This document shows positions 1 through 46,838 of a DNA stretch of 46,838 nucleotides, piece by piece. The position numbers and the translations under genes were made by a program. The DNA lies in contig JAFSBZ010000041.1 in the NCBI GenBank assembly GCA_017437005.1, forward strand, positions 1 through 46,838, given 5' to 3'. The notes beneath the pieces are model-generated. The model searched no databases. It worked only from the letters and a program-made list of their open reading frames with translations, and had not been told where the DNA came from. The DNA is from Clostridia bacterium (GTDB taxonomy: Bacteria; Bacillota; Clostridia; Oscillospirales; Acutalibacteraceae). Positions within the stretch are counted from its first letter, which is position 1. Every line of letters begins with the position of its first letter.

Positions 1-1
1 A

Positions 2-1108
2 GGTCCTGTTATTGACAAGTTTGAAAAAGACTACGGCATCACAGTTAAAGAAATTCTTGTTGGTGATAATGTAAATGAAATTGCAGGTCTTTTGGCATCG
101 GGCACAAACGTTGACGTAATGCGTGTAAACTCTGACTTCCCTGCAGCAATGGCAGTTTTACAGCCAATTACCGCAGCAAAGCTTGATATGTCAGATCCTA
201 TCTGGGACCAGTCAGTATTTAAATATACAACATTTGGCGGCGAGCCATATCTTTGTAATACAATCAGTAATGTTTGGACAGAAAACGCTTGCGTTATCTA
301 TTCAAAAAATCTTCTCCAGCGCGCAAACTGCTACACTCCCGAAGAGTATGACAAGCAGGGCAAATGGACTTGGGACGCTTTTGCTGCTATAGCAAGAGCA
401 GTAGACGGTATCGACGGTATGGGTACAGGTATTCGTGGTTGTCACGACGTTGCAAACTACCTCTTGGGTTCAATAGGCTGTGTGCTTTACAAATATGAAG
501 ACGGTAAATTCGTAAATGGTCTTAATGACCCATTACACCGTGAAGCTATGACAAAGTTAGCAACCTGGAACAAGGAAGGCTTTGTTTCAGGTTGGATTCC
601 ATTCCCAGAGGGTAAGGTTGGTATTACTACAGGTCTTGCAGGTTGGTCACTTAAAAAGAATGGCTCTAATGCAAACTACAACTGGAATGATATTGGATTC
701 TATTATATGCCGGCATACAAAGAGGGTATGAAGGCTGGCGGTACAGCAATGCTTAAGCTTTGGGGTATTTGCCGTGGCGCTGACAACCCAGTAGGCGCAG
801 GTATATTCCTCCGTCAGTATCTTGATTCAAGCAACTACGATACAAAGGATGCATTTATTTCTGATGAGGCTGCAACCTTCTTCTTTAGTATGACCGATAA
901 CATCGGTATGGATAACTTTACTCCTCTATATACAAAGGAAGATTCAACCGAAAAGCTCACAGGATTTGATGAGCAACCTTGGGAAGAATGTAATTACGGC
1001 GATCCAAGTCAGGTAAACGTTGTTTTTGACAAGCTTTCTGACGGTGTTGACAAGGCTTGTGATGTAATGAACAAGTTTGTTGCTAAGAATACAGGTATAC
1101 GCGAATAA
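2..1108 (+). CDS. ABC sugar transporter extracellular solute-binding protein (5' truncated)
   Basis: The reading frame is open from the first bases of the window, so the start codon and the lipoprotein signal lie upstream. The visible part is about 368 residues and ends in TAA. The fold signature is that of a family 1 extracellular sugar-binding protein: a stretch rich in Gly/Asn/Asp (GLLASGTNVDVMRVNS) typical of the first lobe, an aromatic-rich centre (WTWDAFAAIARAV) and a C-terminal lobe with WGICRGADNPVGAG. Family knowledge says such proteins sit outside the membrane, bind mono- or oligosaccharides and hand them to an ABC permease. No permease or ATPase is visible here, so they would have to be upstream. 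The genes after it encode a surface protein and a GH16 glucanase, which fits glycan capture. The sugar cannot be named from sequence. Confidence 0.85.
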   Translation, partial: GPVIDKFEKDYGITVKEILVGDNVNEIAGLLASGTNVDVMRVNSDFPAAMAVLQPITAAKLDMSDPIWDQSVFKYTTFGGEPYLCNTISNVWTENACVIYSKNLLQRANCYTPEEYDKQGKWTWDAFAAIARAVDGIDGMGTGIRGCHDVANYLLGSIGCVLYKYEDGKFVNGLNDPLHREAMTKLATWNKEGFVSGWIPFPEGKVGITTGLAGWSLKKNGSNANYNWNDIGFYYMPAYKEGMKAGGTAMLKLWGICRGADNPVGAGIFLRQYLDSSNYDTKDAFISDEAATFFFSMTDNIGMDNFTPLYTKEDSTEKLTGFDEQPWEECNYGDPSQVNVVFDKLSDGVDKACDVMNKFVAKNTGIRE

Positions 1109-1194
1109 TTAAATTTTCTTAAAATCCCGCCGTTCTGCAATAAGGGCGGCGAGAATAAAGCGTATGGAAAGTTTATAGAAAGGAAGATAGTTTG

Positions 1195-4100
1195 ATGAAA
1201 AAAACTATTCAGTACGGAAGAAGAGTTATTACACTTCTCTCGGTGCTTTCTATTCTCGCAGTATCGGTGTTCTCAGCGCTAATAGGTGTAGATTTTACCG
1301 CTACTGCAGAAACCCCCGAAGTTATCAGCGAAATTTGGGGTGGTTGGCACGAAAATGTTGAGAAAACTCCGTTTGATGCCGGCGAAGGTACTGCAGTAAA
1401 TCCGTACATAATTTCAAACGGTGACCAGCTTTATGCAATGGTATATAACAATGGTAAATCGGGCGGCGCGCCTGCATACTATAAGCTGGCAAACGATATT
1501 TATCTCAACGATATTTCAGATTATGATAAGTGGGGCACAGATGATTTTGATATGGTTTCACTCAACAACTGGAATCAAGCTTCCAAAATCAGCAATTTTG
1601 TAAAATTTGCGGGTACGTTTGACGGCGATGGTCATTTTATTTACGGTCTTTATTCCGAGGGTACGCTTTATGCGGCATTTTTACCCAAGGTTGAAGGAAG
1701 CGCTGTCATTAAAAATGTTCACTTTAGAAACTCTTACTGTGTAAACGTTAAGGATCAACCCGAGGTTGACCGTAATACACTCAGCGAAGAAGAACTTGCT
1801 AATTTTACAGATAAAGAAGGCTTCAACAATAAATCGGGTGTGAATTCGGGCCATCGTTCATGGAACGACGCTAACTATGGTACGGCATCGGTTATTGTAA
1901 ACTATGTTGAAAGCGCACCGCTTGCTATCAACAATTGTTCTGTAAGATATGCTTATGTAAAGGCAAGCGCATTTACTTCTGCGATTATTGGTGTTTCTTT
2001 ATCGAGCAGCAGTTATCCTACGGTAAAGAACTGCTTGGTAGCAGATGTTACTCTTAAAACAACCTGTAAAGAAGAACATGCCGAGGGTGTCCAGGGTGCT
2101 ATTATCAACACACCTCAGGGCTATGCCGATTCCGCAATGATTGACGGTGTAATTTCGGCAGGTATAAAGGTTTATGGCGCAGACGGTCGCGATAGTGCTT
2201 GGAACGGTTATAAGGTTCCTACTGCGGCTTCTGTATATGCGTTCAAGGACGTTTATTCGGATGTTGATCATACATATTCGATAGATCATTCGACCTATGG
2301 CAAGCTGACATATGCAGATCCTGAAATCAAGGTTGTAAAAACAAATCATCTTAAAGGCTATAAAGCAAAAGAAATGCTTGATCTCGATTGGGAGCATAAC
2401 TGGATTGTAGTGGATGGAGATTATCCGATTCCTGCAAATCAGTATACTACCCCTACAGGTGACGATTATTACGCTGCAGGCGGACCAAAAGCCGAAGAAG
2501 ATTTTTGGGACGGCACAACCGCTAAAAACTTTGCTGCAGGTACAGGTACAATAGACGACCCATACTTAATAGAAAACTGTGAGCAGTTCTATCTTATGGT
2601 TAGCACACTAAAGGCTTCAGGCAATTATAAAATTGCCGATGGCGTAAAAGCTCTTTACTTTAATAATGTTAAGGGACTTACTTATGCCGAAACCATGAAT
2701 GTACTTAAATCCAAGAAGATGAATCTTTATGCTCCGGGTGAAAACAATTCATTCAGCGGTTATTTTGACGGTAACGGTGTTACCATTTACGGTATTAAGT
2801 CAGAGGGTGCTCTTCGCGCAGGTATAATTCCTCAGGCAGGTAATGCAACCATTAAAAACTTTACCGTTAAAAATTCAAAATTTTATGCAAACGACCTTTT
2901 CCCAGTGGCAAGCACCAAAACTGCAGGCGCAGCAGCTATTGTGGGCGACCTTTCAGTAGGTGCAAACGTTAGCATCCGTAATGTTGACGTTATTGATTGT
3001 AATGTAAACAGTATAAAGGGCGCTGCTGCATTTGTTGGTTGTTCAAACATAAATGGCACAGTGTTTATTGATGATTGCTTAGCAGTAGGCGGTAGCATTA
3101 TGTCTGATCAAGGCACCTCAAATTGCGCTGCGTTTGTTGCAACATCAAACAGTGGTTCACATAAGATTCAAAATAGTATTGCATATGGAATTCATCCATC
3201 TGCTGACAATGAATTGTCATATATTAGCACATATAAAAACGTGTATACCGATGTGGATGCTCCGTCACCAAAGGTAGAGGAAATTGCAACCGGTATTACA
3301 AAAGTTACTACCGATGAGCTTAAGGGCGAAGCAGTAAAACAGACGGCTTCAGCATTTGACTGGGAAAACACTTGGAAAACAACCACAGATATCCCCGAAA
3401 TTTTAAATCACGTTTCAACCTTAGGAACAAAGGGTGAGGTATGGTCAGGCGATATTTCCGACATATATGCAGGCGGTAACGGCAGTAAGAACAATCCTTA
3501 TCAGATTAATACTGCTGAAAGACTTGCTCAAATGTTAAATTATAGCCGTGTAGGCGCATACTACACTCTTACAGCAGATATTTATCTTAATGATACAAGC
3601 GCTGCTGATTGGACAAATAATGCAAAACAATGGTACACATCAGAAGATGTAAACAATTTTGCAGGTATATTTGATGGTAACGGCTATACCGTTTACGGTC
3701 TTTACAACAAGGATGTTAAATCGGGCGTTTATGCCGGTTTAATACCTGTATTGGCATCCGCGGCCGAGCTTAGAAACGTTAAGGTTGATAACGCTTATCT
3801 TTCTGGTAATGCAGGCGCAAATATTGGCGCGGTTGTTGGTGGCATTGAGGATGATGCTTCAAACATTGTATCAATTCGTGCTGCCACAGTAGGCGAAAAT
3901 GTTACAATTGAAGGCGCTGCTAATGCCGGCGGTATTGTAGGTCGAGTTGGCTTTACCAAGCTTCGTCTTGATAACAGTATCTTTATGGGTACGCTAATAG
4001 CCACAGGAACAAAAGGCGGTTTGGCAGGTGAAATTACAGGTAAGCTCGATGTTAAACAGAGTGTTTCTGTAGGCATTACTCCGTTTGCATCTGCTGAAAA

Positions 4101-6177
4101 GGTGGTTGCAAGCGCAATTTACACCGATATTGAAACTGGTATTGACGGTGTGATTACCGTTAAAAACAGTCAGATGATAGGCAATAACGCTTCTGACAAT
4201 ATGGACGAACTTCCATTTGGCTCTGTTTGGAGCACAACCACAAAATATCCTGTGCCTAAATATAAGGTACAGTCCTTTGACGGTGTCGAGGGTCAGGTGT
4301 GGTCGGGTGAAATTGCAAGCAAATTTGCTGGTGGTAAGGGTACAAAATTGTCACCTTATCTTATTGCAACAGGCGAGCAATTAGCTTTGCTTATTAACTC
4401 CAACACTTACACAGGCAAGCACTTTAAACTTGTTGCCGATATTTATTTGAACGATGTTTCAGATGAGTTGTGGCAGGCAAAGGTGGGCTGTAATACTTGG
4501 TTCAACGGCGCAAACTTCTCTCATGCCTTTACTTCTCATCTTGACGGTGACGGCTACGTAGTATTTGGTATGTACTACAATTATAAAACGACACCGCAAA
4601 ACTCGTACTTAGGTTTAATACCTCGTATTGGCGGCTCGGCTACCGTTAAAAATCTTGGTATATCAGAAGCGTATATCAAGGCAACAGTTACCGACACCAG
4701 TGTGTACGCAGGTGGTATATTCGGTATGGGTAACGCATTCTATGACTTCTACGGTCAAAAGATTTATTATCATGATACCGTTGGCGATGAGTATTTAATT
4801 CCGGGTGATTCAAAACCAACAAAACTGCCTGAAATTTCTAACTGCTTTGTAGACCACACTTGTTATATCGAGGCAACAAGCGTTGGCGGCATTGGTTGTC
4901 CTGGTGGCGCTGCGGTAGCTGTGCGTGACTGTATTGTTACTGCAAAGCTTAAGGGTGATGATACTGTAAAATCGCGTGAAGGCGGTATAATCGGTTCTTT
5001 CTGGACATATGCTTCACGTGCTTATAACTGCATTTCATTTACACAAAGCAACAGTGGTGCTATAGGTGGCACACAAGCTCACGTACGTGATGCCGGCGGT
5101 AGTGTAATTCATCTTGAAAACATATATTATTACGGTAGTAAAAATGTATTTGGCACTACCCGTGTAAAACGTCCACAGTGGCGTCTCGGTGAAGAGGCAA
5201 AGAACGCTATGCCCGAGCTTGATTGGGAAAACACATGGCGTACCGAAGAGGGCGGCACACCTGTACTTCGCGTATTTGACAAAGACGGTAGAAGCGGATC
5301 GCTATTTTCGGATAAACAGTATGATACAGGTGAAGTAAAGGTTAACTTTATTACCGGTGACTCAAGCATAGTTGTAGATCCTATCGTTGGTAAGCCATAC
5401 GAGCCAATAACCTTCCCAACAGTTACAAGACAGGGATATGTATTTACCGGTTGGTATGCTTTTGCTGACTGCTCATTACTTTATCCGTATGAATTCTTCT
5501 TGTCCCGTGATATAAACGTTTACGCAGGCTGGAAAAAGGTTGGTATTTCTCAAGATTTTGAAAGCTATACTTATTCTTCATATGACTGCGACTTAGACCG
5601 TTGGAACTATAACAAGCCCGGTTCTCGTGTTGGCTATAAGTTTGAGTATGTTCATACAGGTACAAAGTCAATGCAACTGCTTGATAACGCGGCTACAAGC
5701 GCGGATTTGCTGATTAACTATGAAGAAAGATTAAAGGTAGGTCAGGATTACACCATGACCTTATGGGTGGCAACAGATAAGCCAAACAACAACGTTACAT
5801 TGTCGCTTGTTCAAAATAATCATCCCGATTATTTAAACACCGAAGTAAGCGTAGAGCCTATTGCTACGATAACCAATCAGCAATCAGGCGTATGGAAACA
5901 ATATTCTGTTAACTTTACGGCTCAGACACAATGGGTATCTATAAGGGCTACAGGTAATTCAAGCCTATTTGTCGACGATGTAATCATCGCTCCAAAGGGT
6001 ATGATAGGTGTTGATGTAAGTGGTGACAACTACATAATAAGCGGTGATACGGGTTATGTTTCTCCACAAACCGCTGATACAACAACGGTTATCGCACTTA
6101 TATCTGTAATTGTTTGCGGAGCTGTAATTTGGGTAGTATCCAAGAAAAATTCTACCGAAGTTATTGAAAAAAATTAA
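1195..6177 (+). CDS. Giant surface protein with four GLUG-like repeats, InlB-type repeat and SPQTA sorting signal
   Basis: The protein has 1,660 residues. ATG 1195 is preferred over TTG 1192 because AGGAAG at 1181-1186 is well spaced. A signal peptide occupies about residues 1-38. Four long repeats begin near residues 46, 434, 747 and 1033. Each opens with W-x-G, a Gly-rich GxGTxxxPY segment and EQL, passes through a DIYLND-like motif and an F-D-G-D/N-G loop, and reaches a segment like IKNV. Three of the four (1, 2 and 4) end in an easily seen DWENTW-like element. This resembles GLUG-type beta-helix adhesins. An InlB/Listeria-Bacteroides repeat follows (about 1380-1447, ending in GWYAF...VYAGWKK), then a beta-sandwich module resembling a carbohydrate-binding domain (about 1451-1601). 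The end has SPQTAD at 1623-1628, a hydrophobic helix and a KK tail, which fits sortase anchoring. It probably works with the adjoining GH16 lipoprotein on extracellular glycan. Adhesin, binding protein or inactive enzyme are all possible; no catalytic motif was recognised. Confidence 0.8.
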   Translation: MKKTIQYGRRVITLLSVLSILAVSVFSALIGVDFTATAETPEVISEIWGGWHENVEKTPFDAGEGTAVNPYIISNGDQLYAMVYNNGKSGGAPAYYKLANDIYLNDISDYDKWGTDDFDMVSLNNWNQASKISNFVKFAGTFDGDGHFIYGLYSEGTLYAAFLPKVEGSAVIKNVHFRNSYCVNVKDQPEVDRNTLSEEELANFTDKEGFNNKSGVNSGHRSWNDANYGTASVIVNYVESAPLAINNCSVRYAYVKASAFTSAIIGVSLSSSSYPTVKNCLVADVTLKTTCKEEHAEGVQGAIINTPQGYADSAMIDGVISAGIKVYGADGRDSAWNGYKVPTAASVYAFKDVYSDVDHTYSIDHSTYGKLTYADPEIKVVKTNHLKGYKAKEMLDLDWEHNWIVVDGDYPIPANQYTTPTGDDYYAAGGPKAEEDFWDGTTAKNFAAGTGTIDDPYLIENCEQFYLMVSTLKASGNYKIADGVKALYFNNVKGLTYAETMNVLKSKKMNLYAPGENNSFSGYFDGNGVTIYGIKSEGALRAGIIPQAGNATIKNFTVKNSKFYANDLFPVASTKTAGAAAIVGDLSVGANVSIRNVDVIDCNVNSIKGAAAFVGCSNINGTVFIDDCLAVGGSIMSDQGTSNCAAFVATSNSGSHKIQNSIAYGIHPSADNELSYISTYKNVYTDVDAPSPKVEEIATGITKVTTDELKGEAVKQTASAFDWENTWKTTTDIPEILNHVSTLGTKGEVWSGDISDIYAGGNGSKNNPYQINTAERLAQMLNYSRVGAYYTLTADIYLNDTSAADWTNNAKQWYTSEDVNNFAGIFDGNGYTVYGLYNKDVKSGVYAGLIPVLASAAELRNVKVDNAYLSGNAGANIGAVVGGIEDDASNIVSIRAATVGENVTIEGAANAGGIVGRVGFTKLRLDNSIFMGTLIATGTKGGLAGEITGKLDVKQSVSVGITPFASAEKVVASAIYTDIETGIDGVITVKNSQMIGNNASDNMDELPFGSVWSTTTKYPVPKYKVQSFDGVEGQVWSGEIASKFAGGKGTKLSPYLIATGEQLALLINSNTYTGKHFKLVADIYLNDVSDELWQAKVGCNTWFNGANFSHAFTSHLDGDGYVVFGMYYNYKTTPQNSYLGLIPRIGGSATVKNLGISEAYIKATVTDTSVYAGGIFGMGNAFYDFYGQKIYYHDTVGDEYLIPGDSKPTKLPEISNCFVDHTCYIEATSVGGIGCPGGAAVAVRDCIVTAKLKGDDTVKSREGGIIGSFWTYASRAYNCISFTQSNSGAIGGTQAHVRDAGGSVIHLENIYYYGSKNVFGTTRVKRPQWRLGEEAKNAMPELDWENTWRTEEGGTPVLRVFDKDGRSGSLFSDKQYDTGEVKVNFITGDSSIVVDPIVGKPYEPITFPTVTRQGYVFTGWYAFADCSLLYPYEFFLSRDINVYAGWKKVGISQDFESYTYSSYDCDLDRWNYNKPGSRVGYKFEYVHTGTKSMQLLDNAATSADLLINYEERLKVGQDYTMTLWVATDKPNNNVTLSLVQNNHPDYLNTEVSVEPIATITNQQSGVWKQYSVNFTAQTQWVSIRATGNSSLFVDDVIIAPKGMIGVDVSGDNYIISGDTGYVSPQTADTTTVIALISVIVCGAVIWVVSKKNSTEVIEKN

Positions 6178-6193
6178 GGAAAGGAAGGGTCTT

Positions 6194-7975
6194 ATGAAAT
6201 TAAATATTTCAGCAAAAAGAATAATCTGTTTTTTGCTTGCGGTTTTAATGGTGATTTCAGTAGTAGGCTGTAAAGAAAATAAAAAGAAAAAACCGCAAAA
6301 GGTAGTCATTCGTGATAAGGTTATTCTTCGCGAACCAAATAATGATAATTCAAATGTTGACACTTCTAAACCTATTAACAAGGTAGAGGATGTAACAACC
6401 CGCGCCAAACGTGCATTACTTCCCGTTCCTGAAGAGGACGAGGAAAAAGTTTCGTTTGACGAATTGCACAAAGAGGAGTACGCTCCCGAATTTGAATATA
6501 AAAATGTAGATTTTGCGGGTAATCTTGCCGACTACATTATTGTGTACTCAAATTCAAAGGATAAAAACGGCGCACCAACAAACGCACGTGTTTTGGCCGA
6601 AAAGCTTGCAACCTTCTTTAAGGATAATGACAACGTTACAATTCCCGTAAAAGAAGAAAAAACCGTAACAGGCAACGAAAAAATGATTATAGTAGGTGAC
6701 ACCACCTACTATAAGTCAAACCTTTCTGAACAGGAGTTTGCCGTTAATATCAAGGGCGACAACATTGTCTTTGAAGGCGGACATATCGTAATGGCAGAAA
6801 AAGCGGTTGACTGGTTTAGAACCATCAAACGCGAAAAGGGTAAAATTGCAACCCTTAGCGGTAAACAGGACGATTTTGCTTCGACTATTAAATTAGAAAA
6901 TTATGACAAAGAGCTTGTTTACGTTTGGGGCGACGAATTCGACGGTGACGAGCTTGTAGACCGTAGTAAGTGGCACATTGGTTCTCATATGCCACAGTGG
7001 TCTGACCTTGAGTATCTTAAGAATGACGAAGAGGTTTGCTATGTTAAAGACGGCAGACTGCGAATGACTGTTATCCGCAAGCTATCAGAGGATAATCCTG
7101 ATATTGGTTATGCTTCTTGCGGTTCTTACGATACCGAGGATACATTGGCATACCGTAACGGTTATATTGAGTTTGACGCTAAAATCTCGTATACCGATGG
7201 TATCATTATGCCGCTATGGCTTATGAGTAACCCTGACGGCGGACTTATTATTCCAAAGGAACAATACGGAGCAGCGTGGACATTAGAATTTGATATTTTT
7301 GAAACCTTCTCTAACGGTGATACTTGGGATGTAAGTATTCATAAATACTATAAGCCTTACAACTATAACCACAATGGCAACATGATAACAAATGGTATAG
7401 TTCACACAAGCGTTGATGAAAACGGTAATCCTGTAGAGCTTACAACATTCCACGGTGATGTTGTTTATCATAACGTGCCAGGTGAAGCAAAACCCAGAGT
7501 TGACAAGTTCCGTTCAAGAATTCTTGAATGGGGGGCTTGGGGCTTTATTACAAGTTGGCGTCCGGCTTACACAGATCCGAATAGCCCGTATTATAACCCA
7601 GAAGATAACGAAAAGCAAAAGTATAAGTTTACAGGTGAAGAGCTTGAAAAACTTAACGATTCTTACCATAGATACGGGTTGCTTTATACCAAGGAAGGTT
7701 ATAAGATGTATATTGACGGTAAGTGCTGGCTCGAGCGTGATTGGATTTATGACTGGGATCTCACAGACGAAGCCCTCGCCAAAAACAACGGCTGGGGATA
7801 TAACCTTTACTACTATCTAATTATGAACCAGCATCCATATACCGAAAACAGTGGATACACACCGGATATGTGGATAGATGCATTTGATACTCCAATTTCT
7901 TCATACATTAACTCAGTTCGTATTTATCAGTTACCTGATTCAATTGAGATAGAAACCCCTGCTTATAACGAGTAA
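6194..7975 (+). CDS. GH16-family beta-glucanase lipoprotein
   Basis: The protein has 593 residues. ATG 6194 is chosen because GGAAGG lies just upstream; an upstream in-frame TTG would run into the preceding gene. Residues 1-26 form a lipoprotein signal ending in VVGC, followed by a charged Lys/Asn linker, so the enzyme should be tethered to the outer face of the membrane. A segment of about 170 residues of unknown function precedes the catalytic part. The catalytic domain, from about residue 250, begins with VWGDEFDGDEL, the usual GH16 start, and contains E365-F-D-I-F-E370, matching the family ExDxxE motif (nucleophile, assisting Asp, acid/base). Family members cleave beta-1,3 or mixed beta-1,3-1,4 glucans, among others. 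Aromatic residues typical of the cleft (YRNGYIEFDAK, WLERDW) are present. Substrate is not determinable. An intrinsic terminator follows the stop. Confidence 0.88.
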   Translation: MKLNISAKRIICFLLAVLMVISVVGCKENKKKKPQKVVIRDKVILREPNNDNSNVDTSKPINKVEDVTTRAKRALLPVPEEDEEKVSFDELHKEEYAPEFEYKNVDFAGNLADYIIVYSNSKDKNGAPTNARVLAEKLATFFKDNDNVTIPVKEEKTVTGNEKMIIVGDTTYYKSNLSEQEFAVNIKGDNIVFEGGHIVMAEKAVDWFRTIKREKGKIATLSGKQDDFASTIKLENYDKELVYVWGDEFDGDELVDRSKWHIGSHMPQWSDLEYLKNDEEVCYVKDGRLRMTVIRKLSEDNPDIGYASCGSYDTEDTLAYRNGYIEFDAKISYTDGIIMPLWLMSNPDGGLIIPKEQYGAAWTLEFDIFETFSNGDTWDVSIHKYYKPYNYNHNGNMITNGIVHTSVDENGNPVELTTFHGDVVYHNVPGEAKPRVDKFRSRILEWGAWGFITSWRPAYTDPNSPYYNPEDNEKQKYKFTGEELEKLNDSYHRYGLLYTKEGYKMYIDGKCWLERDWIYDWDLTDEALAKNNGWGYNLYYYLIMNQHPYTENSGYTPDMWIDAFDTPISSYINSVRIYQLPDSIEIETPAYNE

Positions 7976-7990
7976 AAGCGAATAAATTAT

Positions 7991-8027
7991 CCCCGATTAG
8001 TCAAGACTAATCGGGGTGATTTTTTTT
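7991..8027 (+). terminator. Intrinsic terminator overlapping the next gene's ribosome site
   Basis: A perfect 12-bp stem (CCCCGATTAGTC at 7991-8002 and GACTAATCGGGG at 8005-8016) with an AA loop is followed by TGA and a run of seven T. It terminates the GH16 transcript. The 3' arm GGGG plus TGAT is also the only Shine-Dalgarno-like sequence for the TTG start at 8026. Confidence 0.9.
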
Positions 8028-8631
8028 GAAAAGAATATTTAAAATAGTTTTAATTACATTTTTAAGCGGCGCAATATTTTTTGGCATAGCGTATAACTAT
8101 CTTGACTACAATATTAAAAAATCGACCGCCGATGTTGATGAAAAAGACTATACTGTACCATATACACGTATTCCCGAAAGTAAAGGTATAGTTTTTATTT
8201 TTCCAGACAACAGCGCCACACTGGTTTATCTTGATTTTCAGAGGGAAAACATACGCTTATTAAATATCGAAACTTATGATCCAACACGGCCTGAATATAA
8301 TGGATACTCCGCGGATTATACCGTTACAGCCCATTATGAGCTTATTGAGGGCTTAATAGATCGAGTTGGTGGTATAAATATTACCGAAAACGGAACCACT
8401 ACGCGCTGTATGGGCGTTCAGGTGATTGACATAATTGCATATGGCAGAGTAGAGGATATAAATAAGCAGGTACTGCAACAAATTTTTTATAAAATATCAC
8501 AAAACAGTTTTTCAAAGGATGATTTTGTGTATATAATCGAAAACAGTAAAACAAATCTTAGCTTTTTGGATTGCATAGAATGGCTTGAGTATCTTAAAGC
8601 TATGAGCGGTAGGGTAGAATTTGTTAATTAA
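8026..8631 (+). CDS. Small membrane-anchored LytR-CpsA-Psr-like protein (degenerate)
   Basis: The protein has 201 residues starting at TTG 8026; GGGGTGAT at 8013-8020 is the only plausible ribosome site. One N-terminal transmembrane segment covers about residues 5-24 and the rest should be extracellular. The segment YELIEGLIDRVGGINI matches the part of the LCP (cell-wall glycopolymer ligase) domain just before the conserved GG(V/I). The usual N-terminal RD/PRD motif of active LCP enzymes was not found and the domain is short, so I regard it as a divergent or inactive LCP relative. It lies between a GH16 lipoprotein and glutamine synthetase with no obvious partner. The unusual overlap of its start with a terminator suggests low or conditional expression. 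Confidence 0.6.
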   Translation: MKRIFKIVLITFLSGAIFFGIAYNYLDYNIKKSTADVDEKDYTVPYTRIPESKGIVFIFPDNSATLVYLDFQRENIRLLNIETYDPTRPEYNGYSADYTVTAHYELIEGLIDRVGGINITENGTTTRCMGVQVIDIIAYGRVEDINKQVLQQIFYKISQNSFSKDDFVYIIENSKTNLSFLDCIEWLEYLKAMSGRVEFVN

Positions 8632-8652
8632 AGGCGGCCACCCGCTTAAAGA

Positions 8653-8681
8653 TTGACAATTTTTGTTTAATGCTATATAAT
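8653..8681 (+). promoter_or_regulatory. Consensus sigma-A promoter for glutamine synthetase
   Basis: TTGACA at 8653-8658 and TATAAT at 8676-8681 are separated by exactly 17 bp, a perfect vegetative promoter. It lies about 40 bp upstream of the glutamine synthetase start and 20 bp after the previous stop codon. Confidence 0.9.
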
Positions 8682-8721
8682 TTAAACAATTATATTCGTT
8701 TTCATCTTAGGGGGGACCATT

Positions 8722-10812
8722 TTGTACAAAGTAGATGAATTTTTTGGTATAAACGTTTTTGGCGACGCTGTTATGAAAGAGCGTTTGCCTGATAATGCAT
8801 ATAAAGAGCTTAAAACTGCAATATCCCAAGGAAAGAGCATTGACCGCAAGATTGCTGATATTGTAGCAAACGCTATGAAGGAGTGGGCTATAGAAAAGGG
8901 TGCTACTCACTACACCCATTGGTTTCAACCAATGACAGGCATTACTGCCGAAAAGCACGACAGTTTTATTGCGCCTACCGATGACGGTAATATAATAATG
9001 GAATTTTCGGGCAAGGAGCTTATAAAGGGTGAATCCGATGCATCATCGTTTCCGTCGGGTGGGCTTCGTGCAACCTTTGAAGCGCGCGGATATACAGCGT
9101 GGGACCCAAGCTCTTACGCTTTTGTGAAGGATAATACACTTTGCATACCAACAGCCTTTTGCTCGTATAACGGTGAAGCTCTTGACCAAAAGACACCGCT
9201 GCTTCGCTCTATGGAGGCCATAAGCAAACAAGCGCTTCGCATTGCCAAATTGTTTGGGCTTAAAGATGTTAAAAGTATTAACACAACAGTAGGCCCCGAG
9301 CAAGAATATTTTTTGGTTGATAGTGAGGTTGCAAAATGCCGCCCTGACTTAATTTTTTGCGGTAGAACGTTGCTTGGTGCCACACCCCCAAAAGGTCAAG
9401 AAATGTATGACCATTATTTTGGTGTAATCAAGCCGCGTGTAAAGGAGTTTATGCGCGAGCTTGACGAAGAACTCTGGAAGCTTGGTGTTTTTGCAAAAAC
9501 CGAGCACAACGAGGCAGCTCCCGCACAGCACGAATTGGCTCCTGTTTTTACAACAACCAACATTGCGGCTGACCATAATCAGCTTACAATGGAAATGATG
9601 AAAAAAATTGCCGAAAAGCACGGCCTTTTGTGCTTGCTACACGAAAAGCCCTTCAAGGATGTAAGCGGTAGCGGTAAGCACAACAACTGGTCGCTTTCTA
9701 CCGATACGGGAATTAATTTTTTGAAGGCGGGCAAAAATCCGAGCGACAATTTACTGTTTTTATTAACGCTTGCGGCGGTTATTCGCGCTGTAGATGAGCA
9801 TCAGGATCTGCTTCGTATAGCGGTGGCAACTGCAAGCAACGATCATCGTCTCGGCGGCGCGGAGGCTCCACCTGCAATTGTTTCTATGTATTTGGGCGAT
9901 GATTTAAACGAGATTTTAGAGTCTATTGAACGCGGTGAGCATCACAACGATGCTGACAAGGTTAAAATGACCATTGGCACCGAGATTATACCTTACATAA
10001 GAAAAGACAACACCGACCGTAACCGCACATCTCCATTCGCATTTACGGGCAATAAATTTGAATTTCGTATGCTTGGCTCTTCTTCTTCAATATCCGAAAC
10101 AAACGTTGTGCTTAACACAATTGTTGCTGATGTTTTTTGTGATTTTGCAGACAAGCTTGAAAATTCTAAAGATTTTGAAAATGATGTTTTAGGGCTTATA
10201 CGTGCGACCATTAAAGACCATAAGCGCATTATATTTAATGGCGACGGTTATTCAAAGGCTTGGGAAAACGAGGCCGCAAAGCGAGGACTTTTGAATTTGC
10301 GCTCTACTGTTGATGCGCTGCCTTATTGGCGCAAAAAAGAAAACATCGAACTTTTTGAACGTCACGGTGTTTATACAGGTGCCGAAATCAACGGTCGTGC
10401 CGATATAAGCCTTGAAAGCTATAGTAAAACTGTGCACATTGAAGCGCTTACATTGCTTGAAATGGTAAAACGCGATATTATACCCGCTATCAGCTCTTAT
10501 CAGGGCGCTCTTTGTGATACCGTGGTTAAAAAGCGCAGCGTGAGTGATAAGATAAATTGCGATGCCGAAACCGAAATAATAGAAAAATTATCTATGTTCA
10601 ACGAGCATTTGAATCGTTTGGTAAAAGAACTTGAAACTGTCGTTGATATGTCACAATCAACAAATGATCTGTTGGCACGCGCACAGTTTTATTGTAACAA
10701 GGTGCTGTTTATAATGGATAATATCCGACACATCACCGACGAAGCCGAAACAATTGTTTCGCGAGAATATTGGCCATATCCTACATACGGCGATATTTTG
10801 TTTAATATTTAA
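8722..10812 (+). CDS. glnN: Glutamine synthetase type III
   Basis: The protein has 696 residues, close to the usual length of about 700 for GSIII. It starts at TTG 8722 behind AGGGGGG at about 8709-8715; no ATG fits as well. It makes glutamine from glutamate, ammonia and ATP and is cytosolic. GSIII signatures are visible: FGxNVF near the N-terminus, [20 protein letters not shown] (metal-binding Glu), [18 protein letters not shown] and the [10 protein letters not shown] segment near the ATP site. These long enzymes are common in Bacteroidetes, cyanobacteria and Clostridia. The gene is monocistronic between a consensus promoter and a strong bidirectional terminator. No GlnR-like operator was recognised. 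Confidence 0.95.
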
Positions 10813-10814
10813 TA

Positions 10815-10848
10815 AAAAAATCGCCCAAAAATTTTTGGGCGATTTTTT
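10815..10848. terminator. Bidirectional intrinsic terminator after glutamine synthetase
   Basis: A 22-nt perfect palindrome at 10821-10842 (arms TCGCCCAAAAA and TTTTTGGGCGA) is flanked by A and T runs, so it could stop transcription from either side. Confidence 0.92.
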
Positions 10849-10896
10849 GCAACCTTTTAGGCCTTTCAAAAGTATTAGGTACAAGGAGGGGAAATA

Positions 10897-11370
10897 ATGG
10901 AATATAAAATAACAGCCGCTGACGCTTTTAAAAAACATTCCGATATGGTGTACCGTCTTGCCGTTGCAAGAGTAAAAAATAAATATGATGCGGACGACAT
11001 ATTACAGGAAGTGTTTTTGCGTTTTATAAAACATAAAGACAAGGTAGAAAACGATGAGCACTTAAAGGCATTGCTTATTCGCATCACTATTAACTGCAGT
11101 AAAAGCATGCTCACAAGTAGTTGGTTCAAACGCACAGAACCCTTAAGTGAAACATTAAGCGTGTGGGACGAGTATTCCGATACGCTTGATGCCGTATTGC
11201 GCCTACCGCAAAAGTATCGCACGGTAATACATATGCATTATTATATGGGTTACAGTGTGGACGAAATTGCTGCGATTTTAAAATCCAAACCCTCCACAGT
11301 AAAATCCCAGCTTCATCGAGCAAGAAAAATGCTTAAACCCTATTTGGAAGGAGAAACGGTTAATGTTTAG
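10897..11370 (+). CDS. ECF-type RNA polymerase sigma factor
   Basis: The protein has 157 residues. ATG 10897 follows AAGGAGGGG at the usual distance. Region 2 is visible at about residues 10-75 (DMVYRLAVARVKNKYDADDILQEV, with the DDILQEVF motif typical of sigma-70 region 2.2). Region 4 is at about 100-150 (YRTVIHMHYYMGYSVDEIAAILKS followed by STVKSQLHRARKML). It directs RNA polymerase to an extracytoplasmic-stress-type regulon. Its last 8 bases overlap the next gene, a membrane protein with a cytosolic N-terminus and an extracellular propeller, which is the usual arrangement of sigma and anti-sigma. A weak ECF-like site (TGCAAC, 17 bp, AGTA at 10848-10874) lies just upstream and could mean autoregulation. 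Confidence 0.9.
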   Translation: MEYKITAADAFKKHSDMVYRLAVARVKNKYDADDILQEVFLRFIKHKDKVENDEHLKALLIRITINCSKSMLTSSWFKRTEPLSETLSVWDEYSDTLDAVLRLPQKYRTVIHMHYYMGYSVDEIAAILKSKPSTVKSQLHRARKMLKPYLEGETVNV

Positions 11371-13390
11371 TGAAAATTACAAAAACGCGATGGACAGCAT
11401 AAAACCAGACAACGAAACGCGTGACAAAATTTTAGATAAAATAATATTAAAGGAAGAATTAACATCTCGCAAAAATCCCGCAATTCCTTGGCGTGTGGCA
11501 TTTGCGTGTGTAGCGTGCGTTGCAATAATCTTAGGCGTTATGTTTATACCGCGAAATAATTTTAATGTTGCAGTAAAAACAGATGCATCAAAAATACTCA
11601 CCGTGTCAAAATCATATGACGAAATTTATAAGTTAGTAAAGCCTAAAAAAAATTACAACTTTCTTTACGGAATAGCTACCGATGACGAAGAAGTCTATTA
11701 TGAGGAAGACATAGTGTATGAATCAATTACGGATAACTCAGCAACAACAAGTCAAACCAACGGTGCAATGCCGGGCGCAACAGCTTCTGATAATAAGAAC
11801 TCTCAAGATGGGAGTTTTAAAAATGAAACGGACGATTTTTCCACCACTACCGAACAGGTTGAGGGTGTGGCAGAAGCCGACATTGTAAAAACCGACGGCA
11901 AATATATTTATTATTTGCTTGGCAATGAGTTGTCAATATTTAAAGCCGCGGGTGAAAATTCCGAGCTTATAAGTAAAACGGTTTTAAAAGAGGAAAAGTA
12001 TGACAACTTTGGTGATATGTTTTTAAAGGAAAACAGACTCATTCTTTTGCAGACGGATGATTATATTGATAATACGGAATTTGTAACGGTAATTATTTAT
12101 GATATAAGTGACCCTGCAAATCCAAAAAAGATTACAACAAGCAGTCAGGAGGGATGGTACAACTCTTCGCGTATGGTGGGAGACTATGTTTATCTTATAT
12201 CAAACTGTCATATAAATATCAGAGATATCGATAAAGATAAGCCCGAAACCTTTGTTCCCGTTACCGAAGTAAATGGCGTATGTGAGACGGTGCCCGCGGA
12301 TAGCATCTATCGTTATGAAAAAGAGGAATATAACAGTGAATACACGGTAATAGGTGCGTTTAACTATAAAGACGGCACACTTAGCGATACTGCAAGCCTT
12401 TTGGGTGGTACTGATAATATATACTGCAGTCAGGGTAATATAATTTTGGCAAACTCAACATACGATAGAAATGATGAGGAAAAAGAAACCTACTCACGAA
12501 ACAACACTATTGTATCAAAACTTGAAATAAAAGACGGAAAAATAGAATATAAAACAACCGGTGAAGTAGAGGGAACGCTTGAAAATCAATTCTTTATTGA
12601 TGAGCATAAGGGTTATTTCCGCTTTGTTACCACCGTTACATTAGCTACTGAAAAAAGAAAAAAATTTGATAACAGCGACCACGAAATTATATCTTACAGC
12701 AGTCAAACCTCGGCACGTCTTACGGTGCTTGACAGTGAACTTAAAAAAACAGGCGAGATTAAGGATTTAGCCAAGGACGAGCGAGTGTACTCCGTGCGCT
12801 TTATGGGTGATGTAGCATACTTTGTAACCTTCCGTCAAACTGACCCCCTATTTAGTGCAGACCTCAGCGACCCTGCTAATCCAAAAATTTTGGGCGAGCT
12901 TAAAATACCTGGTTTTTCAGAGTATATGTACCCGTACGGTGATGGAAAGCTTTTAGGCTTTGGTATGGATGCCGACGAACAAACAGGCAGAACAACATAT
13001 TTAAAGCTTTCGATGTTCGATATCACCGACCCTGCAAATGTTACCGAACAGGATAAAACTATTGTTGAAGGCTATAGCTACTCGACAGCGCTTGAAAATC
13101 ACAAGGCAATGCTTGTTTCACCTAACAAAAATTTAATTGGTTTTCCAACCTATGACCCAACATACAAGGCAGTAGGAAGCTCAAGGTATAAATATATGAT
13201 TTACGAATACACCGGTGACGGCTTTGTAAAAAAAGCCGAGCTTTCAATACCGTGGAACAGCGATTACAAGTTATATTACGATTCAATCAGAGGCATATTT
13301 ATAGGAAATAATTTTTATGTGCTTTCAGAGCAGTCGTTACAAGTGTTTGATATAGAAACCTTTACACAATTAACAATAATAGAACAATAG
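11363..13390 (+). CDS. Membrane-anchored beta-propeller protein, candidate anti-sigma/sensor
   Basis: The protein has 675 residues. ATG 11363 overlaps the sigma-factor stop by 8 bases, with GGAAGGAG upstream, so translation is probably coupled. Residues 1-45 are cytosolic and helical (KPDNETRDKILDKI), like N-termini of Clostridial anti-sigma proteins. One membrane segment covers about residues 47-67 (ACVACVAIILGVMFI). A Ser/Thr/Asn-rich linker leads to a domain of about 500 residues starting at TEQVEGVAEADIVKTDGKY, the hallmark of the secreted beta-propeller family PF09826. Repeated YDISDPANPK-like blades follow. Role as a sensor that holds the ECF sigma is inferred from context and topology. 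The outside ligand is unknown. A bidirectional terminator follows. Confidence 0.85.
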   Translation: MFSENYKNAMDSIKPDNETRDKILDKIILKEELTSRKNPAIPWRVAFACVACVAIILGVMFIPRNNFNVAVKTDASKILTVSKSYDEIYKLVKPKKNYNFLYGIATDDEEVYYEEDIVYESITDNSATTSQTNGAMPGATASDNKNSQDGSFKNETDDFSTTTEQVEGVAEADIVKTDGKYIYYLLGNELSIFKAAGENSELISKTVLKEEKYDNFGDMFLKENRLILLQTDDYIDNTEFVTVIIYDISDPANPKKITTSSQEGWYNSSRMVGDYVYLISNCHINIRDIDKDKPETFVPVTEVNGVCETVPADSIYRYEKEEYNSEYTVIGAFNYKDGTLSDTASLLGGTDNIYCSQGNIILANSTYDRNDEEKETYSRNNTIVSKLEIKDGKIEYKTTGEVEGTLENQFFIDEHKGYFRFVTTVTLATEKRKKFDNSDHEIISYSSQTSARLTVLDSELKKTGEIKDLAKDERVYSVRFMGDVAYFVTFRQTDPLFSADLSDPANPKILGELKIPGFSEYMYPYGDGKLLGFGMDADEQTGRTTYLKLSMFDITDPANVTEQDKTIVEGYSYSTALENHKAMLVSPNKNLIGFPTYDPTYKAVGSSRYKYMIYEYTGDGFVKKAELSIPWNSDYKLYYDSIRGIFIGNNFYVLSEQSLQVFDIETFTQLTIIEQ

Positions 13391-13392
13391 AT

Positions 13393-13426
13393 AAAAAAGT
13401 CCCAAAATTAATTTTGGGACTTTTTT
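13393..13426. terminator. Bidirectional terminator between convergent genes
   Basis: The palindrome GTCCCAAAATT/AATTTTGGGAC at 13399-13420 has an A run before it and a T run after it. It also contains the last codons and the stop of the minus-strand AraC gene, so the convergent ends share one terminator. Confidence 0.9.
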
Positions 13427-14226
13427 AAATCTTCGCTTGGGGAAACACCAATTACTTTTTTATACGCCCTAAAAAACGACGAGTAATCGTTAAAACCGCT
13501 TTTTTCATATACGTCGGTAACACTGCCGCTTAAAAACAATTGCTGACGAGCCGAGTATATGCGGCGGCGAATTACGTATTCCCATACAGTACAACCCATT
13601 ATTTCTCGAAATTTACGGTTAAGGGTTACACGACTACAGTAAAGCGCGTTTGCAATCGCTTCAAGACTTAATTTGTTTGATAAATTTTTGTTTATATAAT
13701 TGATGGTTTGTTTTATAATAGCGTCTTCTATTTGCGGTTCAGGTAATCGAGATAGCTTGGTTGCAAGCAACCCGAAAACCATTGATGCAAATGAAGTGAT
13801 TAGATGCTTTTGTACGTCTTCGGCAGATTTTGTAATCGTTAGGAAGCTTTCTTCAAACCATATCTGCTCGCGCTTATCAAGTACAAACAGATTGGTACCA
13901 CTGTATATTTGCCCACTCAGATTTTCATATTCGGGAGGTGCTACGGCGGGGTCAATCAGTAATGCCATTCGTTCGTACGCTACCGATGGTTCAAGCAACA
14001 AGTTGTGCGTTTGACCGCTTGCCATAACCACTATGCTACCACGCTCTAGCGGAAAAATATTGCCCTCTACCACAAAACGAGCGTTCCCACGCAAAAAGTA
14101 ATATACCTCTACCATATTGTGTGAGTGGCTTTTAAATGAAAGGTCATCGGTAGAAGGGTCGAGGGTTAAAGTGTGGTGTAAATAAGACGTATTATCGCGG
14201 TAAACAAACAATTTTTTCTTTTTCAT
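13408..14226 (-). CDS. AraC-family transcriptional regulator with cupin sensor
   Basis: The protein has 272 residues. The N-terminal half is a cupin-like ligand-binding domain (HSHNMVEVYYFLRGNARFVVEG, then GSIVVMASGQTHNL). The C-terminal half (about 165-265) has two helix-turn-helix units: LSLEAIANALYCSRVTLNRKF, and the signature with GFNDYSSFFRAYKKVIGVSP. It is transcribed divergently from the amino-sugar operon starting at 14355, so it probably controls that operon in response to a sugar or sugar derivative. Its own promoter (TTGCAA, 17 bp, TAAAAT on the minus strand, 14270-14242) overlaps one of three copies of CTTTTTGCAA, which suggests autoregulation. The stop codon lies inside the shared terminator. 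Confidence 0.92.
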   Translation of the reverse strand: MKKKKLFVYRDNTSYLHHTLTLDPSTDDLSFKSHSHNMVEVYYFLRGNARFVVEGNIFPLERGSIVVMASGQTHNLLLEPSVAYERMALLIDPAVAPPEYENLSGQIYSGTNLFVLDKREQIWFEESFLTITKSAEDVQKHLITSFASMVFGLLATKLSRLPEPQIEDAIIKQTINYINKNLSNKLSLEAIANALYCSRVTLNRKFREIMGCTVWEYVIRRRIYSARQQLFLSGSVTDVYEKSGFNDYSSFFRAYKKVIGVSPSEDLKKSQN

Positions 14227-14241
14227 ACTATCACCATAAGC

Positions 14242-14320
14242 ATTTTAACACATTTTGTTTCTTTTTGCAATATACTTGGTTCTTTTTGCAATTTAATTGC
14301 AAAAAGAAAAGATATATAAT
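14242..14320. promoter_or_regulatory. Divergent promoter region with three CTTTTTGCAA elements
   Basis: CTTTTTGCAA occurs at 14261-14270 and 14282-14291 (21 bp apart, two helical turns), and inverted at 14297-14306. The last two form a perfect 12-bp inverted repeat with a single-base spacer (14282-14306). The plus-strand -10 TATAAT is at 14315-14320 with no good -35, as at activator-dependent promoters. The minus-strand AraC promoter uses TTGCAA of copy 1 as -35 and TAAAAT at 14247-14242 as -10. These are likely sites for the AraC protein. Confidence 0.75.
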
Positions 14321-14354
14321 GAAAACGAAAAATAATGTAAAGAGGTGTTTCTGT

Positions 14355-15095
14355 ATGGTAAAGAGTCTAACAAAAGACAAATTAGTAGTAAATATTTATA
14401 AAAACCGTACTCTTATGGGTGAAGCGGCTGCAAATGATATTGCCGCTTGTATGGAAAAGCTGCTTAGTGAAAAGGAAACCATCAATATGGTGTTTGCGGC
14501 GGCTCCGTCACAAAATGACGTTTTAAACAGCTTGCTTTCAAAACCACTTGCTTGGAATCGTGTTAACGCGTTCCATATGGATGAATACGTAGGTCTTAAA
14601 AAAGAGGACCCGCAAAGCTTTGGCAATTACTTGAATGAGCATATATTTAAGAAAGTTCCATTTGCAAATATATATTATGTTGCCGATTATGGCCTCGAAT
14701 ATGAAAAATTACTTGCAGAAAACCATATAGATATAGTATGCTTAGGTATAGGCGAAAATGCTCACATTGCATTTAACGACCCCGGTGTTGCTGACTTTAA
14801 CGACCCCGTTCGTATAAAGAAAGCAAAGCTTGACGATGTATGCCGTATGCAACAGGTTCACGACGGTTGCTTCCCAACCTTTGATGACGTGCCCGAATAT
14901 GCGTATACACTTACAATTCCGCAAATGGTAAGTGCTGACTATATGTTCTGCGTAGTACCTGCCGCTACCAAGGCGGCCGCCGTTTATAACACAGTAAACG
15001 AAGAAATAAATGATATGTGTCCCGCAACCATTTTACGTAAGCACGACAATGCAACAATGTATTGTGACACCGATAGTGGAGCAAGATTGCTTTAA
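14355..15095 (+). CDS. NagB-family glucosamine-6-phosphate deaminase/isomerase homologue
   Basis: The protein has 246 residues. ATG 14355 is preferred because AAAGAGGTG lies 8 bp upstream and because upstream Met codons fall in the promoter. NagB enzymes turn glucosamine-6-phosphate into fructose-6-phosphate and ammonia. Here D76 of HMDEYVGL matches the base Asp72 of E. coli NagB and H137 matches His143. The motif GIGENAHIAFNDP has N135 where E. coli has Asp141 and D142 where it has Glu148. This ENxHIAFNDP variant is, as far as I recall, typical of a subfamily rather than a recent mutation, so the reaction may differ from classic deamination. It is the first gene of an operon ending with nagA. 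Confidence 0.82.
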   Translation: MVKSLTKDKLVVNIYKNRTLMGEAAANDIAACMEKLLSEKETINMVFAAAPSQNDVLNSLLSKPLAWNRVNAFHMDEYVGLKKEDPQSFGNYLNEHIFKKVPFANIYYVADYGLEYEKLLAENHIDIVCLGIGENAHIAFNDPGVADFNDPVRIKKAKLDDVCRMQQVHDGCFPTFDDVPEYAYTLTIPQMVSADYMFCVVPAATKAAAVYNTVNEEINDMCPATILRKHDNATMYCDTDSGARLL

Positions 15096-15106
15096 GGAGT
15101 AATATT

Positions 15107-15985
15107 ATGGATATTAAATTTAAGCTTGGTGTTATTACCGACGAAGTAACACAAGACATTTTCGAGGCAGCTCGCTTTTGTAAAAAGCACGGTCTTCAGT
15201 GTATGGAGGTTCGTTCGGTAAACGGTCATTCGCCGTTTGATTATACCGATGAGGATGTTCAGCAGATTATTGACGCTGCAAAAAAATATGACCTTGAAGT
15301 TGCTGCTATTTCTTCTCCGGTGTTCAAATGTGAATATGACGATGAAGAAGCAATAAAGGCTAATATAGCAGGATTTGAAAAATGTGCTATTATGGCAAAC
15401 AAAATGGGCGCTAAGTACATACGCGGTTTTGACTTTTGGAACAAAGATGTACCGGTAGAGGTAAGAGCCACAATGTATGGCGATATTATTGAACTTTGTG
15501 AAAAATATGACGTTTATTGCGCACTTGAATCTGACCCTGCAATTCACTCAAGCACACCGCACAAGCTTGCTGAATTGCTTACCGCAATTAACAACCCCCG
15601 CATCAAAGCGTTATTTGACCCGGGTAATGAAATCTGGGTTACGAGTAAGACCAGCGAAGACGCTTATGACAAACTTAAATCCTGTGGCATTGTTAATATG
15701 CACGTTAAAGATGCTATCCCAAACGGAACGCCGTGGCCGCCTGCCGTAAAACCGGGTACGGGTGTTGCTGATTTTGTAGGTATTTTCAAAAAGCTTATTC
15801 GCGATGGTTACTCAGGCGGCGTAATGCTTGAAACACACTACCGTAAAAATTCCGAACTTGACGAAGAGCAGTTAAAACGTCCTGGTGGCAACGCCTTCTC
15901 GGATGGCGCTTATGAAGCAAGTGAAGAAAGTATAGAAGCACTTAAAGAAATTATAAATAAAGCTTTGGAGGAATTAACGAAATGA
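15107..15985 (+). CDS. Sugar phosphate isomerase/epimerase (xylose-isomerase-like TIM barrel)
   Basis: The protein has 292 residues, with AAGGAG upstream of ATG 15107. It matches the AP-endonuclease-2/xylose-isomerase-like TIM-barrel superfamily: VITDEVTQDIFEAARFCKKHGLQCMEVR at the first strands, ALESDPAIHSSTP (metal-binding Glu), ALFDPGNEIW (metal-binding Asp) and MHVKDA followed later by MLETHY. These residues usually hold a divalent metal in sugar epimerases and isomerases. It sits second in the amino-sugar operon and its stop overlaps the next start by four bases (ATGA), so it is translationally coupled to an oxidoreductase. Substrate unknown; it may act on a keto-sugar made by the oxidoreductases. 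Confidence 0.85.
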   Translation: MDIKFKLGVITDEVTQDIFEAARFCKKHGLQCMEVRSVNGHSPFDYTDEDVQQIIDAAKKYDLEVAAISSPVFKCEYDDEEAIKANIAGFEKCAIMANKMGAKYIRGFDFWNKDVPVEVRATMYGDIIELCEKYDVYCALESDPAIHSSTPHKLAELLTAINNPRIKALFDPGNEIWVTSKTSEDAYDKLKSCGIVNMHVKDAIPNGTPWPPAVKPGTGVADFVGIFKKLIRDGYSGGVMLETHYRKNSELDEEQLKRPGGNAFSDGAYEASEESIEALKEIINKALEELTK

Positions 15986-17049
15986 AAAAGTTAAACGTAG
16001 CAATTATTGGACAGGGCCGTAGCGGCCGCGATATTCACGGCGCATTTTTCAAAAGTGAATATAATGAAAAATACAACGTAGTAGCAGTAGTTGATGCTCT
16101 CGAAGAGCGTCGCATTCGTGCTAAAGAAGAGTGGGGTTGTGACGTATATGCCGACTACCGCGAACTTTTTGGCAGGACCGATATTGATCTTGTTGTAAAC
16201 AGCTCATTTTCACACATGCACGCCGATATTACAATCGATTTGTTGCAGAACGGCTTTAACGTAGTTTGCGAAAAGCCATTTGGTAAAAACTATGAAGAGT
16301 GCGACCGCATTGTAAAGGCTTACGAAAAGAGCGGCAAAATGCTTAACGTATTCCAGCAGTCACGCTTTGCACCATACTATACCGAAATTAGAAAAATTAT
16401 CGACAGCGGCAAGCTTGGCCGCCCTGTTCAGTACAGCATTGCTTTTTCGGGCTTTGCTCGTCGTTGGGACTGGCAGACATACCAAGGCTATAACGGTGGC
16501 GAGGTAAGAAACACAGGCCCTCATCCGCTTGACCAAGCACTTGATATTTTAGGCTTTGATGATAACATTACCGTTTTCTCAAAGCTTGACCGAGTTAACA
16601 CCTTTGGCGATGCCGAAGACTATGCAAAGATTATTCTTACAGCACCAGGTAAACCACTTATCGATGTTGACCTTTCAAAGTGCAACGCATATGCAGGTCC
16701 TATATATGTTGTACATTGTCAGTACGGTTCACTTAAAGCTACAATGAGTGCTATTGATTACAAATACTATAATCCCGAAACCGCACCCGAGCAAAAGCTT
16801 ACATTAGAGCCACTCTTTACCGAAGAGCGCACACCTAATTACTGCAGCGAAAAGCTTGATTGGACCGAAGAGCATATTGACGTTGAGGGTACAGTGTTTA
16901 CAGTAGGTGTAAAAAAATACTATGATATGATTTATGATTATCTTGTAAACGGCAAGGAAATGGAAATCACACCATATCAGGTGCTTACACAGTTTAAGGT
17001 GATTGATACAATACGTGCACAAAATCCATTAGATACAAAAACAGTTTAA
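15982..17049 (+). CDS. Gfo/Idh/MocA-family NAD(P)-dependent sugar oxidoreductase
   Basis: The protein has 355 residues and begins inside the stop of the previous gene. The N-terminal Rossmann fold has AIIGQGRSGRDIHG. The second part of the fold carries CEKPFGKN, the conserved E-K-P motif whose Lys takes part in catalysis. A C-terminal alpha/beta domain has GGEVRNTGPHPLDQALDILG, with the His expected in the active site. Family members oxidise or reduce sugars, inositols or their phosphates at one hydroxyl. Together with the next gene it provides two different dehydrogenases in the same operon, which suggests an oxidation/reduction pair around the isomerase step. Confidence 0.9.
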   Translation: MKKLNVAIIGQGRSGRDIHGAFFKSEYNEKYNVVAVVDALEERRIRAKEEWGCDVYADYRELFGRTDIDLVVNSSFSHMHADITIDLLQNGFNVVCEKPFGKNYEECDRIVKAYEKSGKMLNVFQQSRFAPYYTEIRKIIDSGKLGRPVQYSIAFSGFARRWDWQTYQGYNGGEVRNTGPHPLDQALDILGFDDNITVFSKLDRVNTFGDAEDYAKIILTAPGKPLIDVDLSKCNAYAGPIYVVHCQYGSLKATMSAIDYKYYNPETAPEQKLTLEPLFTEERTPNYCSEKLDWTEEHIDVEGTVFTVGVKKYYDMIYDYLVNGKEMEITPYQVLTQFKVIDTIRAQNPLDTKTV

Positions 17050-17070
17050 AATTTTGTAGGGGAGAACATT

Positions 17071-17928
17071 ATGAAAATTGCAATTCTTGGTGTTGAAAAT
17101 TCACATGCCGATGCCTTTGGTCAATTGGTAAAAGAAAACGAAAAATATAAGGATATTGAAATTGTTGGTATTTATAGCGAAGACGAGGACGCTACCAAGC
17201 GCATTATTGACGCAGGCTATGCTACCTATGCCGCTAAGTCACCTGATGAATTTGTAGGCAAGGTTGACGGCGTTTTGGTAACAGCCCGTCACGGTAATAA
17301 TCATTATAAATATGCTATGCCTTACGTAAAGGCAGGTATTCCTTGCTTTATCGACAAGCCATTTTGCGCTGATTTAGACCTTGCAAAAGAACTGGCTCAA
17401 ACTGCAAAAGATAACAATGTGCTTTTGTGTGGCGGCTCTTGCCTTAAGTTTATTGACGAGCTCAAGCCCCTTGCTCGTATAGCAAAGAATAAAAAGGTAG
17501 TAAGCGGTCATATTTGCTGCCCCGTTAATATGGATAACCCATACGGTGGTTTCTGGTTCTATACCCAGCATCTTATTGAAATGCTTATCACCATTTACGG
17601 CAGAAACGTAAAGTCGGTTACTGCATACTGCCCCGATGAAAAGGCAAACCGCCTTACCGTTATATTTAACTTTGGCGAATTTGACGTTTGCGGTTTTTAT
17701 ACCGGCGCTTACAGATATTCAGCAGGTCTTCGCACCTCTGATAACCAAATTTACGATACCTTCTGCGACGACGTTGCTTATACATACGTAAACGAGTTTG
17801 ACGAGTTTGTAGAAATGGTTAAAAACGGCGTTATGCACAACAGCTATGACGAGCTTGTGTATCCTGTAAGAATACTTGATGCAATCGAGCGCTCTTACAA
17901 AGAAAAGAAAGAAATTATTGTAGAATGA
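17071..17928 (+). CDS. Second Gfo/Idh/MocA-type oxidoreductase (short form)
   Basis: The protein has 285 residues, with GGGGAG upstream of ATG 17071. The start AILGVENSHADAFGQLV is a variant of the Rossmann glycine loop. C-terminal to it are VLVTARHGNNHYKYAMPY and CFIDKPFCADL, where D replaces the usual Glu before K-P. It is shorter than the 355-residue neighbour because the C-terminal substrate domain is reduced. It probably acts on the same sugar as the preceding genes, but I could not assign the substrate. Its stop codon overlaps the nagA start by four bases. Confidence 0.85.
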   Translation: MKIAILGVENSHADAFGQLVKENEKYKDIEIVGIYSEDEDATKRIIDAGYATYAAKSPDEFVGKVDGVLVTARHGNNHYKYAMPYVKAGIPCFIDKPFCADLDLAKELAQTAKDNNVLLCGGSCLKFIDELKPLARIAKNKKVVSGHICCPVNMDNPYGGFWFYTQHLIEMLITIYGRNVKSVTAYCPDEKANRLTVIFNFGEFDVCGFYTGAYRYSAGLRTSDNQIYDTFCDDVAYTYVNEFDEFVEMVKNGVMHNSYDELVYPVRILDAIERSYKEKKEIIVE

Positions 17929-19055
17929 AGATACTGACTAATGGCAAAATTATATCAGGCGGTAAAGAACTTGTAGGTTACGACGTTATCATTGAAGATA
18001 ATAAAATCGTAGATGTTAAACCTACTACCGAGATAAGCGGTGAAAAAACAGACCTAAAAGGCAATTACATTGCCCCCGGTTTTATTGAAATCCATTGTCA
18101 TGGCGGCGGGGGATACGAGTTTATTGATGCTACACCAGAAGCCTTTAAAAAGGTGTGTGAAATCCACGCGGCGCACGGCACACGTGTTATTTACCCAACC
18201 ATTAGCGCTACCGATTACGACACTATGGTGCGTGTGCTTCAAACTGCACGCGAAGTAAAAAACAGTTGCGCGTTGGAAATACCGGGTATTCACCTCGAAG
18301 GGCCGTATTTTGCACTCGAAATGTGCGGCGGTCAAGCACCGGGCATTGTGCGTGATATAGACCGCGATGAATATGAATCGCTGCTTGAAGAATATAGCGA
18401 CATAATTGCCCGTTGGGATTACGCGCCCGAAAAGGACAAGGACAATGCTTTTTTGTGCGACGTAATAGCCAAGGGCATACTTGCCTCAACAGCACACTCT
18501 TTGGCAAAATATGACGACGTTTTACGTGCTTTTGAGGGCGGCAATCACCTTATAACTCACTTATATTCCTGTACATCAACCATTACCCGTCATCAAGGCT
18601 TTAGACATTTAGGCATAATTGAAAGCGCATACTTGCTTGACGATATGTACGTCGAGGCTATTGCAGACGGTTGTCACTTGCCACTTGATTTGCTAAAAAT
18701 GATAATCAAGCTAAAGGGCACCGACCACGTTTGCCTTATAACCGACGCGTTGCGTCCGGGTGGTATAGGCGAAGAGGGTAAGGAATATACCGATTGTTCT
18801 GTGCCATTTGTTATTGAAGACGGCGTTGCGAAGCTACTCGACCGTAGTGCTTTTGCAGGAAGTATTGCCACAAGCGATATACTGCTTAAAACTGCAGTAA
18901 AGGCAGGTTGCAGCATAGCTGATGCTGTAAAAATGATGACCGAAACACCGGCTAAAGTAATGAGACTTGACACAAAGGGTAAAATTGAGGCAGGCTATGA
19001 TGCGTGCTTTACGGTGTTTGATGAAAATTTAGATATAGTTGATATTGTAATATAA
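17925..19055 (+). CDS. nagA: N-acetylglucosamine-6-phosphate deacetylase
   Basis: The protein has 376 residues, the normal length for NagA. It removes acetate from N-acetylglucosamine-6-phosphate in the cytosol, feeding NagB. Amidohydrolase features are present: PGFIEIHCHGGGG (H-x-H metal site), GIHLEGPYF (metal-binding Glu), STAHS and THLYSCTS (metal-binding His residues) and LITDALRPGG (catalytic Asp). The usual KGAHP-like segment after HLEGP is replaced by MCGGQAPG, so substrate details may differ. It is the last gene of the operon, overlapping the previous gene (ATGA), and is followed by an intrinsic terminator. The presence of NagA implies that the substrate of the pathway is an N-acetylated amino sugar or derivative. 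Confidence 0.9.
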   Translation: MKILTNGKIISGGKELVGYDVIIEDNKIVDVKPTTEISGEKTDLKGNYIAPGFIEIHCHGGGGYEFIDATPEAFKKVCEIHAAHGTRVIYPTISATDYDTMVRVLQTAREVKNSCALEIPGIHLEGPYFALEMCGGQAPGIVRDIDRDEYESLLEEYSDIIARWDYAPEKDKDNAFLCDVIAKGILASTAHSLAKYDDVLRAFEGGNHLITHLYSCTSTITRHQGFRHLGIIESAYLLDDMYVEAIADGCHLPLDLLKMIIKLKGTDHVCLITDALRPGGIGEEGKEYTDCSVPFVIEDGVAKLLDRSAFAGSIATSDILLKTAVKAGCSIADAVKMMTETPAKVMRLDTKGKIEAGYDACFTVFDENLDIVDIVI

Positions 19056-19058
19056 AAT

Positions 19059-19089
19059 AAAAATCTCCGCAAATTTGCGGAGATTTTTT
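19059..19089. terminator. Intrinsic terminator after nagA
   Basis: The palindrome AATCTCCGCAAA/TTTGCGGAGATT is centred at 19073 and flanked by A and T runs. It lies between convergent genes and could serve both. Confidence 0.9.
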
Positions 19090-19127
19090 ATGTGTGCACA
19101 GCACACCGAAATTCTCAACTTTCAGTT

Positions 19128-22052
19128 TTAAAAGAACAATCCAAACTCTACAAAGCAGTAGCTGTCTACCCAGTTTTTGTTTAAACCGTTTGACCATATC
19201 GAAGATTCATGGAAGAAGCAAGGGGGTGATACCCAATAGTTTTCACCGTCACTTAGGTGGAACGGACCTAATAGATTTCGTAAATTGCCTGTAACAGTAA
19301 TTTCAATTTCGTTTTCTCCGTCGATAAGGTAGTCTGATATATCTACCTCATACGGCTGCCACATAATTTTGCCGGCATCTTTACCGTTAACCTTTATCTT
19401 GGTGACAGTAGAGGGTAGACGGTCAAATTTAATACTGCGGTTTTTACATTCTTTGTCTGTAAGTGTTAGCTTTTGTTTAAAGGTCATGCTGCCTGCAAAG
19501 AAAGGATAACCCTGACTTGCGATTTCACCGCAATTTAGTGTTTTTGGTGCCGCAGTAATGTAAAAACCACCGTCTGTTCGCAACGCTCTGCGGTCGAGAA
19601 GTTCAAAACTTTTGTCTGTTTTTACAGCAAAATCACCCTTTAAGTATATGGCTTCAATTTCCATATCATAGCTTAGTTTATTTTTCTCGGATTCGAAAAC
19701 AAGTGAATTTTTAGCGTTTTTATAGACCTCATCACTTTGAACAAAATCGCAGGTAAGGGCAATCTCGTTTTTACCCTCTACAATATAATTGAATATATCA
19801 ATTACTTTAAACGAGGTGTCAAAATAATAGCCCTTAACGGTTTTATCAATCGTCACGCCGTTTACCGTTATATCAAATATTTCGGGGGTTTCAACCACAA
19901 GGTCACATTTGGTAAAGGCTTTATCTTTTACGATGCACTTAAACACAATCTTTGTATTTACTTTTCGCTCAAAGCTGAGAGCCTTTTCCTGAACGTCGTT
20001 TACAGGTAAATTTTTATAGGCAAGCTCGCCGTCAAAATAAACGTCGCAGTAATCAAGTGTGATGGAATTGTCGTCGGACTCTATCTGCCATTTTTCGCTA
20101 AATTGTAGCGGCTTTAATACGGCTTTGTTTGTGTCAAGTGGTTGCTTTATAGCCTCGTCATAAACAAATAAAATAACCGAATCATTACCGTAAATGGTGC
20201 TCTCTATGTTAAGATTTTCGTCATTTTTAGTAAAGGCAACGGCTTCTTCCTCACCCGTTACAGCGTTGAGTAAAGCGGCGCTCTTGCCCTTAACCGTAGC
20301 AATAAAATCGTGTTTTATATCGCACGGATTTACAAGGTAATACATTGTCATTTTTTGCTCGTCAAAGCGGCGAATGGCTGTGAGAATAGGCGCTTCAAAA
20401 TGGTCACCGTCATAATCGAGCTTTATTTTGCAAAGTTTTTCGGGGATATAAGCTACAAGCTCTTTGGATGTAGTATTAACACATTCCTTTGCAAATTCGA
20501 TTATTTCATCGGTGTTTTTACCGTCTATCATTGTAGGAATACGGTCGGTAAAGATGATAAGTCCGCCTTGCTTTTTAAATTCCTTAAGCAGCTTTATGGT
20601 GTTGCTTGCCAAGCAATCGCAGGGTGGCACCACAACAACCGAATAGCTTTGTGTACCGATTATAATTTTTCTGTTTTCTACCTTGCCGTGACGCTCCATA
20701 AGCGTTGCATCACCCAAATGATACTGCAGTTGCGAGCGCTCAAGACGGTTCATAACGTCAACCATATCACTACAAAGCTGTGATGCATAAACGGGTGATT
20801 TTATGTCAAAATTTGCCCACGCGCTGTCGGCAGAGTGGAGCACCAAAATTTCGTGCTCAATTTTACCCTCTGCAATAAGCATACCTATGCGGCTTACCAT
20901 ATCGTTAAATGGGCGGTAATCATTCCACCAAGGCTGTTGCTTAAACAGTGTTGCGGGGTAGTCACGTTTTCTAATACCCCTTAGGGTATAGCCTTCGAGA
21001 TGCTGACATAAATAGTTTATGCCGTGTACCATTTGATGCTCGTAAATCCAGCGCAATTCTTCAAAGCTAACGTTCCAGCCGCAGCAAGCAAAGGTTTCAG
21101 AAAGTATTTGTTTTTTGCCTAATTGATTTGCGGCAGAGCTCAACTGCATTTCACACTCAATTCGGTTAAGCTCACGACCCAGATTGTCCATTCCCGGTAT
21201 GGTCATATATTCATAGTGGGGCATACAAGCGCCGTTTGAGATCAATTGAGCGTGAAGTCCCTCTTCAAGTACAAGGTGACCTGTGAGCGCGCTGCCGTTG
21301 GCAGAGCACCATTTGTAAATGTTGTTCATAAAGTTTTCTGAAAACAAGCGGGTGATAAGTTTAAAATATTTGTATTTAGTTTCGCTTGTGGTGGGAGTAT
21401 CAAAAAACAAATCTAAAAGTCGTGGTGTAAGCTCTTCACCATAAGCCTTTGTATATTCTTTTTCCAATATAAATGACCAAGGGTAGCCATTGCGTGAAAT
21501 TTGAGGCTCGTCGGTGAAAAAACCTGCCATATTGCCAAATTCTTCGCCTAATTTATCCTTATATACTTTATGTGTTGTGCGTATAAATTCGTCAATAACT
21601 TCACCATCAAGGGTGTCGACGTAAAAGGGGTTAACCTCATAATAAAAGTGAATGTTTTTACCGTTATAATTTAAGTTTACAATGGTATTTTCGTTTTCTT
21701 TTGGCGCATCGGTTTCCTCACAACGCAAATATTTTTGTTGGTACTTAAGTCCAAGACCGTTAACTGCGCCCGAACCAAAGCCACTTGGCCAACCGTTTTC
21801 ATCATAACCCCAAGACTGCATTAGGAGTTCTTTACCTTGGCGCAATGTTGCCTTAACATTATCAAACCATTCGTCAGACATATACTCGGTTTGAAGTCCG
21901 CCGCGCGCGTGCATAAAATAACCGCCAATACCAACCTCGTTCATCTCACGTACCTGTGCGGCAGTTTCATTTACATCGAGTTTTTCATTCCAAGACCAGA
22001 AAGGTGCAGGACGATATTTGTTTGGTGGGTTTTTAAGATTTTTGTAGAACAT
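19128..22052 (-). CDS. Large glycoside hydrolase, GH106-like (putative alpha-L-rhamnosidase)
   Basis: The protein has 974 residues with no signal peptide, so it should be intracellular. The N-terminal signature RPAPFWSWNEKLD followed by MNEVGIGGYFMHARGGL and YMSDEWF is characteristic of the large glycosyl hydrolase group that includes GH106 alpha-L-rhamnosidases. GYDENGWPSGFGSG and FFTDEPQISRNGYPW carry acidic residues expected at the active site. The C-terminal quarter has beta-sandwich segments like a GH2 sugar-binding domain (INGVTIDK and VNGKDAGKIMWQPYEVDIS). Its activity is inferred from family resemblance only. If it releases rhamnose, it would supply the deoxy-sugar branch processed by the microcompartment 11 kb away. 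It has its own promoter at 22110-22082. Confidence 0.75.
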   Translation of the reverse strand: MFYKNLKNPPNKYRPAPFWSWNEKLDVNETAAQVREMNEVGIGGYFMHARGGLQTEYMSDEWFDNVKATLRQGKELLMQSWGYDENGWPSGFGSGAVNGLGLKYQQKYLRCEETDAPKENENTIVNLNYNGKNIHFYYEVNPFYVDTLDGEVIDEFIRTTHKVYKDKLGEEFGNMAGFFTDEPQISRNGYPWSFILEKEYTKAYGEELTPRLLDLFFDTPTTSETKYKYFKLITRLFSENFMNNIYKWCSANGSALTGHLVLEEGLHAQLISNGACMPHYEYMTIPGMDNLGRELNRIECEMQLSSAANQLGKKQILSETFACCGWNVSFEELRWIYEHQMVHGINYLCQHLEGYTLRGIRKRDYPATLFKQQPWWNDYRPFNDMVSRIGMLIAEGKIEHEILVLHSADSAWANFDIKSPVYASQLCSDMVDVMNRLERSQLQYHLGDATLMERHGKVENRKIIIGTQSYSVVVVPPCDCLASNTIKLLKEFKKQGGLIIFTDRIPTMIDGKNTDEIIEFAKECVNTTSKELVAYIPEKLCKIKLDYDGDHFEAPILTAIRRFDEQKMTMYYLVNPCDIKHDFIATVKGKSAALLNAVTGEEEAVAFTKNDENLNIESTIYGNDSVILFVYDEAIKQPLDTNKAVLKPLQFSEKWQIESDDNSITLDYCDVYFDGELAYKNLPVNDVQEKALSFERKVNTKIVFKCIVKDKAFTKCDLVVETPEIFDITVNGVTIDKTVKGYYFDTSFKVIDIFNYIVEGKNEIALTCDFVQSDEVYKNAKNSLVFESEKNKLSYDMEIEAIYLKGDFAVKTDKSFELLDRRALRTDGGFYITAAPKTLNCGEIASQGYPFFAGSMTFKQKLTLTDKECKNRSIKFDRLPSTVTKIKVNGKDAGKIMWQPYEVDISDYLIDGENEIEITVTGNLRNLLGPFHLSDGENYWVSPPCFFHESSIWSNGLNKNWVDSYCFVEFGLFF

Positions 22053-22081
22053 TTAAACCAACTCACTTTGCATTTTTTTAT

Positions 22082-22110
22082 ATTATAACATAAAAAGGGA
22101 ATATGCACAA
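22082..22110 (-). promoter_or_regulatory. Promoter of the GH106-like gene
   Basis: On the minus strand, TTGTGC (22110-22105) and TATAAT (22087-22082) are 17 bp apart, about 30 bp before the start codon. The -35 lies directly next to the terminator of the upstream htrA-like gene. Confidence 0.7.
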
Positions 22111-22111
22111 T

Positions 22112-22155
22112 AAAATTAAATCCACCATTTTAAATTAAATGGTGGATTTAATTTT
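22112..22155 (-). terminator. Terminator of the htrA-like gene
   Basis: A perfect 19-bp inverted repeat (22112-22130 and 22137-22155) with a 6-nt loop lies just after the protease stop codon. It has T-rich flanks on both sides and separates the protease from the promoter of the next minus-strand gene. Confidence 0.85.
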
Positions 22156-22158
22156 TTG

Positions 22159-23472
22159 TCAATTTGAGGTATCTGACGCTAATTTGATATCGACGGTATA
22201 GTATTTTCCTGCACGATATACTTTTACAGCTACCGTTTCGCCGCCCTCACAATCATAAAGAAGATCATTAAGTAAGGTGTACTCGGTAATTTTAATGCCG
22301 TTAAATTCAGTTATAATATCGCCCCGTTCGATACCTGACTTTGCCGCAGGGCTACCGTCAGCTACGCTTGATACAACCGCGCCTGCGGGATAACCGTAAA
22401 ATGCGAGAACCTGACTGGTATACGTGCTGCTGACACTTACGCCAAAGTATGCTTGTGAATCGTTTTTGCGAGAGATTATTTTATCACATTTTTCTTTTAC
22501 TGTGTTTACAGGAATTGCAAATCCCATACCTTCATATTCTACCGAAGCAATTTTAGAACTATTTATACCAATAAGTTTGCCCTCGGCATTAAGCAACGCG
22601 CCACCGGAATTACCGGGATTTATAGCGGCATCAGTTTGTATAAGCTTAAGTGTTGAATTGGTGGACACCGTTCGATCAAGACCGCTTATAATACCATAGG
22701 TAACGCTGCCCATAAATTCAAGACCGCCGGGCGAGCCAATGGTAACAACATATTGACCAACCTTTAAATCGTCGCTGTTGCCAAGCTCTATGGGTGTAAG
22801 TCCGGTAGCGTTTATTTTAATTACGGCAAGGTCGCAGGAAATGTTATAACCAATAACTGTTGCAGGGTAAGATTTTGCACTGTTGTTACCGACAAAAACA
22901 TCTATTTTTGATTTTGAACTTTCTACAGCGTCACTTATTACGTGATAGTTGGTTATAATATATCCGTCGGTGGAATATACAACACCCGAGCCGTTGCCTG
23001 TTTGTTCTTGACTGCCACCGAAAAAGCTCATAACTGATGTGGTCGTGCGAATGCCTACAACACTATCGGTGCACTTTTTTGCTACTGCTTCGGCAATAGA
23101 GGCAGCGGTTTCCTCAACGTTTATGTTTATGTTGTTTTTTGGTTCTGTGATTTCTTCTGTTACAGTGCCACTTTCAGTATTTACAATAAATGCGCTGCTT
23201 AAAACTACAATACCGCTGATAGCACCTATTATTGCGGCAAGTATGCATGCCACTATTACAACAGCCGTACTATGCTTCTTTTTTTGTTTTTTTGGTTTTT
23301 CAAAATAAGAATAATCACCACTATAGCGTGGGGTAGTGTAGGTGGGAGCTGACTCGTGCGAATGTGTATTTACAGGAGTTTCGTCTTGAATAATATCGTC
23401 GCCTTTTTTGTTGTAAACGCTGTTGTTCGAATTTTCGTTTTGCGAAAAATTGTTGCCATCAAAATCGTTCAT
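22159..23472 (-). CDS. HtrA/DegP-like membrane-anchored serine protease with PDZ domain
   Basis: The protein has 437 residues, with AGAGGT upstream of the ATG. A long polar N-terminus (1-66, Asn/Ser-rich, then a Lys-rich stretch) precedes one transmembrane helix at about 70-97. The protease domain follows with the full triad: H177 in ITNYHVISD, D214 in SCDLAVIKI and S289 in NPGNSGGAL. A PDZ domain is at about 335-430 (YFGVSVSS, GSPAAKSGIERGDIITEFNG). Such proteins degrade or refold misfolded exported proteins at the outer face of the membrane. The layout (cytosolic tail, one helix, extracellular protease plus one PDZ) is the standard Firmicutes form. It is monocistronic with its own terminator. 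Confidence 0.95.
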   Translation of the reverse strand: MNDFDGNNFSQNENSNNSVYNKKGDDIIQDETPVNTHSHESAPTYTTPRYSGDYSYFEKPKKQKKKHSTAVVIVACILAAIIGAISGIVVLSSAFIVNTESGTVTEEITEPKNNININVEETAASIAEAVAKKCTDSVVGIRTTTSVMSFFGGSQEQTGNGSGVVYSTDGYIITNYHVISDAVESSKSKIDVFVGNNSAKSYPATVIGYNISCDLAVIKINATGLTPIELGNSDDLKVGQYVVTIGSPGGLEFMGSVTYGIISGLDRTVSTNSTLKLIQTDAAINPGNSGGALLNAEGKLIGINSSKIASVEYEGMGFAIPVNTVKEKCDKIISRKNDSQAYFGVSVSSTYTSQVLAFYGYPAGAVVSSVADGSPAAKSGIERGDIITEFNGIKITEYTLLNDLLYDCEGGETVAVKVYRAGKYYTVDIKLASDTSN

Positions 23473-23586
23473 ACATAATACCTCTTTTTCTGAGAATTCT
23501 TATATTATTATTTTATTGAAATTATAAATTAAAATTGTGAATTATTCGTTAATAATATTACCATAAAATTTAAAACAAAAAAACTC

Positions 23587-23615
23587 TTTACTTTTTGTTT
23601 GTTTTGTGTTACAAT
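23587..23615 (+). promoter_or_regulatory. Promoter for rpsO
   Basis: TTTACT (23587-23592), a 17-bp spacer and TACAAT (23610-23615) resemble a sigma-A promoter. The transcript would carry a leader of about 115 nt before the rpsO start. Confidence 0.7.
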
Positions 23616-23619
23616 GCTA

Positions 23620-23737
23620 TGGCTGACTATGGTCAGGTACCTTGTTCTATGCTTTTGGTGACTGCCGCATCTGCGGAACACTCAAGACCTTTTGCTTGGA
23701 GTAGGGCGCAAAATATTTATAAAAAGGAGTGAAAAGA
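23620..23737 (+). promoter_or_regulatory. Structured rpsO mRNA leader, possible S15 autoregulatory site
   Basis: The leader contains a GTGACTGCCGCATCTGCGGAA element with the stem CCGCA/TGCGG nested between GTG and CAC, and a CAAG/CTTG stem just after it, before the AAGGAG ribosome site. Ribosomal protein S15 is known to repress its own mRNA through leader structures in several bacteria. Here the GC-rich element contrasts with the AT-rich surroundings. The assignment is by position and structure, not by a family match. Confidence 0.5.
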
Positions 23738-24001
23738 ATGACTAACGAACAGAAGCAGCAGATTATGGCTGAGTACGCAGTTCACGAGGGTGACACAGGT
23801 TCTCCTGAAGTACAGATTGCAGTTCTTACTTTCCGTATCAACGAGCTCAACGCTCACCTTGATATTCACAAGAAGGACCACCACTCACGTCGCGGTCTTC
23901 TTAAAATGGTAGGTCACAGAAGAAATCTTCTTGCATACCTTCAGAAGAAAGACATCGAGCGCTACCGTGCTATCGTTAAGAAACTCGGCTTGCGTAAGTA
24001 A
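23738..24001 (+). CDS. rpsO: 30S ribosomal protein S15
   Basis: The protein has 87 residues from ATG 23738; AAGGAG at 23724-23729 is 8 bp upstream, so the GTG at 23729 that overlaps it is rejected as start. S15 binds 16S rRNA early in 30S assembly. Conserved parts are [32 protein letters not shown] and [16 protein letters not shown]. The gene is followed by a terminator and then by pnp, the same order as in many bacteria, where the two are linked in expression. Confidence 0.98.
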
Positions 24002-24014
24002 TTATGTAACAGAC

Positions 24015-24048
24015 AAACCGAGCAATATTTATTTGCTCGGTTTGATTT
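24015..24048 (+). terminator. Terminator after rpsO
   Basis: An 11-bp stem (AAACCGAGCAA at 24015-24025 and TTGCTCGGTTT at 24033-24043) is followed by TTTGATTTTG. The T-run is interrupted, so some read-through into pnp is likely. Confidence 0.8.
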
Positions 24049-24070
24049 TGTTAATAAGTACTGGCTATTA

Positions 24071-24151
24071 AAGAGATTTTTTGTTGTTTAGCGGTAAAAC
24101 GAGTATCCAAAAAAATGGATGTTGGTTTTATTGCTAAACGGAAAATCTCTT
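24071..24151 (+). promoter_or_regulatory. Long stem-loop in the pnp leader
   Basis: The arms AAGAGATTTT (24071-24080) and AAAATCTCTT (24142-24151) pair. The stem continues, after a 3-nt bulge, with TTTAGC (24087-24092)/GCTAAA (24133-24138) extended by G-C and G-U pairs, TAAAAC (24095-24100)/GTTTTA (24125-24130) and ATCC (24105-24108)/GGAT (24117-24120), closing on an A-rich loop. There are about 30 base pairs with little interruption. No T-run follows, so it is not a terminator. In E. coli a comparable pnp leader duplex is cut by RNase III and controls PNPase level. Confidence 0.75.
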
Positions 24152-24186
24152 AAATATAAATTAAAAATAAAAAGGAGATTAAAACA

Positions 24187-26382
24187 ATGTTTGAAAACTT
24201 TAAGGTTTATGAAACCACCATTGCAGGCAGACCCTTTAGTCTTGAAACAGGCAAAATGGCCGGCCTTGCAAATGCCGCTTTTATGGCTCGCTACGGCGAC
24301 ACAAGCGTTCTTTGTACCGTAACCGCATCTTCAAAGCCACGTGAGGGTGTTGACTTTTTCCCACTTTCAGTAGATTTTGAAGAAAAAATGTATGCAGTAG
24401 GTCGTATCCCCGGTTCTTTCCAGCGCCGCGAGGGAAAGGCTAGTGAAAAGGCTATTCTTTCTTCACGTTGTATTGACAGACCTATCCGCCCTCTCTTCCC
24501 AAAAGATATGAGAAATGACTGCTCGGTTGTTGCAACCGTTATGTCGGTTGACCCTGACTGCTCACCTGAAATTACAGCAGCTATTGGTGTATCAGCGGCT
24601 ATTGCAGTATCTGATATTCCTTGGGACGGCCCAATCGCTTCTACAAGCGTTGGTCTTATCGACGGCGAAATTATTATTAACCCAACTCTCGAGCAGCGCG
24701 CCCAGACCGAGCTTAACCTTACCGTATCTTCAACTGCAGACTTGGTTGCTATGATTGAAGCAGGCGGTAACGAAATTCCTGATGACCTTATGTTTGATTG
24801 CATTATGGCAGGTCACGAGGTTAATAAGGAAATCGTTAAGTTCATCAACGGCATCGTTGCTGAAATCGGTAAAGAGAAATTTACATTTGAATCAAGCGAT
24901 CCCGATCCTGAAATTATGGCAGAGATTGAAGACTTTTGTATTGAAGATGTTAAAAAGGCTCTTGATACTGACGATAAAAATGTTCGCGATGCGGCTCTTC
25001 TTCCTATCTATGATGCAGTTCACGCTAAGTTTGACGAGCGTTTTGAAGGTAATGAAGCAAAGCTTGACGAGATTATGTATCTTGTTCAAAAGCACGTTGT
25101 TCGCGCTTGGCTTAAGGATGAAGGTAAGCGTGTAGACGGCCGTGGTATTGATGATATCCGTCCACTTAACGCACAAATTGACCTTCTCCCTCGTGTTCAC
25201 GGCTCAGGTATGTTTACCCGTGGTCAAACACAGGTTCTTTCAATCGCTACTTTGGCTCCTGTAAGTGAAGCTCAAAAGCTTGACGGATTGGACGAAGAGG
25301 TTAGCAAGCGTTATATTCACCACTACAACTTCCCATCATACTCTGTTGGTGAAACCAAGCCTTCTCGTGGACCTGGCCGTCGTGAAATCGGTCACGGTGC
25401 ACTCGCAGAACGTGCACTTTTACCTGTAATTCCTTCTGTTGAAGAATTCCCATACGCTATTCGTGTAGTAAGTGAGGTTCTTTCTTCTAACGGTTCTACT
25501 TCACAGGGCTCTATCTGTGGTTCTACACTCGCTCTTATGGCCGCCGGTGTTCCAATTAAAGCTCCTGTAGCAGGTATCTCTTGTGGTCTTATCACAGGTG
25601 ATGAGGGTGTTTACGGCGACTTTATGACAATGGTTGACATTCAGGGTCTTGAAGACTTCTACGGCGATATGGACTTTAAGGTAGCAGGTACTCATAAGGG
25701 TATTACAGCTATTCAGATGGACCTTAAGGTACACGGTCTTACTCCTGAAATTATTAAAGAAGCATTTGCCAAGACCAACAAGGCTCGTAAATATATTCTT
25801 GATGACGTAATGCTTAAGTGTATTCCTGAATATCGTAAAGAGCTGTCACCTTACGCACCCAAGATGCTTACAACCGTTATCAGCCCAGACAAGATTGGTG
25901 ACGTTATCGGTAAGCAGGGTAAGGTTATTCAGTCTATCCAAGAACAGTGCGAATGCACAATTAATATTGAAGAAGACGGTCACGTATTTGTTGCAGGTCT
26001 TGATCTTGAAAAAGCTCAAGCTGCTATTGATATAGTAAATCTTATTGCAAACGATCCTGAAATAGGCGCGGTATATAGCGGTAAGGTAACTCGCCTTATG
26101 ACCTTTGGCGCATTTGTAGAAATTGCACCAGGTAAGGAAGGTCTTGTTCACATTTCTAAGCTTGATGTTAAGCGTGTAGAAAAGGTTGAAGACGTTGTTG
26201 CTGTTGGCGATCAGGTAATTGTTAAGGTTACCGAAATCGACGATCAGGGCAGAATTAACCTTTCTCGTCGTGATGCACTTGTAGAGGTTAACGGCGCAGT
26301 TGTTGAAGACGACGGCGAGGATGAAGCTCCAAGAAAAAGTGGAAACCGTGACAGACGCGGCTTTAAAAAGCGTGATAGATAA
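24187..26382 (+). CDS. pnp: Polyribonucleotide nucleotidyltransferase (PNPase)
   Basis: The protein has 731 residues, with AAGGAG 9 bp upstream. It degrades RNA 3' to 5' by phosphorolysis. Two RNase PH-like domains are visible: the first from about residue 10 (AGRPFSLETGKMAGLANAA), the second from about 310 (RVDGRGIDDIRPL, then FTRGQTQVLSIATLAP), separated by the alpha-helical linker. A KH domain (ISPDKIGDVIGKQGKVIQSI, about 558-577) and an S1 domain (GAVYSGKVTRLMTFGAFVEI, about 617-690) follow, with a charged C-terminal tail. It lies after rpsO with its own terminator and a long structured leader that probably controls its own synthesis. Confidence 0.98.
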   Translation: MFENFKVYETTIAGRPFSLETGKMAGLANAAFMARYGDTSVLCTVTASSKPREGVDFFPLSVDFEEKMYAVGRIPGSFQRREGKASEKAILSSRCIDRPIRPLFPKDMRNDCSVVATVMSVDPDCSPEITAAIGVSAAIAVSDIPWDGPIASTSVGLIDGEIIINPTLEQRAQTELNLTVSSTADLVAMIEAGGNEIPDDLMFDCIMAGHEVNKEIVKFINGIVAEIGKEKFTFESSDPDPEIMAEIEDFCIEDVKKALDTDDKNVRDAALLPIYDAVHAKFDERFEGNEAKLDEIMYLVQKHVVRAWLKDEGKRVDGRGIDDIRPLNAQIDLLPRVHGSGMFTRGQTQVLSIATLAPVSEAQKLDGLDEEVSKRYIHHYNFPSYSVGETKPSRGPGRREIGHGALAERALLPVIPSVEEFPYAIRVVSEVLSSNGSTSQGSICGSTLALMAAGVPIKAPVAGISCGLITGDEGVYGDFMTMVDIQGLEDFYGDMDFKVAGTHKGITAIQMDLKVHGLTPEIIKEAFAKTNKARKYILDDVMLKCIPEYRKELSPYAPKMLTTVISPDKIGDVIGKQGKVIQSIQEQCECTINIEEDGHVFVAGLDLEKAQAAIDIVNLIANDPEIGAVYSGKVTRLMTFGAFVEIAPGKEGLVHISKLDVKRVEKVEDVVAVGDQVIVKVTEIDDQGRINLSRRDALVEVNGAVVEDDGEDEAPRKSGNRDRRGFKKRDR

Positions 26383-26391
26383 TTAGTTTTA

Positions 26392-26424
26392 AAATCCCCG
26401 AGTTTTCTCGGGGATTTATTTTTT
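26392..26424 (+). terminator. Terminator after pnp
   Basis: The stem AAATCCCCGAG/CTCGGGGATTT (26392-26417) with a TTTT loop is followed by ATTTTTT. Confidence 0.92.
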
Positions 26425-26432
26425 AAAACAAA

Positions 26433-26498
26433 ATGTAAAGTTTGCTTGACATTTTGCGTGCGGTGTGATATTATAGTAATGTAAAGTTGACTTTACAT
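26433..26498 (+). promoter_or_regulatory. Promoter with three ATGTAAAGT operator half-sites
   Basis: TTGACA (26446-26451), a 17-bp spacer and TATTAT (26469-26474) form a strong promoter. ATGTAAAGT occurs just upstream of the -35 (26433-26441) and as both arms of a 20-nt palindrome just downstream of the -10 (26479-26498, central TG). This layout suits autorepression by the XRE protein encoded next. Confidence 0.8.
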
Positions 26499-26515
26499 TT
26501 GAAAGAGGCGGTCAG

Positions 26516-26722
26516 ATGAAAAATAAAATTGAAGAAATAAGAAAGCAAAAGGGCATTACCCAAGAGGATTTTGCAAAAACCCTCGGCGTATCAAGACAGA
26601 CTATCAGCTCACTTGAAACAGGCAGATATAATCCGTCGATTTTTTTAGCATTTAAAATCGCTAAATGTTTTGATATGACTATTGAAGAAATTTTTATTTT
26701 TGACGAGGAGGATATAAAATGA
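26516..26722 (+). CDS. XRE-family helix-turn-helix regulator
   Basis: The protein has 68 residues, almost all one HTH_3 domain: IEEIRKQKGITQEDFAKTLG, then VSRQTISSLETGRYNPSI, then a C-terminal MTIEEIFIFDEED tail. It resembles small YozG-like regulators. It should bind the palindromic ATGTAAAGT sites in its own promoter. The next gene, a four-helix membrane protein, starts inside its stop codon (ATGA), so the two are made together. Such regulator/membrane-protein pairs are common in Clostridia; the signal is unknown. Confidence 0.92.
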   Translation: MKNKIEEIRKQKGITQEDFAKTLGVSRQTISSLETGRYNPSIFLAFKIAKCFDMTIEEIFIFDEEDIK

Positions 26723-27117
26723 GAAAAGCACGACTTATATCAAGCATATTAGAAATTGTAATTGGTGTTGTATTATGCGTGTGCCATTTTGCTCATCGTA
26801 TAGACGAGTTCTGGAGTGGTATGGGCATAGCACTTATTATTGTTGGCTCACTTTTTCTTTTGCGTAATATTAAATACCAAACAAATGAAAAATATCGTGA
26901 AGAAATTGATACTCAAAATAAGGATGAACGCAATCGTTACCTATCGCTTAAAGCGTGGAGTTGGGCAGGATATTTATTTGTGATTATTGCCGCTGTTGGT
27001 ACAATCGTATTTAAGCTTGTAGGCAAAGAAGAGTTAATGATGCTTGCAAGCGGCAGTGTTTGCATAGTGATTTTTCTTTACTGGATAAGTTATATGATTT
27101 TACGCAAAAAATATTAA
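26719..27117 (+). CDS. Four-helix membrane protein partnered with XRE regulator
   Basis: The protein has 132 residues. Four hydrophobic segments lie at about 7-23, 33-48, 82-101 and 109-128, with a charged cytosolic loop in between (QTNEKYREEIDTQNKDERNR). That loop has the NKDERN motif seen in small membrane proteins that accompany XRE regulators in Firmicutes (DUF2178-like by memory, not verified). It overlaps the regulator by four bases. Function unknown; a role in sensing an envelope condition or in tolerance to a membrane-active compound would fit the pairing, but this is inference. Confidence 0.75.
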   Translation: MRKARLISSILEIVIGVVLCVCHFAHRIDEFWSGMGIALIIVGSLFLLRNIKYQTNEKYREEIDTQNKDERNRYLSLKAWSWAGYLFVIIAAVGTIVFKLVGKEELMMLASGSVCIVIFLYWISYMILRKKY

Positions 27118-27120
27118 GCT

Positions 27121-27149
27121 AAAATCCCCGAAAATTTCGGGGATTTTTT
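27121..27149 (+). terminator. Terminator after the XRE/membrane-protein pair
   Basis: The near-perfect stem AATCCCCGAAA/TTTCGGGGATT is followed by TTTTC. It shares the core AATCCCCGA sequence with the terminator after pnp 0.7 kb upstream. Confidence 0.9.
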
Positions 27150-27161
27150 CTTGTCGCTTAC

Positions 27162-27190
27162 TTGACTACAAAAAAACATTGTACTATAAT
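27162..27190 (+). promoter_or_regulatory. Promoter for the PTS IIC/nth unit
   Basis: TTGACT (27162-27167) and TATAAT (27185-27190) are separated by 17 bp, about 45 bp before the start codon at 27235. Confidence 0.85.
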
Positions 27191-27234
27191 TATATTAAAT
27201 TTGTGAGAAATTCATCAGACAGGAGGATGAAAAA

Positions 27235-28275
27235 ATGATTAAAAAGTATTTAAACCGTCTTTTTATAGATGGTCTGTCGGGAATGGCTTCTGGTCTTTTT
27301 GCGACGCTGATTATAGGTACAATTGTATCGCAAATTGGCACTATAATAGGTGGTGCGGCAGGAGGTTATCTTGTTGCCGTTGGCGGCTTTGCAAAGACCA
27401 TAACGGGCGCAGGTATTGGTATAGGTGTTGCTTGTAAGTTAAAATCTTCGCCACTTGTTACCGTATCGGCGGCGGTTGCAGGTCTTGTGGGTGCATTTCC
27501 AAATATCGCTACCGAAAGCTTTATTATGGGTCGTCCCGGTGAACCGTTGGGTGCTTTTGTGGCGGCATATGTTGCAATAGAGCTTGGTGGACTTGTATCG
27601 GGAAAAACAAAGGTTGATATTATTGTTACACCGTTAGTTTCTATCCTTACAGGTAGTGTTGCGGGATTTGTTATAGGACCACCTGTGTCAAAATTTATGT
27701 CTTGGATTGGCTCTATTATCAACTTTGGTGTGGAACAGCAGCCAATTATTTGCGGTATTATTGTATCGGTTGTTATGGGTATATGCTTGACTTTACCTAT
27801 TTCATCAGCGGCAATAGGTGTATCACTTAAACTTTCGGGTCTTGCGGCAGGCGCTGCAGTTGTGGGCTGTTGCTGTAATATGATAGGCTTTGCAGTAGCA
27901 TCATACCGTGAAAACAAGGTATCAGGTCTTGTTTCACAAGGCATTGGTACGTCAATGCTTCAAATGCCTAACATTGTTCGCAAGCCTATAATATGGCTTC
28001 CCGCTATTGTTGCCAGTGCTGTTTTGGGCCCTGTATCTACAGCACTGCTTAAAATGGTAAGCACTCCTACGGGTTCTGGTATGGGAACAGCAGGACTTGT
28101 GGGTCCGTTTGAAACGTATACCGCAATGGCTAGCGCAGGTGTTGAACCGGTGGTTGTTGTACTTGAGATTGCAGTTATGCATTTTGTATTACCGGCTGTT
28201 ATTGCTCTTGGAGTGAGTGAGACTATGCGCAAGCTGGGCTGGATAAAATCAGGCGATATGAGGCTTGATACATAA
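27235..28275 (+). CDS. PTS IIC-type membrane permease (PTS_EIIC_2-like)
   Basis: The protein has 346 residues, with AGGAGG upstream. It is very hydrophobic, with roughly eight to ten membrane segments rich in Gly and Ala (GGAAGGYLVAVGGFAKTITGAG, VVGCCCNMIGFAVASYREN). Length and composition match the stand-alone IIC family PF13303 common in Firmicutes. No IIA or IIB domain is present in the protein or nearby, so it may use IIA/IIB proteins encoded elsewhere or move its solute in another way. Substrate unknown. Its stop overlaps the start of nth by one base, which is a strange functional pairing. Confidence 0.8.
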   Translation: MIKKYLNRLFIDGLSGMASGLFATLIIGTIVSQIGTIIGGAAGGYLVAVGGFAKTITGAGIGIGVACKLKSSPLVTVSAAVAGLVGAFPNIATESFIMGRPGEPLGAFVAAYVAIELGGLVSGKTKVDIIVTPLVSILTGSVAGFVIGPPVSKFMSWIGSIINFGVEQQPIICGIIVSVVMGICLTLPISSAAIGVSLKLSGLAAGAAVVGCCCNMIGFAVASYRENKVSGLVSQGIGTSMLQMPNIVRKPIIWLPAIVASAVLGPVSTALLKMVSTPTGSGMGTAGLVGPFETYTAMASAGVEPVVVVLEIAVMHFVLPAVIALGVSETMRKLGWIKSGDMRLDT

Positions 28276-28910
28276 TGACCAAAAAAGAAAGAGTTATAAA
28301 AGCGGTTGAAGCGCTTGAAAAACTGTATCCTGATGCAATATGTTCGCTCGATTACAGTGATGCATTTCAGTTGCTTGTTGCAACACGTCTTTCGGCACAG
28401 TGTACCGATGCGCGAGTTAATATGGTAACGCCCGCATTGTTTAAAGCCTATCCCGACGCAGCCTCAATGGCAAAAGCGCCCATAGAAAGCGTCGAAGAGC
28501 TTATTAAGACCTGTGGTCTTTATAAAACAAAGGCAAAAGATTTGGTTGGCATTGGGCAAATGATAATGACCGAGTTTGACGGTAAAGTACCAGACACTAT
28601 TGAGCAGCTAACACGCTTGCCTGGTGTTGGTCGCAAAACCGCAAATCTTGTTTGCGGTGATGTCTACGGCAAGCCTGCCGTTGTTACCGATACGCATTTT
28701 ATAAGGCTTTGTAACCGATTAGGTTTTGTTAAAACCACAAATCCTCTACAGGCTGAAAACGCTATGCGCAAGCTTTTGCCACCCGATAAATCAAATGATT
28801 TTTGTCATCGTAGTGTACTTTTTGGCCGTGATATTTGTACTGCTCGTAAAACATATTGCGACCGTTGCCCAATGGCAGATTTTTGCCCGTCAAAAACGGA
28901 TTTCGAATAG
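28275..28910 (+). CDS. nth: Endonuclease III (DNA glycosylase/AP lyase)
   Basis: The protein has 211 residues, the normal length. It removes oxidised pyrimidines and nicks abasic sites. Visible motifs: the helix-hairpin-helix LPGVGRKTANLV with the catalytic Lys, the catalytic Asp in VVTDTHFIRLCNRLG, and the C-terminal 4Fe-4S loop C-x6-C-x2-C-x5-C (CTARKTYCDRCPMADFC). It is coupled to the preceding permease by a one-base overlap and is followed within 10 bases by the next gene. Confidence 0.97.
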   Translation: MTKKERVIKAVEALEKLYPDAICSLDYSDAFQLLVATRLSAQCTDARVNMVTPALFKAYPDAASMAKAPIESVEELIKTCGLYKTKAKDLVGIGQMIMTEFDGKVPDTIEQLTRLPGVGRKTANLVCGDVYGKPAVVTDTHFIRLCNRLGFVKTTNPLQAENAMRKLLPPDKSNDFCHRSVLFGRDICTARKTYCDRCPMADFCPSKTDFE

Positions 28911-28918
28911 GAGTAAAT

Positions 28919-30616
28919 ATGAGTTTTAAAACCAAAGTTTATAATTTAATGAAAGATTGGTGTGACGAGTTGCTTAAAACTCAACTCGATATGCCTGACC
29001 CATTGCTTGACGGTGCCATTTTGTGCCCTGGTTGCGCAGTGGTACACGGACGTTGTGCCGATATGGTTTTGCCGCTTGTTCTTTTATATAAAGAAACAGG
29101 GGACCAACATTATCTTAACGCGGCTAAAAAGCTTATTGATTGGACCGAATATAATCTGCTTTCCGAAAATGACGATTACCGCAACGACCTTGCAAATCGT
29201 TGGAAGGGCACAAATATTTTCACCTGCCTTATGCTTGGTGAAACCTTGCATAGATTTGGTGATATTTTAGATAAAGAAACATTTGATAAATGGGATAACA
29301 TATTCCGTCGTCGTGCGGCTGCATCTATCGGTTGGTGTGAGGCGGCAGGACCGCACATAAACTATAACGCGGGTGCGGCGGCTATGTTTGCCTTTGCTTA
29401 CAACTATACAGGTGAGCAAAAGTTTTTAGATAACGCCTTAAAGCAAGAGGTATTTTGCCGTGCTCATTTTGACAATGAAGGCCTTTTCTTTGGCGAGGGC
29501 AAGCCACTTGATGGTACAACGGCAAAGGGCTGTCACTTTATTGATATGGGCTACAACCTTGAAGAGTCTATTCCGCTTCTTGTGCTTCATTCTATATGGC
29601 TTAAAGACGAAGAAAAGATTAGGTTTTATACCAAACGTGCTATTGACCATTTGGGATTTTTGCTACCCGATGGCGCTATTGATAACAGTTGGGGTACGCG
29701 TCAAAACAAATGGACCTATTGGGGTAGCCGCACCAGTGACGGTATGCACGAGGGCTTTGTATACATAGCAAAAGATAATCCCGTTATAGCAAAGGCTGTT
29801 CGCCGCAATATAGAGCTTTTAGAAAAATGTACTGTGGATGGCAGACTTTACGGCGGTCTTATGTATCACTCGGCACATGAGCCTGCTTGTATTCATCACG
29901 CATTTGACAAGGTTAAGTCGCTTGCAGTTATGTATCTTGAAATGGGTGACGAGTTTGACACTTGCCTTGATGCTAAATTGCCACGTGAGATAGAAGGCGT
30001 AAAGAAATACCAAAACGGGTATCTTTATACCGTTTCAAAGGGTGATTTTACCGCAACTGTAAACGCTTGCGACACACATATTTATACTGCCAGTGAAACA
30101 GGCGGCGGTGCAATTAGTATGCTTTATAATCAAGATTACGGTGCAGTTATGGCGGCAACACTTTATCGCTTTGTTACCACCGAGCCTATGAATATGCAAA
30201 TCCAGCGCCACGTTGACAACGAGATTTGCAACACCGCGCGCATTGGTCGTAGTGATACCGATAAAACGGTAGAGCTTGTACAAAATGATTACACTATTAC
30301 TGCAAAGAGCGAAAAATCCGGTTTTGAAATAAAATATGATTTTACGGAAGAAGCAGTAAATATTTGCGTTTTGTCAAATGTTGATAGTGAATACGTTTTG
30401 CCTATTGTTAGTCAAAGCGGCGATAGTGTAGAGATGCTCGAAAACGAGGTTATATTTAAAAATATGTTGTCGGTATCGTTTGATAGCAAATACACCATAG
30501 ACCCAGCTGACAAAAAGCGTCATTTCCACCCCGTAGGCGGTTTTCAGTACAAGCATTTAACATTCCCTGTAAAAGCCGAAAAACCACTCAACATTAAGAT
30601 AAGAATAAATAAGTAA
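28919..30616 (+). CDS. Cytosolic (alpha/alpha)6-barrel protein, possible polysaccharide lyase or hydrolase
   Basis: The protein has 565 residues from ATG 28919, with TAGGAG upstream. No signal peptide. Residues 1 to about 340 look like an (alpha/alpha)n toroid as in heparinase, GH88/GH105 or related families: repeated helices with GCAVVHGRCADMVLPLVLL, HINYNAGAAAMFAFAYNYTG and DGAIDNSWGTRQNKWTYWGSR. The remaining part is beta-rich and could be a sandwich domain. His and Tyr residues in the central part could be catalytic, but I could not match a family motif. It is probably an enzyme of intracellular oligosaccharide breakdown. It sits after nth in the same direction and ends in a terminator shared with the convergent MocR gene. 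Confidence 0.65.
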   Translation: MSFKTKVYNLMKDWCDELLKTQLDMPDPLLDGAILCPGCAVVHGRCADMVLPLVLLYKETGDQHYLNAAKKLIDWTEYNLLSENDDYRNDLANRWKGTNIFTCLMLGETLHRFGDILDKETFDKWDNIFRRRAAASIGWCEAAGPHINYNAGAAAMFAFAYNYTGEQKFLDNALKQEVFCRAHFDNEGLFFGEGKPLDGTTAKGCHFIDMGYNLEESIPLLVLHSIWLKDEEKIRFYTKRAIDHLGFLLPDGAIDNSWGTRQNKWTYWGSRTSDGMHEGFVYIAKDNPVIAKAVRRNIELLEKCTVDGRLYGGLMYHSAHEPACIHHAFDKVKSLAVMYLEMGDEFDTCLDAKLPREIEGVKKYQNGYLYTVSKGDFTATVNACDTHIYTASETGGGAISMLYNQDYGAVMAATLYRFVTTEPMNMQIQRHVDNEICNTARIGRSDTDKTVELVQNDYTITAKSEKSGFEIKYDFTEEAVNICVLSNVDSEYVLPIVSQSGDSVEMLENEVIFKNMLSVSFDSKYTIDPADKKRHFHPVGGFQYKHLTFPVKAEKPLNIKIRINK

Positions 30617-30621
30617 AATTT

Positions 30622-30653
30622 AAGACGCGGTCTATTGGCCGCGTCTTCTTTTT
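30622..30653. terminator. Terminator shared by convergent genes
   Basis: The stem AAGACGCGG (30622-30630)/CCGCGTCTT (30639-30647) has an 8-nt loop and is followed by CTTTTTC. The stop codon of the minus-strand regulator gene lies within the loop. Confidence 0.9.
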
Positions 30654-31711
30654 CGTCTTACTTTGTTTATGTGTCGTTCAAAATCGCCGCAGCTTATAAA
30701 TTCGGCAAGTACAAGTTGATTAAACAGAGGTACACTGCAAGAATAAAATCCAACAGTTTTTTCATATAACTCTATCATATTCTCGGGCAAAAGCATATAC
30801 GCTGTTCTTATGGACGGTGAAATGGTTTTTGAAAATGTGTTTACATATATAACGTTACTGCCACCTGACAAAGAAAACACCGTTTCTTCTGACTTTTTTA
30901 GCAAGGTAAACTCTGATTCAAAATCGTCTTCCACAATTATGCGATTGCCTTCTTTTGCCCAACGTATATATTCACGTTTTTTAGAAGCACTTGCACTAAC
31001 ACGACTTGGAAAACTTCGATATGGTGTTATGTGTAGCACTGTGGCAGGAGTTTTATTAAGGTGCTCGCTTGAGATACCGTCATTTAAAAGCGGAAGAAAA
31101 AGTGTTTTTACGCCATTCGCACGGTACACCTGACCAATTTTTTTATAGGATGGATTTTCAAGTGCGTAGATGCGGTTTTTACCAAGCATCTGTACAACAA
31201 GACCGTAAAGATACTCACTGCCGGCTCCTATTACTATTTGCTCTGTTTTAACCTCTATACCACGGCTACGTTTAAGATAATCGCGAATTGCGGTTTTAAG
31301 CTCGATGCTTCCACTGCCATCGCTTGAACTAAAAATATCTTTGCCGTAATTACCCAAAACCCTACGTATTGTTTTTGCGTACAGCGAAAAGGGAAAGTCG
31401 CCGCCTTGTTCGGCTGTGTGGGTATTTATGGTTGGTGCGGTTATTACTTTTGCAGGTGCTACAAAGGTGCTGTCGGGATTATAACACACAAAATAACCGC
31501 TTCGTTCTCTTGTGTTGATGTAGCCTTCGTCATAAAGTAGTGAATATGCGTGTTCAACCGTTATTACGCTAACGCCGATTTCTTCAGACAAAAGTCGCTT
31601 TGACGGTAGCTTTGTATCATACATATACACACCGTTTACAATATCATTTTTTATTTGCTCGTAAATTTGCAAATATGCTTTACCTTTTTGCTTGTCAATT
31701 ATATATTTCAT
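30632..31711 (-). CDS. MocR/PdxR-type GntR regulator, C-terminally truncated
   Basis: The protein has 359 residues; full MocR proteins usually have about 450-480. A GntR winged helix occupies residues 1-75 (YLQIYEQIKNDIVNG, KLPSKRLLSEEIGVSVITVEHAY). An aminotransferase fold type I domain follows, with the PLP-binding lysine K295 in VNTFSKTISPSIR. The sequence stops just after HINKVRRKRR, where the C-terminal small domain of about 100 residues normally begins. The stop lies in a terminator shared with the convergent gene, so no space remains for the missing part. It is divergent from a pyridoxal/pyridoxamine kinase, which suits a vitamin B6-sensing regulator. Whether the truncated form still folds and binds PLP is open. 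Confidence 0.85.
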   Translation of the reverse strand: MKYIIDKQKGKAYLQIYEQIKNDIVNGVYMYDTKLPSKRLLSEEIGVSVITVEHAYSLLYDEGYINTRERSGYFVCYNPDSTFVAPAKVITAPTINTHTAEQGGDFPFSLYAKTIRRVLGNYGKDIFSSSDGSGSIELKTAIRDYLKRSRGIEVKTEQIVIGAGSEYLYGLVVQMLGKNRIYALENPSYKKIGQVYRANGVKTLFLPLLNDGISSEHLNKTPATVLHITPYRSFPSRVSASASKKREYIRWAKEGNRIIVEDDFESEFTLLKKSEETVFSLSGGSNVIYVNTFSKTISPSIRTAYMLLPENMIELYEKTVGFYSCSVPLFNQLVLAEFISCGDFERHINKVRRKRRRGQ

Positions 31712-31802
31712 CTGGTCTTATAAAATACTCCCATTTTGATTATTTTTATATTATCAAAATAATTATATACTTTATAAAAAGATTTTTCAAGGAGCAATTA
31801 TT
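31712..31802. promoter_or_regulatory. Divergent MocR/kinase control region
   Basis: ATTTTGAT (31733-31740) and ATCAAAAT (31753-31760) form an inverted repeat with a 12-bp spacer. A related TTATAAAA element occurs near each end, at 31718-31725 and about 31772-31779. TATACT at 31766-31771 may be the kinase -10 and AAGGAG upstream of ATG 31803 is its ribosome site. MocR regulators commonly bind repeats in such divergent regions. Confidence 0.55.
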
Positions 31803-32642
31803 ATGCAAAAAAAAGTAGCGGCAATTCACGATATTTCGTGTTTTGGCAAATGTTCACTTACGGTGGCTTTGCCTATTATTTCAGCGGCGGGAATAGAGTG
31901 CGCAGGTATACCGACAGCAATACTTTCTACGCACACGGGCGGTTTTTCGGGTTATACCTTCCGAGATCTTACCGATGATATTATGCCTGTGGCAAATCAC
32001 TGGAAAAAAGAGGGAATAACCTTTGATGCGGTATATAGCGGATATCTCGGTTCGGCAGATCAGATTGACCTTGTGTGCGAGGCGGTAGATACCTTTGGCA
32101 CCGATAAAACCTTGCTCATAGTCGATCCTGTTATGGCTGACCACGGCAGGCTTTATGCGGGCTTTCCTGATAGTTTTCCAAAAGAGATGGTGCGCCTTTG
32201 CGCTAAAGCGGATATAATAACACCAAATATTACCGAAGCGGCATTTATGACCGATATGCCTTATATGGAAGCACCACATAGTAAAGAATATATCGAATCT
32301 TTGCTTATGGGACTTCGCAGGTTTGCAAACGGCAAAATTGTGCTTACAGGTGTTTGCTTTAAAGCGGGCGAAATAGGTGCCGCTTGTATGGAAGGCGAAA
32401 AGATAGAATATATATTTACTCCACACGTTGATGCCGCATATCACGGTACGGGTGATATATTTACAAGCGCACTAACATGTGGAATATTATTAGGAAAATC
32501 TCTTGGCGAAGCGGCACTTATAGCAGCAAAGTTCACAGCAGGCTGCATCAAGCTTACTAAGGAACAATACCCTGAAATGAAATACGGTGTAAATTTTGAA
32601 GCCCAGATACCAAATCTTTTGAAATTGCTTCAAATAATATAA
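31803..32642 (+). CDS. pdxY: Pyridoxal/pyridoxamine kinase
   Basis: The protein has 279 residues, of the PfkB/ribokinase-like PdxK/PdxY group. It phosphorylates B6 vitamers with ATP, salvaging pyridoxal phosphate. Motifs: HDISCFGKCSLTVALPIISAAG at the start, THTGGFSGY (lid/substrate region), VDPVMADHGRLY (Mg/phosphate region), ITPNITEA and the anion-hole motif HGTGDIFTSAL, with D in place as general base. Divergent from the MocR-type gene, which implies control by B6 status. No terminator follows; instead a sigma-E-like promoter for spoIIID begins a few bases after the stop. Confidence 0.92.
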   Translation: MQKKVAAIHDISCFGKCSLTVALPIISAAGIECAGIPTAILSTHTGGFSGYTFRDLTDDIMPVANHWKKEGITFDAVYSGYLGSADQIDLVCEAVDTFGTDKTLLIVDPVMADHGRLYAGFPDSFPKEMVRLCAKADIITPNITEAAFMTDMPYMEAPHSKEYIESLLMGLRRFANGKIVLTGVCFKAGEIGAACMEGEKIEYIFTPHVDAAYHGTGDIFTSALTCGILLGKSLGEAALIAAKFTAGCIKLTKEQYPEMKYGVNFEAQIPNLLKLLQII

Positions 32643-32644
32643 TA

Positions 32645-32673
32645 TCATAAAGTGTATAAATCTCTCATATAAT
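32645..32673 (+). promoter_or_regulatory. Sigma-E-type sporulation promoter for spoIIID
   Basis: TCATAAA (32645-32651), a 14-bp spacer and CATATAAT (32666-32673) match the sigma-E pattern (ATA, about 16 bp, CATACAAT-like). In B. subtilis spoIIID is transcribed by sigma-E, so the position agrees with known biology. Confidence 0.7.
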
Positions 32674-32713
32674 TAACCAAGTCCTTTTAAGGTGGTAGTT
32701 ATATGAGAGATTT
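32658..32713 (+). repeat. 15-bp inverted repeat spanning spoIIID -10 and start codon
   Basis: AAATCTCTCATATAA (32658-32672) and TTATATGAGAGATTT (32699-32713) are perfectly complementary with a 26-nt loop. The left arm contains most of the -10 element and the right arm contains the ATG at 32703. The loop holds the ribosome site AAGGTGG (32689-32695). A T-run follows the right arm. Confidence 0.85.
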
Positions 32714-32951
32714 TTGCGATGATAGAGCAGTCGTTTTAGGAGAATATATAGTTGAAACGGGCGCTACTGTGCGAGCAACGGCAAAGGTTTTTAAAATAAG
32801 CAAAAGCACAGTGCATAAGGATGTGTCAGAAAAACTTTATTACATAAATCGCGAGCTATACCGTCAGGTTAAAGAGGTGCTTGAAAAAAATAAAAGCGAG
32901 CGACATATCCGTGGCGGGCTTGCAACAAGGCGAAAATACAAGGGCGAGTAA
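32703..32951 (+). CDS. spoIIID: Sporulation transcriptional regulator SpoIIID
   Basis: The protein has 82 residues, the family length. SpoIIID is the small mother-cell DNA-binding protein that modulates sigma-E genes and switches on sigma-K genes. Family features: RAVVLGEYIVETGATVRATA, the HTH VFKISKSTVHKDVSEKL, and RHIRGGLATRRKYKG at the C-terminus. Its presence is good evidence that the organism can form endospores. ATG 32703 follows AAGGTGG by 7 bp. It has a sigma-E-like promoter and sits inside a long inverted repeat that may block translation of read-through mRNA from the kinase gene. It is unrelated in function to both neighbours. Confidence 0.97.
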   Translation: MRDFCDDRAVVLGEYIVETGATVRATAKVFKISKSTVHKDVSEKLYYINRELYRQVKEVLEKNKSERHIRGGLATRRKYKGE

Positions 32952-32990
32952 TAAATTTTTAAGTGAATTATTTTTCTTTTATTTTGTGTT

Positions 32991-33056
32991 AAACAAAGAT
33001 TTTTTCACCGATTTTACAACAAAACGGTGGATAAATCTTTGTTTTTATTTTATTTT
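32991..33056 (+). terminator. Terminator-like hairpin between spoIIID and the microcompartment locus
   Basis: AAACAAAGATTT (32991-33002) pairs with AAATCTTTGTTT (33033-33044), with an inner CACCG (33006-33010)/CGGTG (33025-33029) stem. A T-rich tail follows. It insulates the glycyl radical enzyme promoter from spoIIID. Confidence 0.8.
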
Positions 33057-33079
33057 TCTTTGTTTTGTTGGTTTTTGTG

Positions 33080-33108
33080 TTGACTTTTGTGTGGTTTTGG
33101 TGTATGAT
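33080..33108 (+). promoter_or_regulatory. Promoter of microcompartment unit 1
   Basis: TTGACT (33080-33085), 17 bp and TATGAT (33103-33108). The 12-mer CTTTTGTGTGGT at 33084-33095 overlaps the -35 and recurs in the unit 2 promoter. Confidence 0.8.
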
Positions 33109-33138
33109 ATAGACAATTAGTAAAGTGAGGTATTGTCT

Positions 33139-35667
33139 ATGCCATACACATATACAAAAAATATTGAAAAATCTCCGCGTATACAGCGTCTTATCGATCA
33201 CCTTTATGCAAAGATGCCAGAGATAGAGGCTGATCGCGCCGTGCTTATAACCGAGAGTTATAAAGCCACCGAAGGCCAACCCATAGTTTTGCGCAGGGCA
33301 AAGGCGTTTGCACACATACTTGAAAATTTGCCTATAACAATTCGTCCTGAAGAATTGATTGTAGGTAGTAATTCCAAGGCTCCTCGCGGATGTCAGGTTT
33401 TCCCTGAATATTCTTACGAGTGGTTAGAGGCCGAGTTTGACACAGTTGCTACGCGTAGTGCTGACCCGTTCTATATTTCGGAAGAAACCAAGGCGAGACT
33501 TCGTGAGGTTTATCCTTATTGGAAGGGTAAAACTACAAGCGAGCTTGCAACTGCCTATATGTCTCCTGAAGCGCTTTGCGCAATCGAGCACAACATATTT
33601 ACAGTTGGTAACTATTTTTATAACGGAATCGGTCATTTTACCGTTGATTACGGCAAGGTGCTAAGCATTGGTTATAAAGGTATTATTGCCGAGGCGAATG
33701 ACGCTCTTGCCGCGCTTGACGTTGCTGATGCCGACTACGCTTCACGTAGCGCATTTTTACAGGCGGTAATAATCAGTTGCGATGCGGTTATAAATTACGC
33801 CGATCGTTATGCTACCCTTGCAAAACAAATGGCAGCGAGCGAACTTGATTCCAACCGTCGTGAAGAGCTTTTAAAAATTGCGGCAAACTGTGCTCGCGTG
33901 CCACGATATGGTGCAGAGTCTTTTTATGAGGCTTGTCAATCCTTCTGGTTTATACAGATGCTTTTACAGGTTGAGTCAAGCGGTCACTCGATTTCACCGG
34001 GGCGCTTTGACCAATATATGAATCCTTATTTTGAAAAGGATTTTAATTCGGGCAAAATTACGCGCGAGTTTGCGCAGGAGCTTGTTGACTGTATTTGGGT
34101 AAAGCTTAACGATTTAAACAAAGTTAGAGATGCGGCTTCAGCCGAAGGCTTTGCGGGATACAGCCTGTTCCAAAATCTTATTGCAGGCGGTCAGGACAAG
34201 TACGGCAACGACGCTACAAATGATGTATCATTTATGTGCATTAACGCAACGCTTCATGTAATGTTGCCTATGCCATCGTTCTCGGTTCGCGTATGGAACG
34301 GTAGTCCACACGAATTTTTGTTGCGCGCCGCTGAGGTCACCCGCACGGGCGTAGGCCTACCGGCTTATTACAACGATGAGGTTATTATTCCGTCACTTAT
34401 GAGTCGCGGTGTTACACTTGAAGATGCACGCAATTACAACATAATTGGTTGTGTAGAGCCACAAGCCCCTGCTAAAACTGACGGTTGGCACGATGCAGCA
34501 TTCTTTAATATGTGTCGTCCGCTTGAGCTTGTATTTTCTAACGGTGTTGACAAGGGTGTTCAGGTTGGACTTCGCACAGGCGAGCTACACGAATTTACCA
34601 CATTTGAAAAGTTTTATGATGCCTATAAGGCACAAATGAACTACTTTATAAAATTGCTTGTAAATGCTGACAACGCTATCGATATGGCGCACGCACGACG
34701 TTGCCCGTTACCGTATCAGTCTTGTATGATTGAGGACTGCATCGGTCGCGGCAAAAGCTTACAAGAGGGCGGTGCGATTTACAACTTTACAGGCCCTCAA
34801 GGCTTTGGAATAGCAAATATGACCGATGCGCTATTAGCCGTTAAGACACTTGTGTATGATAAAAAAGTCTTAAAACTTTGCGAACTTAAGGCGGCGCTCG
34901 ATAATAACTTTGGTCTTGATTTAGATACTCAAACCGCCGAAAAACTTACCAAAACGGTTGCCGAAAAGTTGGTTGCTGACGGTAAGATACTTACCGAAGA
35001 AGATATTAAGTCAATTTATCTTGCGGTGTCAAAAAATCCTGCATCAGATGAAGATAAAAAGCGTTACGGCGCGATACTTGAGCAAATTAACGAGTTGCCC
35101 AAATTTGGTAACGATTTAGCTGATGTTGATGCCTTTGCACGTGATGTTGCTTATACATATACAAAACCGCTCGAGCAATATAAAAACCCACGTGGCGGTA
35201 TGTTCCAGGCAGGTCTTTATCCTGTATCGGCAAATGTACCTTTGGGCGCGCAAACAGGCGCTACACCTGACGGAAGACCGGCATATACGCCAATTGCTGA
35301 TGGCGTAGGTCCTGCGGCCGGCAGAGACGTCAAGGGTCCGACAGCATCGGCAAACTCGGTGTCAAGGCTTGACCACTTTATTGCGTCAAACGGAACGCTC
35401 TTTAATATGAAATTCCATCCAAGTGCATTAGCAGGCCCCAGCGGTCTTGAGAGCTTTGTTGCTTTAGTGCGAGGCTTCTTTGACCAGAAGGGTATGCATA
35501 TGCAGTTTAACGTAGTAAGTCGTGAGACTTTACGTGATGCTCAAAAAAATCCTGATAAATACAAATCATTGGTAGTTCGTGTTGCGGGTTACAGCGCGCT
35601 GTTTACCACGCTTTCACGTTCTTTGCAGGATGATATTATTAACCGTACCGAGCAGGGAGGTTTTTAG
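33139..35667 (+). CDS. Glycyl radical diol dehydratase (B12-independent 1,2-propanediol dehydratase type)
   Basis: The protein has 842 residues from ATG 33139; the in-frame TTG two codons upstream is disfavoured by GTGAGG spacing. It is proposed to remove water from 1,2-propanediol to give propionaldehyde by radical chemistry. Catalytic Cys438 and Glu440 are in IIGCVEPQ, and Asp452 in GWHDAAFFN corresponds to Asp447 of glycerol dehydratase. The glycyl radical site is Gly817 in RVAGYSALF, 25 residues from the end. The CVE motif with the GWHDAAFFN segment points to diol/glycerol dehydratases rather than pyruvate formate-lyase (adjacent Cys-Cys). No encapsulation helix is obvious at either end. 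Glycerol or another diol cannot be excluded, but the aldolase in unit 2 supports propanediol. Confidence 0.88.
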   Translation: MPYTYTKNIEKSPRIQRLIDHLYAKMPEIEADRAVLITESYKATEGQPIVLRRAKAFAHILENLPITIRPEELIVGSNSKAPRGCQVFPEYSYEWLEAEFDTVATRSADPFYISEETKARLREVYPYWKGKTTSELATAYMSPEALCAIEHNIFTVGNYFYNGIGHFTVDYGKVLSIGYKGIIAEANDALAALDVADADYASRSAFLQAVIISCDAVINYADRYATLAKQMAASELDSNRREELLKIAANCARVPRYGAESFYEACQSFWFIQMLLQVESSGHSISPGRFDQYMNPYFEKDFNSGKITREFAQELVDCIWVKLNDLNKVRDAASAEGFAGYSLFQNLIAGGQDKYGNDATNDVSFMCINATLHVMLPMPSFSVRVWNGSPHEFLLRAAEVTRTGVGLPAYYNDEVIIPSLMSRGVTLEDARNYNIIGCVEPQAPAKTDGWHDAAFFNMCRPLELVFSNGVDKGVQVGLRTGELHEFTTFEKFYDAYKAQMNYFIKLLVNADNAIDMAHARRCPLPYQSCMIEDCIGRGKSLQEGGAIYNFTGPQGFGIANMTDALLAVKTLVYDKKVLKLCELKAALDNNFGLDLDTQTAEKLTKTVAEKLVADGKILTEEDIKSIYLAVSKNPASDEDKKRYGAILEQINELPKFGNDLADVDAFARDVAYTYTKPLEQYKNPRGGMFQAGLYPVSANVPLGAQTGATPDGRPAYTPIADGVGPAAGRDVKGPTASANSVSRLDHFIASNGTLFNMKFHPSALAGPSGLESFVALVRGFFDQKGMHMQFNVVSRETLRDAQKNPDKYKSLVVRVAGYSALFTTLSRSLQDDIINRTEQGGF

Positions 35668-35669
35668 TA

Positions 35670-36455
35670 TTGAGTGATTTGTCTGTAAGGGGCAGAATTT
35701 TTGATATTCAACGCTTTTCAACCCATGACGGACCGGGTATTCGAACTATAGTCTTTTTAAAAGGTTGCGCACTTCGTTGCCGATGGTGTTGCAATCCCGA
35801 ATCGCAATCTTATGAGATTGAAACAATGCTTCAAAACGGAAAACCAAAGATTATGGGACGTGACGTTACGGTTGGAGAGGTTTTAGCCGAAGTTTTGCAG
35901 GATAGACCGTATTACAATCGCTCTGGCGGCGGAGTGACGCTTTCGGGTGGCGAAAGCCTTTTACAGCCCGACTTTGCGGTAGCTTTGCTTAAAGCTTGTA
36001 AAGAAAACGGTATAAATACCGCTATTGAAACTACGGGCTTTGCAAATGCACAGGTAATAGAAAAATTCTTGCCATATCTTGATACTGTGCTTATGGATAT
36101 AAAGCACATAAACAGCGCAAAGCATAAGGAATTTACTTCGCAGTCAAACGAAAAAATTCTTGAAAATGCAAAATTAATCGCGCAAAAAGGAAACAAGCTT
36201 ATAGTTCGTGTTCCGGTAATACCTACATTCAATGATACAATTGCCGAAATTGCTGAGATTGCGGCATTTGCGGCATCCCTGCCTAATGTAAATGAAATAC
36301 ATTTGCTGCCGTATCACAGTATGGGCCGCGACAAATATACCGGCCTGGGACGTGAATATACAATGGGTGATATAAAATCGCCCACAAATGAATTAATGGA
36401 AGTGCTTAAACAAACCGCAGAACAGTTTGGACTTAAGACTCATATAGGAGGTTAG
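35670..36455 (+). CDS. Glycyl radical enzyme activase (radical SAM), lacking ferredoxin-like insert
   Basis: The protein has 261 residues. It starts at TTG 35670, two bases after the dehydratase stop, with AGGGAGG upstream. It uses S-adenosylmethionine and a 4Fe-4S cluster to create the glycyl radical on the dehydratase. Motifs: DGPGIRTIVFLKGC, the cluster motif C33-x3-C37-x2-C40 (CALRCRWC), SGGGVTLSGGE (SAM binding) and the later HLLPYHSMGRDKY. Between the cluster motif and SGGGVTLSGGE there are only about 50 residues and no cysteine pairs, so the two auxiliary 4Fe-4S clusters of many dehydratase activases are absent, as in pyruvate formate-lyase activase. It pairs with the gene before it. 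Confidence 0.93.
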   Translation: MSDLSVRGRIFDIQRFSTHDGPGIRTIVFLKGCALRCRWCCNPESQSYEIETMLQNGKPKIMGRDVTVGEVLAEVLQDRPYYNRSGGGVTLSGGESLLQPDFAVALLKACKENGINTAIETTGFANAQVIEKFLPYLDTVLMDIKHINSAKHKEFTSQSNEKILENAKLIAQKGNKLIVRVPVIPTFNDTIAEIAEIAAFAASLPNVNEIHLLPYHSMGRDKYTGLGREYTMGDIKSPTNELMEVLKQTAEQFGLKTHIGG

Positions 36456-36458
36456 AAG

Positions 36459-36818
36459 ATGCAATTTGATAACGATAAGGCTCGTATAATACAGGAGCTT
36501 GTCCCCGGTAAGCAGATAACACTTGCTCACATAATTGCAAATCCCGATGACATCCTTTATAAAAAGTTAGGGCTTGACCCAGCCGCCGAGCACAAGGGCG
36601 CTATCGGTATAATTACCGTATCACCAAGCGAAACAGCGATTATAGCAGGTGATATAGCAATCAAGGCTTCGGGCGCAGAGCTGGGATTTGTAGATCGTTT
36701 CAGCGGCACGGTTATTCTTACTGGTACCGTGTCCGAAGTCGAAGCATCGCTTCTTGCGATAACCGATTATGTGAAAAACAAGCTTGGGTTCACGGTTTGC
36801 GAAGTGACAAAAACCTAA
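36459..36818 (+). CDS. Microcompartment shell protein, permuted hexamer type (PduU/EutS-like)
   Basis: The protein has 119 residues, with GGAGG upstream. A BMC fold is visible, but the order is circularly permuted as in PduU/EutS. The extra N-terminal strand segment (KQITLAHIIANP) is followed by AIGIITVSPSETAIIAGDIAIKASGAELGFVDRFSGTVILTG and a final alpha/beta unit. In PduU the N-terminal strands form a small barrel closing the hexamer pore. It lies between the activase and the GTPase, with a one-base overlap to the latter. It is probably a minor facet tile. Confidence 0.88.
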   Translation: MQFDNDKARIIQELVPGKQITLAHIIANPDDILYKKLGLDPAAEHKGAIGIITVSPSETAIIAGDIAIKASGAELGFVDRFSGTVILTGTVSEVEASLLAITDYVKNKLGFTVCEVTKT

Positions 36819-37255
36819 TGAAAAAATTAATACTTATAGGGCGCAGTGGTGTCGGTAAGACAACACTGACCCAAGCGCTTAAAGGTGAAGAAACTCACTA
36901 TCAAAAAACACAGTATATAGATTATGGTGATTTCTTGATAGATACACCCGGCGAGTATGCTGAAAATCACGATCTTGGCGCGGCTTTGTGCCTTTACGCT
37001 TATGAGGCCGATATCGTGGCATTGCTTATTGCTGCCGACGAACAATATTCACTTTTTCCACCCAACATTACTTGCATGGTAAACCGCGAGGTTATAGGTA
37101 TTGTAACCAAGTGTGAAAAAGCAAATCCTGCTCGCGCAGAAAACTGGCTACGGCTTTCGGGGTGTGAAACGGTGTATAAGGTGGATTCCAAAACGGGAAA
37201 AGGCATAAATCAAGTGTTAGAACACCTTAAAAACCACAAAAAACCACAAAAATAA
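36818..37255 (+). CDS. Small P-loop GTPase of the EutP/PduV family
   Basis: The protein has 145 residues from ATG 36818, which overlaps the preceding stop codon by one base. The P-loop GRSGVGKTTL is at residues 7-16, DTPGEY is the Walker B/G3-like segment, and TKCEKAN corresponds to the base-specificity loop (N/TKxD variant). Members of this family are found in propanediol and ethanolamine microcompartment operons and are thought to act in positioning or assembly; their precise role is unsettled. It ends unit 1; unit 2 starts with its own promoter about 30 bp later. Confidence 0.88.
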   Translation: MKKLILIGRSGVGKTTLTQALKGEETHYQKTQYIDYGDFLIDTPGEYAENHDLGAALCLYAYEADIVALLIAADEQYSLFPPNITCMVNREVIGIVTKCEKANPARAENWLRLSGCETVYKVDSKTGKGINQVLEHLKNHKKPQK

Positions 37256-37287
37256 CGACAAAAACCAAAAAAATTACGTTTTTTATG

Positions 37288-37316
37288 TTGACTTTACCGC
37301 TTTTGTGTGGTATTAT
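37288..37316 (+). promoter_or_regulatory. Promoter of microcompartment unit 2
   Basis: TTGACT (37288-37293), 17 bp and TATTAT (37311-37316). The 12-mer CTTTTGTGTGGT is repeated here at 37300-37311 across the spacer and -10. A/C-rich ACCACAAAA repeats lie at about 37230-37252, just upstream. Confidence 0.85.
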
Positions 37317-37360
37317 CATAATGTATCAAAGCAAAATTTCAAAATTAAGGAGAAATTATT

Positions 37361-38155
37361 ATGGTAAACGAGTATGAAATCAAAAAACAAATATGCGACA
37401 TCGGTAAGCGTATTTATGACAAGGGAATGGTTGCTGCAAATGACGGTAACATTTCTGTAAAGCTTAACGATAACGAATTCCTTTGCACACCTACAGGTGT
37501 TAGTAAGGGCTTTATGACCCCTGAATTTATCTGTAAGGTTGACCGCGATGGTAAGGTTATTCAGGCAAACAAGGGCTTTAAGCCTTCTTCGGAAATCAAA
37601 ATGCATATGCGTGTATACAAAGAGCGTCCCGACGTAAATTCAGTTGTACACGCTCATCCTATGTATGCAACAGGCTTTGCTATTGCAGGTATTCCTCTAA
37701 CACAGCCAATCATGCCAGAGGCTGTAATCGCTCTTGGTTGTGTTCCGATTGCTGAATACGGTACACCTTCTACCGAAGAAATTCCTGATGCAGTTTCAAA
37801 GTACTTGCAGTCATTCGACGCAGTTCTTCTTGAAAACCACGGCGCACTTACATTCTCAGATTCACTTCTTGCTGCATATCACAAGATGGAATCAGTAGAA
37901 TTTTATGCAAAGCTTCTTTACATCTCTAAGCAATTGGGCGGCGCTAAAGAGCTTTCTGAGTCACAGGTACAGCGTCTTTATGAAATTCGTCGTCAGTTTG
38001 GTCTTAAGGGTAAACATCCTGCAGACCTTTGCCCAAATGTTAAAGAGGGCAAGCCAAGCTGTCACGGTTGTGGCGGTAGCTGCTCATGTGGCAAAGGCGA
38101 TAGTGATATGGTTGCCGAGATTACAAAGCGCGTTTTAGAACAGCTCGGTAAATAA
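37361..38155 (+). CDS. Class II aldolase (fuculose/rhamnulose-phosphate type) with Cys-rich linker and C-terminal encapsulation peptide
   Basis: The protein has 264 residues. It splits a deoxy-ketohexose 1-phosphate into dihydroxyacetone phosphate and lactaldehyde. Residues 1-210 are a class II aldolase/adducin domain: NDGNISVKL, PSSEIKMHM (catalytic Glu), VVHAHPMYATG (zinc HxH) and ENHGAL (third His). A linker with C-H-G-C-G-G-S-C-S-C at 234-243 follows, then the amphipathic helix DMVAEITKRVLEQL at the end, which matches encapsulation peptides. The enzyme is therefore probably inside or attached to the shell, as in other GRM5 loci. The linker is unusual and might bind metal. L-fuculose or L-rhamnulose phosphate cannot be distinguished. 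Confidence 0.9.
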   Translation: MVNEYEIKKQICDIGKRIYDKGMVAANDGNISVKLNDNEFLCTPTGVSKGFMTPEFICKVDRDGKVIQANKGFKPSSEIKMHMRVYKERPDVNSVVHAHPMYATGFAIAGIPLTQPIMPEAVIALGCVPIAEYGTPSTEEIPDAVSKYLQSFDAVLLENHGALTFSDSLLAAYHKMESVEFYAKLLYISKQLGGAKELSESQVQRLYEIRRQFGLKGKHPADLCPNVKEGKPSCHGCGGSCSCGKGDSDMVAEITKRVLEQLGK

Positions 38156-38157
38156 TT

Positions 38158-38637
38158 ATGAATGATCAGGCTCTGCAATCTATCGTAGAAAAGATAGTAA
38201 AACAGATTAAAGCACCGCAGGAAATTACGCTCGATGTTGCGCTTTCGCTTACCGAAAAGGTTAAGGCAAAGGCAAAAGAAATGGGCGTTAAGGCGGTTGT
38301 GGCTGTGTCAAACAAAGCGGGACATCCTGTTTTGGCAGAGTGTATGGATGATTCGTACATAGCAAGCTATGACATAGCGGTGCAAAAGGCATTTACGGTA
38401 GTATCCCTTAAAATGTCTACAGCTACGCTAAAACCACTGGCAAGCCCAGGCGGTTCGCTTTACGGAATACAGTTTACCAATGGTGGTAAAATCGTAATTT
38501 TCGGCGGTGGTGAACCACTAAAAAATGCACAGGGCGAAATAATAGGTGGTCTTGGTGTTAGCGGCGGCAGCGAGGAACAGGATTCTGCGCTGGCGGCTTA
38601 TGGTAAAGAAATTTTTGAGAAAGGACAGTATCTATAA
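38158..38637 (+). CDS. GlcG/HbpS (PduO C-terminal-like) protein with N-terminal encapsulation helix
   Basis: The protein has 159 residues. The first 18 (QALQSIVEKIVKQIK) form an amphipathic helix like the targeting peptides of the neighbouring enzymes. From about residue 25 on it is a GlcG/HbpS-like (DUF336) domain, the same fold as the C-terminal part of PduO: ALSLTEKVKAKAKEMGVKAVVAVSNKAG, then GIQFTNGG, IVIFGGGEPL and IGGLGVSGGS. Relatives bind heme or cobalamin-like cofactors, and in microcompartment loci the role is unclear. The adenosyltransferase part of PduO is missing, consistent with a B12-independent pathway. Confidence 0.85.
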   Translation: MNDQALQSIVEKIVKQIKAPQEITLDVALSLTEKVKAKAKEMGVKAVVAVSNKAGHPVLAECMDDSYIASYDIAVQKAFTVVSLKMSTATLKPLASPGGSLYGIQFTNGGKIVIFGGGEPLKNAQGEIIGGLGVSGGSEEQDSALAAYGKEIFEKGQYL

Positions 38638-39833
38638 TGGATATAAATTCTTCCAACATAGAGCAGATTGTGCGTCAGGTACTTGATAGTATGAACGGCA
38701 AGCCTGCGGCTCCTGTAGCAAGCGGCGCAATTCCTGCAACAGCAAAGGTTGCAATGCTTACAAGCCTTGAAAAATTTGAAATCAAAGAATATCCAATGCC
38801 CGTAGTTGGCGACGATGATGTCTTGGTTAAGGTAGAAGGCTGTGGTGTTTGCGGTACTGATGCTCACGAATATAAGCGTGACCCATTTGGTCTTATCCCT
38901 GTGGCGCTCGGTCACGAGGGAACAGGCGAAATTGTTAAAATGGGTAAAAATGTAAAAGTAGACTCGGCAGGCAAACCATTAAAGGTTGGCGACAAGGTTG
39001 TTACTTGTATGATATTTAAGGATAATCCTGATATCACAATGTATGACCTTAACAAGCAAAATGTTGGCGGCGCCGATGTTTACGGACTTCTTCCCGATGA
39101 TGATGTTCACCTAAACGGTTGGTTTAGTGACTACATATTAGTTCGTGGTGGCTCCACCATATTTAACGTAAGTGACTTGGATCTCGATTCAAGAATACTT
39201 ATCGAGCCCTGCGCAGTTCTTATTCATGCGGTAGAACGCGCAAAAACAACCGGCATTTTAAGATTTAACAGCCGCGTTGTAGTGCAAGGCTGCGGACCTA
39301 TTGGTCTTATTTGTATAGCAGTACTTCGCACAATGGGTATTGAAAATATCGTTGCTGTTGACGGCGAGGAAAAACGTCTTCAATTTGCAAAGGAAATGGG
39401 CGCAAATGCTACTGTTAACTTTAAAAACCACAACGGTATTGAGGCTTTGGCAGATGGCGTTAAGAATGCATTTGGCGGATACCTCGCAGACTTTGCATTC
39501 CAGTGTACAGGTTCACCTATAGCGCACAGCAATATTTATAAGTTTATACGTAACGGCGGTGGCCTTTGCGAACTTGGCTTCTTTATTAATGGCGGTGACG
39601 CTACGATTAATCCACACTTTGACATTTGCTCAAAAGAAATTACAACCGTTGGTTCTTGGGTATACACTCTTCGCGATTATGCAACAACCTTTGATTTCTT
39701 AAAGCGCGCCAAGGGAATAGGACTTCCTATTGAAAAACTCATTACACACAAATATCCTCTTGAACAAATTGACGAAGCATTTAAGACTAATCTTAAAATG
39801 GAAGGTCTTAAAATCGCTATTGTTAATAAGTAA
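38637..39833 (+). CDS. Zinc-dependent medium-chain alcohol dehydrogenase with N-terminal encapsulation peptide
   Basis: The protein has 398 residues, starting in the preceding stop codon (TAATG). Residues 5-19 (SNIEQIVRQVLDSMN) form an encapsulation helix followed by a Pro/Ala-rich linker. The catalytic zinc site is visible as GVCGTDAHEYK (Cys) and GHEGTGEI (His, Glu). VVQGCGPIGLICIAV is the NAD(P)-binding loop. The four cysteines of the structural zinc loop of many MDR enzymes are not present. It may reduce propionaldehyde to propanol (NAD+ recycling within the shell) or lactaldehyde to propanediol; sequence alone does not decide. Many related loci use iron-type enzymes for this step. Confidence 0.88.
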   Translation: MDINSSNIEQIVRQVLDSMNGKPAAPVASGAIPATAKVAMLTSLEKFEIKEYPMPVVGDDDVLVKVEGCGVCGTDAHEYKRDPFGLIPVALGHEGTGEIVKMGKNVKVDSAGKPLKVGDKVVTCMIFKDNPDITMYDLNKQNVGGADVYGLLPDDDVHLNGWFSDYILVRGGSTIFNVSDLDLDSRILIEPCAVLIHAVERAKTTGILRFNSRVVVQGCGPIGLICIAVLRTMGIENIVAVDGEEKRLQFAKEMGANATVNFKNHNGIEALADGVKNAFGGYLADFAFQCTGSPIAHSNIYKFIRNGGGLCELGFFINGGDATINPHFDICSKEITTVGSWVYTLRDYATTFDFLKRAKGIGLPIEKLITHKYPLEQIDEAFKTNLKMEGLKIAIVNK

Positions 39834-39844
39834 GGAGAACATTT

Positions 39845-40159
39845 ATGGGTAAGGCTACAGGTATTTTAGAGGTGTTTGGTCTTGTAGCGGCTTTTGTGGC
39901 CTGCGATGCAGGTTGCAAAGCGGCAGATGTTACTGTTGAAAACTTTGACAAAAACAAGCCCGGTAATGCCGACGAATTAGAGGTTCCGTTAATTGTAGCA
40001 ATAAAGTTTCGCGGTTCGGTTGATGCGGTTGAAGCTGCTATGGAAGCGGCAAAGCAGGCGGCAGAAAATGTGACAGGCGTAGTTGCAAGTCATATTATTA
40101 CTCGAACCGAAGAAGATACAGAACCTATGTTAAAGCTTAACGCTTTTGATAAAAATTAA
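39845..40159 (+). CDS. Microcompartment hexameric shell protein with extended loop
   Basis: The protein has 104 residues, with AAGGAG upstream. One BMC domain: GILEVFGLVAAFVACDAGCKAADV for the first part, then GVVASHIITR at the end. Where PduA-like proteins have a short GTEKIGSG pore segment, this one has a longer, charged stretch (NFDKNKPGNADELEVP), so the pore should be larger, gated or blocked. Two cysteines lie four apart in the first helix. It is the first in a row of five hexamer-type genes. Confidence 0.87.
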   Translation: MGKATGILEVFGLVAAFVACDAGCKAADVTVENFDKNKPGNADELEVPLIVAIKFRGSVDAVEAAMEAAKQAAENVTGVVASHIITRTEEDTEPMLKLNAFDKN

Positions 40160-40186
40160 TAAAAATCATCTTTGGAGGATAAAGAT

Positions 40187-40459
40187 ATGAAAGAAGCACT
40201 TGGTATGGTAGAAACCCGCGGTCTTACGGCTGCTATTGAAGCGGCTGATGCAATGGTAAAGGCTGCAGAAGTAACACTCATTGGCACCGAAAAAATCGGT
40301 TCAGGTCTTGTATCTGTAATGGTACGCGGCGATGTTGGCGCTGTAAAGGCTGCTGTTGAAGCAGGCTCTGCAAACGCTTCACGTCTTGGCGAGCTTGTAG
40401 CAGTACACGTAATCCCAAGACCTCACGCTGATGTAGAAAAAATACTTCCTAAATTTTAA
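40187..40459 (+). CDS. Microcompartment hexameric shell protein (PduA/PduJ-like)
   Basis: The protein has 90 residues from ATG 40187, with GGAGG at 40174-40178; the TTG at 40172 overlaps that site and is rejected. A standard BMC-H domain: [20 protein letters not shown], the pore loop [14 protein letters not shown] with the KIGSG of PduA, and [16 protein letters not shown]. It is one of three near-alike paralogues in this operon (the others are at 40905-41183 and 41238-41516). Such proteins form the bulk facets and let small polar substrates such as propanediol pass. Confidence 0.95.
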
Positions 40460-40476
40460 TTAAGAGGTAACAACTT

Positions 40477-40776
40477 ATGAAGTCTATAGGACTTATAGAG
40501 GTTTCGGGCGTAACGGCTGCTATTGATTGCCTTGATATTATGTGCAAATCGGCAGACGTAGAGTTCGTAACTTGGGAGCGCAAGCTCGGTGGTAGACTTG
40601 TGACAGTTGTGGTTGAGGGTCAGGTTTCGGCGGTTACCGCTGCGGTTGAAAATGCTATGGCAAATGCTATAAAGCAGCCTGTTTCACACGCTGTTATTGC
40701 AAGTCCTCACGAAGAGGTTCAGCGTCTTTTAGAGTTAAGCGCTTCGCGTATGAAAAAGAAAGAAGGTAGTAAGTAA
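40477..40776 (+). CDS. Microcompartment hexameric shell protein, divergent pore
   Basis: The protein has 99 residues, with AGAGGT upstream. BMC-H domain starting [20 protein letters not shown]. The pore loop reads [13 protein letters not shown] in place of the PduA-type TEKIGSGLV, giving a bulkier, positively charged opening. The C-terminus is extended by Lys/Glu ([12 protein letters not shown]). Its stop codon overlaps the start of the next shell gene. Likely a minor shell tile of different permeability. Confidence 0.9.
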
Positions 40777-41183
40777 TGGCTGCTTCCGGAACAAGCGGTA
40801 AAAAAACTACTGCAAAAAAATCAACAACTGCTAAAGCGTCTGCGGCTAAAAAGCCAATGGAGGCTAAGGCGGATATAGAACCTAAGGTAAAGGAGGTAAA
40901 GAAAATGGCACTTGAAGCATTAGGTATGGTAGAAACCCGTGGTCTTGTAGCTGCAATCGAAGCTGCAGATGCAATGGTAAAGGCTGCAAACGTAGAGCTT
41001 ATCGGCACCGAAAAAATCGGTTCGGGTCTTGTATCTGTAATGGTACGTGGTGACGTAGGCGCTGTTAAGGCTGCTGTAGAGGCAGGTTCTTCTTCAGCCG
41101 GTTCTTTAGGTGAGGTTATTGCAACACACGTAATTCCAAGACCTCACAACGATGTGGAGAAAATTCTTCCCACACTCAAATAA
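40776..41183 (+). CDS. Microcompartment hexameric shell protein with Lys/Ala-rich N-terminal extension
   Basis: The full-length form has 135 residues, starting at ATG 40776 in the stop codon of the preceding gene. Residues 1-43 are low-complexity and basic (about 12 Lys, with [14 protein letters not shown]), unlike any other shell protein here. From Met44 on it is a standard PduA-like BMC-H domain of 92 residues, nearly identical to the next gene (only Asn/Gly and Thr/Ser changes near the end). Met44 is preceded by AGGAGG 8 bp upstream, so a normal-length protein is probably also made from ATG 40905. The extension could be an addition gained by in-frame fusion, pointing outward or into the lumen. 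It has no similarity to encapsulation helices that I can see. Confidence 0.88.
40889..40907 (+). promoter_or_regulatory. Internal ribosome site and start inside a shell gene
   Basis: AAAGGAGGT (40889-40897) and ATG (40905-40907) in the same frame as the gene starting at 40776. The spacing is 8 nt from AGGAGG. The next shell gene has AGGAGG at the same distance from the same ATG GCA CTT start. Confidence 0.8.
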
Positions 41184-41516
41184 TTTTGTATTAAATTTTA
41201 TTTAATAAATTAAAAATCTTATCAGGAGGAAACAAAAATGGCACTTGAAGCATTAGGTATGGTAGAAACCCGTGGTCTTGTAGCTGCAATCGAAGCTGCA
41301 GATGCAATGGTAAAGGCTGCAAACGTAGAGCTTATCGGCACCGAAAAAATCGGTTCAGGTCTTGTATCTGTAATGGTACGTGGCGACGTAGGCGCTGTTA
41401 AGGCTGCTGTAGAAGCCGGTTCTTCATCGGCAGGTTCTTTGGGCGAAGTTATTGCAACACACGTAATCCCAAGACCTCATGGCGATGTTGAAAAAATTCT
41501 TCCCTCATTGAAGTAA
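40905..41516 (+). repeat. Tandem duplication of a shell gene
   Basis: The segments 40905-41183 and 41238-41516 have the same length and differ at few positions. The first 119 bases are identical; nearly all later differences are silent, apart from two amino-acid changes near the end. The ribosome site upstream of each is also similar, so the copied unit probably included it. Confidence 0.9.
41238..41516 (+). CDS. Microcompartment hexameric shell protein (PduA/PduJ-like)
   Basis: The protein has 92 residues, with AGGAGG upstream. A canonical BMC-H domain: [20 protein letters not shown], pore loop [18 protein letters not shown] and a [16 protein letters not shown] end. It is almost the same protein as the short form of the preceding gene, so together they give a double dose of the main facet tile. 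A stable stem-loop lies just after its stop, before the pentamer gene. Confidence 0.95.
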
Positions 41517-41526
41517 TGTTTTCTTT

Positions 41527-41566
41527 ATGGGGGGGAAGTTTCTTCCTCCCCATAGCATCCTTTTTT
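41527..41566 (+). terminator. Intra-operon stem-loop between hexamer and pentamer shell genes
   Basis: A 12-bp stem (41527-41538 and 41542-41553, seven G in the 5' arm, one G-U pair) with a TTT loop is followed 7 nt later by TTTTTT. The distance to the T-run is longer than in a strict intrinsic terminator, so partial termination or a 3'-end stabiliser are both possible. Confidence 0.65.
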
Positions 41567-41595
41567 AAAATCAATCAGAAGGGATTGTAAAATAA

Positions 41596-41868
41596 ATGTT
41601 AGTTGGAAAAGTAGTAGGAACAATAGTTTCTACACGTAAAAACGAAAAATTAGTGGGTTCTAAATTTATGGTTATTGAACCAATTGAAAAGTTGGGTGAC
41701 CCAAATAATAAATTCGTAGCTATAGACAATGTAGGCGCGGGTATTGGTGAAATAGTGCTTGTAGCAACAGGCTCTGCCGCCAGAATTGGTTGTGACCAGC
41801 AAACCGCTCCTGTAGATGCAGCTATTGTTGGTATTGTTGATAACGGAATAGGTTTACCGGAGTTATAA
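41596..41868 (+). CDS. Microcompartment pentameric vertex protein (EutN/CcmL/PduN-like)
   Basis: The protein has 90 residues, with AAGGGA upstream. Family signature: MLVGKVVGTIVSTRK at the start, MVIEPI, FVAIDNVGAGIGEIVLVATGSAAR, and PVDAAIVGIVD at the end. Pentamers of this family close the 12 vertices of the shell. Only one such gene is visible. Few copies are needed compared with hexamers, and the stem-loop just upstream may lower its expression. Confidence 0.96.
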   Translation: MLVGKVVGTIVSTRKNEKLVGSKFMVIEPIEKLGDPNNKFVAIDNVGAGIGEIVLVATGSAARIGCDQQTAPVDAAIVGIVDNGIGLPEL

Positions 41869-41874
41869 ATTAAA

Positions 41875-43200
41875 ATGAAACTTACAGAACTTCAGGGCAT
41901 TTTAAGGGATAACGGTATCGTGGGCGCAGGTGGCGCAGGTTTTCCAACCTATGCTAAACTAAGCGAAAAAGCCGATACAATTATTCTTAACTGCGCCGAG
42001 TGTGAGCCGCTTTTAAAGCTACACCGTCAAGTGTTAGGCACTCACCCGCAGGAAATTTTTGAAGCCCTCGAATTAATCTCGAAAACTGTAAACGCTAAAA
42101 GGGTTTGTGTTGCTCTAAAAAAGTCTTATGAGGAGACCGCCCAGGCAATTGCTCCCTTTATAGAGTTTTTTTCAAATATTGAAATTTGTCGTATTGATGA
42201 TGTATATCCCGCAGGTGATGAGGTTATTCTTACCTACGAGGTAACAGGCAGAATAGTACCGCCCGGCGACATACCGCTATCGGTTGGTGTAATGGTGCTA
42301 AACGTTGAAACGGTTTATAATCTTTACCGTGCGATGAATGGCAGACCCGTAACGCGTAAGTACGTTACAATTGCAGGTGAGGTTGAAAATCCAGTTACCG
42401 TGCGAGTGCCTATAGGCGTTACCGTAGGCGAGATACTTGATCTTGCAGGCAAAATAACCACACCCGATCCCGCCTTTATAATCGGCGGACCGATGATGGG
42501 TATACTTGGTAGCAAGGCTAATATTGTTACCAAAATCACCAATGCTGTACTTGTGTTGCCGAGTGATCATTCACTCATCAGACGACGTCGGTCAAAGACC
42601 TTCATAGATATGAAGCGTGCTATGGCGGCTTGCTGTCAATGTAGTTATTGCACAAGCCTTTGCTCGCGTAACCTTATAGGTCATCCAATAAATCCGTCAG
42701 AGTTTATGCGTGTCGCATCCAATGGCATTACAAACAATGCGGCGCCGTATTTAGATGCGATGTACTGTTCGGGTTGCGGACTTTGTGAGCAGTATTCGTG
42801 TGTGCAAAATCTGTCACCGCGAATGTTACTTGCCGCTTGCAAGACAGAGCTTCGTAAGGCGGGTGTTAAGCCTCAGCCTGTTAAGGATGGGTTAAAGGTA
42901 AACGAAAATCGACCCTTACGTCAGGTGCCGATGTCTCGTCTTACAAGTCGTATAGGTCTAAAAAAATATAACAAACCTGCCCCTATAATCGAGGCGGTTC
43001 CCAAATTTAAAAAAGTAACGGTGCTTCTTAGCCAACACGTAGGTGCACCCAGTGTACCTGTGGTAAAAAAAGGCGATATCGTTACCGAAAAACAGTTAAT
43101 AGCTACAGCAAGCGAGGGACTTAGTGTTGCTTTGCACTCACCGGTAAACGGTAAGGTAACTGCTGTAGGCAAAACAGCAATAATTATTGAAAAACAATAG
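41875..43200 (+). CDS. PduS-like flavin/iron-sulfur electron-transfer protein (RnfC-related)
   Basis: The protein has 441 residues, six bases after the pentamer gene. The N-terminal part has GIVGAGGAGFPTYAKL, a motif of PduS and RnfC (flavin/NAD region). A SLBB-like segment follows (YVTIAGEVENPVTVRVPIG). Two 4Fe-4S motifs are visible: CCQCSYCTSLC and YCSGCGLCEQYSC. The end is a small barrel-like domain (LLSQHVGAPSVPVV, ALHSPVNGKV). PduS reduces cobalamin in B12-dependent systems; here there is no B12 enzyme, so electron transfer to the activase or NAD+ regeneration within the shell is more likely. Confidence 0.9.
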   Translation: MKLTELQGILRDNGIVGAGGAGFPTYAKLSEKADTIILNCAECEPLLKLHRQVLGTHPQEIFEALELISKTVNAKRVCVALKKSYEETAQAIAPFIEFFSNIEICRIDDVYPAGDEVILTYEVTGRIVPPGDIPLSVGVMVLNVETVYNLYRAMNGRPVTRKYVTIAGEVENPVTVRVPIGVTVGEILDLAGKITTPDPAFIIGGPMMGILGSKANIVTKITNAVLVLPSDHSLIRRRRSKTFIDMKRAMAACCQCSYCTSLCSRNLIGHPINPSEFMRVASNGITNNAAPYLDAMYCSGCGLCEQYSCVQNLSPRMLLAACKTELRKAGVKPQPVKDGLKVNENRPLRQVPMSRLTSRIGLKKYNKPAPIIEAVPKFKKVTVLLSQHVGAPSVPVVKKGDIVTEKQLIATASEGLSVALHSPVNGKVTAVGKTAIIIEKQ

Positions 43201-43211
43201 GAGGCCATAAA

Positions 43212-43760
43212 GTGAAAAAAGCACTTGCAATGGTTGAATATAAAACCGTGTCTTCTGGTATGCGCGCGGCTGATATAATGGTAAAAACCGCCGAGGTTGA
43301 AATTATAGAGGCTACTACTGTGTGCCCTGGTAAATATATGGTACTTATTTCGGGCGAGCTTAGTGCAGTTCGCGCATCGGTTGATGCGGCGGCCGCCAAA
43401 ATGCCCGATATGTTAATAGATAAATTTGTGCTTGGTAATCCGCACGAAAGCATATTTACTGCGCTTTACGGCACAACCGATATCGGTAGTCCCAACGCTT
43501 TGGGTGTTCTTGAAACATTTTCATCATGTGCGGCAATAGTGGCCGCAGATATAGCAGCCAAAACTTCGCTTGTAGAGCTTGTTGAGCTTAGATTGTCTCG
43601 CGGTATGTGCGGCAAATCTTATTTACTGCTTACTGGTGAAATAGCGGCTGTTGATGCAGCAATTGAACGCGCAAAACAGGGAGCCGGTGAACAGGGAATG
43701 TTTCTTGATAGCGCGGTTATTCCACATCCTGATGAAAAAATGTGGAACAGTATTATATAA
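43212..43760 (+). CDS. Microcompartment trimeric shell protein, PduT-like with Cys in both pores
   Basis: The protein has 182 residues starting at GTG 43212 behind AGGAGG. Two fused BMC domains: residues 1-90 and about 95-182. In the first, TTVCPGKYMVLISG places Cys38 exactly where PduT has the Cys that holds a 4Fe-4S cluster at the trimer centre. In the second domain, SRGMCGKSYLL has Cys133 at the equivalent loop, which I do not recall in Salmonella PduT (GIGGKCYM there). It follows the PduS-like gene; PduS and PduT are known to interact, suggesting electron passage across the shell. Confidence 0.92.
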   Translation: MKKALAMVEYKTVSSGMRAADIMVKTAEVEIIEATTVCPGKYMVLISGELSAVRASVDAAAAKMPDMLIDKFVLGNPHESIFTALYGTTDIGSPNALGVLETFSSCAAIVAADIAAKTSLVELVELRLSRGMCGKSYLLLTGEIAAVDAAIERAKQGAGEQGMFLDSAVIPHPDEKMWNSII

Positions 43761-43791
43761 CTTAAATTTTCAGAAAGAGAGAACTGTTTAA

Positions 43792-44550
43792 ATGCTCGCA
43801 ATAGAACGACGTAATGCAATTCTTTCCAAGCTTTATTTAGACGGCAAGGTCATTGTTTCGGAACTGAGTACTGAGTTTGAAGTTACCGAAGAAACCATCC
43901 GCCGCGACCTTGAAAAATTAGATAAAGAAGGTCTTGTTAAAAAAAGTTATGGTGGAGCGGTGCTAATTCAAAATTTTAATACCGACCTTCCGCATAGTGT
44001 AAGAAAAAAAGCAAATGTTGAGGCAAAGCAAAAAATTGCCGAAAAAATAAGCGGTATGTTTCACGATGGCGATTGTATTATGATAGATGCAAGCTCAACG
44101 GCGCTTTTGCTACTCAACTATATCAAAAATTTAAAAAACATTACTCTTATTACTAATTCGGTAGAAGCGCTTATAGAGCTTTCCGATAAGGATGATTGGA
44201 ATGTGTTTTCAACCGGCGGTAAGTTAAAACGCGGCTCGCTGTCGTTGGTGGGTCCTTCAGCCGAAAAAACAATACGTGCCTTTCACGTAGACTACGCAGT
44301 ATGTTCTTCAAAGGGAATTGATATTTCACGCGGAATAACCGATTCAAACGAAAAAGATTCCGAAATGAAGCAGGCAATATTTGATTCGGCAGAAACCAAG
44401 ATTTTGGTTGTCGACTCAAGTAAATTTGATAAAATTTCGCTTATAAAGGTTAGCGATGTAACCGATGTTGATATCATCGCAACCGATACCGAGCCAAGCG
44501 CCAATTGGCAAGAATATTTAAAGACTAAAAACGTTGAATTAATATATTAA
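43792..44550 (+). CDS. DeoR/GlpR-family transcriptional repressor
   Basis: The protein has 252 residues. N-terminal winged helix with the family signature: RRNAILSKLYLDGKVIVSELSTEF, then TEETIRRDLEKLDKEGLVKKSYGGAV. The C-terminal DeoRC domain has ITLITNSVEAL, FSTGGKLKRGSLSLVGPSAE and KILVVDSSKFDK, a phosphosugar-binding fold. It is encoded within the microcompartment operon, so it probably regulates it in response to a sugar phosphate such as fuculose or rhamnulose phosphate. The shared 12-mer CTTTTGTGTGGT at both promoters is a candidate binding element. Confidence 0.92.
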   Translation: MLAIERRNAILSKLYLDGKVIVSELSTEFEVTEETIRRDLEKLDKEGLVKKSYGGAVLIQNFNTDLPHSVRKKANVEAKQKIAEKISGMFHDGDCIMIDASSTALLLLNYIKNLKNITLITNSVEALIELSDKDDWNVFSTGGKLKRGSLSLVGPSAEKTIRAFHVDYAVCSSKGIDISRGITDSNEKDSEMKQAIFDSAETKILVVDSSKFDKISLIKVSDVTDVDIIATDTEPSANWQEYLKTKNVELIY

Positions 44551-44576
44551 AAAAGTATCTCAAGGAGTGATTATAT

Positions 44577-46022
44577 ATGGCAAGAAATCTTACCGAAGCC
44601 GAAATTCGTGAGGTTGTAAGTCAAGTGTTAAATCAGGTTGCGGCGGTGCCTACAGCAAGTTTTGACAGCACACAATATGCAGGCAAAAAGTTTGTAGGTG
44701 TGTTCGACGATATGAACGATGCTATTGCCGCAGCACAGGTAGCTTATAAGGCGGTGCGCGCAATGTCGGTAGAAAAACGCGAACAGCTTATTACCGAAAT
44801 TCGCCGCCTCACACGTGCCGAAGCGCACATTATGGCAGAAATCGGCGTTAAAGAAACAGGTATGGGCAGGGTAGACCACAAAACTGCAAAGCATATGCTT
44901 GTTGCAGACAAAACCCCAGGCACCGAAGATATTGTTTCAGCCGCAAAAACAGGTGACTATGGCCTTACACTTGTAGAAATGGCTCCGTTTGGTGTAGTTG
45001 GCGCAATCACTCCAAGCACCAACCCAAGCGAAACAGTAATTTGTAACTCAATTGGTATGATAGCCGCAGGCAACGGTGTTGTATTTAATCCACATCCTAA
45101 TGCTATTGCTACATCCAACTACGCAGTTGACCTTGTTAACCGTGCAAGTAAAGCAATGGGTGGACCCGAAATTTTGGTTTGCTCTATGAAAAAGCCAACC
45201 CTTGAATCAGCCGCTATTATGCAGTCACACCCACTTATCAGACTTCTTGTTTGCACAGGTGGTCCGGGTGTTGTAAAAGCAGTTCTTTCTTCGGGTAAAA
45301 AGGCTATTGGTGCCGGTGCAGGTAATCCACCTGTTATAGTTGACGATACCGCCGATATCCAGAAGGCAGGTAAAGATATAATTGACGGTTGCACATTTGA
45401 TAACAACCTTCCTTGTATTGCCGAAAAAGAGGTATTTGCTTTCAGAAATATTGCTGACGAGCTTATCTCGGTTATGCTTAAAAATGGCGCTTATATGATA
45501 GACTCAGCACAAGCTGCTAAGCTTGCTGAAATAGTTTTGGTGGACAAAACCGACAAAAAAGGTAACGTTCGCAAAATAGTTAACCGCGACTGTGTTGGCC
45601 GTGATGCAAAGGTAATTCTTTCTAAGCTTGGTATTACCGTTAGTGATGATATTCGTTGTATCATTTGCGAAACCGACTTTAACCATCCCTTCGTTCAAGA
45701 AGAGCTTATGATGCCAATACTTCCAATAGTTCGCGTTAACGATATTGATGAGGCTATTGATTTGGCAGTTAAGGCCGAGCACGGCAATCGCCACACAGCA
45801 CATATGCATTCTAAAAATGTTGACAACCTTTCTCGTTTTGCACGCGAGGTTGAAACCACAATCTTTGTTAAAAATGCTCCTTCTTACGCAGGCATCGGCT
45901 TTGGCGGCGAGGGTCACGCAACCTTTACAATTGCAGGACCAACAGGTGAGGGTATTACCTCGGCTCGCAGCTTTACACGTCAACGTCGTTGCGTAATGGC
46001 AGAAAGCTTTAGAATTATTTAA
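44577..46022 (+). CDS. CoA-acylating aldehyde dehydrogenase (PduP/EutE-like) with encapsulation peptide
   Basis: The protein has 481 residues, with AAGGAG upstream. It converts propionaldehyde plus CoA and NAD+ to propionyl-CoA and NADH inside the shell. An N-terminal helix (NLTEAEIREVVSQVLNQV, residues 4-21) is the encapsulation peptide, followed by a short linker. Catalytic Cys280 is in NNLPCIAEKEV; the cofactor region APFGVVGAITPSTNP is typical of EutE/PduP. It lies directly before pduL, which takes propionyl-CoA to propionyl phosphate and frees CoA within the shell. Confidence 0.95.
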   Translation: MARNLTEAEIREVVSQVLNQVAAVPTASFDSTQYAGKKFVGVFDDMNDAIAAAQVAYKAVRAMSVEKREQLITEIRRLTRAEAHIMAEIGVKETGMGRVDHKTAKHMLVADKTPGTEDIVSAAKTGDYGLTLVEMAPFGVVGAITPSTNPSETVICNSIGMIAAGNGVVFNPHPNAIATSNYAVDLVNRASKAMGGPEILVCSMKKPTLESAAIMQSHPLIRLLVCTGGPGVVKAVLSSGKKAIGAGAGNPPVIVDDTADIQKAGKDIIDGCTFDNNLPCIAEKEVFAFRNIADELISVMLKNGAYMIDSAQAAKLAEIVLVDKTDKKGNVRKIVNRDCVGRDAKVILSKLGITVSDDIRCIICETDFNHPFVQEELMMPILPIVRVNDIDEAIDLAVKAEHGNRHTAHMHSKNVDNLSRFAREVETTIFVKNAPSYAGIGFGGEGHATFTIAGPTGEGITSARSFTRQRRCVMAESFRII

Positions 46023-46043
46023 TTTGAAAAGAGGCTAATAAAA

Positions 46044-46697
46044 ATGGCTTATGATGATAAAATAGTTGCCGAAATAGTGTCTCGCGTTATGGCAGGTCTT
46101 GGTGACAGTACGGCAAGCGTTAATACCGATACCGTGCCCGTTGGTGTATCTAACCGACATATTCACTTGTCGACCACCGATCTTGAAACACTTTTTGGTA
46201 AGGGATATGAGCTTACCCCCATAAAAGATTTGTCACAACCTGGTCAGTTTGCTTGTAAAGAAACCTTAACAATAGTGGGTCCGTCACTTCGCCCTATTGA
46301 AAACGTGCGAGTATTAGGCCCTGTGCGTAAGGCTTCTCAGGTAGAAATTTCACGTACCGATTCTTTTACTCTCAAGGTAAAACCACCCGTTCGTGAATCG
46401 GGCGATATTGCAGGCTCGGCTCCTGTTACAATTATAGGACCTAAAGGTGTTGTAACACTTAAAGAGGGTTGCATAATTGCTAACCGTCATATACATATGA
46501 GCACTGACGAGGGCGCACAGTTTGGCCTTTCAGACGGTCAGTATGTTGACGTAGAGGTTGAGGGTGCTCGCCGCACCAAGTTTTATGATGTTCAGGTGCG
46601 TGTACACAAGGATTTCCGCCTTGAAATGCATATCGACACCGATGATGCCAACGCCGCAGGCATAGGCAACGGCGCAAAGGTTAAAATAGTAAAATAA
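46044..46697 (+). CDS. pduL: Phosphate propanoyltransferase with encapsulation peptide
   Basis: The protein has 217 residues. An N-terminal helix (DKIVAEIVSRVMAGL, residues 5-19) targets it to the shell. Two metal-binding repeats typical of PduL follow: VGVSNRHIHLSTTDLETLFG and IIANRHIHMSTDEGAQFGLS, each with HxH ligands for zinc. It exchanges CoA for phosphate on propionyl-CoA, recycling CoA within the compartment and enabling ATP formation by a kinase outside. No kinase is visible in this window. A GC-rich hairpin follows and ends the operon. Confidence 0.96.
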   Translation: MAYDDKIVAEIVSRVMAGLGDSTASVNTDTVPVGVSNRHIHLSTTDLETLFGKGYELTPIKDLSQPGQFACKETLTIVGPSLRPIENVRVLGPVRKASQVEISRTDSFTLKVKPPVRESGDIAGSAPVTIIGPKGVVTLKEGCIIANRHIHMSTDEGAQFGLSDGQYVDVEVEGARRTKFYDVQVRVHKDFRLEMHIDTDDANAAGIGNGAKVKIVK

Positions 46698-46704
46698 AAA
46701 TCAT

Positions 46705-46727
46705 AACCACCCGTCAAACGGGTGGTT
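46705..46727 (+). terminator. GC-rich hairpin after pduL
   Basis: A perfect 10-bp stem AACCACCCGT/ACGGGTGGTT with a CAA loop. The T-run after it is weak (TTTGC), so termination may depend also on the following hairpins. Confidence 0.65.
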
Positions 46728-46730
46728 TGC

Positions 46731-46838
46731 ACAAGGGCTAAAAGCCCACAATGCCGACCCGCGTCTCAAGGCGCGGGCTTTCTCTTTGTTCAAGCCTTAG
46801 AGTATTTGCCTCTTTGGCTACCCCTAAAGGGGTTAACT
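46731..46838 (+). other. Non-coding tail with several short hairpins
   Basis: No gene was found up to the end of the window. Short inverted repeats occur in series: GGGCT/AGCCC (46735-46747), CCCGCG/CGCGGG (46758-46777, followed by CTTTCTCTTTG, terminator-like), GCC/GGC (46809-46819) and ACCCC/GGGGT (46820-46833). This looks like a hairpin-rich intergenic region. I did not match it to a known RNA family. Confidence 0.5.

Follow-up and report, generated by a model that had tools for sequence, protein, structure and literature searches.

A conserved internal start in a microcompartment BMC-H gene points to two shell proteins, one of them with a lysine-rich tail

PduB belongs to a class of shell proteins with two BMC domains, whereas the tailed BMC-H protein analyzed here has one, and CcmM of the beta-carboxysome is an inner scaffold protein rather than a BMC-domain tile. 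With PduB/PduB' and CcmM, organelle genes with two translation starts are already known. In Salmonella, pduB is a shell gene with two translation sites, and both forms of the protein have been seen; the long start of pduB overlaps the stop codon of pduA, and a second in-frame start follows 111 bp downstream, compared to 129 bp in the tailed BMC-H gene (PMC3836489). The start anatomy of the latter is PduB-like, with two in-frame starts, the first of which overlaps the stop codon of the upstream shell gene. PduB forms trimers (PMC3836489), its 37 extra residues link the shell and the core (PMC9132943), and its N-terminus has been described as a signal sequence in which hydrophobic residues alternate with hydrophilic ones (PMC12108088), whereas the BMC-H tail is hydrophilic, rich in Lys, Ala and Thr, and predicted to be disordered. 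No match to TIGR04501, the PduB model, was detected in the tailed protein at an E-value of 0.001; with this model absent among the matches and only one domain present, orthology of the tailed BMC-H to PduB was rejected.

The other described systems resemble the present case only in part. CcmM occurs in two versions that differ at the N-terminus and in their roles (PMC11005335). PduK is likewise a BMC-H protein with an extra segment, reported to be relevant to the position of the Pdu organelle in the cell (PMC9132943), but its extension is C-terminal and contains a cysteine-rich domain (PMC12058022), whereas that of the tailed BMC-H is N-terminal; furthermore, the two possible starts of pduK, 21 bp apart, are given as alternatives and not as the sources of two products (PMC3836489). 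The 2021 catalogue of shell proteins notes extensions of BMC-H in general, most often C-terminal ones (PMC8217296). For Cphy_1182 of Clostridium phytofermentans, only residues 73-161 have been reported to align with PduA (Petit and others, PMC3557285). Cphy_1182 is probably the same protein as the tailed BMC-H of one of the loci in our sample (L097, labelled Lachnoclostridium phytofermentans), and an alignment that begins at residue 73 is expected because the L097 tail consists of 71 residues; in the available portion of PMC3557285, no mention of the extra N-terminus or of an internal start was found.

The preliminary description of the present gene knew of no described dual-start shell protein, which is wrong in general given PduB/PduB' (PMC3836489, PMC9132943) but may hold for BMC-H, the two possible starts of pduK notwithstanding: no description of a dual-start BMC-H protein with a Lys-rich tail was found in the literature searched, the scope of which excluded most subscription papers and all supplements. 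If the cytosolic-coat reading outlined below is correct, the present gene would be the first known case of a dual-start BMC-H whose tail is demonstrated.

The gene is located in a 46,838-nucleotide stretch of Clostridia bacterium DNA, the whole of which is hereinafter called the window, within an operon (33133-46697) whose Pfam content corresponds to a GRM5-type microcompartment locus. By Pfam, the operon encodes the glycyl radical enzyme of this locus type (33133..35667, plus strand; PFL-like with Gly_radical), a Radical_SAM protein, a class II aldolase (37361..38155, plus strand; Aldolase_II) and a zinc alcohol dehydrogenase (ADH_N with ADH_zinc_N), along with a PduV/EutP-type GTPase, an HbpS-like protein, an EutN/CcmL pentamer protein, a DeoR regulator, an aldehyde dehydrogenase, a phosphate propanoyltransferase and an RnfC/Complex1_51K-type protein that we take to be PduS. 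A tandem BMC protein of the PduT type is present as well (TIGR02526, 118 bits, below the cut-off of 250). With the RnfC-type protein counted as the PduS homolog, the composition of the locus is that of GRM5. The GRM5 set comprises a glycyl radical enzyme, a radical-SAM activase, a class II aldolase, an alcohol dehydrogenase and PduS/PduT homologs, and GRM5 loci process fuculose or rhamnulose phosphate (PMC6325248). The genes for aldehyde dehydrogenase and phosphate propanoyltransferase are found at the end of the operon in the window (44577-46697); in many of the loci L048-L115, these two genes adjoin the alcohol dehydrogenase gene, 3' of the shell genes. There is no PduB-type gene in the operon (shell genes, 39845-43760), and no PduB protein over the family cut-off was found in the bacterium's own genome, which is about 85% complete; the best match, a PduT-like gene, scores 19.7 of 310 bits.

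The shell genes are all on the plus strand. A BMC-domain shell gene denoted h1 (39845..40159) and the operon's first plain BMC-H gene (40187..40459), both recognized by domain search, are followed by a divergent BMC-H gene denoted h2 (40477..40776, by domain search and gene order), the tailed BMC-H gene (40776..41183) and another plain BMC-H gene (41238..41516) with its own AGGAGG at 41224-41229. The ATG at 40776 overlaps the stop codon of h2 by one base (TAATG, 40774..40778) and is preceded by a weak Shine-Dalgarno (SD) sequence (-5.4 kcal/mol); the C-terminus of h2 itself is a short basic stretch (40740-40773) immediately ahead of the tail start. The long form, delineated from the open reading frame, the domain search and the relatives, is a shell protein of 135 amino acids in which 43 Lys/Ala/Thr-rich residues with a net charge of +8 (40776..40904) precede Met44 and a single PF00936 domain (residues 48-123, positions 40917..41144, 103 bits). 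The BMC-H edge motifs KAAN and PRPH are present in the translation, the canonical motifs being KAAN and (P/A)RPH (PMC8217296), and a BMC-H tandem fusion and PduA are among the relatives of known structure. Within the tail-coding part, the eight-base SD sequence AAGGAGGT (40890..40897, conserved in relatives) encompasses AGGAGG at 40891-40896, with 8 nt between G 40896 and the in-frame ATG at 40905, from which a plain 92-residue BMC-H would be translated (40905..41183). Homology to the downstream shell gene begins precisely at this ATG: 259 of the 279 nt match and the two proteins differ in 2 residues, whereas 5' of the ATG there is scant similarity apart from the SD sequence. The extension, the internal AGGAGG with its spacing and the onset of homology are all as the preliminary description had them. 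The first 119 nt after both ATGs (40905-41023 and 41238-41356) are identical, in contrast to the remainder, a pattern suggestive of recent gene conversion.

To place this gene among its relatives, we compiled 102 loci, namely the window, one locus per genome with a match in a protein search across the genus (70 genomes, of which 22 matched, including that of the window) and the best 80 of 560 confirmed matches from a collection of bacterial genomes; L001-L007 and L029-L035, additional matches in genomes already counted, were left out. An upstream in-frame start codon was present in 67 rows, 12 of which (the first copy in L066, L073, L074, L083, L087, L089, L095, L096, L105, L106, L107 and L109) were excluded by eye as read-through of non-coding sequence, with L083 arguable and L095 containing masked bases at the site; for L046, the first ATG was taken as the long start. 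A tailed BMC-H is accordingly encoded in at least 55 of the 102 loci, which is a lower bound because contig ends interrupt tail-like matches in G014, G025 and G048 and because those in G024 and G064 fall outside the scanned loci. After the removal of the duplicates L036 and L037, 53 distinct tails remained. The tailed gene lies directly 3' of h2 in 50 of the 55 loci, the commonest shell-gene orders, with the tailed gene denoted H*, being h1-H-h2-H* (24 loci) and h1-H-h2-H*-H (22 loci); the order h1-H-h2-H without a tail was found in 25 loci.

In a survey across the phylum, a basal BMC-H was present in 98 of 398 genomes, and 2 of the 29 loci examined (30 were retrieved, one of them the window itself) had real tails, so that the tail was rejected as a general BMC-H trait; both tailed genes belong to another family and show the same shell-gene order, the ATG and the SD sequence. 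Tails extend beyond GRM5-type loci: in L059 (Clostridium methylpentosum), L067 and L146, the tailed gene is adjacent to genes for a B12-dependent diol dehydratase and its reactivase, and no match to the glycyl radical enzyme or the aldolase of the window was detected in the stretch examined. In these loci (L059:61-5011, L067:233-4937, L146:566-3436), the shell-gene order is the same, tail included, and the B12-dependent diol dehydratase replaces the glycyl radical enzyme.

An in-frame ATG is found at the domain start in 52 of the 53 distinct tailed genes, and the SD sequences at these 52 ATGs all have energies of -8.0 kcal/mol or lower (median -10.9), with a spacing of 6 to 8 nt in 50. An SD of -9 or stronger is present at 46 of the 52 junctions (-8.0 to -8.4 kcal/mol in the remaining six) compared to 64 of 2812 in-frame internal ATGs in 514 neighbor genes (Fisher p = 3e-63; this p-value and the combined one below are too small because the rows are related, which overstates their independence), and among the 11 other in-frame ATGs within tails, the best SD is no stronger than -7.6. 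At the junction, most tails have a K-E-E-K or K-E-V-K type sequence, for which the SD itself is the coding DNA. Each of the 43 Lys-Glu pairs within the last six tail codons is spelled AAG-GAG, a spelling used in 1 of 20 such pairs elsewhere in the same tails and in 90 of 680 in the genes of the loci; junctions without Lys-Glu often spell the SD by other codons (AGG-GAG for Arg-Glu, ACG-GAG for Thr-Glu, CCG-GAG for Pro-Glu). Under synonymous recoding with the codon usage of each locus, the null mean is -5.6 compared to the observed -10.9 (p < 0.05 in 15 of 52 rows; combined p = 2e-13); for the window alone, the result is marginal and not significant (p = 0.06). The internal SD is stronger than that of the long start in 43 of the 52 genes, and RNA folding around the internal start is predicted to be weak (median -4.9 over 60 nt, compared to -12.1 at 3435 neighbor positions). 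In the largest group of relatives, dS in the six junction codons is 0.65, that is, not lower than the 0.48 of the tail body.

The single tailed gene that lacks the internal ATG, in L081, also lacks the SD, and its Lys-Glu is spelled AAA-GAA; two plain copies come after this gene (9899-10267). L097 and L092 have no basal BMC-H other than the tailed one in the stretch examined, and therefore any plain form there would have to arise from the internal start. In 51 of the 53 tailed loci, one or more separate plain BMC-H genes are also present, so the short form would often be redundant. At the matching place of the operon, plain genes begin at the position of the internal start of the tailed genes. 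Taken together, the conservation of the ATG, the spacing and the codon choice indicates that selection maintains the internal start.

In a tree of the alcohol dehydrogenases from 68 loci (39 tailed, 29 untailed), limited to loci in which the following shell gene and an alcohol dehydrogenase of sufficient length were present and built by a quick method that left many forks weakly supported, the tail is found on both deep branches and requires 13 changes, at least 6 of which are forced by well-supported branches. We interpret the pattern as an ancient tail that was lost several times, gains being the alternative. The idea that the internal SD is a decaying remnant of plain-gene duplication, suggested by the nearly identical downstream copy, was rejected because the uniform AAG-GAG spelling and the presence of tails on both deep branches point to upkeep. 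In 13 of the 21 loci with both genes, the tailed domain is closer to the plain copy that follows it than to any of the other tailed genes compared, indicating that adjacent copies often stay similar to each other, which mixed assembly would favor.

The tails themselves appear to evolve as protein-coding sequence. Four groups of closely related genes, the last two of which are single pairs, gave dN/dS ratios for the tail of 0.48, 0.34, 0.19 and 0.20, with corresponding values for the domain of 0.01, 0.11, 0.00 and 0.01, which indicates that the tail is under coding selection and that the long form is kept as well; the possibility that the tail is open but non-coding DNA was rejected on the strength of these ratios and the composition. 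The 53 distinct tails are 26 to 114 residues long, mostly start with MAE- or MAT-type sequences, and consist of 20% Lys, 17% Ala, 14% Thr and 12% Glu, with Leu, Phe, Tyr, Trp and Cys nearly absent. Their long starts have a median SD of -8.2 kcal/mol, and the distance to the upstream gene's stop codon ranges from -13 to 54 nt. The designation of the tail as basic stands for 50 of the 53 whole tails, which have a positive net charge (median +5, range -3 to +11), and fails for three that are neutral or acidic; without the first Met and the last six residues, the median charge is +4, with more of the basic character in the N-terminal half. In a single AlphaFold2 monomer job with 26 sequences, pLDDT was about 42-56 over the first 40 residues, with no helix before residue 39, and about 82-84 in the domain core, so the tail is probably disordered. 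A signal pattern of the PduB type, with its alternation of residues, was not found in the tail by either residue counts or these pLDDT values: in 45 of the 53 tail bodies, including that of the window, no 15-residue stretch contains as many as five of LIVFMWY, and the other eight have five or six (six in L097 and L054). A Pfam search with five of the 53 tails yielded no family over the cut-off; the best match, HC2 in one of the five (E = 0.075, 13.6 bits compared to a cut-off of 40), mirrors the composition, and on this five-tail sample homology to a known family, including histone-H1-like ones, was rejected.

Two simpler explanations would each dispense with one of the products. If only the long form were made, the SD-like stretch would reflect a conserved K-E-[EV]-K peptide or a ribosome pause that precedes the folding of the BMC domain. 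The motif is indeed conserved at the protein level too, and SD-like stretches do arise by chance at internal ATGs, at the background frequency of 64 in 2812 given above; however, peptide constraint leaves the spelling of 43 out of 43 pairs unexplained, a pause requires no well-spaced ATG, yet nearly all tailed genes retain one, and the junctions that lack Lys-Glu still encode an SD, which makes this explanation quite improbable. Conversely, if only the short form were made, the tail would be untranslated upstream DNA that is open by chance, as was apparent in the 12 of 67 rows that were excluded because they resembled such read-through; the weak SD of the long start in the window and the untailed genes that begin at the internal-start position fit this explanation. 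It is nevertheless hard to reconcile with tail dN/dS ratios of 0.19 to 0.48, MAE-/MAT-type starts, the skewed composition and the median SD of the long starts, and we consider it very unlikely.

We therefore favor the production of two shell proteins from one gene by tandem translation initiation, a model that, as a whole, we consider highly probable on the basis of the comparative evidence. Ribosomes that finish h2 would restart at the ATG at 40776, with its overlapping stop codon and weak SD, and yield the tailed form, and other ribosomes would bind the strong AAGGAGGT within the tail-coding part and start at the ATG at 40905, yielding the plain form. Both forms are probably made, given that both start signals are conserved and the tail is under coding selection; the short form would be the more abundant one. 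Because the BMC domain is the same in both, the two forms probably mix in hexamers and facets, in which case it is plausible that a mixed hexamer carries a few tails, the dose being set by the internal start. The dual start proposed in the preliminary description is thus strongly supported by the ATG, the SD spacing, the codon choice and the selection on the tail, and the outcome that this description would have taken as refutation, absence of the extension or of the internal ribosome site from relatives, did not come about: both recur (at least 55 of 102 loci, with a strong SD at 46 of 52 junctions), although 29 of 68 matching genes have no tail. If the model is correct, a main hexamer tile of an organelle common in gut and soil would be a mixture whose makeup is set by translation, rather than one protein, and gene callers that choose a single start would miss one of the two proteins.

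The function of the tail is the weakest step of the model. Nucleoid-binding tails are known on other granules, and the BMC-H tail may resemble them. The N-terminus of PduA is on the concave face, which is cytosolic in recombinant shells, with the native orientation being doubted (PMC6109187); in GRM2 shells, the convex faces point toward the lumen (PMC6971018). A disordered tail would accordingly exit from the concave, cytosol-facing side and could act outside the organelle, and by analogy with these shells, an outward tail is the likelier reading. That it serves as an external, flexible and mostly cationic tether or spacer, for example, positioning organelles or keeping them apart, is a tentative proposal to which we give somewhat less than an even chance. 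The dual start could also be real with the tail acting inside, as a PduB-like link between shell and core in a locus without PduB. This reading draws on the role of PduB residues 1-37, which join shell and core in Salmonella (PMC9132943), on the lack of a PduB over the cut-off in the window's own genome (incomplete as it is) and on the dispute over native-shell orientation (PMC6109187). We regard it as unlikely given that signal sequences have alternating hydrophobic residues (PMC12108088), in contrast to most tail bodies, which are poor in LIVFMWY, and that the PduA N-terminus is concave (PMC6109187) while the convex face is lumenal in GRM2 shells (PMC6971018). Still with a dual start, cationic tails might instead form a pore collar that aids the entry of anionic sugar phosphate and the exit of dihydroxyacetone phosphate, in keeping with the fuculose or rhamnulose phosphate processed by GRM5 loci (PMC6325248) and with the positive charge of 50 of the 53 tails. 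Many aldolase-type loci are untailed, however, some tails are neutral, and in L059, L067 and L146, the tail accompanies a B12-dependent diol dehydratase with no aldolase match in the stretch examined; a pore collar is thus very improbable, and a tie between the tail and sugar-phosphate chemistry was set aside in view of these three loci.

Returning to the external tether, its fullest version is a dose-controlled cytosolic coat on a family of gut and soil microcompartments, in which the main hexamer consists of tailed and plain subunits, a fast-changing Lys/Ala/Thr tether whose composition is kept, and not its sequence, places or spaces the organelle, perhaps on the nucleoid, and in some loci the C-terminus of a neighboring shell protein has taken over the tail, so that a tail on the outer face would be conserved; this is a speculative combination that we consider rather doubtful as a whole. 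Two forms from one gene would bear on how shells connect to the cell and how shell decoration is dosed, and a natural, probably outward tail with built-in dose control would provide a handle for shell engineering.

The suggested movement of the tail to a neighboring gene pertains to h2. Both the N- and C-termini of BMC-H proteins are on the concave side (PMC5534457, PMC6109187), so a C-terminal tail of h2 would be on the same face as the BMC-H tail. Among the 69 loci with a recognizable h2 end, an end of at least 40 residues, a cut picked post hoc, is found in 7 of 31 loci without a tailed BMC-H and in 0 of 38 with one (Fisher p = 0.002), although two of these seven long ends, in L091 and L086, are not Lys-rich and a rank test across all lengths is not significant (p = 0.18). 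Substitution of an h2 C-terminal tail for the BMC-H tail is thus a lead suggested by sequence comparison; if true, the conserved thing would be a tail on the shell rather than one gene. In L041 (57-486, plus strand), the h2 C-terminus consists of 41 residues, almost 90% of which are Lys, Ala, Thr, Pro or Glu, and ends just before a plain BMC-H gene. Shorter or more mixed h2 tails are present in the near twins L105 and L106 and in L052, with L074 being less clear.
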